Origin: Hyperoodon ampullatus
Lineage: Eukaryota > Chordata > Mammalia > Artiodactyla > Ziphiidae
Assembly (NCBI GenBank): GCA_949752795.1
Contig: OX457074.1
Span: 62,001-126,000 of the forward strand
DNA length: 64,000 nucleotides
Direction of reading: 5' to 3'
The translations under genes and the position numbers were made by a program. The first letter of the stretch is position 1. Each line of letters opens with the position of its first letter. This document shows, in pieces, positions 1-64,000 of the stretch. The notes below the pieces were generated by a model, which had not been told where the DNA came from, ran no database searches, and was given only the letters and a program-made list of their open reading frames with translations.

Positions 1-875
1 CACACCTTACCCTCCGCCGTACCCTCATCCTAATCCGTACGCGGACACTGACCCGCGCGTCCGCACGTGCCCCAACCCTAGCACGTGTCCACACCCTCAC
101 CTGTGCCCTCAGCCTTGCCGTTCCCTAATCCTAAACCTAGCCCGGAACGGAAACCCACCGGCAGCCCCACACCTTAGCCTCCGCCGTACCCTCATCCTAA
201 TCCGTACGCGGACACTGACCCGCGCGTCCGCACGTGCCCCGACCCTAGCACGTGTCCGCACCCTCACCTGTGCCCTCAGCCTTGCCGTTCCCTAACCCTA
301 ACCCTAGCCCGGAACGGAAACCAACCGGCAGCCTCACACCTTAGCCTCTGAAGTACCCTCATCCTAATCCGTACGCGGACACTGACCCGCGCGTCCGCAC
401 GTGCCCCGACCCTAGCACGTGTCCGCTCCCTCACCTGTGCCCTCAGCCTTGCCGTTCCCTAACCCTAACCCTAGCCCGGAACGGAAACCCACCGGCAGCC
501 CCACACCTTAGCCTCCGCCGTACCCTCATCCTAATCCGTACGCGGACACTGACCCGCGCGTCCGCACGTGCCCCGACCCTAGCACGTGTCCGCACCCTCA
601 CCTGTGCCCTCAGCCTTGCAATTCCCTAACCCTAACCCTAGCCCGGAACGGAAACCCACCGGCAGCCTCACACCTTAGCTTCCGACGTACCCTGATCCTA
701 ATCCGTACGCGGACACTGACCCGCGCTTCCGCACGTGCCCCGACCCTAGCACGTGTCCGCACCCTCACCTGTGCCCTCAGCCTTGCCGTTCCCTAACCCT
801 AACCCTAGCCCGGAACGGAAACCCACCGGCAGCCCCACACCTTAGCCTCCGCCGTACCCTCATCCTAATCCGTAC

Positions 876-927
876 GCGGACACTGACCCGCGCGTCCGCA
901 CGTGCCCCGACCCTAGCACGTGTCCGC
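876..927. other. Dyad-symmetry region with alternative hairpins, reference copy
   Basis: GCGGACAC (876-883) is the exact reverse complement of GTGTCCGC (920-927), giving 8-bp arms. Nested inside, CACGTGC (899-905) can pair with GCACGTG (916-922) with a 10-nt loop. GCGGAC (876-881) can instead pair with GTCCGC (895-900). Phase 41-92 of each monomer is therefore a compact dyad that could form a hairpin or cruciform in single-stranded DNA or RNA. Confidence 0.6.
899..922. promoter_or_regulatory. Paired CACGTG (E-box) palindromes, reference copy
   Basis: Two perfect CACGTG hexamers lie at 899-904 and 917-922, 18 bp apart start to start. Both recur in nearly every monomer, and a related CACCTG follows at 933-938. 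CACGTG is the core site of bHLH factors (Myc/Max, USF, Pho4, Cbf1 families). Occasional copies lose one site (CATGTG, CACCTG and CACGTA variants). The motif is seen; occupancy is speculation, and part of the conservation may simply reflect array homogenisation. Confidence 0.55.
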
Positions 928-957
928 ACCCTCACCTGTGCCCTCAGCCTTGCCGTT

Positions 958-978
958 CCCTAACCCTAACCCTAGCCC
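958..978 (-). other. Telomere-type box / predicted G-quadruplex, reference copy
   Basis: The + strand reads four CCC tracts separated by TAA, TAA and TAG. The minus strand therefore carries four GGG tracts with 3-nt loops (CTA, TTA, TTA), the classical telomeric G-quadruplex pattern G3N3G3N3G3N3G3. The C-rich strand could form an i-motif. The same box sits at phase 123-143 of most monomers, giving roughly one potential quadruplex per 167 bp across the window. Some monomers have lost a tract (for example AAACCTAG or AATCCTAG forms). Folding is inferred from pattern only. Confidence 0.85.
961..975 (-). promoter_or_regulatory. Two overlapping TRF-type (YTAGGGTTR) sites, reference copy
   Basis: On the minus strand the box contains CTAGGGTTA (+ strand 967-975) and TTAGGGTTA (+ strand 961-969). 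Both fit the YTAGGGTTR consensus of the vertebrate telomere proteins TRF1/TRF2. The pair repeats in most monomers. Whether such a protein binds here depends on the organism, which is unknown; the match is seen and the binding is inferred. Confidence 0.5.
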
Positions 979-1169
979 GGAACGGAAACCCACCGGCAGC
1001 CCCACACCTTAGCCTCCACCGTACCTTCATCCTAATCCGTACGCGGACACTGACCCACGCGTCCGCACGTGCCCCGACCCTAGCACGTGTCCGCACCCTC
1101 ACCTGTGCCCTCAGCCTTGCCGTTCCCTAACCCTAACCCTAGCCCGGAACGGAAACCCACCGGCAGCCC

Positions 1170-1670
1170 CACACCTTAGCCTCCGCTGTACCCTCATCCT
1201 CATCCGTACGCGGACACTGACCCTCGCGTCCACACGTGCCCCGACCCTAGCACGTGTCCGCACCCTCACCTGTGCCCTCAGCCTTGCCGTTCCCTAACCC
1301 TAACCCTAGCCCGGAACGGAAACCCACCGGCAGCCCCACACCTTACCCTCCGCCGCTCCCTCATCCTCATCCATACGCGGACACTGACCCGCGCGTCCGC
1401 ACGTGCCCCGACCCTAGCACGTGTCCGCACCCTCTCCTGTGCCCTCAGCCTTGCCGTTCCCTAACCCTAACCCTAGACCGGAACGGAAACCCACCGGCGG
1501 CCCCACACCTTACCCTCCGCCGTACCCTCATCCTAATCCGTACGCGGACACTGACCCGCGCGTCCGCACTTGCCCCGACCCTAGCACGTGTCCGCACCCT
1601 CACCTGTGCCCTCAGCCTTGCCGTTCCCTAACCCTAAACCTAGCCCGGAACGGAAACCCACCGGCAGCCC
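1170..1670 (+). repeat. Landmark three-monomer cassette, copy 1
   Basis: Three consecutive variant monomers. The first has GCTGTACC, CTCATCCTCATCC and CCCTCGCGTCCACACG. The second has CCTTAC, GCCGCTCCC, CCATACG, CCCTCTCCTG and CTAGACCGG. The third has GGCGGCCCC and CCTTAC. The two CCTTAC changes remove the usual TAG and open two overlapping 125-codon frames. This copy has a private CACTTGCCCC in its third monomer. Confidence 0.85.
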
Positions 1671-3639
1671 CACACCTTAGCCTCCGCCGTACCCTCATCC
1701 TAATCCGTACGCGGACACTGACCCGCGTGTCCGCACGTGCCCCGACCCTAGCACGTGTCCGCACCCTCACCTGTGCCCTCAGCCTTGCCGTTCCCTAACC
1801 CTAACCCTAGCCGGGAACGGAAACCCACCGGCAGCCTCACACCTTAGCCTCTGACGTACCCTCATCCTAATCCGTACGCGGACACTGACCCGCGCGTCCG
1901 CACGTGCCCCGACCCTAGCACGTGTCCGCACCCTCACCTGTGCCCTCAGCCTTGCCGTTCCCTAACCCTAACCCTAGCCCGGAACGGAAACCCACCGGCA
2001 GCCCCACACCTTAGCCTCCGCCGTACCCTCATCCTCATCCGTACGCGGACACTGACCCGCGCGTCCGCACGTGCCCCGACCCTAGCACGTGTCCGCACCC
2101 TCTCCTGTGCCCTCAGCCTTGCCGTTCCCTAACCCTAACCCTAGCCCGGAACGGAAACCCACTGGCAGCCCCACACCTTAGCCTCCACCGTACCCTCATC
2201 CTAATCCGTACTCGGACACTGACCCGCGCGTCCGCACGTGCCCCGACCCTAGCACGTGTCCGCACCCTCACCTGTGCCCTCAGCCTTGCCGTTCCCTAAC
2301 CCTAGCCCTAGCCCAGAACGGAAACCCACCGGCAGCCCCACACCTTAGCCTCCGCCGTACCCTCATCCTAATCCGTACGCGGACACTGACCCGCGCGTCC
2401 GCACGTGCCCCGACCCTAGCACGTGTCCGCAACATCGCCTGTGCCCTCAGCCTTGCCGTTCCCTAACCCTAACCCTAGCCCGGAACGGAAACCCCCCGGC
2501 AGCCCCACACCTTAGCCTCCGCCGTACCCTCATCCTAATCCGTACGCGGACACTGACCCGCGCGTCCGCACGTGCCCTGACCCTAGCACGTGTCCGCACC
2601 CTCACCTGTGCCCTCATCCTTGCCGTTCCCTAACCCTAACCCTACCCCGGAAGGGAAACCCACTGGCAGCCCCACACCTTAGCCCCCGCCGTACCCTCAT
2701 CCTTATCCGTACGCGGACACTGACCCGCGCATCCGCACGTGCCCCGACCCTAGCACGTGTCCGCCCCCTCACCTGTGCCCTCAGCCTTGCCGTTCCCTAA
2801 CCCTAACCCTAGCCCGGAACGGAAACCCACCGGCAGCCCCACACCTTAGCCTCCGCCGTACGCTCATCCTAATCCGTACGCGGACACTGACCCACACGTC
2901 CGCACGTGCCCCGACCCTAGCACGTGTCCGCACCCTCACCTGTGCCCTCAGCCTTGCCGTTCCCTAACCCTAACCCTAGCCCGGAACGGAAACCCACCGG
3001 CAGCCCCACACCTTAGCCCCCGCCGTACCCTCATCCTAATCCGTACGCGGACACTGACCCGCGCGTCCGCACGTGCCCCGACCCTAGCACGTGTCCGCAC
3101 CCTCACCTGTGCCCTCAGCCTTGCCGTTCCCTAACCCTAACCCTAGCCCGGAAGGGAAACCCACTGGCAGCCCCACACCTTAGCCCCCGCCGTACCCTCA
3201 TCCTAATCCGTACGCGGACACTGACCCGCGCGTCCGCACGTGCACCGACCCTAGCACGTGTCCGCACCCTCCCCTGTGCCCTCAGCCTTGCCGTTCCCTA
3301 ACCCTAACCCTAGCCCGGAACGGAAACCCACCGGCAGACCCACACCTTAGCCTCCGCCGTACCCTCATCCTCATCCGTACGCGGACACTGACCCGCGCGT
3401 CCGCACGTGCCCCGACCCTAGCACGTGTCCGCACCCTCACCTGTGCCCTCAGCCTTGCCGTTCCCTAACCCTAACCCTAGCCCGGAACGGAAACCCACCG
3501 GCAGCCCCACACCTTACCCTCCGCCGTACCCTCATCCTCATCTGTACGCGGACACTGACCCGCACGTACGCACGTGCCCCAACCCTAGCACGTGTCCGCA
3601 CCCTCACCTGTGCCCTCAGCCTTGCCGTTCCCTAACCCT

Positions 3640-6600
3640 AACCCTAGCCCGGATTGGAAACCCACCGGCAGCCCCACACCTTAGCCTCCGCCGTACCCTC
3701 ATCCTAATCCGTACACGGACAATAACCCGCGCGTCCGCACGTGCCCCGACCCTAGCACGTGTCCGCACCCTCACCTGTGCCCTCAGCCTTGCCGTTCCCT
3801 AACCCTAACCCTAGCCCGGAACGGAAACCCACCGGCAGCCCCACACCTTAGCCTCCGCCGTACCCTCATCCTAATCCGTACGCGGACACTGACCCGCGCG
3901 TCCGCACGTGCCCCGACCCTAGCACGTATCTGCACCCTCCCCTGTGCCCTCAGCCTTGCCGTTCCCTAACCCTAACCCTAGCCCGGAAGGGAAACCCACC
4001 GGCAGCCCCACACCTTAGCCTCCGCCGTAACCTCATCCTAATCCGTACGCGGACACTGACCCGCGCTTCCGCACGTGCCCCGACCCTAGCACGTGTCCGC
4101 ACCCTCACCTGTGCCCTCAGCCTTGCCGTTCCCTAACCCTAACCCTAGCCCGGAACGGAAACCCACCGGCAGCCCCACACCTTAGCCTCCGCCGTACCCT
4201 CATCCTAATCCGTACGCGGACACTGACCCGCGCGTCCGCACGTGCCCCGACCCTAGCACGTGTCCGCACCCTCACCTGTGCCCTCAGCCTTGCCGTTCCC
4301 TAACCCTAACCCTAGCCCGGAACGGAAACCCACCGGCAGCCCCACACCTTAGCCTCCGCCGTACCCTCATCTTAATCCGTACGCGGACACTGACCCGCGC
4401 GTCCGCACGTGCCCCGACCCTACCACGTGTCCGCACCCTCACCTGTTCCCTCAGCCTTGCCGTTCCCTAACCCTAACCCTAGCCCGGAACGGAAACCCAC
4501 CGGCAGCCCCACACCTTAGCCTCCGCCATACCCTCATCCTAATCCGTACGCGGACACTGACCCGCGCGTTCGCACGTGCCCCGACCCTAGCACGTGTCCG
4601 CAACCTCACCTGTGCCCTCAGCCTTGCCGTTCCCTAACCCTAACCCTAGCCCGGAATGGAAACCCACCGGCAGCCCCACACCTTAGCCTCCGCCGTACCT
4701 TCATCCTAATCCGTACGCGGACACTGACCCGCGAGTCTGCACGTGCCCCGAACCTAGCACGTGTCCGCACCCTCACCTGTGCCCTCAGCCTTGCCGTTCC
4801 CTAACCCTAACCCTAGCCCGGAAGGGAAACCCACCGGCAGCCCCACACCTTAGCCTCCGCCGTACCCTCATCCTAATCCGTACGCGGACACTGACCCGCG
4901 CGTCCGCACGTGCCCCGACCCTAGCACGTGTCCGCACCCTCACCTGTGCCCTCAGCCTTGCCGTTCCCTAACCCTAACCCTAGCCCGGAACGGAAACCCA
5001 CCGGCAGCCCCACACCTTAGCCTCCGCCGTACCCTCATCCTAATCCGTACGCGGACACTGACCCGCGCGTCCGCACGTGCCCCGACCCTAGCACGTGTCC
5101 GCACCCTCACCTGTTCCCTCAGCCTTGCCGTTCCCTAACCCTAACCCTAGCCCGGAACGGAAACCCACCGGCAGCCCCACACCTTAGCCTCCGCCGTACC
5201 CTCATCCTAATCCGTACGCGGACACTGACCCGCGCGTCCGCACGTGCCCCGACCCTAGCACGTGTCCGCATCCTCACCTGTGCCCTCAGCCTTGCCGTTC
5301 CCTAACCCTAACCCTAGCCCGGAACAGAAACCCACCGGCAGCCCCACACCTTAGCCTCCGCCGTACCCTCATCCTAATCCGTACGCGGACACTGACCCGC
5401 GCGTCCGCACCTGCCCCGACCCTAGCACGTGTCCGCACCCTCACCTGTGCCCTCAGCTTTGCCGTTCCCTAACCCTAACCCTAGCCCGGAACGGAAACCC
5501 ACCGGCAGCCCCACACCTTAGTCTCCGCCGTACCCTCATCCTAATCCGTACGCGGACACTGACCCGCGCGTCCGCACGTGCCCCGACCCTAGCACGTGTC
5601 CGCACCCTCACCTGTGCCCTTAGCATTGCAATTCCCTAACCCTAACCCTAGCCCGGAACGGAAACCCACCGGCAGCCTCACACCTTAGCCTCCGACGTAC
5701 CCTGATCCTACTCCGTACACGGACACTGACCCGCGCTTCCGCACTTGCCCCGACCCTAGCACGTGTCCGCACCCTCACCTGTGCCCTCAGCCTTGCCGTT
5801 CCCTAACCCTAACCCTAGCCCGGAACGGAAACCCACCGGCAGCCCCACACCTTAGCCTCCGCCGTACCCTCATCCTAATCCGTACGCGGACACTGACCCG
5901 CGCGTCCGCACGTGCCACGACCCTAGCACGTGTCCGCACCCTCACCCGTGCCCTCAGCCTTGCCGTTCCCTAACCCTAACCCTAGCCCGGAACGGAAACC
6001 CACCGGCAGCCCCACACCTTAGCCTCCGCCGTACCTTCATCCTAATCCGTACGCGGACACTGACCCGCGCGTCCGCACGTGCCCCGACCCTAGCACGTGT
6101 CCGCACCCTCACCTGTGCCCTCAGCCTTGCCGTTCCCTAACCCTAACCCTAGCCCGGAAGGGAAACCCACCGGCAGCCCCACACCTTAGCCTCCGCCGTA
6201 CCCTCATCCTAATCCGTACGCGGACACTGACCCGCGTGTCCGCACGTGCCCCGACCCTAGCACGTGTCCGCACCCTCACCTGTGCCCTCAGCCTTGCCGT
6301 TCCCTAACCCTAATCCTAGCCCGGAACGGAAACCCACCGGCAGCCCCACACCTTAGCCTCCGCCGTACCCTCATCCTAATCCGTACGCGGACACTGACCC
6401 ACGCGTCCGCACGTGCCCCGACCCTAGCACGTGTCCGCACCCTCACCTGTGCCCTCAGCCTTGCCGTTCCCTAACCCTAACCCTAGCCCGGAACGGAAAC
6501 CCACCGGCAGCCCCACACCTTAGCCTCCGCCGTACCCTCATCCTAATCCGTACGCGGACACTGACCCGCGCGTCCGCACGTGCCCCGACCCTAGCACGTG

Positions 6601-9300
6601 TCCGCACCCTCACCTGTGCCCTCAGCCTTGCCGTTCCCTAACCCTAACCCTAGCCCGGAACGGAAACCCACCGGCAGCCCCACACCTTAGCCTCCGCCGT
6701 ACCCTCATCCTAATCCGTACGCGGACACTGACCCGCGAGTCCGCACGTGCCCCGAACCTAGCACGTGTCCGCACCCTCACCTGTGCCCTCAGCCTTGTCG
6801 TTCCCTAACCCTAACCCTAGCCCGGAACGGAAACCCACCGGCAGCCCCACACCTTAGCCTCCGCCGTACCCTCATCCTAATCCGTACGCGGACACTGACC
6901 CGCGCGTCCGCACGTGCCCCGACCCTAGCACGTGTCCCCACCCTCACCTGTGCCCTCAGCCTTGCCGTTCCCTAACCCTAACCCTAGCCCGGAACGGAAA
7001 CCCACCGGCAGCCCCACACCTTAGCCTCCACCGTACCCTCATCCTAATCCGTACGCGGACACTGACCCGCGCGTCCGCACGTGCCCCGACCCTAGCACGT
7101 GTCCGCACCCTCACCTGTGCCCTCAGCCTTGCCGTTCCCTAACCCTAACCCTAGCCCGGAAGGGAAACCCACCGGCAGCCCCACACCTTAGCCTCCGCCG
7201 TACCCTCATCCTAATCCGTACGCGGACACTGACCCGCGCGTCCGCACGTGCCCCGACCCTAGCACGTGTCCGCACCCTCACCTGTGCCCTCAGCCTTGCC
7301 GTTCCCTAACCCTAACCCTAGCCCGGAACGGAAACCCACCGGCAGCCCCACACCTTAGCCTCCGCCATACCCTCATCCTAATCCGTACGCGGACACTGAC
7401 CCGCGCGTTCGCACGTGCCCCGACCCTAGCACGTGTCCGCAACCTCACCTGTGCCCTCAGCCTTGCCGTTCCCTAACCCTAACCCTAGCCCGGAACGGAA
7501 ACCCACCGGCAGCCCCACACCTTAGCCTCCGCCGTACCTTCATCCTAATCCGTACGCGGACACTGACCCGCGAGTCTGCACGTGCCCCGAACCTAGCACG
7601 TGTCCGCACCCTCACCTGTGCCCTCAGCCTTGCCGTTCCCTAACCCTAACCCTAGCCCGGAAGGGAAACCCACCGGCAGCCCCACACCTTAGCCTCCGCC
7701 GTACCCTCATCCTAATCCATACGCGGACACTGACCCGCGCGTCCGCACGTGCCCCGACCCTAGCACGTGTCCGCACCCTCACCTGTGCCCTCAGCCTTGC
7801 CGTTCCCTAACCCTAACCCTAGCCCGGAACGGAAACCCACCGGCAGCCCCACACCTTAGCCTCCGCCGTACCCTCATCCTAATCCGTACGCGGACACTGA
7901 CCCGCGCGTCCGCACGTGCCCCGACCCTAGCACGTGTCCGCACCCTCACCTGTTCCCTCAGCCTTGCCATTCCCTAACCCTAACCCTAGCCCGGAACGGA
8001 AACCCACCGGCAGCCCCACACCTTAGCCTCCGCCGTACCCTCATCCTAATCCGTACGCGGACACTGACCCGCGCGTCCGCACGTGCCCCGACCCTAGCAC
8101 GTGTCCGCACCCTCACCTGTGCCCTCAGCCTTGCCGTTCCCTAACCCTAACCCTAGCCCGGAACAGAAACCCACCGGCAGCCCCACACCTTAGCCTCCGC
8201 CGTACCCTCATCCTAATCCGTACGCGGACACTGACCCGCGCGTCCGCACCTGCCCCGACCCTAGCACGTGTCCGCACCCTCACCTGTGCCCTCAGCTTTG
8301 CCGTTCCCTAACCCTAACCCTAGCCCGGAACGGAAACCCACCGGCAGCCCCACACCTTAGTCTCCGCCGTACCCTCATCCTAATCCGTACGCGGACACTG
8401 ACCCGCGCGTCCGCACGTGCCCCGACCCTAGCACGTGTCCGCACCCTCACCTGTGCCCTTAGCATTGCAATTCCCTAACCCTAACCCTAGCCCGGAACGG
8501 AAACCCACCGGCAGCCTCACACCTTAGCCTCCGACGTACCCTGATCCTACTCCGTACGCGGACACTGTCCCGCGCTTCCGCACTTGCCCCGACCCTAGCA
8601 CGTGTCCGCACCCTCACCTGTGCCCTCAGCCTTGCCGTTCCCTAACCCTAACCCTAGCCCGGAACGGAAACCCACCGGCAGCCCCACACCTTAGCCTCCG
8701 CCGTACCCTCATCCTAATCCGTACGCGGACACTGACCCGCGCGTCCGCACGTGCCACGACCCTAGCACGTGTCCGCACCCTCACCCGTGCCCTCAGCCTT
8801 GCCGTTCCCTAACCCTAACCCTAGCCCGGAACGGAAACCCACCGGCAGCCCCACACCTTAGCCTCCGCCGTACCTTCATCCTAATCCGTACGCGGACACT
8901 GACCCGCGCGTCCGCACGTGCCCCGACCCTAGCACGTGTCCGCACCCTCACCTGTGCCCTCAGCCTTGCCGTTCCCTAACCCTAACCCTAGCCCGGAAGG
9001 GAAACCCACCGGCAGCCCCACACCTTAGCCTCCGCCGTACCCTCATCCTAATCCGTACGCGGACACTGACCCGCGTGTCCGCACGTGCCCCGACCCTAGC
9101 ACGTGTCCGCACCCTCACCTGTGCCCTCAGCCTTGCCGTTCCCTAACCCTAATCCTAGCCCGGAACGGAAACCCACCGGCAGCCCCACACCTTAGCCTCC
9201 GCCGTACCCTCATCCTAATCCGTACGCGGACACTGACCCACGCGTCCGCACGTGCCCCGACCCTAGCACGTGTCCGCACCCTCACCTGTGCCCTCAGCCT
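3640..9300 (+). repeat. Segmental block B, copy 1 (repeated at 23.5 kb)
   Basis: Matches 23.5-29.2 kb at offset 19,871 bp (119 monomers minus 2). Anchors: CGGATTGG at 3650, GGACAATAAC at 3717, GCCATACC at 4525 and 7364, AATCCTAG near 6311. It contains the 17-monomer higher-order unit twice, the second time incompletely. Confidence 0.8.
4490..7328 (+). repeat. 17-monomer higher-order unit (2,839 bp), first complete copy
   Basis: Variant monomers recur in the same order 2,839 bp (17 x 167) later, for example GCCATACC at 4525 and 7364 and CCCACGCG at about 6400 and 9239. The following copy at about 7.33-9.3 kb is incomplete (about 12 of 17 monomers) before the order changes. Confidence 0.75.
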
Positions 9301-9329
9301 TGCCGTTCCCTAACCCTAACCCTAGCCCG

Positions 9330-12300
9330 GAACGGAAACCAACCGGCAGCCTCACACCTTAGCCTCTGAAGTACCCTCATCCTAATCCGTACGCGGACAC
9401 TGACCCGCGCGTCCGCACGTGCCCCGACCCTAGCACGTGTCCGCACCCTCACCTGTGCCCTCAGCCTTGCCGTTCCCTAACCCTAACCCTAGCCCGGATT
9501 GGAAACCCACCGGCAGCCCCACACCTTAGCCTCCGCCGTACCCTCATCCTAATCCGTACGCGGACACTGACCCGCGCGTCCGCACGTGCCCCGACCCTAG
9601 CACGTGTCCGCACCCTCACCTGTGCCCTCAGCCTTGCCGTTCCCTAACCCTAACCCTAGCCCGGAACGGAAACCCACCGGCAGCCCCTCACCTTAGCCTC
9701 CGCCGTACCCTCATCCTAATCCGTACGCGGACACTGACCCGCGCGTCCGCACGTGCCCCGAACCTAGCACGTGTCCGCACCCTCACCTGTGCCCTCAGCC
9801 TTGCCGTTCCCTAACCCTAACCCTAGCCCGGACGGGAAACCCACCGGCAGCCCCACACCTTAGCCTCCGCCGTACCCTGATCCTAATCCGTACGCAGACA
9901 CTGACCCGCGCGTCCGCACGTGCCCCGACCCTAGCACGTGTCCGCACCCTCACCTGTGCCCTCAGCCTTGCCGTTCCCTAACCCTAACCCTAGCCCGGAA
10001 CGGAAACCCACCGGCAGCCCCACACCTTAGCCTCCGCCGTACCCTCATCCTAATCCGTACGCGGACACTGACCCGCGCGTCCGCACGTGCCCCGACCCTA
10101 GCACGTGTCCGCACCCTCACCTGTGCCCTTAGCCTTGCAATTCCCTAACCCTAACCCTAGCCCGGAACGGAAACCCACCGGCAGCCTCACACCTTAGCCT
10201 CCGACGTACCCTGATCCTAATCCGTACGCAGACACTGACCCGCGCTTCCGCACTTGCCCCGACCCTAGCACGTGTCCGCACCCTCACCTGTGCCCTCAGC
10301 CTTGCCGTTCCCTAACCCTAACCCTAACCGGAACGGAAACACACCGGCAGCCCCACACCTTAGCCTCCGCCGTACCCTCATCCTAATCCGTACGCGGACA
10401 CTGACCCGCGCGTCCGCACGTGCCACAACCCTAGCACGTGTCCGCACCCTCACCTGTGCCCTCAGCCTTGCCGTTCCCTAACCCTAACCCTAGCCCGGAA
10501 CGGAAACCCACCGGCAGCCCCACACCTTAGCCTCTGCCGTACCCTCATCCTAATCCGTACGCGGACACTGACCCGCGCGTCCGCACGTGCCCCGACCCTA
10601 GCACGTGTCCGCACCGTCACCTGTGCCCTCAGCCTTGCCGTTCCCTAACCCTAACCCTAGCCCGGAAGGGAAAGCCACCGGCAGCCCCACACCTTAGCCT
10701 CCGCCGTACCCTCATCCTAATCCGTACGCGGACACTGACCCGCGTGTCCGCACGTGCCCCGACCCTAGCACGTGTCCGCACCCTCACCTGTGCCCTCAGC
10801 CTTGCCATTCCCTAACCCTAACCCTAGCCCGGAACGGAAACCCACCGGCAGCCCCACACCTTAGCCTCCGCCGTACCCTCATCCTAATCCGTACGCGGAC
10901 ACTGACCCGCGCGTCCGCACGTGCCCCGACCCTAGCACGTGTCCGCACCCTCACCTGTTCCCTCAGCCTTGCCGTTCCCTAACCCTAACCCTAGCCCGGA
11001 ACAGAAACCCACCGGCAGCCCCACACCTTAGCCTCCGCCGTACCCTCATCCTAATCCGTACGCGGACACTGACCCGCGCGTCCGCACGTGCCCCGAACCT
11101 AGCACGTGTCCGCACCCTCACCTGTGCCCTCAGCCTTGTCGTTCCCTAACCCTAACCCTAGCCCGGAACGGAAACCCACCGGCAGCCCCACACCTTAGCC
11201 TCCGCCGTACCCTCATCCTAATCCGTACGCGGACACTGACCCGCGCGTCCGCACGTGCCCCGACCCTAGCACGTGTCCGCACCCTCACCTGTGCCCTCAG
11301 CCTTGCCGTTCCCTAACCCTAAACCTAGCCCGGACGGGAAACCCACCGGCAGCCCCACACCTTAGCCTCCGCCGTACCCTCATCCTAATCCGTACGCGGA
11401 CACTGACCCGCGCGTCCGCACGTGCCCCGACCCTAGCATGTGTCCGCACCCTCACCTGTGCCCTCAGCCTTGCCGTTCCCTAACCCTAACCCTAGCCCGG
11501 AACGGAAACCCACGGGCATCCCCACACCTTAGCCTCCGCCGTACCCTCATCCTAATCCGTACGCGGACACTGACCCGCGCGTCCGCACGTGCCCCGACCC
11601 TAGCACGTGTCCGCACCCTCACCTGTGCCCTCAGCCTTGCAATTCCCTAACCCTAACCCTAGCCCGGAACGGAAACCCACCGGCAGCCTCACACCTCAGC
11701 CTCCGACGTACCCTGATCCTAATCCGTACGCGGACACTGACCCGCGCTTCCGCACGTGCCCCGACCCTAGCACGTGTCCGCACCCTCACCTGTGCCCTCA
11801 GCCTTGCCGTTCCCTAACCCTAACCCTAGCCCGGAACGGAAACCCACCGGCAGCCCCACACCTTAGCCTCTGCCGTACCCTCATCCTAATCCGTACGCGG
11901 ACACTGACCCGCGCGTCCGCACATGCCCCGACCCTAGCACGTGTCCGCACCCTCACCTGTGCCCTCAGCCTTGCCGTTTCCTAACCCTAACCCTAGCCCG
12001 GATCGGAAACCCACCGGCAGCCCCACACCTTAGCCTCCGCCGTACCCTCATCCTAATCCGTACGCGGACACTGACCCGCGCGTCCGCACGTGCCCCGACC
12101 CTAGCACGTGTCCGCACCCTCACCTGTGCCCTCAGCCTTGCCGTTCCCTAACCCTAACCCTAGCCCGGAACGGAAACCAACCGGCAGCCTCACACCTTAG
12201 CCTCTGAAGTACCCTCATCCTAATCCGTACGCGGACACTGACCCGCGCGTCCGCACGTGCCCCGACCCTAGCACGTGTCCGCTCCCTCACCTGTGCCCTC

Positions 12301-13500
12301 AGCCTTGCCGTTCCCTAACCCTAACCCTAGCCCGGAACGGAAACCCACCGGCAGCCCCACACCTTAGCCTCCGCCGTACCCTCATCCTAATCCGTACGCG
12401 GACACTGACCCGCGCGTCCGCACGTGCCCCGACCCTAGCACGTGTCCGCACCCTCACCTGTGCCCTCAGCCTTGCAATTCCCTAACCCTAACCCTAGCCC
12501 GGAACGGAAACCCACCGGCAGCCTCACACCTTAGCTTCCGACGTACCCTGATCCTAATCCGTACGCGGACACTGACCCGCGCTTCGGCACGTGCCCCGAC
12601 CCTAGCACGTGTCCGCACCCTCACCTGTGCCCTCAGCCTTGCCGTTCCCTAACCCTAACCCTAGCCCGGAACGGAAACCCACCGGCAGCCCCACACCTTA
12701 GCCTCCGCCGTACCCTCATCCTAATCCGTACGCGGACACTGACCCGCGCGTCCGCCCGTGCCCCGACCCTAGCACGTGTCCGCACCCTCACCTGTGCCCT
12801 CAGCCTTGCCGTTCCCTAACCCTAACCCTAGCCCGGAACGGAAACCCACCGGCAGCCCCACACCTTAGCCTCCACCGTACCTTCATCCTAATCCGTACGC
12901 GGACACTGACCCACGCGTCCGCACGTGCCCCGACCCTAGCACGTGTCCGCACCCTCACCTGTGCCCTCAGCCTTGCCGTTCCCTAACCCTAACCCTAGCC
13001 CGGAACGGAAACCCACCGGCAGCCCCACACCTTAGCCTCCGCTGTACCCTCATCCTCATCCGTACGCGGACACTGACCCTCGCGTCCACACGTGCCCCGA
13101 CCCTAGCACGTGTCCGCACCCTCACCTGTGCCCTCAGCCTTGCCGTTCCCTAACCCTAACCCTAGCCCGGAACGGAAACCCACCGGCAGCCCCACACCTT
13201 ACCCTCCGCCGCTCCCTCATCCTCATCCATACGCGGACACTGACCCGCGCGTCCGCACGTGCCCCGACCCTAGCACGTGTCCGCACCCTCTCCTGTGCCC
13301 TCAGCCTTGCCGTTCCCTAACCCTAACCCTAGACCGGAACGGAAACCCACCGGCGGCCCCACACCTTACCCTCCGCCGTACCCTCATCCTAATCCGTACG
13401 CGGACACTGACCCGCGCGTCCGCACGTGCCCCGACCCTAGCACGTGTCCGCACCCTCACCTGTGCCCTCAGCCTTGCCGTTCCCTAACCCTAACCCTAGC
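9330..13500 (+). repeat. Direct block duplication C, copy 1
   Basis: Repeats immediately downstream. The offset is 4,174 bp up to about 12.0 kb and 4,508 bp after about 12.15 kb, so this copy is two monomers shorter. Anchors: AACCAACCGG near 9341, the 1-bp deletion monomer at 10188, CATGTGTCC at 11438, CCACGGGCATCC near 11.51 kb and cassette copy 2. Confidence 0.8.
10188..10353 (+). repeat. 166-bp monomer with 1-bp deletion (first copy)
   Basis: This is one of only two monomers that are not 167 bp. The loss is at about 10325-10330, where the CCCTAGCCCGG end of the telomere box reads CCCTAACCGG. The G4 pattern loses its fourth C tract. The monomer also has CACACC in place of CCCACC just downstream (about 10340-10345). 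The deletion changes the register, which also produces a short spurious minus-strand reading frame here. Confidence 0.9.
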
Positions 13501-13526
13501 CCGGAACGGAAACCAACCGGCAGCCT
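13026..13526 (+). repeat. Landmark three-monomer cassette, copy 2
   Basis: Same variants as copy 1 (GCCGCTCCC, CTAGACCGG, GGCGGCCCC). After it the sequence switches to an AACCAACCGG / CTCTGAAGTACC monomer, not the AAACCTAG monomers that follow most other copies. This places the edge of the 9.3-13.5 kb block at the cassette's 3' side. Confidence 0.85.
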
Positions 13527-14361
13527 CACACCTTAGCCTCTGAAGTACCCTCATCCTAATCCGTACGCGGACACTGACCCGCGCGTCCGCACGTGCCCCG
13601 ACCCTAGCACGTGTCCGCACCCTCACCTGTGCCCTCAGCCTTGCCGTTCCCTAACCCTAACCCTAGCCCGGAATGGAAACCCACCGGCAGCCCCACACCT
13701 TAGCCTCCGCCGTACCCTCATCCTAATCCGTACGCGGACACTGACCCGCGCGTCCGCACGTGCCCCGACCCTAGCACGTGTCCGCACCCTCACCTGTGCC
13801 CTCAGCCTTGCCGTTCCCTAACCCTAACCCTAGCCCGGAACGGAAACCCACCGGCAGCCCCTCACCTTAGCCTCCGCCGTACCCTCATCCTAATCCGTAC
13901 GCGGACACTGACCCGCGCGTCCGCACGTGCCCCGACCCTAGCACGTGTCCGCACCCTCACCTGTGCCCTCAGCCTTGCCGTTCCCTAACCCTAACCCTAG
14001 CCCGGAAGGGAAACCCACCGGCAGCCCCACACCTTAGCCTCCGCCGTACCCTGATCCTAATCCGTACGCAGACACTGACCCGCGCGTCCGCACGTGCCCC
14101 GACCCTAGCACGTGTCCGCACCCTCACCTGTGCCCTCAGCCTTGCCGTTCCCTAACCCTAACCCTAGCCCGGAACGGAAACCCACCGGCAGCCCCACACC
14201 TTAGCCTCCGCCGTACCCTCATCCTAATCCGTACGCGGACACTGACCCGCGCGTCCGCACGTGCCCCGACCCTAGCACGTGTCCGCACCCTCACCTGTGC
14301 CCTTAGCCTTGCAATTCCCTAACCCTAACCCTAGCCCGGAACGGAAACCCACCGGCAGCCT

Positions 14362-14527
14362 CACACCTTAGCCTCCGACGTACCCTGATCCTAATCCGTA
14401 CGCAGACACTGACCCGCGCTTCCGCACTTGCCCCGACCCTAGCACGTGTCCGCACCCTCACCTGTGCCCTCAGCCTTGCCGTTCCCTAACCCTAACCCTA
14501 ACCGGAACGGAAACACACCGGCAGCCC
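14362..14527 (+). repeat. 166-bp monomer with the same 1-bp deletion (second copy)
   Basis: It carries the same CCCTAACCGG deletion and the same neighbouring CACACC change as the monomer at 10188-10353, exactly 4,174 bp away (25 monomers minus one base). It is a duplicate of that event, carried by the 9.3-13.5 / 13.5-18.0 kb block duplication, and not an independent deletion. Confidence 0.9.
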
Positions 14528-15099
14528 CACACCTTAGCCTCCGCCGTACCCTCATCCTAATCCGTACGCGGACACTGACCCGCGCGTCCGCACGTGCCAC
14601 AACCCTAGCACGTGTCCGCACCCTCACCTGTGCCCTCAGCCTTGCCGTTCCCTAACCCTAACCCTAGCCCGGAACGGAAACCCACCGGCAGCCCCACACC
14701 TTAGCCTCTGCCGTACCCTCATCCTAATCCGTACGCGGACACTGACCCGCGCGTCCGCGCGTGCCCCGACCCTAGCACGTGTCCGCACCGTCACCTGTGC
14801 CCTCAGCCTTGCCGTTCCCTAACCCTAACCCTAGCCCGGAAGGGAAAGCCACCGGCAGCCCCACACCTTAGCCTCCGCCGTACCCTCATCCTAATCCGTA
14901 CGCGGACACTGACCCGCGTGTCCGCACGTGCCCCAACCCTAGCACGTGTCCGCACCCTCACCTGTGCCCTCAGCCTTGCCGTTCCCTAACCCTAACCCTA
15001 GCCCGGAACGGAAACCCACCGGCAGCCCCACACCTTAGCCTCCGCCGTACCCTCATCCTAATCCGTACGCGGACACTGACCCGCGCGTCCGCACGTGCC

Positions 15100-16690
15100 C
15101 CGACCCTAGCACGTGTCCGCACCCTCACCTGTTCCCTCAGCCTTGCCGTTCCCTAACCCTAACCCTAGCCCGGAACAGAAACCCACCGGCAGCCCCACAC
15201 CTTAGCCTCCGCCGTACCCTCATCCTAATCCGTACGCGGACACTGACCCGCGCGTCCGCACGTGCCCCGAACCTAGCACGTGTCCGCACCCTCACCTGTG
15301 CCCTCAGCCTTGTAGTTCCCTAACCCTAACCCTAGCCCGGAACGAAAACCCACCGGCAGCCCCACACCTTAGCCTCCGCCGTACCCTCATCCTAATCCGT
15401 ACGCGGACACTGACCCGCGCGTCCGCACGTGCCCCGACCCTAGCACGTGTCCGCACCCTCACCTGTGCCCTCAGCCTTGCCGTTCCCTAACCCTAAACCT
15501 AGCCCGGACGGGAAACCCACCGGCAGCCCCACACCTTAGCCTCCGCCGTACCCTCATCCTAATCCGTACGCGGACACTGACCCGCGCGTCCGCACGTGCC
15601 CCGACCCTAGCATGTGTCCGCACCCTCACCTGTGCCCTCAGCCTTGCCGTTCCCTAACCCTAACCCTAGCCCGGAACGGAAACCCACGGGCATCCCCACA
15701 CCTTAGCCTCCGCCGTACCCTCATCCTAATCCGTACGCGGACACTGACCCGCGCGTCCGCACGTGCCCCGACCCTAGCACGTGTCCGCACCCTCACCTGT
15801 GCCCTCAGCCTTGCAATTCCCTAACCCTAACCCTAGCCCGGAACGGAAACCCACCGGCAGCCTCACACCTCAGCCTCCGACGTACCCTGATCCTAATCCG
15901 TACGCGGACACTGACCCGCGCTTCCGCACGTGCCCCGACCCTAGCACGTGTCCGCACCCTCACCTGTGCCCTCAGCCTTGCCGTTCCCTAACCCTAACCC
16001 TAGCCCGGAATGGAAACCCACCGGCAGCCCCACACCTTAGCCTCTGCCGTACCCTCATCCTAATCCGTACGCGGACACTGACCCGCGCGTCCGCACATGC
16101 CCCGACCCTAGCACGTGTCCGCACCCTCACCTGTGCCCTCAGCCTTGCCGTTTCCTAACCCTAACCCTAGCCCGGAACGGAAACCCACCGGCAGCCCCAC
16201 ACCTTAGCCTCCGCCGTACCTTCATCCTAATCCGTACGCGGACACTGACCCGCGCGTCCGCACGTGCCCCGACCCTAGCACGTGTCCGCACCTTCTCCTG
16301 TGCCCTCAGCCTTGCCGTTCCCTAACCCTAACCCTAGACCGGATCGGAAACCCACCGGCAGCCCCACACCTTACCCTCCGCCGTACCCTCATCCTAATCC
16401 GTACGCGGACACTGACCCGCGCGTCCGCACGTGCCCCGACCCTAGCACGTGTCCACACCCTCACCTGTGCCCTCAGCCTTGCCGTTCCCTAACCCTAAAC
16501 CTAGCCCGGAACGGAAACCCACCGGCAGCCCCACACCTTAGCCTCCGCCGTACCCTCATCCTAATCCGTACGCGGACACTGACCCGCGCGTCCGCACGTG
16601 CCCCGACCCTAGCACGTGTCCGCACCCTCACCTGTGCCCTCAGCCTTGCCGTTCCCTAACCCTAACCCTAGCCCGGAACGGAAACCAACC
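15100..16690 (+). repeat. Segmental block D, copy 1
   Basis: Matches 31.97-33.56 kb at offset 16,867 bp (101 monomers). Anchors: GGAACAGAAAC at 15176, CCACGGGCATCC at 15691 and CTAGACCGGATCGG near 16340. Confidence 0.75.
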
Positions 16691-17049
16691 GGCAGCCTCA
16701 CACCTTAGCCTCTGAAGTACCCTCATCCTAATCCGTACGCGGACACTGACCCGCGCGTCCGCACGTGCCCCGACCCTAGCACGTGTCCGCTCCCTCACCT
16801 GTGCCCTCAGCCTTGCCGTTCCCTAACCCTAAACCTAGCCCGGAACGGAAACCCACCGGCAGCCCCACACCTTAGCCTCCGCCGTACCCTCATCCTAATC
16901 CGTACGCGGACACTGACCCGCGCGTCCGCACGTGCCCCGACCCTAGCACGTGTCCGCACCCTCACCTGTGCCCTCAGCCTTGCAATTCCCTAACCCTAAC
17001 CCTAGCCCGGAACGGAAACCCACCGGCAGCCTCACACCTTAGCTTCCGA

Positions 17050-20000
17050 CGTACCCTGATCCTAATCCGTACGCGGACACTGACCCGCGCTTCCGCACGT
17101 GCCCCGACCCTAGCACGTGTCCGCACCCTCACCTGTGCCCTCAGCCTTGCCGTTCCCTAACCCTAACCCTAGCCCGGAACGGAAACCCACCGGCAGCCCC
17201 ACACCTTAGCCTCCGCCGTACCCTCATCCTAATCCGTACGCGGACACTGACCCGCGCGTCCGCACGTGCCCCGACCCTAGCACGTGTCCGCACCCTCACC
17301 TGTGCCCTCAGCCTTGCCGTTCCCTAACCCTAACCCTAGCCCGGAACGGAAACCCACCGGCAGCCCCACACCTTAGCCTCCACCGTACCTTCATCCTAAT
17401 CCGTACGCGGACACTGACCCACGCGTCCGCACGTGCCCCGACCCTAGCACGTGTCCGCACCCTCACCTGTGCCCTCAGCCTTGCCGTTCCCTAACCCTAA
17501 CCCTAGCCCGGAACGGAAACCCACCGGCAGCCCCACACCTTAGCCTCCGCTGTACCCTCATCCTCATCCGTACGCGGACACTGACCCTCGCGTCCACACG
17601 TGCCCCGACCCTAGCACGTGTCCGCACCCTCACCTGTGCCCTCAGCCTTGCCGTTCCCTAACCCTAACCCTAGCCCGGAACGGAAACCCACCGGCAGCCC
17701 CACACCTTACCCTCCGCCGCTCCCTCATCCTCATCCATACGCGGACACTGACCCGCGCGTCCGCACGTGCCCCGACCCTAGCACGTGTCCGCACCCTCTC
17801 CTGTGCCCTCAGCCTTGCCGTTCCCTAACCCTAACCCTAGACCGGAACGGAAACCCACCGGCGGCCCCACACCTTACCCTCCGCCGTACCCTCATCCTAA
17901 TCCGTACGCGGACACTGACCCGCGCGTCCGCACGTGCCCCGACCCTAGCACGTGTCCGCACCCTCACCTGTGCCCTCAGCCTTGCCGTTCCCTAACCCTA
18001 AACCTAGCCCGGAACGGAAACCCACCGGCAGCCCCACACCTTAGCCTCCGCCGTACCCTCATCCTAATCCGTACGCGGACACTGACCCGCGTGTCCGCAC
18101 GTGCCACGACCCTAGCACGTGTCCGCACCCTCACCTGTGCCCTCAGCCTTGCCGTTCCCTAACCCTAACCCTAGCCGGGAACGGAAACCCACCGGCAGCC
18201 TCACACCTTAGCCTCTGACGTACCCTCATCCTAATCCGTACGCGGACACTGACCCGCGCGTCCGCACGTGCCCCGACCCTAGCACGTGTCCGCACCCTCA
18301 CCTGTGCCCTCAGCCTTGCCGTTCCCTAACCCTAACCCTAGCCCGGAACGGAAACCCACCGGCAGCCCCACACCTTAGCCTCCGCCGTACCCTCATCCTC
18401 ATCCGTACGCGGACACTGACCCGCGCGTCCGCACGTGCCCCGACCCTAGCACGTGTCCGCACCCTCTCCTGTGCCCTCAGCCTTGCCGTTCCCTAACCCT
18501 AACCCTAGCCCGGAACGGAAACCCACTGGCAGCCCCACACCTTAGCCTCCACCGTACCCTCATCCTAATCCGTACTCGGACACTGACCCGCGCGTCCGCA
18601 CGTGCCCCGACCCTAGCACGTGTCCGCACCCTCACCTGTGCCCTGAGCCTTGCCGTTCCCTAACCCTAGCCCTAGCCCAGAACGGAAACCTACCGGCAGC
18701 CCCACACCTTAGCCTCCGCCGTACCCTCATCCTAATCCGTACGCGGACACTGACCCGCGCGTCCGCACGTGCCCCGACCCTAGCACGTGTCCGCAACATC
18801 GCCTGTGCCCTCAGCCTTGCCGTTCCCTAACCCTAACCCTAGCCCGGAACGGAAACCCCCCGGCAGCCCCACACCTTAGCCTCCGCCGTACCCTCATCCT
18901 AATCCGTACGCGGACACTGACCCGCGCGTCCGCACGTGCCCTGACCCTAGCACGTGTCCGCACCCTCACCTGTGCCCTCATCCTTGCCGTTCCCTAACCC
19001 TAACCCTACCCCGGAAGGGAAACCCACTGGCAGCCCCACACCTTAGCCCCCGCCGTACCCTCATCCTTATCCGTACGCGGACACTGACCCGCGCATCCGC
19101 ACGTGCCCCGACCCTAGCACGTGTCCGCCCCCTCACCTGTGCCCTCAGCCTTGCCGTTCCCTAACCCTAACCCTAGCCCGGAACGGAAACCCACCGGCAG
19201 CCCCACACCTTAGCCTCCGCCGTACGCTCATCCTAATCCGTACGCGGACACTGACCCACACGTCCGCACGTGCCCCGACCCTAGCACGTGTCCGCACCCT
19301 CACCTGTGCCCTCAGCCTTGCCGTTCCCTAACCCTAACCCTAGCCCGGAACGGAAACCCACCGGCAGCCCCACACCTTAGCCCCCGCCGTACCCTCATCC
19401 TAATCCGTACGCGGACACTGACCCGCGCGTCCGCACGTGCCCCGACCCTAGCACGTGTCCGCACCCTCACCTGTGCCCTCAGCCTTGCCGTTCCCTAACC
19501 CTAACCCTAGCCCGGAAGGGAAACCCACTGGCAGCCCCACACCTTAGCCCCCGCCGTACCCTCATCCTAATCCGTACGCGGACACTGACCCGCGCGTCCG
19601 CACGTGCACCGACCCTAGCACGTGTCCGCACCCTCACCTGTGCCCTCAGCCTTGCCGTTCCCTAACCCTAACCCTAGCCCGGAACGGAAACCCACCGGCA
19701 GACCCACACCTTAGCCTCCGCCGTACCCTCATCCTCATCCGTACGCGGACACTGACCCGCGCGTCCGCACGTGCCCCGACCCTAGCACGTGTCCGCACCC
19801 TCACCTGTGCCCTCAGCCTTGCCGTTCCCTAACCCTAACCCTAGCCCGGAACGGAAACCCACCGGCAGCCCCACACCTTACCCTCCGCCGTACCCTCATC
19901 CTCATCTGTACGCGGACACTGACCCGCACGTACGCACGTGCCCCAACCCTAGCACGTGTCCGCACCCTCACCTGTGCCCTCAGCCTTGCCGTTCCCTAAC

Positions 20001-22150
20001 CCTAACCCTAGCCCGGATTGGAAACCCACCGGCAGCCCCACACCTTAGCCTCCGCCGTACCCTCATCCTAATCCGTACGCGGACAATAACCCGCGCGTCC
20101 GCACGTGCCCCGACCCTAGCACGTGTCCGCACCCTCACCTGTGCCCTCAGCCTTGCCGTTCCCTAACCCTAACCCTAGCCCGGAACGGAAACCCACCGGC
20201 AGCCCCACACCTTAGCCTCCGCCGTACCCTCATCCTAATCCGTACGCGGACACTGACCCGCGCGTCCGCACGTGCCCCGACCCTAGGACGTATCTGCACC
20301 CTCCCCTGTGCCCTCAGCCTTGCCGTTCCCTAACCCTAACCCTAGCCCGGAAGGGAAACCCACCGGCCGCCCCACACCTTAGCCTCCGCCGTACCCTCAT
20401 CCTAATCCGTACGCGGACACTGACCCGCGCTTCCGCACGTGCCCCGACCCTAGCACGTGTCCGCACCCTCACCTGTGCCCTCAGCCTTGCCGTTCCCTAA
20501 CCCTAACCCTAGCCCGGAACGGAAACCCACCGGCAGCCCCACACCTTAGCCTCCGCCGTACCCACATCCTAATCCGTACGCGGACACTGACCCGCGCGTC
20601 CGCACGTGCCCCGACCCTAGCACGTGTCCGCACCCTCACCTGTGCCCTCAGCCTTGCCGTTCCCTAACCCTAACCCTAGCCCGGAACGGAAACCCACCGG
20701 CAGCCCCACACCTTAGCCTCCGCCGTACCCTCATCTTAATCCGTACGCGGACACTGACCCGCGCGTCCGCACGTGCCCCGACCCTACCACGTGTCCGCAC
20801 CCTCACCTGTTCCCTCAGCCTTGCCGTTCCCTAACCCTAACCCTAGCCCGGAACGGAAACCCACCGGCAGCCCCACACCTTAGCCTCCGCCATACCCTCA
20901 TCCTAATCCGTACGCGGACACTGACCCGCGCGTTCGCACGTGCCCCGACCCTAGCACGTGTCCGCAACCTCACCTGTGCCCTCAGCCTTGCCGTTCCCTA
21001 ACCCTAACCCTAGCCCGGAACGGAAACCCACCGGCAGCCCCACACCTTAGCCTCCGCCGTACCTTCATCCTAATCCGTACGCGGACACTGACCCGCGAGT
21101 CTGCACGTGCCCCGAACCTAGCACGTGTCCGCACCCTCACCTGTGCCCTCAGCCTTGCCGTTCCCTAACCCTAACCCTAGCCCGGAAGGGAAACCCACCG
21201 GCAGCCCCACACCTTAGCCTCCGCCGTACCCTCATCCTAATCCGTACGCGGACACTGACCCGCGCGTCCGCACGTGCCCCGACCCTAGCACGTGTCCGCA
21301 CCCTCACCTGTGCCCTCAGCCTTGCCGTTCCCTAACCCTAACCCTAGCCCGGAACGGAAACCCACCGGCAGCCCCACACCTTAGCCTCCGCCGTACACTC
21401 ATCCTAATCCGTACGCGGACACTGACCCGCGCGTCCGCACGTGCCCCGACCCTAGCACGTGTCCGCACCCTCACCTGTTCCCTCAGCCTTGCCGTTCCCT
21501 AACCCTAACCCTAGCCCGGAACGGAAACCCACCGGCAGCCCCACACCTTAGCCTCCGCCGTACCCTCATCCTAATCCGTACGCGGACACTGACCCGCGCG
21601 TCCGCACGTGCCCCGACCCTAGCACGTGTCCGCATCCTCACCTGTGCCCTCAGCCTTGCCGTTCCCTAACCCTAACCCTAGCCCGGAACAGAAACCCACC
21701 GGCAGCCCCACACCTTAGCCTCCGCCGTACCCTCATCCTAATCCGTACGCGGACACTGACCCGCGCGTCCGCACCTGCCCCGACCCTAGCACGTGTCCGC
21801 ACCCTCACCTGTGCCCTCAGCTTTGCCGTTCCCTAACCCTAACCCTAGCCCGGAACGGAAACCCACCGGCAGCCCCACACCTTAGTCTCCGCCGTACCCT
21901 CATCCTAATCCGTACGCGGACACTGACCCGCGCGTCCGCACGTGCCCCGACCCTAGCACGTGTCCGCACCCTCACCTGTGCCCTTAGCATTGCAATTCCC
22001 TAACCCTAACCCTAGCCCGGAACGGAAACCCACCGGCAGCCTCACACCTTAGCCTCCGACGTACCCTGATCCTACTCCGTACGCGGACACTGACCCGCGC
22101 TTCCGCACTTGCCCCGACCCTAGCACGTGTCCGCACCCTCACCTGTGCCC
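17050..22150 (+). repeat. Segmental block E, copy 1
   Basis: Matches 34.25-39.35 kb at offset 17,201 bp (103 monomers). Anchors: cassette copy 3, ACGTATCTG at 20287 (here mutated to GACGTATCTG), GCCATACC at 20889 and CAGCTTTGCC near 21820. Confidence 0.85.
17534..18034 (+). repeat. Landmark three-monomer cassette, copy 3
   Basis: Shares GCCGCTCCC, CTAGACCGG and GGCGGCCCC with copies 1 and 2 and is followed by the same run of variant monomers as copy 1. It lies 27 monomers (minus 1 bp) from copy 2 and 98 monomers (minus 2 bp) from copy 1. Confidence 0.85.
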
Positions 22151-23510
22151 TCAGCCTTGCCGTTCCCTAACCCTAACCCTAGCCCGGAACGGAAACCCAC
22201 CGGCAGCCCCACACCTTAGCCTCCGCCGTACCCTCATCCTAATCCGTACGCGGACACTGACCCGCGCGTCCGCACGTGCCACGACCCTAGCACGTGTCCG
22301 CACCCTCACCCGTGCCCTCAGCCTTGCCGTTCCCTAACCCTAACCCTAGCCCGGAACGGAAACCCACCGGCAGCCCCACACCTTAGCCTCCGCCGTACCT
22401 TCATCCTAATCCGTACGCGGACACTGACCCGCGCGTCCGCACGTGCCCCGACCCTAGCACGTGTCCGCACCCTCACCTGTGCCCTCAGCCTTGCCGTTCC
22501 CTAACCCTAACCCTAGCCCGGAAGGGAAACCCACCGGCAGCCCCACACCTTAGCCTCCGCCGTACCCTCATCCTAATCCGTACGCGGACACTGACCCGCG
22601 TGTCCGCACGTGCCCCGACCCTAGAACGTGTCCGCACCCTCACCTGTGCCCTCAGCCTTGCCGTTCCCTAACCCTAACCCTAGCCCGGAACGGAAACCCA
22701 CCGGCAGCCCCACACCTTAGCCTCCGCCGTACCCTCATCCTAATCCGTACGCGGACACTGACCCACGCGTCCGCACGTGCCCCGACCCTAGCACGTGTCC
22801 GCACCCTCACCTGTGCCCTCAGCCTTGCCGTTCCCTAACCCTAACCCTAGCCCGGAACGGAAACCCACCGGCAGCCCCACACCTTAGCCTCCGCCGTACC
22901 CTCATCCTAATCCGTACGCGGACACTGACCCGCGCGTCCGCACGTGCCCCGACCCTAGCACGTGTCCGCACCCTCACCTGTGCCCTCAGCCTTGCCGTTC
23001 CCTAACCCTAACCCTAGCCCGGAACGGAAACCCACCGGCAGCCCCACACCTTAGCCTCCGCCGTACCCTCATCCTAATCCGTACGCGGACACTGATCCGC
23101 GAGTCCGCACGTGCCCCGAACCTAGCACGTGTCCGCACCCTCACCTGTGCCCTCAGCCTTGTCGTTCCCTAACCCTAACCCTAGCCCGGAACGGAAACCC
23201 ACCGGCAGCCCCACACCTTAGCCTCCGCCGTACCCTCATCCTAATCCGTACGCGGACACTGACCCGCGCGTCCGCACGTGCCCCGACGCTAGCACGTGTC
23301 CCCACCCTCACCTGTGCCCTCAGCCTTGCCGTTCCCTAACCCTAACCCTAGCCCGGAACGGAAACCCACCGGCAGCCCCACACCTTAGCCTCCACCGTAC
23401 CCTCATCCTAATCCGTACGCGGACAATAACCCGCGCGTCCGCACGTGCCCCGACCCTAGCACGTGTCCGCACCCTCACCTGTGCCCTCAGCCTTGCCGTT
23501 CCCTAACCCT

Positions 23511-26500
23511 AACCCTAGCCCGGATTGGAAACCCACCGGCAGCCCCACACCTTAGCCTCTGCCGTACCCTCATCCTAATCCGTACGCGGACAATAACCCG
23601 CGCGTCCGCACGTGCCCCGACCCTAGCACGTGTCCGCACCCTCACCTGTGCCCTCAGCCTTGCCGTTCCCTAACCCTAACCCTAGCCCGGAACGGAAACC
23701 CACCGGCAGCCCCACACCTTAGCCTCCGCCGTACCCTCATCCTAATCCGTACGCGGACACTGACCCGCGCGTCCGCACGTGCCCCGACCCTAGCACGTAT
23801 CTGCACCCTCCCCTGTGCCCTCAGCCTTGCCGTTCCCTAACCCTAACCCTAGCCCGGAAGGGAAACCCACCGGCAGCCCCACACCTTAGCCTCCGCCGTA
23901 CCCTCATCCTAATCCGTACGCGGACACTGACCCGCGCTTCCGCACGTGCCCCGACCCTAGCACGTGTCCGCACCCTCACCTGTGCCCTCAGCCTTGCCGT
24001 TCCCTAACCCTAACCCTAGCCCGGAACGGAAACCCACCGGCAGCCCCACACCTTAGCCTCCGCCGTACCCTCATCCTAATCCGTACGCGGACACTGACCC
24101 GCGCGTCCGCACGTGCCCCGACCCTAGCACGTGTCCGCACCCTCACCTGTGCCCTCAGCCTTGCCGTTCCCTAACCCTAACCCTAGCCCGGAACGGAAAC
24201 CCACCGGCAGCCCCACACCTTAGCCTCCGCCGTACCCTCATCTTAATCCGTACGCGGACACTGACCCGCGCGTCCGCACGTGCCCCGACCCTACCACGTG
24301 TCCGCACCCTCACCTGTTCCCTCAGCCTTGCCGTTCCCTAACCCTAACCCTAGCCCGGAACGGAAACCCACCGGCAGCCCCACACCTTAGCCTCCGCCAT
24401 ACCCTCATCCTAATCCGTACGCGGACACTGACCCGCGCGTTCGCACGTGCCCCGACCCTAGCACGTGTCCGCAACCTCACCTGTGCCCTCAGCCTTGCCG
24501 TTCCCTAACCCTAACCCTAGCCCGGAACGGAAACCCACCGGCAGCCCCACACCTTAGCCTCCGCCGTACCTTCATCCTAATCCGTACGCGGACACTGACC
24601 CGCGAGTCTGCACGTGCCCCGAACCTAGCACGTGTCCGCACCCTCACCTGTGCCCTCAGCCTTGCCGTTCCCTAACCCTAACCCTAGCCCGGAAGGGAAA
24701 CCCACCGGCAGCCCCACACCTTAGCCTCCGCCGTACCCTCATCCTAATCCGTACGCGGACACTGACCCGCGCGTCCGCACGTGCCCCGACCCTAGCACGT
24801 GTCCGCACCCTCACCTGTGCCCTCAGCCTTGCCGTTCCCTAACCCTAACCCTAGCCCGGAACGGAAACCCACCGGCAGCCCCACACCTTAGCCTCCGCCG
24901 TACCCTCATCCTAATCCGTACGCGGACACTGACCCGCGCGTCCGCACGTGCCCCGACCCTAGCACGTGTCCGCACCCTCACCTGTTCCCTCAGCCTTGCC
25001 GTTCCCTAACCCTAACCCTAGCCCGGAACGGAAACCCACCGGCAGCCCCACACCTTAGCCTCCGCCGTACCCTCATCCTAATCCGTACGCGGACACTGAC
25101 CCGCGCGTCCGCACGTGCCCCGACCCTAGCACGTGTCCGCATCCTCACCTGTGCCCTCAGCCTTGCCGTTCCCTAACCCTAACCCTAGCCCGGAACAGAA
25201 ACCCACCGGCAGCCCCACACCTTAGCCTCCGCCGTACCCTCATCCTAATCCGTACGCGGACACTGACCCGCGCGTCCGCACCTGCCCCGACCCTAGCACG
25301 TGTCCGCACCCTCACCTGTGCCCTCAGCTTTGCCGTTCCCTAACCCTAACCCTAGCCCGGAACGGAAACCCACCGGCAGCCCCACACCTTAGTCTCCGCC
25401 GTACCCTCATCCTAATCCGTACGCGGACACTGACCCGCGCGTCCGCACGTGCCCCGACCCTAGCACGTGTCCGCACCCTCACCTGTGCCCTTAGCATTGC
25501 AATTCCCTAACCCTAACCCTAGCCCGGAACGGAAACCCACCGGCAGCCTCACATCTTAGCCTCCGACGTACCCTGATCCTACTCCGTACGCGGACACTGA
25601 CCCGCGCTTCCGCACTTGCCCCGACCCTAGCACGTGTCCGCACCCTCACCTGTGCCCTCAGCCTTGCCGTTCCCTAACCCTAACCCTAGCCCGGAACGGA
25701 AACCCACCGGCAGCCCCACACCTTAGCCTCCGCCGTACCCTCATCCTAATCCGTACGCGGACACTGACCCGCGCGTCCGCACGTGCCACGACCCTAGCAC
25801 GTGTCCGCACCCTCACCCGTGCCCTCAGCCTTGCCGTTCCCTAACCCTAACCCTAGCCCGGAACGGAAACCCACCGGCAGCCCCACACCTTAGCCTCCGC
25901 CGTACCTTCATCCTAATCCGTACGCGGACACTGACCCGCGCGTCCGCACGTGCCCCGACCCTAGCACGTGTCCGCACCCTCACCTGTGCCCTCAGCCTTG
26001 CCGTTCCCTAACCCTAACCCTAGCCCGGAAGGGAAACCCACCGGCAGCCCCACACCTTAGCCTCCGCCGTACCCTCATCCTAATCCGTACGCGGACACTG
26101 ACCCGCGTGTCCGCACGTGCCCCGACCCTAGCACGTGTCCGCACCCTCACCTGTGCCCTCAGCCTTGCCGTTCCCTAACCCTAATCCTAGCCCGGAACGG
26201 AAACCCACCGGCAGCCCCACACCTTAGCCTCCGCCGTACCCTCATCCTAATCCGTACGCGGACACTGACCCACGCGTCCGCACGTGCCCCGACCCTAGCA
26301 CGTGTCCGCACCCTCACCTGTGCCCTCAGCCTTGCCGTTCCCTAACCCTAACCCTAGCCCGGAACGGAAACCCACCGGCAGCCCCACACCTTAGCCTCCG
26401 CCGTACCCTCATCCTAATCCGTACGCGGACACTGACCCGCGCGTCCGCACGTGCCCCGACCCTAGCACGTGTCCGCACCCTCACCTGTGCCCTCAGCCTT

Positions 26501-29171
26501 GCCATTCCCTAACCCTAACCCTAGCCCGGAACGGAAACCCACCGGCAGCCCCACACCTTAGCCTCCGCCGTACCCTCATCCTAATCCGTACGCGGACACT
26601 GACCCGCGAGTCCTCACGTGCCCCGAACCTAGCACGTGTCCGCACCCTCACCTGTGCCCTCAGCCTTGTCGTTCCCTAACCCTAACCCTAGCCCGGAACG
26701 GAAACCCACCGGCAGCCCCACACCTTAGCCTCCGCCGTACCCTCATCCTAATCCGTACGCGGACACTGACCCGCGCGTCCGCACGTGCCCCGACCCTAGC
26801 ACGTGTCCCCACCCTCACCTGTGCCCTCAGCCTTGCCGTTCCCTAACCCTAACCCTAGCCCGGAACGGAAACCCACCGGCAGCCCCACACCTTAGCCTCC
26901 ACCGTACCCTCATCCTAATCCGTACGCGGACACTGACCCGCGCGTCCGCACGTGCCCCGACCCTAGCACGTGTCCGCACCCTCACCTGTGCCCTCAGCCT
27001 TGCCGTTCCCTAACCCTAACCCTAGCCCGGAAGGGAAACCCACCGGCAGCCCCACACCTTAGCCTCCGCCGTACCCTCATCCTAATCCGTACGCGGACAC
27101 TGACCCGCGCGTCCGCACGTGCCCCGACCCTAGCACGTGTCCGCACCCTCACCTGTGCCCTCAGCCTTGCCGTTCCCTAACCCTAACCCTAGCCCGGAAC
27201 GGAAACCCACCGGCAGCCCCACACCTTAGCCTCCGCCATACCCTCATCCTAATCCGTACGCGGACACTGACCCGCGCGTTCGCACGTGCCCCGACCCTAG
27301 CACGTGTCCGCAACCTCACCTGTGCCCTCAGCCTTGCCGTTCCCTAACCCTAACCCTAGCCCGGAACGGAAACCCATCGGCAGCCCCACACCTTAGCCTC
27401 CGCCGTACCTTCATCCTAATCCGTACGCGGACACTGACCCGCGAGTCTGCACATGCCCCGAACCTAGCACGTGTCCGCACCCTCACCTGTGCCCTCAGCC
27501 TTGCCGTTCCCTAACCCTAACCCTAGCCCGGAAGGGAAACCCACCGGCAGCCCCACACCTTAGCCTCCGCCGTACCCTCATCCTAATCCGTACGCGGACA
27601 CTGACCCGCGCGTCCGCACGTGCCCCGACCCTAGCACCTGTCCGCACCCTCACCTGTGCCCTCAGCCTTGCCGTTCCCTAACCCTAACCCTAGCCCGGAA
27701 CGGAAACCCACCGGCAGCCCCACACCTTAGCCTCCGCCGTACCCTCATCCTAATCCGTACGCGGACACTGACCCGCGCGTCCGCACGTGCCCCGACCCTA
27801 GCACGTGTCCGCACCCTCACCTGTTCCCTCAGCCTTGCCGTTCCCTAACCCTAACCCTAGCCCGGAACGGAAACCCACCGGCAGCCCCACACCTTAGCCT
27901 CCGCCGTACCCTCATCCTAATCCGTACGCGGACACTGACCCGCGCGTCCGCACGTGCCCCGACCCTAGCACGTGTCCGCACCCTCACCTGTGCCCTCAGC
28001 CTTGCCGTTCCCTAACCCTAACCCTAGCCCGGAACGGAAACCCACCGGCAGCCCCACACCTTAGCCTCCGCCGTACCCTCATCTTAATCCGTACGCGGAC
28101 ACTGACCCGCGCGTCCGCACCTGCCCCGACCCTAGCACGTGTCCGCACCCTCACCTGTGCCCTCAGCTTTGCCGTTCCCTAACCCTAACCCTAGCCCGGA
28201 ACGGAAACCCACCGGCAGCCCCACACCTTAGTCTCCGCCGTACCCTCATCCTAATCCGTACGCGGACACTGACCCGCGCGTCCGCACGTGCCCCGACCCT
28301 AGCACGTGTCCGCACCCTCACCTGTGCCCTTAGCATTGCAATTCCCTAACCCTAACCCTAGCCCGGAACGGAAACCCACCGGCAGCCTCACACCTTAGCC
28401 TCCGACGTACCCTGATCCTACTCCGTACGCGGACACTGACCCGCGCTTCCGCACTTGCCCCGACCCTAGCACGTGTCCGCACCCTCACCTGTGCCCTCAG
28501 CCTTGCCGTTCCCTAACCCTAACCCTAGCCCGGAACGGAAACCCACCGGCAGCCCCACACCTTAACCTCCGCCGTACCCTCATCCTAATCCGTACGCGGA
28601 CACTGACCCGCGCGTCCGCACGTGCCACGACCCTAGCACGTGTCCGCACCCTCACCCGTGCCCTCAGCCTTGCCGTTCCCTAACCCTAACCCTAGCCCGG
28701 AACGGAAACCCACCGGCAGCCCCACACCTTAGCCTCCGCCGTACCTTCATCCTAATCCGTACGCGGACACTGACCCGCGCGTCCGCACGTGCCCCGACCC
28801 TAGCACGTGTCCGCACCCTCACCTGTGCCCTCAGCCTTGCCGTTCCCTAACCCTAACCCTAGCCCGGAAGGGAAACCCACCGGCAGCCCCACACCTTAGC
28901 CTCCGCCGTACCCTCATCCTAATCCGTACGCGGACACTGACCCGCGTGTCCGCACGTGCCCCGACCCTAGCACGTGTCCGCACCCTCACCTGTGCCCTCA
29001 GCCTTGCCGTTCCCTAACCCTAATCCTAGCCCGGAACGGAAACCCACCGGCAGCCCCACACCTTAGCCTCCGCCGTACCCTCATCCTAATCCGTACGCGG
29101 ACACTGACCCACGCGTCCGCACGTGCCCCGACCCTAGCACGTGTCCGCACCCTCACCTGTGCCCTCAGCCT
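23511..29171 (+). repeat. Segmental block B, copy 2
   Basis: Copy of about 3.64-9.3 kb. Anchors: CGGATTGG at 23521, GGACAATAAC at 23588, GCCATACC at 24396 and 27235, AATCCTAG near 26182. The match ends between the CCCACGCG monomer at about 29.11 kb and 29.20 kb, where copy 1 has AACCAACCGG and this copy has the consensus. Confidence 0.8.
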
Positions 29172-29850
29172 TGCCGTTCCCTAACCCTAACCCTAGCCCG
29201 GAACGGAAACCCACCGGCAGCCCCACACCTTAGCCTCCGCCGTACCCTCATCCTAATCCGTACGCGGACACTGACCCGCGCGTCCGCACGTGCCCCGACC
29301 CTAGCACGTGTCCGCACCCTCACCTGTGCCCTCAGCCTTGCCGTTCCCTAACCCTAACCCTAGCCCGGAACGGAAACCCACCGGCAGCCCCACACCTTAG
29401 CCTCCGCCGTACCCTCATCCTAATCCGTACGCGGACACTGACCCGCGAGTCCGCACGTGCCCCGAACCTAGCACGTGTCCGCACCCTCACCTGTGCCCTC
29501 AGCCTTGTCGTTCCCTAACCCTAACCCTAGCCCGGAACGGAAACCCACCGGCAGCCCCACACCTTAGCCTCCGCCGTACCCTCATCCTAATCCGTACGCG
29601 GACACTGACCCGCGCGTCCGCACGTGCCCCGACCCTAGCACGTGTCCCCACCCTCACCTGTGCCCTCAGCCTTGCCGTTCCCTAACCCTAACCCTAGCCC
29701 GGAACGGAAACCCACCGGCAGCCCCACACCTTAGCCTCCACCGTACCCTCATCCTAATCCGTACGCGGACACTGACCCGCGCGTCCGCACGTGCCCCGAC
29801 CCTAGCACGTGTCCGCACCCTCACCTGTGCCCTCAGCCTTGCCGTTCCCT
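24361..29850 (+). repeat. 17-monomer higher-order unit, two tandem copies
   Basis: The same ordered variants as 4.49-7.33 kb occur twice at 2,839-bp spacing: GCCATACC at 24396 and 27235, GCGAGTCC near 26606 and 29447, CCTCCACCG near 26.89 and 29.73 kb. The match is lost near 29.85 kb, where GGAAGGG is expected and GGAACGG is found. Confidence 0.75.
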
Positions 29851-29879
29851 AACCCTAACCCTAGCCCGGAACGGAAACC

Positions 29880-31140
29880 CACCGGCAGCCCCACACCTTA
29901 GCCTCCGCCGTACCCTCATCCTAATCCGTACGCGGACACTGACCCACGCGTCCGCACGTGCCCCGACCCTAGCACGTGTCCGCACCCTCACCTGTGCCCT
30001 CAGCCTTGCCGTTCCCTAACCCTAAACCTAGCCCGGACGGGAAACCCACCGGCAGCCCCACACCTTAGCCTCCGCCGTACGCTCATCCTAATCCGTACGC
30101 GGACACTGACCCGCGCGTCCGCACGTGCCCCGACCCTAGCACGTGTCCGCACCCTCACCTGTGCCCTCAGCCTTGCCGTTCCCTAACCCTAACCCTAGCC
30201 CGGAACGGAAACCCACCGGCAGCCCCACACCTTAGCCTCTGCCGTACCCTCATCCTAATCCGTACGCGGACACTGACCCGCGCGTCCGCACATGCCCCGA
30301 CCCTAGCACGTGTCCGCACCCTCACCTGTGCCCTCAGCCTTGCCGTTCCCTAACCCTAAACCTAGCCCGGAAGGGAAACCCACCGGCAGCCCCACACCTT
30401 AGCCTCCGCCGTACCCTCATCCTAATCCGTACGCGGACACTGACCCGCGCGTCCGCACCTGCCCCAACCCTAGCACGTGTCCGCACCCTCACCTGTGCCC
30501 TCAGCCTTGCCGTTCCCTAACCCTAACCCTAGCCCGGAACGGAAACCCACCGGCAGCCCCACACCTTAGCCTCCGCCGTACCCTCATCCTAATCCGTACG
30601 CGGACACTGACCCGCGCGTCCGCACGTGCCCCGACCCTAGCACGTGTCCGCACCCTCACCTGTGCCCTCAGCCTTGCCGTTCCCTAACCCTAACCCTAGC
30701 CCGGAAGGGAAAGCCACCGGCAGCCCCACACCTTACCCTCCGCCGTACCCTCATCCTAATCCGTACGCGGACACTGACCCGCGTGTCCGCACGTGCCCCG
30801 ACCCTAGCACGTGTCCGCACCCTCACCTGTGCCCTCAGCCTTGCCGTTCCCTAACCCTAACCCTAGCCCGGAACGGAAACCCACCGGCAGCCCCACACCT
30901 TAGCCTCCGCCGTACCCTCATCCTAATCCGTACGCGGACACTGACCCACGCGTCCGCACGTGCCCCGACCCTAGCACGTGTCCGCACCCTCACCTGTGCC
31001 CTCAGCCTTGCCGTTCCCTAACCCTAACCCTAGGCCGGAACGGAAACCCACCGGCAGCCCCTCACCTTAGCCTCCGCCGTACCCTCATCCTAATCCGTAC
31101 GCGGACACTGACCCGTGCGTCCGCACGTGCCCCGACCCTA
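29880..31140 (+). repeat. Segmental block F, copy 1
   Basis: Matches 40.40-41.66 kb at offset 10,521 bp (63 monomers): AAACCTAGCCCGGACGGG near 30024, GTACGCTCATCC at 30081 and CCCCTCACC near 31060. One stretch near 30.7 kb (GGGAAAGCC, CCTTAC) is not shared, so the block is patchy. Confidence 0.65.
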
Positions 31141-31966
31141 GCACGTGTCCGCACCCTCACCTGTGCCCTCAGCCTTGCCGTTCCCTAACCCTAACCCTAG
31201 CCCGGACGGGAAACCCACCGGCAGACCCACACCTTAGCCTCCGCCGTACCCTGATCCTAATCCGTACGCAGACACTGACCCGCGCGTCCGCACGTGCCCC
31301 GACCCTAGCACGTGTCCGCACCCTCACCTGTGCCCTCAGCCTTGCCGTTCCCTAACCCTAACCCTAGCCCGGAACGGAAACCCACCGGCAGCCCCGCACC
31401 TTAGCCTCCGCCGTACCCTCATCCTAATCCGTACGCGGACACTGACCCGCGCGTCCGCACGTGCCCCGACCCTAGCACGTGTCCGCACCCTCACCTGTGC
31501 CCTCAGCCTTGCCGTTCCCTAACCCTAACCCTAGCCCGGAACGGAAACCCACCGGCAGCCCCGCACCTTAGCCTCCGCCGTACCCTCATCCTAATCCGTA
31601 CGCGGACACTGACCCGCGCGTCCGCACGTGCCCCGACCCTAGCACGTGTCCGCACCCTCACCTGTGCCCTCAGCCTTGCCGTTCCCTAACCCTAACCCTA
31701 GCCCGGAACAGAAACCCACCGGCAGCCCCACACCTTAGCCTCCGCCGTACCCTCATCCTAATCCGTACGCGGACACTGACCCGCGCGTCCGCACGTGCCC
31801 CGACCCTAGCACGTGTCCGCACCCTCACCTGTGCCCTCAGCCTTGCCGTTCCCTAACCCTAACCCTAGCCCGGAAGGGAAAGCCACCGGCAGCCCCACAC
31901 CTTAGCCTCCGCCGTACCCTCATCCTAATCCGTACGCGGACACTGACCCGCGTGTCCGCACGTGCC

Positions 31967-33557
31967 CCGACCCTAGCACGTGTCCGCACCCTCACCTGTG
32001 CCCTCAGCCTTGCCGTTCCCTAACCCTAACCCTAGCCCGGAACAGAAACCCACCGGCAGCCCCACACCTTAGCCTCCGCCGTACCCTCATCCTAATCCGT
32101 ACGCGGACACTGACCCGCGCGTCCGCACGTGCCCCGAACCTAGCACGTGTCCGCACCCTCACCTGTGCCCTCAGCCTTGTCGTTCCCTAACCCTAACCCT
32201 AGCCCGGAACGGAAACCCACCGGCAGCCCCACACCTTAGCCTCCGCCGTACCCTCATCCTAATCCGTACGCGGACACTGACCCGCGCGTCCGCACGTGCC
32301 CCGACCCTAGCACGTGTCCGCACCCTCACCTGTGCCCTCAGCCTTGCCGTTCCCTAACCCTAAACCTAGCCCGGACGGGAAACCCACCGGCAGCCCGACA
32401 CCTTAGCCTCCGCCGTACACTCATCCTAATCCGTACGCGGACAATGACCCGCGCGTCCGCACGTGCCCCGACCCTAGCACGTGTCCGCACCCTCACCTGT
32501 GCCCTCAGCCTTGCCGTTCCCTAACCCTAACCCTAGCCCGGAACGGAAACCCACGGGCATCCCCAAACCTTAGCCTCCGCCGTACCCTCATCCTAATCCG
32601 TACGCGGACACTGACCCGCGCGTCCGCACGTGCCCCGACCCTAGCACGTGTCCGCACCCTCACCTGTGCCCTCAGCCTTGCAATTCCCTAACCCTAACCC
32701 TAGCCCGGAACGGAAACCCACCGGCAGCCTCACACCTTAGCCTCCGACGTACCCTGATCCTAATCCGTACGCGGACACTGACCCGCGCTTCCGCACGTGC
32801 CCCGACCCTAGCACGTGTCCGCACCCTCACCTGTGCCCTCAGCCTTGCCGTTCCCTAACCCTAACCCTAGCCCGGAACGGAAACCCACCGGCAGCCCCAC
32901 ACCTTAGCCTCTGCCGTACCCTGATCCTACTCCGTACGCGGACACTGACCCGCGCGTCCGCACATGCCCCGACCCTAGCACGTGTCCGCACCCTCACCTG
33001 TGCCCTCAGCCTTGCCGTTTCCTAACCCTAACCCTAGCCCGGAACGGAAACCCACCGGCAGCCCCACACCTTAGCCTCCGCCGTACCTTCATCCTAATCC
33101 GTACGCGGACACTGACCCGCGCGTCCGCACGTGCCCCGACCCTAGCACGTGTCCGCACCCTCTCCTGTGCCCTCAGCCTTGCCGTTCCCTAACCCTAACC
33201 CTAGACCGGATCGGAAACCCACCGGCAGCCCCACACCTTACCCTCCGCCGTACCCTCATCCTAATCCGTACGCGGACACTGACCCGCGCGTCCGCACGTG
33301 CCCCGACCCTAGCACGTGTCCGCACCCTCACCTGTGCCCTCAGCCTTGCCGTTCCCTAACCCTAAACCTAGCCCGGAACGGAAACCCACCGGCAGCCCCA
33401 CACCTTAGCCTCCGCCGTACCCTCATCCTAATCCGTACGCGGACACTGACCCGCGCGTCCGCACGTGCCCCGACCCTAGCACGTGTCCGCACCCTCACCT
33501 GTGCCCTCAGCCTTGCCGTTCCCTAACCCTAACCCTAGCCCGGAACGGAAACCAACC
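31967..33557 (+). repeat. Segmental block D, copy 2
   Basis: Copy of 15.1-16.69 kb with private changes such as CCCGACACC near 32398, CCAAACC near 32565 and CTGATCCTACTCC near 32930. Upstream of 31.9 kb the best offset changes to 17,034 bp, one monomer more, showing a one-monomer gain or loss at the edge. Confidence 0.75.
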
Positions 33558-34208
33558 GGCAGCCTCACACCTTAGCCTCTGAAGTACCCTCATCCTAATC
33601 CGTACGCGGACACTGACCCGCGCGTCCGCACGTGCCCCGACCCTAGCACGTGTCCGCACCCTCACCTGTGCCCTCAGCCTTGCCGTTCCCTAACCCTAAA
33701 CCTAGCCCGGAACGGAAACCCACCGGCAGCCCCACACCTTAGCCTCCGCCGTACCCTCATCCTAATCCGTACACGGACACTGACCCGCGTGTCCGCACGT
33801 GCCCCGACCCTTGCACGTGTCCGCACCCTCACCTGTGCCCTCAGCCTTGCCGTTCCCTAACCCTAACCCTAGCCCGGAACGGAAACCAACCGGCAGCCTC
33901 ACACCTTAGCCTCTGAAGTACCCTCATCCTAATCCGTACGCGGACACTGACCCGCGCGTCCGCACGTGCCCCGACCCTAGCACGTGTCCGCACCCTCACC
34001 TGTGCCCTCAGCCTTGCCGTTCCCTAACCCTAACCCTAGCCCGGAACGGAAACCCACCGGCAGCCCCACACCTTAGCCTCCGCCGTACCCTCATCCTTAT
34101 CCGTACGCGGACACTGACCCGCGCGTCCGCACGTGCCCCGACCCTAGCACGTGTCCGCACCCTCACCTGTGCCCTCAGCCTTGCAATTCCCTAACCCTAA
34201 CCCTAGCC
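33541..34208 (+). repeat. Local two-monomer tandem duplication
   Basis: The rare AACCAACCGG / CTCTGAAGTACC monomer occurs at 33552 and again at 33886, 334 bp (two monomers) apart. The offset to the related 16.7-17.0 kb region changes from 16,867 to 17,201 bp across this place, exactly the two extra monomers. Confidence 0.75.
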
Positions 34209-34250
34209 CGGAACGGAAACCCACCGGCAGCCTCACACCTTAGCTTCCGA

Positions 34251-37200
34251 CGTACCCTGATCCTAATCCGTACGCGGACACTGACCCGCGCTTCCGCACG
34301 TGCCCCGACCCTAGCACGTGTCCGCACCCTCACCTGTGCCCTCAGCCTTGCCGTTCCCTATCCCTAACCCTAGCCCGGAACGGAAACCCACCGGCAGCCC
34401 CACACCTTAGCCTCCGCCGTACCCTCATCCTAATCCGTACGCGGACACTGACCCGCGCGTCCGCACGTGCCCCGACCCTAGCACGTGTCCGCACCCTCAC
34501 CTGTGCCCTCAGCCTTGCCGTTCCCTAACCCTAACCCTAGCCCGGAACGGAAACCCACCGGCAGCCCCACACCTTAGCCTCCGCCGTACCTTCATCCTAA
34601 TCCGTACGCGGTCACTGACCCACGCGTCCGCACGTGCCCCGACCCTAGCACGTGTCCGCACCCTCACCTGTGCCCTCAGCCTTGCCATTCCCTAACCCTA
34701 ACCCTAGCCCGGAACGGAAACCCACCGGCAGCCCCACACCTTAGCCTCCGCTGTACCCTCATCCTCATCCGTACGCGGACACTGACCCTCGCGTCCACAC
34801 GTGCCCCGACCCTAGCACGTGTCCGCACCCTCACCTGTGCCTTCAGCCTTGCCGTTCCCTAACCCTAACCCTAGCCCGGAACGGAAACCCACCGGCAGCC
34901 CCACACCTTACCCTCCGCCGCTCCCTCATCCTCATCCATACGCGGACACTGACCCGCGCGTCCGCACGTGCCCCGACCCTAGCACGTGTCCGCACCCTCT
35001 CCTGTGCCCTCAGCCTTGCCGTTCCCTAACCCTAACCCTAGACCGGAACGGAAACCCACCGGCAGCCCCACACCTTACCCTCCGCCGTACCCTCATCCTA
35101 ATCCGTACGCGGACACTGACCCGCGCGTCCGCACGTGCCCCGACCCTAGCACGTGTCCGCACCCTCACCTGTGCCCTCAGCCTTGCCGTTCCCTAACCCT
35201 AAACCTAGCCCGGAACGGAAACCCACCGGCAGCCCCACACCTTAGCCTCCGCCGTACCCTCATCCTAATCCGTACGCGGACACTGACCCGCGTGTCCGCA
35301 CGTGCCCCGACCCTAGCACGTGTCCGCACCCTCACCTGTGCCCTCAGCCTTGCCGTTCCCTAACCCTAACCCTAGCCGGGAACGGAAACCCACCGGCAGC
35401 CTCACACCTTAGCCTCTGACGTACCCTCATCCTAATCCGTACGCGGACACTGACCCGCGCGTCCGCACGTGCCCCGACCCTAGCACGTGTCCGCACCCTC
35501 ACCTGTGCCCTCAGCCTTGCCGTTCCCTAACCCTAACCCTAGCCCGGAACGGAAACCCACCGGCAGCCCCACACCTTAGCCTCCGCCGTACCCTCATCCT
35601 CATCCGTACGCGGACACTGACCCGCGCGTCCGCACGTGCCCCGACCCTAGCACGTGTCCGCACCCTCTCCTGTGCCCTCAGCCTTGCCGTTCCCTAACCC
35701 TAACCCTAGCCCGGAACGGAAACCCACTGGCAGCCCCACACCTTAGCCTCCACCGTACCCTCATCCTAATCCGTACTCGGACACTGACCCGCGCGTCCGC
35801 ACGTGCCCCGACCCTAGCACGTGTCCGCACCCTCACCTGTGCCCTCAGCCTTGCCGTTCCCTAACCCTAGCCCTAGCCCAGAACGGAAACACACCGGCAG
35901 CCCCACACCTTAGCCTCCGCCGTACCCTCATCCTAATCCGTACGCGGACACTGACCCGCGCGTCCGCACGTGCCCCGACCCTAGCACGTGTCCGCAACAT
36001 CGCCTGTGCCCTCAGCCTTGCCGTTCCCTAACCCTAACCCTAGCCCGGAACGGAAACCCCCCGGCAGCCCCACACCTTAGCCTCCGCCGTACCCTCATCC
36101 TAATCCGTACGCGGACACTGACCCGCGCGTCCGCACGTGCCCTGACCCTAGCACGTGTCCGCACCCTCACCTGTGCCCTCATCCTTGCCGTTCCCTAACC
36201 CTAACCCTACCCCGGAAGGGAAACCCACTGGCAGCCCCACACCTTAGCCCCCGCCGTACCCTCATCCTTATCCGTACGCGGACACTGACCCGCGCATCCG
36301 CACGTGCCCCGACCGTAGCACGTGTCCGCCCCCTCACCTGTGCCCTCAGCCTTGCCGTTCCCTAACCCTAACCCTAGCCCGGAACGGAAACCCACCGGCA
36401 GCCCCACACCTTAGCCTCCGCCGTACGCTCATACTAATCCGTACGCGGACACTGACCCACACGTCCGCACGTGCCCCGACCCTAGCACGTGTCCGCACCC
36501 TCACCTGTGCCCTCAGCCTTGCCGTTCCCTAACCCTAACCCTAGCCCGGAACGGAAACCCACCGGCAGCCCCACACCTTAGCCCCCGCCGTACCCTCATC
36601 CTAATCCGTACGCGGACACTGACCCGCGCGTCCGCACGTGCCCCGACCCTAGCACGTGTCCGCACCCTCACCTGTGCCCTCAGCCTTGCCGTTCCCTAAC
36701 CCTAACCCTAGCCCGGAAGGGAAACCCACTGGCAGCCCCACACCTTAGCCCCCGCCGTACCCTCATCCTAATCCGTACGCGGACACTGACCCGCGCGTCC
36801 GCACGTGCACCGACCCTAGCACGTGTCCGCACCCTCACCTGTGCCCTCAGCCTTGCCGTTCCCTAACCCTAACCCTAGCCCGGAACGGAAACCCACCGGC
36901 AGACCCACACCTTAGCCTCCGCCGTACCCTCATCCTCATCCGTACGCGGACACTGACCCGCGCGTCCGCACGTGCCCCGACCCTAGCACGTGTCCGCACC
37001 CTCACCTGTGCCCTCAGCCTTGCCGTTCCCTAACCCTAACCCTAGCCCGGAACGGAAACCCACCGGCAGCCCCACACCTTACCCTCCGCCGTACCCTCAT
37101 CCTCATCTGTACGCGGACACTGACCCGCACGTACGCACGTGCCCCGACCCTAGCACGTGGCCGCACCCTCACCTGTGCCCTCAGCCTTGCCGTTCCCTAA

Positions 37201-39351
37201 CCCTAACCCTAGCCCGGATTGGAAACCCACCGGCAGCCCCACACCTTAGCCTCCGCCGTACCCTCATCCTAATCCGTACGCGGACAATGACCCGCGCGTC
37301 CGCACGTGCCCCGACCCTAGCACGTGTCCGCACCCTCACCTGTGCCCTCAGCCTTGCCGTTCCCTAACCCTAACCCTAGCCCGGAACGGAAACCCACCGG
37401 CAGCCCCACACCTTAGCCTCCGCCGTACCCTCATCCTAATCCGTACGCGGACACTGACCCGCGCGTCCGCACGTGCCCCGACCCTAGCACGTATCTGCAC
37501 CCTCCCCTGTGCCCTCAGCCTTGCCGTTCCCTAACCCTAACCCTAGCCCGGAAGGGAAACCCACCGGCAGCCCCACACCTTAGCCTCCGCCGTACCCTCA
37601 TCCTAATCCGTACGCGGACACTGACCCGCGCTTCCGCACGTGCCCCGACCCTAGCACGTATCTGCACCCTCACCTGTGCCCTCAGCCTTGCCGTTCCCTA
37701 ACCCTAACCCTAGCCCGGAACGGAAACCCACCGGCAGCCCCACACCTTAGCCTCCGCCGTACCCTCATCCTAATCCGTACGCGGACACTGACCCGCGCGT
37801 CCGCACGTGTCCCGACCCTAGCACGAGTCCGCACCCTCACCTGTGCCCTCAGCCTTGCCGTTCCCTAACCCTAACCCTAGCCCGGAACGGAAACCCACCG
37901 GCAGCCCCACACCTTAGCCTCCGCCGTACCCTCATCTTAATCCGTACGCGGACACTGACCCGCGCGTCCGCACGTGCCCCGACCCTAGCACGTGTCCGCA
38001 CCCTCACCTGTTCCCTCAGCCTTGCCGTTCCCTAACCCTAACCCTAGCCCGGAACGGAAACCCACCGGCAGCCCCACACCTTAGCCTCCGCCATACCCTC
38101 ATCCTAATCCGTACGCGGACACTGACCCGCGCGTTCGCACGTGCCCCGACCCTAGCACGTGTCCGCAACCTCACCTGTGCCCTCAGCCTTGCCGTTCCCT
38201 AACCCTAACCCTAGCCCGGAACGGAAACCCACCGGCAGCCCCACACCTTAGCCTCCGCCGTACCTTCATCCTAATCCGTACGCGGACACTGACCCGCGAG
38301 TCTGCACGTGCCCCGAATCTAGCACGTGTCCGCACCCTCACCTGTGCCCTCAGCCTTGCCGTTCCCTAACCCTAACCCTAGCCCGGAAGGGAAACCCACC
38401 GGCAGCGCCACACCTTAGCCTCCGCCGTACCCTCATCCTAATCCGTACGCGGACACTGACCCGCGCGTCCGCACGTGCCCCGACCCTAGCACGTGTCCGC
38501 ACCCTCACCTGTGCCCTCAGCCTTGCCGTTCCCTAACCCTAACCCTAGCCCGGAACGGAAACCCACCGGCAGCCCCACACCTTAGCCTCCGCCGTACCCT
38601 CATCCTAATCCGTACGCGGACACTGACCCGCGCGTCCGCACGTGCCCCGACCCTAGCACGTGTCCGCACCCTCACCTGTGCCCTCAGCCTTGCCGTTCCC
38701 TAACCCTAACCCTAGCCCGGAACGGAAACCCACCGGCAGCCCCACACCTTAGCCTCCGCCGTACACTCATCCTAATCCGTACGCGGACACTGACCCGCGC
38801 GTCCGCACGTGCCCCGACCCTAGCACGTGTCCGCACCCTCACCTGTGCCCTCAGCCTTGCCGTTCCCTAACCCTAACCCTAGCCCGGAACAGAAACCCAC
38901 CGGCAGCCCCACACCTTAGCCTCCGCCGTACCCTCATCCTAATCCGTACGCGGACACTGACCCGCGCGTCCGCACGTGCCCCGACCCTAGCACGTGTCCG
39001 CACCCTCACCTGTGCCCTCAGATTTGCCGTTCCCTAACCCTAACCCTAGCCCGGAACGGAAACCCACCGGCAGCCCCACACCTTAGTCTCCGCCGTACCC
39101 TCATCCTAATCCGTACGCGGACACTGACCCGCGCGTCCGCACGTGCCCCGACCCTAGCACGTGTCCGCACCATCACCTGTGCCCTTAGCATTGCAATTCC
39201 CTAACCCTAACCCTAGCCCGGAACGGAAACCCACCGGCAGCCTCACACCTTAGCCTCCGACGTACCCTGATCCTACTCCGTACGCGGACACTGACCCGCG
39301 CTTCCGCACTTGCCCCGACCCTAGCACGTGTCCGCACCCTCACCTGTGCCC
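34251..39351 (+). repeat. Segmental block E, copy 2
   Basis: Copy of 17.05-22.15 kb. Anchors: cassette copy 4, ACGTATCTG at 37488, GCCATACC at 38090 and CAGATTTGCC near 39020 (CAGCTTTGCC in copy 1). It lacks the CTACCACG variant seen at 4.4, 20.8 and 24.3 kb. From about 39.5 kb the offset falls to 16,533 bp, four monomers fewer. Confidence 0.85.
34735..35235 (+). repeat. Landmark three-monomer cassette, copy 4 (intermediate form)
   Basis: Keeps GCCGCTCCC as in copies 1-3 but has GGCAGCCCC in the third monomer as in copies 5-7, so it is intermediate between the two groups. It lies exactly 103 monomers after copy 3. Confidence 0.85.
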
Positions 39352-40401
39352 TCAGCCTTGCCATTCCCTAACCCTAACCCTAGCCCGGAACGGAAACCCA
39401 CCGGCAGCCCCACACCTTAGCCTCCGCCGTACCCTCATCCTAATCCGTACGCGGACACTGACCCGCGCGTCCGCACGTGCCCCGACCCTAGCACGTGTCC
39501 GCACCCTCACCTGTGCCCTCAGCCTTGCCGTTCCCTAACCCTAACCCTAGCCCGGAACGGAAACCCACCGGCAGCCCCACACCTTAGCCTCCGCCGTACC
39601 CTCATCCTAATCCGTACGCGGACACTGACCCGCGAGTCCGCACGTGCCCCGAACCTAGCACGTGTCCGCACCCTCACCTGTGCCCTCAGCCTTGTCGTTC
39701 CCTAACCCTAACCCTAGCCCGGAACGGAAACCCACCGGCAGCCCCACACCTTAGCCTCCGCCGTACCCTCATCCTAATCCGTACGCGGACACTGACCCGC
39801 GCGTCCGCACGTGCCCCGACCCTAGCACGTGTCCCCACCCTCACCTGTGCCCTCAGCCTTGCCGTTCCCTAACCCTAACCCTAGCCCGGAACGGAAACCC
39901 ACCGGCAGCCCCACACCTTAGCCTCCACCGTACCCTCATCCTAATCCGTACGCGGACACTGACCCGCGCGTCCGCACGTGCCCCGACCCTAGCACGTGTC
40001 CGCACCCTCACCTGTGCCCTCAGCCTTGCCGTTCCCTAACCCTAACCCTAGCCCGGAACGGAAACCCACCGGCAGCCCCACACCTTAGCCTCTGCCGTAC
40101 CCTCATCCTAATCCGTACGCGGACACTGACCCGCGCGTCCGCACGTGCCCCGACCCTAGCACGTGTCCGCACCCTCACCTGTGCCCTCAGCCTTGCCGTT
40201 CCCTAACCCTAACCCTAGCCCGGAACGGAAACCCACCGGCAGCCCCACACCTTAGCCTCCGCCGTACCCTCATCCTAATCCGTACGCGGACACTGACACG
40301 CGCGTCCGCACGTGCCCCGACCCTAGCACGTGTCCGCACCCTCACCTGTGCCCTCAGCCTTGCCGTTCCCTAACCCTAACCCTAGCCCGGAACGGAAACC
40401 C
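39351..40401 (+). repeat. Patchwork of near-consensus monomers between blocks E and F
   Basis: This stretch carries the ordered markers GCGAGTCC (39634), TTGTCGTTCC, GTCCCCACC and CCTCCACCG. They also occur at about 6.7, 23.1, 29.4 and, in part, 56.3 kb. The rest is close to consensus. No gene or non-satellite sequence is seen. Confidence 0.6.
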
Positions 40402-41661
40402 ACCGGCAGCCCCACACCTTAGCCTCCGCCGTACCCTCATCCTAATCCGTACGCGGACACTGACCCACGCGTCCGCACGTGCCCCGACCCTAGCACGTGT
40501 CCGCACCCTCACCTGTGCCCTCAGCCTTGCCGTTCCCTAACCCTAAACCTAGCCCGGACGGGAAACCCACCGGCAGCCCCACACCTTAGCCTCCGCCGTA
40601 CGCTCATCCTAATCCGTACGCGGACACTGACCCGCGCGTCCGCACGTGCCCCGACACTAGCACGTGTCCGCACCCTCACCTGTGCCCTCAGCCTTGCCGT
40701 TCCCTAACCCTAACCCTAGCCCGGAACGGAAACCCACCGGCAGCCCCACACCTTAGCCTCTGCCGTACCCTCATCCTAATCCGTACGCGGACACTGACCC
40801 GCGCGTCCGCACATGCCCCGACCCTAGCACGTGTCCGCACCCTCACCTGTGCCCTCAGCCTTGCCGTTCCCTAACCCTAAACCTAGCCCGGAAGGGAAAC
40901 CCACCGGCAGCCCCACACCTTAGCCTCCGCCGTACCCTCATCCTAATCCGTACGCGGACACTGACCCGCGCGTCCGCACGTGCCCCGACCCTAGCACGTG
41001 TCCGCACCCTCACCTGTGCCCTCAGCCTTGCCGTTCCCTAACCCTAACCCTAGCCCGGAACGGAAACCCACCGGCAGCCCCACACCTTAGCCTCCGCCGT
41101 ACCCTCATCCTAATCCGTACGCGGACACTGACCCACGCGTCCGCACGTGCCCCGACCCTAGCACGTGTCCGCACCCTCACCTGTGCCCTCAGCCTTGCCG
41201 TTCCCTAACCCTAACCCTAGCCCGGAACGGAAACCCACCGGCAGCCCCACACCTTAGCCTCCGCCGTACCCTCATCCTAATCCGTACGCGGACACTGACC
41301 CGCGCGTCCGCACGTGCCCCGACCCTAGCACGTGTCCGCACCCTCACCTGTGCCCTCAGCCTTGCCGTTCCCTAACCCTAACCCTAGCCCGGAACGGAAA
41401 CCCACCGGCAGCCCCACACCTTAGCCTCCGCCGTACCCTCATCCTAATCCGTACGCGGACACTGACCCACGCGTCCGCACGTGCCCCGACCCTAGCACGT
41501 GTCCGCACCCTCACCTGTGCCCTCAGCCTTGCCGTTCCCTAACCCTAACCCTAGCCCGGAACGGAAACCCACCGGCAGCCCCTCACCTTAGCCTCCGCCG
41601 TACCCTCATCCTAATCCGTACGCGGACACTGACCCGCGCGTCCGCACGTGCCCCGACCCTA
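40401..41661 (+). repeat. Segmental block F, copy 2
   Basis: Copy of 29.88-31.14 kb. Just upstream (39.5-40.0 kb) the offset to the same region is 10,187 bp, so two additional monomers lie between the two matching stretches here. Confidence 0.65.
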
Positions 41662-42361
41662 GCACGTGTCCGCACCCTCACCTGTGCCCTCAGCCTTGCC
41701 GTTCCCTAACCCTAACCCTAGCCCGGAACAGAAACCCACCGGCATCCCCACACCTTAGCCTCCGCCGTACCCTCATCCTAATCCGTACGCGGACACTGAC
41801 CCGCGCGTCCGCACGTGCCCCGAACCTAGCACGTGTCCGCACCCTCACCTGTGCCCTCAGCCTTGTCGTTCCCTAACCCTAACCCTAGCCCGGAACGGAA
41901 ACCCACCGGCAGCCCCACACCTTAGCCTCCGCCGTACCCTCATCCTAATCCGTACGCGGACACTGACCCGCGCGTCCGCACGTGCCCCGACCCTAGCACG
42001 TGTCCGCACCCTCACCTGTGCCCTCAGCCTTGCCGTTCCCTAACCCTAAACCTAGCCCGGACGGGAAACCCACCGGCAGCCCCACACCTTAGCCTCCGCC
42101 GTACCCTCATCCTAATCCGTACGCGGACACTGACCCGCGCGTCCGCACGTGCCCCGACCCTAGCACGTATCTGCACCCTCCCCTGTGCCCTCAGCCTTGC
42201 CGTTCCCTAACCCTAACCCTAGCCCGGAAGGGAAACCCACCGGCAGCCCCACACCTTAGCCTCCGCCGTACCCTCATCCTAATCCGTACGCGGACACTGA
42301 ACCGCGCGTCCGCACGTGCCCCGACCCTAGCACGTATCCGCACCCTCCCCTGTGCCCTCAT
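41661..42361 (+). repeat. Junction stretch joining three source blocks
   Basis: 41.70-42.10 kb matches 32.01-32.41 kb at offset 9,686 bp (GGAACAGAAAC, CGAACCTAGC, TTGTCGTTCC, CCCGGACGGG). The ACGTATCTG monomer at 42164 then matches 37488. The next monomer carries a hybrid ACGTATCCG with CCCCTG and CTCATCCTTG, leading into block G. Confidence 0.65.
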
Positions 42362-43750
42362 CCTTGCCGTTCCCTAACCCTAACCCTAGCCCGGAAGGGA
42401 AACCCACTGGCAGCCCCACACCTTAGCCCCCGCCGTACCCTCATCCTTATCCGTACGCGGACACTGACCCGCGCATCCGCACGTGCCCCGACCCTAGCAC
42501 GTGTCCGCCCCCTCACCTGTGCCCTCAGCCTTGCCGTTCCCTAACCCTAACCCTAGCCCGGAACGGAAACCCACCGGCAGCCCCACACCTTAGCCTCCGC
42601 CGTACGCTCATCCTGATCCGTACGCGGACACTGACCCGCACGTCCGCACGTGCCCCGACCCTAGCACGTGTCCGCACCCTCACCTGTGCCCTCAGCCTTG
42701 CCGTTCCCTAACCCTAACCCTAGCCCGGAACGGAAACCCACCGGCAGCCCCACACCTTAGCCCCCGCCGTACCCTCATCCTAATCCGTACGCGGACACTG
42801 ACCCGCGCGTCCGCACGTGCCCCGACCCTAGCACGTGTCCGCACCCTCACCTGTGCCCTCAGCCTTGCCGATCCCTAACCCTAACCCTAGCCCGGAAGGG
42901 AAACCCACTGGCAGCCCCACACCTTAGCCCCCGCCGTACCCTCATCCTAATCCGTACGCGGACACTGACCCGCGCGTCCGCACTTGCACCGACCCTAGCA
43001 CGTGTCCGCACCCTCACCTGTGCCCTCAGCCTTGCCGTTCCCTAACCCTAACCCTAGCCCGGAACGGAAACCCACCGGCAGCCCCACACCTTAGCCTCCG
43101 CCGTACCCTCATCCTAATCTGTACGCGGACACTGACCCGCGCGTCCGCACGTGCCCCGACCCTAGCACGTGTCCGCACCTTGACCTGTGCCCTCAGCCTT
43201 GCCGTTCCCTAACCCTAACCCTAGCCCGGAACGGAAACCCACCGGCAGCCCCACACCTTAGCCTCCGCCGTACCCTCATCCTAATACGTACGCGGACACT
43301 GACCCGCGCGTCCGCACGTGCCCCGACCCTAGCACGTGTCCGCACCCTCACCTGTGCCCTCAGCCTTGCCATTCCCTAACCCTAACCCTAGCCCGGAACG
43401 GAAACCCACCGGCAGCCCCACACCTTAGCCTCCGCCGTACCCTCATCCTCATCCGTACGCGGACACTGACCCGCGCGTCCACACGTGCCGCGACCCTAGC
43501 ACGTGTCCGCACCCTCACCAGTGCCCTCAGCCTTGCCGTTCCCTAACCCTAACCCTAGCACGGAAGGGAAACCCACCGGCAGCCCCACACCTTAGCCTCC
43601 GCCGTACCCTCATCCTAATCCGTACGCGGACACTGACCCGCGCGTCCGCACGTGCCCCGACCGTAGCACGTGTCCGCACCCTCACCTGTGCCCTCAGCCT
43701 TGCCGTTCCCTAACCCTAACCCTAGCCCGGAACGGAAACCCACCGGCAGC
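42361..43750 (+). repeat. Segmental block G, copy 1
   Basis: Matches 47.04-48.43 kb at offset 4,676 bp (28 monomers), and through it 59.23-60.62 kb. Anchors: CTCATCCTTGCC at the left edge, CGTGCCGCGACC at 43485 and CGACCGTAGC at 43661. After 43.75 kb the offset becomes 5,344 bp: four monomers present at 48.4-49.05 kb are missing here. Confidence 0.8.
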
Positions 43751-45422
43751 CCCACACCTTAGCCTCCGCCGTACCCTCATCCTAATCCGTACGCGGACAC
43801 TGACCCGCGCGTCCGCACGTGCCCCGACCCTAGCACGTGTCTGCACCCACACCTGTGCCCTCAGCCTTGCCGTTCCCTAACCCTAACCCTAGCCCGGAAC
43901 GGAAACCCACCGGCAGCCCCACACCTTAGCCTCCGCCGTACCCTCATCCTAATCCGTACGCGGACACTGACCCGCGCGTCCGCACGTGCCCCGACCCTAG
44001 CACGTGTCCGCACCCTCACCTGTGCCCTCAGCCTTGCTGTTCCCTAACCCTAACCCTAGCCCGGAAGGGAAACCCACCGGCAGCCCCACACCTTACCCTC
44101 CGCCGTACCCTCATCCTAATCCGTACGCGGACACTGACCCGCGCGTCCGCACGTGGCCCGACCCTAGCACGTGTCCGCACCCTCACCTGTGCCCTCAGCC
44201 TTGCCGTTCCCTAACCCTAACCCTAGCCCGGAACGGAAACCCACCGGCAGCCCCACACCTTAGCCTCCGCCGTACCCTCATCCTAATCCGTACGCGGACA
44301 CTGACCCACGCGTCCGCACGTGCCCCGACCCTAGCACGTGTCCGCACCCTCACCTGTGCCCTCAGCCTTGCCGTTCCCTAACCCTAACCCTAGCCCGGAA
44401 CGGAAACCCACCGGCAGCCCCACACCTTAGCCTCCGCCGTACCCTCATCCTAATCCGTACGCGGACACTGACCCGCGCGTCCGCACGTGCCCCGACCCTA
44501 GCACGTGTCCGCACCCTCACCTGTGCCCTCAGCCTTGCCGTTCCCTAACCCTAACCCTAGCCCGGAACGGAAACCCACCGGCAGCCCCACACCTTAGCCT
44601 CCGCCGTACCCTCATCCTAATCCGTACGCGGACACTGACCCGCGCGTCCACACGTGCCCCGTCCCTAGCACGTGTCCGCACCCTCACCTGTGCCCTCAGC
44701 CTTGCCGTTCCCTAACCCTAACCCTAGCCCGGAACGGAAACCCACCGGCTGCCCCACACCTTAGCCTCCGCCGTACCCTCATCCTAATCCGTACGCGGAC
44801 ACTGACCCGCGCGTCCGCACGTGCCCCGACCCTAGCACGTGTCCGCACCCTCACCTGTGCCCTCAGCCTTGCCGTTCCCTAACCCTAACCCTAGCCCGGA
44901 CGGGAAACCCACCGGCAGCCCCACACCTTAGCCTCCGCCGTACCCTGATCCTAATCCGTACGCAGACACTGACCCGCGCTTCCGCACGTGCCCCGACCCT
45001 AGCACGTGTCCGCACCCTCACCTGTGCCCTCAGCCTTGCCGTTCCCTAACCCTAACCCTAGCCCGGAACGGAAACCCACCGGCAGCCCCACACCTTAGCC
45101 TCCGCCGTACCCTCATCCTAATCCGTACGCGGACACTGACCCGCGCGTCCGCACGTGCCCCGACCCTAGCACGTGTCCGCACCCTCACCTGTGCCCTTAG
45201 CCTTGCAATTCCCTAACCCTAACCCTAGCCCGGAACGGAAACCCACCGGCAGCCCCACACCTTAGCCTCCGCCGTACCTTCATCCTAATCCGTACGCGGA
45301 CGCTGACCCACGCGTCCGCACGTGCCCCGACCCTAGCACGTGTCCGCACCCTCACCTGTGCCCTCAGCCTTGCCGTTCCCTAACCCTAACCATAGCCCGG
45401 AACGGAAACCCACCGGCAGCCC

Positions 45423-45923
45423 CACACCTTAGCCTCCGCTGTACCCTCATCCTCATCCGTACGCGGACACTGACCCTCGCGTCCACACGTGCCCCGACAC
45501 TAGCACGTGTCCGCACCCTCACCTGTGCCCTCAGCCTTGCCGTTCCCTAACCCTAACCCTAGCCCGGAACGGAAACCCACCGGCAGCCCCACACCTTACC
45601 CTCCGCCGTTCCCTCATCCTCATCCATACGCGGACACTGACCCGCGCGTCCGCACGTGCCCCGACCCTAGCACGTGTCCGCACCCTCTCCTGTGCCCTCA
45701 GCCTTGCCGTTCCCTAACCCTAACCCTAGACCGGAACGGAAACCCACCGGCAGCCCCACACCTTACCCTCCGCCGTACCCTCATCCTAATCCGTACGCGG
45801 ACACTGACCCGCGCGTCCGCACGTGCCCCGACCCTAGCACGTGTCCGCACCCTCACCTGTGCCCTCAGCCTTGCCGTTCCCTAACCCTAAACCTAGCCCG
45901 GAACGGAAACCCACCGGCAGCCC
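45423..45923 (+). repeat. Landmark three-monomer cassette, copy 5
   Basis: Second form of the cassette: GCCGTTCCC where copies 1-4 have GCCGCTCCC, and GGCAGCCCC in the third monomer. It is preceded by a monomer with AACCATAGCCC. It lies 64 monomers after copy 4. Confidence 0.85.
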
Positions 45924-47036
45924 CACACCTTAGCCTCCGCCGTACCCTCATCCTAATCCGTACGCGGACACTGACCCGCGTGTCCGCACGTGCCCCGACC
46001 CTAGCACGTGTCCGCACCCTCACCTGTGCCCTCAGCCTTGCCGTTCCCTAACCCTAACCCTAGCCGGGAACGGAAACCCACCGGCAGCCTCACACCTTAG
46101 CCTCTGACGTACCCTCATCCTAATCTGTACGCGGATACTGACCCGCGCGTCCGCACGTGCCCCGACCCTAGCATGAGTCCGCACCCTCACCTGTGCCCTC
46201 AGCCTTGCCGTTCCCTAAACCTAACCCTAGCCCGGAACGGAAACCCACCGGCAGCCCCACACCTTAGCCTCCGCCGTACCCTCATCCTAATCCGTACGCG
46301 GACACTGACCCGCGCGTCCGCACGTGCCCCGACCCAGGCATGTGTCCGCACCCTCACCTGTGCCCTCAGCCTTGCCGTTCCCTAACCCTAACCCTAGCCC
46401 GGAACGGAAACCCACCGGCAGCCCCACACCTTAGCCTCCGCCGTACCCTCATCCTCATCCGTACACGGACACTGACCCGCGCGTCCGCACGTGCCCCGAC
46501 CCTAGCACGTGTCCGCACCCTCTCCTGTGCCCTCAGCCTTGCCGTTCCCTAACCCTAACCCTAGCCCGGAACGGAAACCCACTGGCAGCCCCACACCTTA
46601 GCCTCCACCGTACCCTCATCCTAATCCGTACTCGGACACTGACCCGCGCGTCCGCACGTGCCCCGACCCTAGCACGTGTCCGCACCCTCACCTGTGCCCT
46701 CAGCCTTGCCGTTCCCTAACCCTAGCCCTAGCCCAGAACGGAAACCCACCGGCAGCCCCACACCTTAGCCTCCGCCGTACCCTCATCCTAATCCGTACAC
46801 GGACACTGACCCGCGCGTCCGCACGTGCCCCGACCCTAGCACGTGTCCGCACCATCGCCTGTGCCCTCAGCCTTGCCGTTCCCTAACCCTAACCCTAGCC
46901 CGGAACGGAAACCCCCCGGCAGCCCCACACCTTAGCCTCCGCCGTACCCTCATCCTAATCCGTACGCGGACACTGACCCGCGCGTCCGCACGTGCCCTGA
47001 CCCTAGCACGTGTCGGCACCCTCACCTGTGCCCTCA

Positions 47037-48426
47037 TCCTTGCCGTTCCCTAACCCTAACCCTAGCCCGGAAGGGAAACCCACTGGCAGCCCCACACCTT
47101 AGCCCCCGCCGTACCCTCATCCTTATCCGTACGCGGACACTGACCCGCGCATCCGCACGTGCCCCGACCCTAGCACGTGTCCGCCCCCTCACCTGTGCCC
47201 TCAGCCTTGCCGTTCCCTAACCCTAACCCTAGCCCGGAACGGAAACCCACCGGCAGCCCCACACCTTAGCCTCCGCCGTACGCTCATCCTGATCCGTACG
47301 CGGACACTGACCCGCACGTCCGCACGTGCCCCGACCCTAGCACGTGTCCGCACCCTCACCTGTGCCCTCAGCCTTGCCGTTCCCTAACCCTAACCCTAGC
47401 CCGGAACGGAAACCCACCGGCAGCCCCACACCTTAGCCCCCGCCGTACCCTCATCCTAATCCGTACGCGGACACTGACCCGCGCGTCCGCACGTGCCCCG
47501 ACCCTAGCACGTGTCCGCACCCTCACCTGTGCCCTCAGCCTTGCCGTTCCCTAACCCTAACCCTAGCCCGGAAGGGAAACCCACTGGCAGCCCCACACCT
47601 TAGCCCCCGCCGTACCCTCATCCTAATCCGTACGCGGACACTGACCCGCGCGTCCGCACTTGCACCGACCCTAGCACGTGTCCGCACCCTCACCTGTGCC
47701 CTCAGCCTTGCCGTTCCCTAACCCTAACCCTAGCCCGGAACGGAAACCCACCGGCAGCCCCACACCTTAGCCTCCGCCGTACCCTCATCCTAATCTGTAC
47801 GCGGACACTGACCCGCGCGTCCGCACGTGCCCCGACCCTAGCACGTGTCCGCACCTTGACCTGTGCCCTCAGCCTTGCCGTTCCCTAACCCTAACCCTAG
47901 CCCGGAACGGAAACCCACCGGCAGCCCCACACCTTAGCCTCCGCCGTACCCTCATCCTAATACGTACGCGGACACTGACCCGCGCGTCCGCACGTGCCCC
48001 GACCCTAGCACGTGTCCGCACCCTCACCTGTGCCCTCAGCCTTGCCGTTCCCTAACCCTAACCCTAGCCCGGAACGGAAACCCACCGGCAGCCCCACACC
48101 TTAGCCTCCGCCGTACCCTCATCCTCATCCGTACGCGGACACTGACCCGCGCGTCCACACGTGCCGCGACCCTAGCACGTGTCCGCACCCTCACCAGTGC
48201 CCTCAGCCTTGCCGTTCCCTAACCCTAACCCTAGCACGGAAGGGAAACCCACCGGCAGCCCCACACCTTAGCCTCCGCCGTACCCTCATCCTAATCCGTA
48301 CGCGGACACTGACCCGCGCGTCCGCACGTGCCCCGACCGTAGCACGTGTCCGCACCCTCACCTGTGCCCTCAGCCTTGCCGTTCCCTAACCCTAACCCTA
48401 GCCCGGAACGGAAACCCACCGGCAGC
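47037..48426 (+). repeat. Segmental block G, copy 2
   Basis: Copy of 42.36-43.75 kb. It is followed by four monomers (CCGCCTTACGCTC, CCCCAACCC with ACATGTCC, GGAAAGG and CTCTCCTG variants) that the first copy lacks but that recur at 60.6-61.0 kb and partly at 55.4-55.7 kb. Confidence 0.8.
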
Positions 48427-51400
48427 CCCACACCTTAGCCTCCGCCTTACGCTCATCCTAATCCGTACGCGGACACTGACCCGCGCGTCCGCACGTGCCC
48501 CAACCCTAGCACATGTCCGCACCCTCACCTGTGCCCTCAGCCTTGCCGTTCCCTAACCCTAACCCTAGCCCGGAAAGGAAACCCACCGGCAGCCCCACAC
48601 CTTAGCCTCCGCCGTACCCTCATCCTAATCCGTACGCGGACACTGACCCGCGCGTCCGCACGTGCCCCGACCCTAGCACGTGTCCGCACCCTCTCCTGTG
48701 CCCTCAGCCTTGCCGTTCCCTAACCCTAACCCTAGCCCGGAAGGGAAACCCACCGGCAGCCCCACACCTTAGCCTCCGCCGTACCCTCATCCTAATCCGT
48801 ACGCGGACACTGACCCGCGCGTCCGCACGTGCCCCGACCCTAGCACGTGTCCGCACCCTCACCTGTGCCCTCAGCCTTGCCGTTCCCTAACCCTAACCCT
48901 AGCCCGGAACGGAAACCCACCGGCAGCCCCACACCTTAGCCTCCGCCGTACCCTCATCCTAATCCGTACGCGGACACTGACCCGCGCGTCCGCACGTGCC
49001 CCGACCCTAGCACGTGTCCGCACCCTCACCTGTGCCCTCAGCCTTGCCGTTCCCTAACCCTAACCCTAGCCCGGAACGGAAACCCACCGGCAGCCCCACA
49101 CCTTAGCCTCCGCCGTACCCTCATCCTAATCCGTACGCGGACACTGACCCGCGCGTCCGCACGTGCCCCGACCCTAGCACGTGTCTGCACCCACACCTGT
49201 GCCCTCAGCCTTGCCGTTCCCTAACCCTAACCCTAGCCCGGAACGGAAACCCACCGGCAGCCCCACACCTTAGCCTCCGCCGTACCCTCATCCTAATCCG
49301 TACGCGGACACTGACCCGCGCGTCCGCACGTGCCCCGACCCTAGCACGTGTCCGCACCCTCACCTGTGCCCTCAGCCTTGCCGTTCCCTAACCCTAACCC
49401 TAGCCCGGAAGGGAAACCCACCGGCAGCCCCACACCTTACCCTCCGCCGTACCCTCATCCTAATCCGTACGCGGACACTGACCCGCGCGTCCGCACGTGC
49501 CCCGACCCTAGCACGTGTCCGCACCCTCACCTGTGCCCTCAGCCTTGCCGTTCCCTAACCCTAACCCTAGCCCGGAACGGAAACCCACCGGCAGCCCCAC
49601 ACCTTAGCCTCCGCCGTACCCTCATTCTAATCCGTACGCGGACACTGACCCACGCGTCCGCACGTGCCCCGACCCTAGCACGTGTCCGCACCCTCACCTG
49701 TGCCCTCAGCCTTGCCGTTCCCTAACCCTAACCCTAGCCCGGAACGGAAACCCACCGGCAGCCCCACACCTTAGCCTCCGCCGTACCCTCATCCTAATCC
49801 GTACGCGGACACTGACCCGCGCGTCCGCACGTGCCCCGACCCTAGCACGTGTCCGCACCCTCACCTGTGCCCTCAGCCTTGCCGTTCCCTAACCCTAACC
49901 CTAGCCCGGAACGGAAACCCACCGGCAGCCCCACACCTTAGCCTCCGCCGTACCCTCATCCTAATCCGTACGCGGACACTGACCCGCGCGTCTGCACGTG
50001 CCCCGACCCTAGCACGTGTCCGCACCCTCACCTGTGCCCTCAGCCTTGCCGTTCCCTAACCCTAACCCTATCCCGGACGGGAAACCCACCGGCAGCCCCA
50101 CACCTTAGCCTCCGCCGTACCCTGATCCTAATCCGTACGCTGACACTGACCCGCGCGTCCGCACGTGCCCCGACCCTAGCACGTGTCCGCACCCTCACCT
50201 GTGCCCTCAGCCTTGCCGTTCCCTAACCCTAACCCTAGCCCGGAACGGAAACCCACCGGCAGCCCCAAACCTTAGCCTCCGCCGTACCCTCATCCTAATC
50301 CGTACGCGGACACTGACCCGCGCGTCCGCACGTGCCCCGACCCTAGCACGTGTCCGCACCCTCACCTGTGCCCTTAGCCTTGCAATTCCCTAACCCTAAC
50401 CCTAGCCCGGAACGGAAACCCACCGGCAGCCTCACACCTTAGCCTCCGACGTACCCTGATCCTAATCCGTACGCGGACACTGACCCGCGCTTCCGCACTT
50501 GCCCCGACCCTAGCACGTGTCCGCACCCTCACCTGTGCCCTCAGCCTTGCCGTTCCCTAACCCTAACCCTAGCCCGGAACGGAAACCCACCGGCAGCCCC
50601 ACACCTTAGCCTCCGCCGTACCCTCATCCTAATCCGTACGCGGACACTGACCCGCGCGTCCGCACGTGCCACGACCCTAGCACGTGTCCGCACCCTCTCC
50701 TGTGCCCTCAGCCTTGCCGTTCCCTAACCCTAACCCTAGCCCGGAACGGAAACCCACCGGCAGCCCCACACCTTAGCCTCCGCCGTACCCTCATCCTAAT
50801 CCGTACGCGGACACTGACCCGCGCGTCCGCACGTGCCCCGACCCTAGCACGTGTCCGCACCCTCACCTGTGTCCTCAGCCTTGCCGTTCCCTAACCCTAA
50901 CCCTAGCCCGGAAGGGAAAGCCACCGGCAGCCCCACACCTTAGCCTCCGCCGTACCCTCATCCTAATCCGTACGCGGACACTGACCCGCGTGTCCGCACG
51001 TGCCCCGACCCTAGCACGTGTCCGCACCCTCACCTGTGCCCTCAGCCTTGCCGTTCCCTAACCCTAACCCTAGCCCGGAACGGAAACCCACCGGCAGCCC
51101 CACACCTTAGCTTCCGCCGTACCCTCATCCTAATCCGTACGCGGACACTGACCCGCGCGTCCGCACGTGCCCCGACCCTAGCACGTGTCCACACCCTCAC
51201 CTGTGCCCTCAGCCTTGCCGTTCCCTAACCCTAACCCTAGCCCGGAACGGAAACCCACCGGCAGCCCCACACCTTAGCCTCCGCCGTACCCTCATCCTAA
51301 TCCGTACGCGGACACTGACCCGCGCGTCCGCACGTGCCCCGACCCTAGCACGTGTCCGCACCCTCACCTGTGCCCTCAGCCTTGCCGTTCCCTAACCCTA

Positions 51401-51879
51401 ACCCTAGCCCGGAACGGAAACCCACCGGCAGCCCCACACATTAGCCTCCGCCGTACCCTCATCCTAATCCGTACGCGGACACTGACCCGCGCGTCCGCAC
51501 GTGCCCCGAACCTAGCACGTGTCCGCACCCTCACCTGTGCCCTCAGCCTTGTCGTTCCCTAACCCTAACCCTAGCCCGGTACGGAAACCCACCGGCAGCC
51601 CCACACCTTAGCCTCCGACGTACCCTGATCCTAATCCGTACGCGGACACTGACCCGCGCATCCGCACGTGCCCCGACCCTAGCACGTGTCCGCACCCTCA
51701 CCTGTGCCCTCAGCCTTGCCGTTCCCTAACCCTAACCCTAGCCCGGAACGGAAACCCACCGGCAGCCCCACACCTTAGCCTCTGCCGTACCCTCATCCTA
51801 ATCCGTACGCGGACACTGACCCACGCGTCCGCACGTGCCCCGACCCTAGCACGTGTCCGCACCCTCACCTGTGCCCTCA

Positions 51880-52430
51880 GCCTTGCCGTTTCCTAACCCT
51901 AACCCTAGCCCGGAACGGAAACCCACCGGCAGCCCCACACCTTAGCCTACGCTGTACCTTCATCCTAATCCGTACGCGGACACTGACCCGCGCGTCCGCA
52001 CGTGCCCCGACCCTAGCACGTGTCCGCACCCTCTCCTGTGCCCTCAGCCTTGCCGTTCCCTAACCCTAACCCTAGACCGGATCGGAAACCCACCGGCAGC
52101 CCCACACCTTACCCTCCGCCGTACCCTCATCCTAATCCGTACGCGGACACTGACCCGCGCGTCCGCACGTGCCCCGACCCTAGCACGTGTCCGCACCCTC
52201 ACCTGTGCCCTCAGCCTTGCCGTTCCCTAACCCTAAACCTAGCCCGAAACGGAAACCCACCGGCAGCCCCACACCTTAGCCTCCGCCGTACCCTCATCCT
52301 AATCCGTACGCGGACACTGACCCGCGCGTCCGCACGTGCCCTGACCCTAGCACGTGTCCGCACCCTCACCTGTGCCCTCAGCCTTGCCGTTCCCTAACCC
52401 TAACCCTAGCCCGGAACGGAAACCAACCGG
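51880..52430 (+). repeat. Segment matching 33.01-33.56 kb
   Basis: Offset 18,871 bp (113 monomers) from 33.01-33.56 kb: CCGTTTCC near 51890, CTCTCCTG with CTAGACCGGATCGG near 52080, CCTTAC and AAACCTAG. A private CCCGAAACGG is seen near 52245. The same group of monomers occurs at 16.15-16.69 kb. Confidence 0.75.
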
Positions 52431-53255
52431 CAGCCTCACACCTTAGCCTCTGACGTACCCTCATCCTAATCCGTACGCGGACACTGACCCGCGCGTCCGC
52501 ACGTGCCCAGACCCTAGCACGTGTCCGCACCCTCACCTGTGCCCTCAGCCTTGCCGTTCCCTAACCCTAACCCTAGCCCGGAACGGAAACCCACCGGCAG
52601 CCCCACACCTTAGCCTCCGCCGTACCCTCATCCTAATCCGTACGCGGACACTGACCCGCGCGTCCGCACGTGCCCCGACCCTAGCACGTGTCCGCACCCT
52701 CACCTGTGCCCTCAGCCTTGCCGTTCCCTAACCCTAACCCTAGCCCGGAACGGAAACCCACGGGCAGCCCCACACCTTAGCCTCCGCCGTACCCTCATCC
52801 TAATCCGTACGCGGACACTGACCCGCGCGTCCGCACGTGCCCCGACCCTAGCACGTGTCCGCACCCTCACCTGTGCCCTCAGCCTTGCAATTCCCTAACC
52901 CTAACCCTAGCCCGGAACGGAAACCCACCGGCAGCCTCACACCTTAGCTTCCAACGTACCCTGATCCTACTCCGTACGCGGACACTGACCCGCGCTTCCG
53001 CACGTGCCCCGACCCTAGCACGTGTCCGCACCCTCACCTGTGCCCTCAGCCTTGCCGTTCCCTAACCCTAACCCTAGCCCGGAACGGAAACCCACCGGCA
53101 GCCCCACACCTTAGCCTCCGCCGTACCCTCATCCTAATCCGTACGCGGACACTGACCCACGCGTCCGCACGTGCCCCGACCCTAGCACGTGTCCGCACCC
53201 TCACCTGTGCCCTCAGCCTTGCCGTTCCCTAACCCTAACCCTAGCCCGGAACGGA

Positions 53256-55256
53256 AACCCACCGGCAGCCCCACACCTTAGCCTCCGCCGTACCTTCATC
53301 CTAATCCGTACGCGGACACTGACCCACGCGTCCGCACGTGCCCCGACCCTAGCACGTGTCCGCACCCTCACCTGTGCCCTCAGCCTTGCCGTTCCCTAAC
53401 CCTAACCATACCCCGGAACGGAAACCCACCGGCAGCCCCACACCTTAGCCTCCGCTGTACCCTCATCCTCATCCGTACGCGGACACTGACCCTCGCGTCC
53501 ACACGTGCCCCGACCCTAGCACGTGTCCGCACCCTCACCTGTGCCCTCAGCCTTGCCGTTCCCTAACCCTAACCCTAGCCCGGAACGGAAACCCACCGGC
53601 AGCCCCACACCTTACCCTCTGCCGTTCCCTCATCCTCATCCATACGCGGACACTGACCCGCGCGTCCGCACGTGCCCCGACCCTAGCACGTGTCCGCACC
53701 CTCTCCTGTGCCCTCAGCCTTGCCGTTCCCTAAACCTAACCCTAGACCGGAACGGAAACCCACCGGCAGCCCCACAACTTACCCTCCGCCGTACCCTCAT
53801 CCTAATCCGTACGCGGACACTGACCCGCGCGTCCGCACGTGCCCCGACCCTAGCACGTGTCCGCACCCTCACCTGTGCCCTCAGCCTTGCCGTTCCCTAA
53901 CCCTAAACCTAGCCCGGAACGGAAACCCACCGGCAGCCCCACACCTTAGCCTCCGCCGTACCCTCATCCTAATCCGTACGCGGACACTGACCCGCGTGTC
54001 CGCACGTGCCCCGACCCTAGCACGTGTCCGCACCCTCACCTGTGCCCTCAGCCTTGCCGTTCCCTAACCCTAACCCTAGCCGGGAACGGAAACCCACCGG
54101 CAGCCTCACACCTTAGCCTCTGACGTACCCTCATCCTAATCCGTACGCGGACACTGACCCGTGCGTCCGCACGTGCCCCGACCCTAGCACGTGTCCGCAC
54201 CCTCACCTGTGCCCTCAGCCTTGCCGTTCCCTAACCCTAACCCTAGCCCGGAACGGAAACCCACCGGCAGCCCCACACCTTAGCCTCCGCCGTACCCTCA
54301 TACTAATCCGTACGCGGACACTGACCCGCGCGTCCGCACGTGCCCCGACCCTAGCACGTGTCCGCACCCTCACCTGTGCCCTCAGCCTTGCCGTTCCCTA
54401 ACCCTAACCCTAGCCCGGAACGGAAACCCACCGGCAGCCCCACACCTTAGCCTCCGCCGTACCCTCATCCTCATCCGTACGCGGACACTGACCCGCGCGT
54501 CCGCACGTGACACAACCCTAGCACGTGTCCGCACCCTCTCATGTGCCCTCAGCCTTGCCGTTCCCTAACCCTAACCCTAGCCCGGAACGGAAACCCACTG
54601 GCAGCCCCACACCTTAGCCTCCACCGTACCCTCATCCTAATCCGTACTCGGACACTGACCCGCGCGTCCGCACGTGCCCCGACCCTAGCACGTATCCGCA
54701 CCCTCACCTGTGCCCTCAGCCTTGCCGTTCCCTAACCCTAGCCCTAGCCCAGAACGGAAACCCACCGGCACCCCCACACCTTAGCCTCCGCCGTACCCTC
54801 ATCCTAATCCGTACGCGGACACTGACCCGCGCGTCCGCACGTGCCCCGACCCTAGCACGTGTCCGCACCATCGCCTGTGCCCTCAGCCTTGCCGTTCCCT
54901 AACCCTAACCCTAGCCCGGAACGGAAACCCCCCGGCAGCCCCACACCTTAGCCTCCGCCGTACCCTCATCCTAATCCGTACGCGGACACTGACCCGCGCG
55001 TCCGCACGTGCCCTGACCCTAGCACCTGTCCGCACCCTCACCTGTGCCCTCATCCTTGCCGTTCCCTAACCCTAACCCTAGCCCGGAAGGGAAACCCACT
55101 GGCAGCCCCACACCTTAGCCCCCGCCGTACCCTCATCCTTATCCGTACGCGGACACTGACCCGCGCATCCGCACGTGCCCCGACCCTAGCACGTGTCCGC
55201 CCCCTCACCTGTGCCCTCAGCCTTGCCGTTCCCTAACCCTAACCCTAGCCCGGAAC
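53256..55256 (+). repeat. Segmental block I (third copy of 45.24-47.24 kb)
   Basis: Offset 8,016 bp (48 monomers) from 45.24-47.24 kb. Shared: the CCATA change just before the cassette, cassette copy 6, the CCCTAGCCCTAGCCC box, CACCATCGCC and CCGCCCCCTC near 55199. The match ends before 55.3 kb, where GTACGCTCATCCTGATCC is expected and the consensus is found. Confidence 0.8.
53439..53939 (+). repeat. Landmark three-monomer cassette, copy 6
   Basis: Second form (GCCGTTCCC) with private changes: CCCTCTGCCG in the second monomer, CCCTAAACCTAACC in its telomere box and CACAACTTACC in the third. It lies 48 monomers after copy 5. Confidence 0.85.
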
Positions 55257-56791
55257 GGAAACCCACCGGCAGCCCCACACCTTAGCCTCCGCCGTACCCT
55301 CATCCTAATCCGTACGCGGACACTGACCCGCGCGTCCGCACGTGCCCCGACCGTAGCACGTGTCCGCACCCTCACCTGTGCCCTCAGCCTTGCCGTTCCC
55401 TAACCCTAACCCTACCCCGGAACGGAAACCCACCGGCAGCCCCACACCTTAGCCTCCGCCGTACGCTCATCCTAATCCGTACGCGGACACTGACCCGCGC
55501 GTCCGCACGTGCCCCAACCCTAGCACATGTCCGCACCCTCACCTGTGCCCTCAGCCTTGCCGTTCCCTAACCCTAACCCTAGCCCGGAAAGGAAACACAC
55601 CGGCAGCCCCACACCTTAGCCTCCGCCGTACCCTCATCCTAATCCGTACGCGGACACTGACCCGCGCGTCCGCACGTGCCCCGACCCTAGCACGTGTCCG
55701 CACCCTCACCTGTGCCCTCAGCCTTGCCGTTCCCTAACCCTAACCCTAGCCCGGAACGGAAACCCACCGGCAGCCCCACACCTTAGCCTCCGCCGTACCC
55801 TCATCCTAATCCGTACGCGGACACTGACCCGCGCGTCCGCACGTGCCCCGACCCTAGCACGTGTCCGCACCCTCACCTGTGCCCTCAGCCTTGCCGTTCC
55901 CTAACCCTAACCCTAGCCCGGAAGGGAAACCCACCGGCAGCCCCACACCTTAGCCTCCGCCGTACCCTCATCCTAATCCTTACGCGGACACTGACCCGCG
56001 TGTCCGCACGTGCCCCGACCCTAGCACGTGTCCGCACCCTCACCTGTGCCCTCAGCCTTGCCGTTCCCTAACCCTAACCCTAGCCCGGAACGGAAACCCA
56101 CCGGCAGCCCCACACCTTAGCCTCCACCGTACCCTCATCCTAATCCGTACGCGGACACTGACCCGCGCGTCCGCACGTGCCCCGACACTAGCACGTGTCC
56201 GCACCCTCACCTGTGCCCTCAGCCTTGCCGTTCCCTAACACTAACCCTAGCCCGGAACGGAAACCCACCGGCAGCCCCACACCTTAGCCTCAGCCGTACC
56301 CTCATCCTAATCCGTACGCGGACACTGACCCGCGAGTCCGCACGTGCCCCGAACCTAGCACGTGTCCGCACCCTCACCTGTGCCCTCAGCCTTGTCGTTC
56401 CCTAACCCTAACCCTAGCCCGGAACGGAAACCCACCGGCAGCCCCACACCTTAGCCTCCGCCGTACCCTCATCCTAATCCGTACGCGGACACTGACCCGC
56501 GCGTCCGCACGTGCCCCGACCCTAGCACGTGTCCCCACCCTCACCTGTGCCCTCAGCCTTGCCGTTCCCTAACCCTAACCCTAGCCCGGAACGGAAACCC
56601 ACCGGCAGCCCCACACCTTAGCCTCCGCCGTACCCTCATCCTAATCCGTACGCGGACACTGACCCGCGCGTCCGCACGTGCCCCGACCCTAGCACGTGTC
56701 CGCACCCTCACCTGTGCCCTCAGCCTTGCCGTTCCCTAACCCTAACCCTAGCCCGGAACGGAAACCCACCGGCAGCCCCACACCTTAGCCT
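55256..56791 (+). repeat. Mixed monomers between blocks I and H
   Basis: 55.3-55.7 kb matches 48.3-48.7 kb at 7,014 bp (42 monomers; CGACCGTAGC, ACATGTCC, GGAAAGG). 56.33-56.54 kb carries the GCGAGTCC, CGAACCTAGC, TTGTCGTTCC and GTCCCCACC series, exactly 100 monomers from the copy at 39634. The remainder is near consensus and no other element is seen. Confidence 0.65.
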
Positions 56792-59700
56792 CCGCCGTAC
56801 CCTCATCCTAATCCGTACGCGGACACTGACCCGCGCGTCCACACGTGCCCCGACCCTAGCACGTGTCCGCACCCTCACCTGTGCCCTCAGCCTTGCCGTT
56901 CCCTAACCCTAACCCTAGCCCGGAACGGAAACCCACCGGCAGCCCCACACCTTAGCCTCCGCCGTACCCTCATCCTAATCCGTACGCGGACACTGACCCG
57001 CGCGTCCGCACGTGCCCCGACCCTAGCACGTGTCCGCACCCTCACCTGTGCCCTCAGCCTTGCCGTTCCCTAACCCTAACCCTAGCCCGGACGGGAAACC
57101 CACCGGCAGCCCCACACCTTAGCCTCCGCCGTACCCTGATCCTAATCCGTACGCAGACACTGACCCGCGCTTCCGCACGTGCCCCGACCCTAGCACGTGT
57201 CCGCACCCTCACCTGTGCCCTCAGCCTTGCCGTTCCCTAACCCTAACCCTAGCCCGGAACGGAAACCCACCGGCAGCCCCACACCTTAGCCTCCGCCGTA
57301 CCCTCATCCTAATCCGTACGCGGACACTGACCCGCGCGTCCGCACGTGCCCCGACCCTAGCACGTGTCCGCACCCTCACCTGTGCCCTTAGCCTTGCAAT
57401 TCCCTAACCCTAACCCTAGCCCGGAACGGAAACCCACCGGCAGCCCCACACCTTAGCCTCCGCCGTACCTTCATCCTAATCCGTACGCGGACGCTGACCC
57501 ACGCGTCCGCACGTGCCCCGACCCTAGCACGTGTCCGCACCCTCACCTGTGCCCTCAGCCTTGCCGTTCCCTAACCCTAACCATAGCCCGGAACGGAAAC
57601 CCACCGGCAGCCCCACACCTTAGCCTCCGCTGTACCCTCATCCTCATCCGTACGCGGACGCTGACCCTCGCGTCCACACGTGCCCCGACACTAGCACGTG
57701 TCCGCACCCTCACCTGTGCCCTCAGCCTTGCCGTTCCCTAACCCTAACCCTAGCCCGGAACGGAAACCCACCGGCAGCCCCACACCTTACCCTCCGCCGT
57801 TCCCTCATCCTCATCCATACGCGGACACTGACCCGCGCGTCCGCACGTGCCCCGACCCTAGCACGTGTCCGCACCCTCTCCTGTGCCCTCAGTCTTGCCG
57901 TTCCCTAACCCTAACCCTAGACCGGAACGGAAACCCACCGGCAGCCCCACACCTTACCCTCCGCCGTACCCTCATCCTAATCCGTACGCGGACACTGACC
58001 CGCGCGTCCGCACGTGCCCCGACCCTAGCACGTGTCCGCACCCTCACCTGTGCCCTCAGCCTTGCCGTTCCCTAACCCTAAACCTAGCCCGGAACGGAAA
58101 CCCACCGGCAGCCCCACACCTTAGCCTCCGCCGTACCCTCATCCTAATCCGTACGCGGACACTGACCCGCGTGTCCGCACGTGCCCCGACCCTAGCACGT
58201 GTCCGCACCCTCACCTGTGCCCTCAGCCTTGCCGTTCCCTAACCCTAACCCTAGCCGGGAACGGAAACCCACCGGCAGCCTCACACCTTAGCCTCTGACG
58301 TACCCTCATCCTAATCTGTACGCGGACACTGACCCGCGCGTCCGCACGTGCCCCGACCCTAGCATGTGTCCGCACCCTCACCTGTGCCCTCAGCCTTGCC
58401 GTTCCCTAAACCTAACCCTAGCCCGGAACGGAAACCCACCGGCAGCCCCACACCTTAGCCTCCGCCGTACCCTCATCCTAATCCGTACGCGGACACTGAC
58501 CCGCGCGTCCGCACGTGCCCCGACCCTAGCATGTGTCCGCACCCTCACCTGTGCCCTCAGCCTTGCCGTTCCCTAACCCTAACCCTAGCCCGGAACGGAA
58601 ACCCACCGGCAGCCCCACACCTTAGCCTCCGCCGTACCCTCATCCTAATCCGTACGCGGACACTGACCCGCGCGTCCGCACGTGCCCCGACCCTAGCATG
58701 TGTCCGCACCCTCACCTGTGCCCTCAGCCTTGCCGTTCCCTAACCCTAACCCTAGCCCGGAACGGAAACCCACTGGCAGCCCCACACCTTAGCCTCCACC
58801 GTACCCTCATCCTAATCCGTACTCGGACACTGACCCGCGCGTCCGCACGTGCCCCGACCCTAGCACGTGTCCGCACCCTCACCTGTGCCCTCAGCCTTGC
58901 CGTTCCCTAACCCTAGCCCTAGCCCAGAACGGAAACCCACCGGCAGCCCCACACCTTAGCCTCCGCCGTACCCTCATCCTAATCCGTACACGGACACTGA
59001 CCCGCGCGTCCGCACGTGCCCCGACCCTAGCACGTGTCCGCACCATCGCCTGTGCCCTCAGCCTTGCCGTTCCCTAACCCTAACCCTAGCCCGGAACGGA
59101 AACCCCCCGGCAGCCCCACACCTTAGCCTCCGCCGTACCCTCATCCTAATCCGTACGCGGACACTGACCCGCGCGTCCGCACGTGCCCTGACCCTAGCAC
59201 GTGTCGGCACCCTCACCTGTGCCCTCATCCTTGCCGTTCCCTAACCCTAACCCTAGCCCGGAAGGGAAACCCACTGGCAGCCCCACACCTTAGCCCCCGC
59301 CGTACCCTCATCCTTATCCGTACGCGGACACTGACCCGCGCATCCGCACGTGCCCCGACCCTAGCACGTGTCCGCCCCCTCACCTGTGCCCTCAGCCTTG
59401 CCGTTCCCTAACCCTAACCCTAGCCCGGAACGGAAACCCACCGGCAGCCCCACACCTTAGCCTCCGCCGTACGCTCATCCTGATCCGTACGCGGACACTG
59501 ACCCGCACGTCCGCACGTGCCCCGACCCTAGCACGTGTCCGCACCCTCACCTGTGCCCTCAGCCTTGCCGTTCCCTAACCCTAACCCTAGCCCGGAACGG
59601 AAACCCACCGGCAGCCCCACACCTTAGCCCCCGCCGTACCCTCATCCTAATCCGTACGCGGACACTGACCCGCGCGTCCGCACGTGCCCCGACCCTAGCA

Positions 59701-62700
59701 CGTGTCCGCACCCTCACCTGTGCCCTCAGCCTTGCCGTTCCCTAACCCTAACCCTAGCCCGGAAGGGAAACCCACTGGCAGCCCCACACCTTAGCCCCCG
59801 CCGTACCCTCATCCTAATCCGTACGCGGACACTGACCCGCGCGTCCGCACTTGCACCGACCCTAGCACGTGTCCGCACCCTCACCTGTGCCCTCAGCCTT
59901 GCCGTTCCCTAACCCTAACCCTAGCCCGGAACGGAAACCCACCGGCAGCCCCACACCTTAGCCTCCGCCGTACCCTCATCCTAATCTGTACGCGGACACT
60001 GACCCGCGCGTCCGCACGTGCCCCGACCCTAGCACGTGTCCGCACCTTGACCTGTGCCCTCAGCCTTGCCGTTCCCTAACCCTAACCCTAGCCCGGAACG
60101 GAAACCCACCGGCAGCCCCACACCTTAGCCTCCGCCGTACCCTCATCCTAATACGTACGCGGACACTGACCCGCGCGTCCTCACGTGCCCCGACCCTAGC
60201 ACGTGTCCGCACCCTCACCTGTGCCCTCAGCCTTGCCGTTCCCTAACCCTAACCCTAGCCCGGAACGGAAACCCACCGGCAGCCCCACACCTTAGCCTCC
60301 GCCGTACCCTCATCCTCATCCGTACGCGGACACTGACCCGCGCGTCCACACGTGCCGCGACCCTAGCACGTGTCCGCACCCTCACCAGTGCCCTCAGCCT
60401 TGCCGTTCCCTAACCCTAACCCTAGCACGGAAGGGAAACCCACCGGCAGCCCCACACCTTAGCCTCCGCCGTACCCTCATCCTAATCCGTACGCGGACAC
60501 TGACCCGCGCGTCCGCACGTGCCCCGACCGTAGCACGTGTCCGCACCCTCACCTGTGCCCTCAGCCTTGCCGTTCCCTAACCCTAACCCTAGCCCGGAAC
60601 GGAAACCCACCGGCAGCCCCACACCTTAGCCTCCGCCTTACGCTCATCCTAATCCGTACGCGGACACTGACCCGCGCGTCCGCACGTGCCCCAACCCTAG
60701 CACATGTCCGCACCCTCACCTGTGCCCTCAGCCTTGCCGTTCCCTAACCCTAACCCTAGCCCGGAAAGGAAACCCACCGGCAGCCCCACACCTTAGCCTC
60801 CGCCGTACCCTCATCCTAATCCGTACGCGGACACTGACCCGCGCGTCCGCACGTGCCCCGACCCTAGCACGTGTCCGCACCCTCTCCTGTGCCCTCAGCC
60901 TTGCCGTTCCCTAACCCTAACCCTAGCCCGGAAGGGAAACCCACCGGCAGCCCCACACCTTAGCCTCCGCCGTACCCTCATCCTAATCCGTACGCGGACA
61001 CTGACCCGCGCGTCCGCACGTGCCCCGACCCTAGCACGTGTCCGCACCCTCACCTGTGCCCTCAGCCTTGCCGTTCCCTAACCCTAACCCTAGCCCGGAA
61101 CGGAAACCCACCGGCAGCCCCACACCTTAGCCTCCGCCGTACCCTCATCCTAATCCGTACGCGGACACTGACCCGCGCGTCCGCACGTGCCCCGACCCTA
61201 GCACGTGTCCGCACCCTCACCTGTGCCCTCAGCCTTGCCGTTCCCTAACCCTAACCCTAGCCCGGAACGGAAACCCACCGGCAGCCCCACACCTTAGCCT
61301 CCGCCGTACCCTCATCCTAATCCGTACGCGGACACTGACCCGCGCGTCCGCACGTGCCCCGACCCTAGCACGTGTCTGCACCCACACCTGTGCCCTCAGC
61401 CTTGCCGTTCCCTAACCCTAACCCTAGCCCGGAACGGAAACCCACCGGCAGCCCCACACCTTAGCCTCCGCCGTACCCTCATCCTAATCCGTACGCGGAC
61501 ACTGACCCGCGCGTCCGCACGTGCCCCGACCCTAGCACGTGTCCGCACCCTCACCTGTGCCCTCAGCCTTGCCGTTCCCTAACCCTAACCCTAGCCCGGA
61601 AGGGAAACCCACCGGCAGCCCCACACCTTACCCTCCGCCGTACCCTCATCCTAATCCGTACGCGGACACTGACCCGCGCGTCCGCACGTGCCCCGACCCT
61701 AGCACGTGTCCGCACCCTCACCTGTGCCCTCAGCCTTGCCGTTCCCTAACCCTAACCCTAGCCCGGAACGGAAACCCACCGGCAGCCCCACACCTTAGCC
61801 TCCGCCGTACCCTCATTCTAATCCGTACGCGGACACTGACCCACGCGTCCGCACGTGCCCCGACCCTAGCACGTGTCCGCACCCTCACCTGTGCCCTCAG
61901 CCTTGCCGTTCCCTAACCCTAACCCTAGCCCGGAACGGAAACCCACCGGCAGCCCCACACCTTAGCCTCCGCCGTACCCTCATCCTAATCCGTACGCGGA
62001 CACTGACCCGCGCGTCCGCACGTGCCCCGACCCTAGCACGTGTCCGCACCCTCACCTGTGCCCTCAGCCTTGCCGTTCCCTAACCCTAACCCTAGCCCGG
62101 AACGGAAACCCACCGGCAGCCCCACACCTTAGCCTCCGCCGTACCCTCATCCTAATCCGTACGCGGACACTGACCCGCGCGTCTGCACGTGCCCCGACCC
62201 TAGCACGTGTCCGCACCCTCACCTGTGCCCTCAGCCTTGCCGTTCCCTAACCCTAACCCTATCCCGGACGGGAAACCCACCGGCAGCCCCACACCTTAGC
62301 CTCCGCCGTACCCTGATCCTAATCCGTACGCTGACACTGACCCGCGCGTCCGCACGTGCCCCGACCCTAGCACGTGTCCGCACCCTCACCTGTGCCCTCA
62401 GCCTTGCCGTTCCCTAACCCTAACCCTAGCCCGGAACGGAAACCCACCGGCAGCCCCAAACCTTAGCCTCCGCCGTACCCTCATCCTAATCCGTACGCGG
62501 ACACTGACCCGCGCGTCCGCACGTGCCCCGACCCTAGCACGTGTCCGCACCCTCACCTGTGCCCTTAGCCTTGCAATTCCCTAACCCTAACCCTAGCCCG
62601 GAACGGAAACCCACCGGCAGCCTCACACCTTAGCCTCCGACGTACCCTGATCCTAATCCGTACGCGGACACTGACCCGCGCTTCCGCACTTGCCCCGACC

Positions 62701-63921
62701 CTAGCACGTGTCCGCACCCTCACCTGTGCCCTCAGCCTTGCCGTTCCCTAACCCTAACCCTAGCCCGGAACGGAAACCCACCGGCAGCCCCACACCTTAG
62801 CCTCCGCCGTACCCTCATCCTAATCCGTACGCGGACACTGACCCGCGCGTCCGCACGTGCCACGACCCTAGCACGTGTCCGCACCCTCTCCTGTGCCCTC
62901 AGCCTTGCCGTTCCCTAACCCTAACCCTAGCCCGGAACGGAAACCCACCGGCAGCCCCACACCTTAGCCTCCGCCGTACCCTCATCCTAATCCGTACGCG
63001 GACACTGACCCGCGCGTCCGCACGTGCCCCGACCCTAGCACGTGTCCGCACCCTCACCTGTGTCCTCAGCCTTGCCGTTCCCTAACCCTAACCCTAGCCC
63101 GGAAGGGAAAGCCACCGGCAGCCCCACACCTTAGCCTCCGCCGTACCCTCATCCTAATCCGTACGCGGACACTGACCCGCGTGTCCGCACGTGCCCCGAC
63201 CCTAGCACGTGTCCGCACCCTCACCTGTGCCCTCAGCCTTGCCGTTCCCTAACCCTAACCCTAGCCCGGAACGGAAACCCACCGGCAGCCCCACACCTTA
63301 GCCTCCGCCGTACCCTCATCCTAATCCGTACGCGGACACTGACCCGCGCGTCCGCACGTGCCCCGACCCTAGCACGTGTCCACACCCTCACCTGTGCCCT
63401 CAGCCTTGCCGTTCCCTAACCCTAACCCTAGCCCGGAACGGAAACCCACCGGCAGCCCCACACCTTAGCCTCCGCCGTACCCTCATCCTAATCCGTACGC
63501 GGACACTGACCCGCGCGTCCTCACGTGCCCCGACCCTAGCACGTGTCCGCACCCTCACCTGTGCCCTCAGCCTTGCCGTTCCCTAACCCTAACCCTAGCC
63601 CGGAACGGAAACCCACCGGCAGCCCCACACATTAGCCTCCGCCGTACCCTCATCCTAATCCGTACGCGGACACTGACCCGCGCGTCCGCACGTGCCCCGA
63701 ACCTAGCACGTGTCCGCACCCTCACCTGTGCCCTCAGCCTTGTCGTTCCCTAACCCTAACCCTAGCCCGGTACGGAAACCCACCGGCAGCCCCACACCTT
63801 AGCCTCCGCCGTACCCTCATCCTAATCCGTACGCGGACACTGACCCGCGCATCCGCACGTGCCCCGACCCTAGCACGTGTCCGCACCCTCACCTGTGCCC
63901 TCAGCCTTGCCGTTCCCTAAC
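56791..63921 (+). repeat. Segmental block H, copy 2 (about 7.1 kb)
   Basis: Copy of 44.6-51.73 kb, with private CGTCCTCACG changes near 60.18 and 63.52 kb. Differences from copy 1 cluster around 46.1-46.6 / 58.3-58.8 kb; elsewhere long runs look identical by eye. Confidence 0.85.
57614..58114 (+). repeat. Landmark three-monomer cassette, copy 7
   Basis: Second form (GCCGTTCCC) with private GCGGACGCTG and CAGTCTTGCC changes. It lies 25 monomers after copy 6 and exactly 73 after copy 5, inside the 12,191-bp-offset block pair. Confidence 0.85.
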
Positions 63922-63959
63922 CCTAAACCTAGCCCAGACGGGAAACCCACCGGAAGCCC

Positions 63960-64000
63960 CACACCTTAGCCTCCGCCGTACCCTCATCCTAATCCGTACG
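63960..64000 (+). repeat. Partial monomer at the right window edge
   Basis: Phase 1-41 of a consensus monomer, ending inside CGTACG. The array clearly continues beyond the window. Confidence 0.95.

What the first reader, a model, noticed from the sequence alone, without database searches (positions are those of the whole stretch)
836..1002. The 167-bp monomer reads as 28 eroded telomeric hexamers, one base short
Starting at phase 124 the consensus divides into 27 hexamers plus 5 bases (28 x 6 - 1 = 167). Column counts over the 27 full hexamers: position 1 C 21, position 2 C 23, position 3 T 12, position 4 A 9 (the commonest), position 5 A 15, position 6 C 18. Overall base fractions are C 0.47, T 0.16 and A 0.18. 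The modal word is CCTAAC, a rotation of the telomere repeat CCCTAA. Three perfect or near-perfect hexamers survive and the rest are degenerate but in register. This also explains why one reading frame shows proline at every second residue. The satellite therefore probably arose from a degenerate telomeric tract that was re-amplified as a 167-bp unit.
Basis: partly seen in the sequence, partly recalled or inferred. Interest (0 to 1): 0.75.

Follow-up and report, generated by a model that had tools for sequence, protein, structure and literature searches.

The report
Satellite grown from decayed telomere repeats
In a whale-like mammal genome, a 167-letter repeat that fills many chromosome tips began as worn telomere sequence, and older copies elsewhere in the same genome still show the steps of that change.

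Summary
The window is one head-to-tail array of a 167-bp unit (383 units); its 6-bp register holds after the intact telomeric tract is removed. The consensus alone cannot prove telomeric origin: in its non-CCC half, TAA ranks only 6th of 64 triplets. Other loci of the genome settle it. The satellite lies at contig tips, in telomere orientation at 16 of 16 satellite-bearing tips among 44 read, and abuts the telomere at three of them. Older relatives, 71-84% identical, at the array's inner edge and at four internal loci differ mainly by restoring CCCTAA in the same register (176 of 297 differences pooled over the four; 75 expected). Between old copies and window family, 25 changes go AT to GC and none GC to AT, although variants inside the array lean the other way. 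This points to GC-biased fixation, probably gene conversion. Telomere-related satellites are known, in whales too, so this is a new member of a known kind, with unusually good fossils. Telomere re-seeding on the satellite is plausible, unproven.

The parts
1..64000 (+). Homogeneous head-to-tail array of the 167-bp satellite, C-rich strand; part of a block that starts at the first base of contig C19 and ends near 648.6 kb (sampled, not read through)
836..1002 (+). Reference monomer, identical to the consensus
958..975 (+). Intact telomeric tract CCCTAACCCTAACCCTAG of the reference monomer (phase 123-140)
958..978 (-). On the G strand GGGCTAGGGTTAGGGTTAGGG: four G-runs with 3-base loops (quadruplex-type motif) and two YTAGGGTTR half-sites (TRF1 consensus, recalled); a four-run motif is intact in 326 of 383 monomers, two or more half-sites in 338 of 383
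   Evidence: sequence
953..957 (+). CCGTT, the five-base hexamer where the register slips (28 x 6 - 1); perhaps the join of the founding unit
   Evidence: the joining role is inference
46592..51601 (+). 30-monomer block repeated at 58783-63792 with at most one difference per monomer; recent block duplication inside the array
58783..63792 (+). Second copy of the 30-monomer block
10355..10520 (+). One of two 166-bp monomers
14529..14694 (+). Second 166-bp monomer

Best explanation
A terminal satellite DNA derived from telomeric repeats. Steps: (1) a degenerate CCCTAA tract, one base short of register, was amplified as a 167-bp unit; shown: common register and 40 shared deviations across loci, 167-bp spacing also in old copies; inferred: the amplification event. 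(2) Early copies remain at internal loci and at the inner edge of the terminal blocks, where they still look half telomeric (shown). (3) The terminal copies were homogenised within and between chromosome ends, and AT to GC changes were fixed one-way, raising GC from about 0.52 to 0.67; direction shown, GC-biased gene conversion inferred. (4) Blocks spanning 12 kb to about 0.9 Mb now lie at many contig tips in telomere orientation (shown by sampling). (5) Telomere tracts start at different points of the unit, in the six distinct joins found always at a run of two or more Gs, as if telomerase had re-seeded ends that had shortened into the satellite (joins shown, telomerase inferred). The most likely role is passive buffer and recombination partner of chromosome ends, with no coded product.
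For: Periodicity and register fit. Location and orientation: satellite at 6 of 23 contig starts, all plus, and 10 of 21 contig ends, all minus. The same inner junction at 97-100% identity in 10 listed places and a 93-95% version in 8; the 14 of these on chromosome-size contigs all have the expected orientation (a capped list). Edge monomers: 41 of 74 differences restore CCCTAA, null 18.3+-3.1, 0 of 3000 permutations. Internal loci C6 45 of 80, C12 60 of 97, C19 43 of 69, C7 28 of 51, each 0 of 2000 permutations. C15-start subfamily 7 of 15, null 2.0, p=0.0007. TAA columns over the four internal loci 354 of 574 vs 217 of 574 in the window unit. Substitution direction 25:0, at sites not CpG in the window 16:0, stable to leaving out any one of five loci; within-array variant types 21:108 the opposite way, Fisher 1.7e-16, non-CpG 4.9e-9. 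Satellite-telomere joins: 10 matches, 6 distinct points of the unit.
Against: The telomeric tract is not shown to be specially conserved: variant frequency low, but p=0.09 against base-matched non-CpG columns. AT-to-GC variants are not significantly commoner in frequency than GC-to-AT ones in any of three arrays (p 0.20, 0.065, 0.36), so ongoing conversion bias is not shown. Mean overlap at the six joins is not above chance (p=0.25); only the post hoc count, 6 of 6 with at least 2 nt where the null gives 0.43 each, is suggestive. Of the 27 old-versus-window differences 9 are at window CpG sites and may be decay in the old copies. Register shift 5 also shows a small excess (pooled 105 vs 83.9, p=0.001; edge 27 vs 19.6, p=0.014). 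At 17 of 23 starts and 11 of 21 ends the piece read had no satellite; two of these are pure telomere, and others may stop short of the tip. Inside the array new variants do not drift towards or away from CCCTAA beyond chance proportions.
Confidence: 0.87

Rival explanations
1. The monomer is an ordinary C-rich 6-bp (or 18-bp) minisatellite that captured a short telomeric tract; the rest of the unit never was telomeric.
For: From the consensus alone the non-CCC half is not TAA-like: 6th of 64 triplets; by gapped fit CCCTAA ranks 14th of 700 hexamer classes; TRF-bp subrepeats, and with the tract removed lag 18 (66 of 131 positions) is slightly above lag 6 (68 of 143).
Against: Edge monomers and four internal loci restore TAA specifically and in register; in the whole unit lag 18 (81) is not above lag 6 (84).
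Confidence: 0.06
2. Reverse polarity: the GC-rich unit is ancestral and the internal and edge copies are its decayed descendants.
For: The edge monomers carry 16 C>T or G>A differences at window CpG sites, as decay would give.
Against: Decay would not restore CCCTAA: at non-CpG sites the old state equals the template at 15 of 18 differences, the window at 0; the null permuted within base and CpG class gives 75 of 297 against 176 seen.
Confidence: 0.05
3. The AT-to-GC shift is selection on the satellite (for a protein site or for the sequence of the strand) rather than GC-biased gene conversion.
For: Changes are extremely one-sided (25:0), and 16 of the 27 create a G on the C-rich strand.
Against: The changes are spread over the unit; within-array variants carry no clear frequency skew. 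No protein site was tested.
Confidence: 0.25
4. The satellite-telomere joins are products of recombination or of assembly, not of telomerase re-seeding.
For: C251 and C341 each carry the same join three times, which duplication explains; mean overlap is not above chance.
Against: Six different join points, all at runs of two or more Gs and in the orientation that telomerase can extend; at C16 10.6 kb of telomere follow to the contig end.
Confidence: 0.45

Closest known systems
Terminal satellite of whalebone whales (Adegoke, Arnason and Widegren 1993, Chromosoma 102:382; seen only as a citation and title in passages)
   Same: Terminal chromosome position (title); citing papers count it among satellites with telomere-related sequence. 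GC-rich by recall.
   Different: Unit of about 422 bp in rorquals by recall, 167 bp here; sequences could not be compared; the present genome may be a toothed whale.
Telomere-similar arrays at potato centromeres (Tek and Jiang 2004; title seen in a reference list)
   Same: Large arrays related to telomeric repeats.
   Different: Centromeric in potato; at contig tips and in telomere orientation here.
Interstitial telomeric sequences, including heterochromatic ones (PMC3975639, passages)
   Same: Telomere-like hexamers away from the telomere proper.
   Different: Here the hexamers are fixed into a 167-bp satellite unit with its own consensus, and the main blocks are terminal.
FA-SAT of cat and other Bilateria (PMC6379292, start of abstract in a listing)
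   Same: GC-rich satellite.
   Different: Sequence not compared here; unit length differs by recall.

Membership tests
Telomere-derived satellite DNA | Long tandem array of a fixed unit | tested here: met
   383 units in the window, 381 exactly 167 bp
Telomere-derived satellite DNA | 6-bp register with CCCTAA outside any intact tract | tested here: met
   84 of 149 vs 53.8+-2.9, though the TAA half alone is weak in the window consensus (28 of 72)
Telomere-derived satellite DNA | Less decayed relatives that restore CCCTAA in the same register | tested here: met
Telomere-derived satellite DNA | Common ancestry confirmed in related species | not testable with these tools
   the genome has no relatives in the collection
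Whalebone-whale terminal satellite | Terminal position on chromosomes | tested here: met
   16 of 44 contig tips read; inner junctions
Whalebone-whale terminal satellite | Unit of about 422 bp (recalled) | tested here: not met
   167 bp
Whalebone-whale terminal satellite | Sequence homology | not testable with these tools
   its sequence is not held; a search of open papers for six strings of the present unit found none
Whalebone-whale terminal satellite | Host is a cetacean | tested here: inconclusive
   joined myoglobin exons score best with reconstructed ancestral whale myoglobin (305 bits), next 1azi (horse by recall, 299.7), 104m (sperm whale by recall, 297.1); 20 autosome-size contigs plus a 151-Mb and a 20-Mb contig would fit 2n=42, listed for few cetaceans
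Functional telomere repeat | Uniform TTAGGG | tested here: not met
   101 of 167 bases fit

The most novel reading that the evidence does not exclude
The satellite is a telomere reserve: because its G strand keeps a degenerate hexamer ending in Gs about every six bases, an end that erodes into the block can be re-capped by telomerase at many points, while conversion between ends keeps refilling the block and drives it GC-ward. Telomere and satellite would then be two states of one cycling chromosome end.
Probability: 0.25. Interest if true: 0.8.

Novelty: new member of a known kind. Interest (0 to 1): 0.62.

Why it matters
Where satellites come from is rarely traceable, because homogenisation wipes out intermediates. 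Here intermediates are still in the same genome, in register, so origin, founding state and direction of change can be counted. The contrast between AT-ward variants inside the array and GC-ward fixed changes is a McDonald-Kreitman-like test of biased fixation in a satellite, and the satellite-telomere joins make end re-seeding testable with long reads.

Tried and rejected
Rfam scan of the first 4 kb: no match at E up to 1. Exact patterns in viral contigs and in prokaryote genome contigs: none. Papers: wording for a 167-bp satellite gave 3 unrelated papers; six strings of the unit gave none; combined terms gave none. Conservation of the telomeric tract as a sign of function: not significant. 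Join overlap as proof of telomerase: not significant on the mean. Short higher-order repeat: shared-variant fraction is flat at lags 1-12; only long block duplications. Coding: rejected. Two further join patterns, for the rest of the unit, did not complete, so the list of joins covers about 60 bases downstream of one exact anchor only. Rows dropped: monomers aligning over fewer than 155 positions (382 of the window's 383 kept); in the edge test the first 34 aligned columns, the tract columns and an 18-base gap.

Full report
What is there. The window is a single array of a 167-bp unit, about 65% GC, without interruption. 381 of 383 monomers are exactly 167 bp, and these differ from the consensus by 1.8% on average. 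208 of 383 monomers are distinct; neighbours (lags 1-12) are no more alike than the average pair, but long blocks recur, the longest of 30 monomers.

Is the 6-bp register real? Yes. Autocorrelation peaks at 6, 12, 18 and 24 and dips at 3, 9, 15 and 21. It survives removal of the 18-nt telomeric tract, with none of 5000 dinucleotide shuffles as high at lags 6, 12 and 18. The best-register match to CCCTAA without the tract is 84 of 149, shuffles 53.8+-2.9. However, the match sits in the CCC half (53 of 72); the TAA half (28 of 72) is not distinctive by itself. On window data alone a generic C-rich hexamer repeat would have stayed possible.

Where it lies. The window is G000:C19:62001-126000 of a 2.83-Gb genome in 755 contigs. 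The sampled stretches of C19 from base 1 on are satellite, and the block ends near 648.6 kb. I read the terminal 1 kb (10 kb for the C13, C16 and C19 starts, more at the C16 end) of 23 contig starts and 21 contig ends; the ends of C22 and C23 were not read. Satellite was found at 6 starts (C10, C13, C15, C16, C18, C19), always plus, and at 10 ends (C5, C10, C12 to C19), always minus, which is the direction of the telomeric C strand. For C17 the last kilobase is mainly telomere-like and the satellite lies just inside it. The other 17 starts and 11 ends had none in the piece read; the weak 65.6% matches at the C1 end and C6 start are pure telomere and were not counted. Spans from the shared inner junction to the contig end or telomere run from 12 kb (C10 start) to about 906 kb (C16 end); they were sampled, not read through.

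The inner edge. On C19 the last one and a half units are diverged and rich in CCCTAA, then run into a degenerate CCCTAA tract. Outside the tract columns, and leaving out the first 34 aligned columns that still belong to the array, 74 of 256 columns differ from the window consensus. 41 of these restore CCCTAA, 19 lose it, 14 do neither; the null, permuting bases within the same consensus base and CpG class, is 18.3+-3.1, not reached in 3000 permutations. Stopping before the degenerate tract gives 29 of 58 against 15.5+-2.7. TAA is the top triplet in the edge, 76 of 123 columns, against 45 of 123 in the window consensus. The same edge is listed at 97-100% in 10 places and at 93-95% in 8 more, so chromosome ends have exchanged this boundary and these are not independent events.

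Independent relatives. Each alone restores CCCTAA in register: C6 45 of 80 (null 19.7), C12 60 of 97 (23.3), C19 43 of 69 (20.1), C7 28 of 51 (12.2), none of 2000 permutations reaching any of them. Pooled, 176 of 297 against 75.3+-6.2; among the other registers only shift 5 shows a small excess, 105 against 83.9. A more distant subfamily at the C15 start (28 monomers) shows 7 of 15 against 2.0. At its 16 differing sites the edge carries the C15 base at 10 and the window base at 9, some sites counting for both because the edge has two copies, so that subfamily is only partly intermediate. The end of the unplaced contig C254 is ordinary window-type satellite and shows no restoring (0 of 10 differences).

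Direction of change. A majority state over the five older loci differs from the window unit at 27 sites. The old state equals CCCTAA at 20, the window at 1; 25 changes are AT to GC, none the reverse, two are C to G. At sites that are not CpG in the window the figures are 18 sites, 15 against 0, and 16 against 0; dropping any one locus leaves no GC-to-AT change. Inside the window variant types lean the other way, 108 GC-to-AT and 21 AT-to-GC; the contrast gives Fisher p 1.7e-16, non-CpG 4.9e-9, and the C16-start and C13-start arrays agree. The frequencies of the two classes of variant do not differ significantly. 40 deviations from CCCTAA are shared by old and window families, so the founding unit was already degenerate.

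Joins with the telomere. At the C16 end the satellite passes straight into 10.6 kb of TTAGGG repeats; the C12 and C17 ends show other join points, and C12 continues in mixed TTAGGG and TTCGGG. A genome-wide pattern scan from one anchor found 10 joins, all in the same orientation, at 6 distinct points of the unit; C251 and C341 each carry one join three times. By the script's rule the six distinct joins share 2 to 9 nt with the telomere; the null gives 2 nt or more in 0.43 of cases, but the mean overlap is not above chance (p=0.25). Telomerase re-seeding is therefore the favoured but unproven reading.

Motifs. The G strand of the unit keeps GGGCTAGGGTTAGGGTTAGGG; a four-run motif is intact in 326 of 383 monomers, and two or more YTAGGGTTR sites occur in 338 of 383. 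That TRF1 binds this word is recalled. The tract is not significantly more conserved than matched columns (p=0.09), so I claim no selected function for it.

Host. Contig sizes suggest about 20 autosomes and a 151-Mb and a 20-Mb sex-chromosome-like contig. Translated myoglobin exons score best with reconstructed ancestral whale myoglobins, by a small margin over a chain that is horse by recall. Among cetaceans 2n=42 is listed for right and bowhead whales, sperm whales and beaked whales (passages of PMC5738608). From recall, the exon 1 letters look like beaked whale myoglobin. The host is probably a cetacean; the species is not established.

What is known. Citing papers state that telomere-related sequences are a component of satellite DNA, with whales among the examples (PMC3975639 passages; PMC5088352 passages). 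The whale paper itself was not available; its content is recalled. I found no print of this unit in the searches, which cover open-licence papers only and of which only listings and passages were seen.

Verdict. Observation confirmed; origin from telomeric repeats strongly supported by loci outside the window; GC-biased fixation well supported in direction, mechanism inferred; telomere re-seeding plausible. New member of a known kind, with unusually good fossils.

Noticed in passing
L015 5628-9787 and L016 (C19 about 665-710 kb); by eye also the starts of C3, C8, C14 and C21: Other telomere-like minisatellites with 24/48/96-bp units such as CCTTAGTTAGGGACACTGTCAGGG and hexamer runs GGGGCT, which change strand near L015:9788; possibly a second telomere-derived family.
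   Followed up: no
L013 about 9030-9760: Just inside the degenerate telomeric tract the sequence looks like a retroviral long terminal repeat (by eye); described only.
   Followed up: no
L060 340-1000 (C12 end): Distal to the satellite the telomere is an irregular mixture of TTAGGG and TTCGGG.
   Followed up: no
C251 29515, 33582, 38984 and C341 123086, 131400, 133702: The same satellite-to-telomere join occurs three times within each contig, so telomeric tracts seem to be interspersed with satellite there.
   Followed up: partly
window 1-64000: Among variant types at non-CpG sites C>A (33) outnumber C>T (24), an unusual transversion excess.
   Followed up: no
C6 127.90 Mb, C7 2.61 Mb, C12 18.4 Mb, C17 52.09 Mb, C19 30.04 Mb, C20 1.4, 1.8 and 25.0 Mb, C21 133.4 Mb: Old copies away from the tips; those deep inside contigs might mark former chromosome ends or fusion points.
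   Followed up: partly
L069 (C1 230444001-230448200): Long run of N directly inside the C1 telomere, an assembly gap or a withheld stretch.
   Followed up: no
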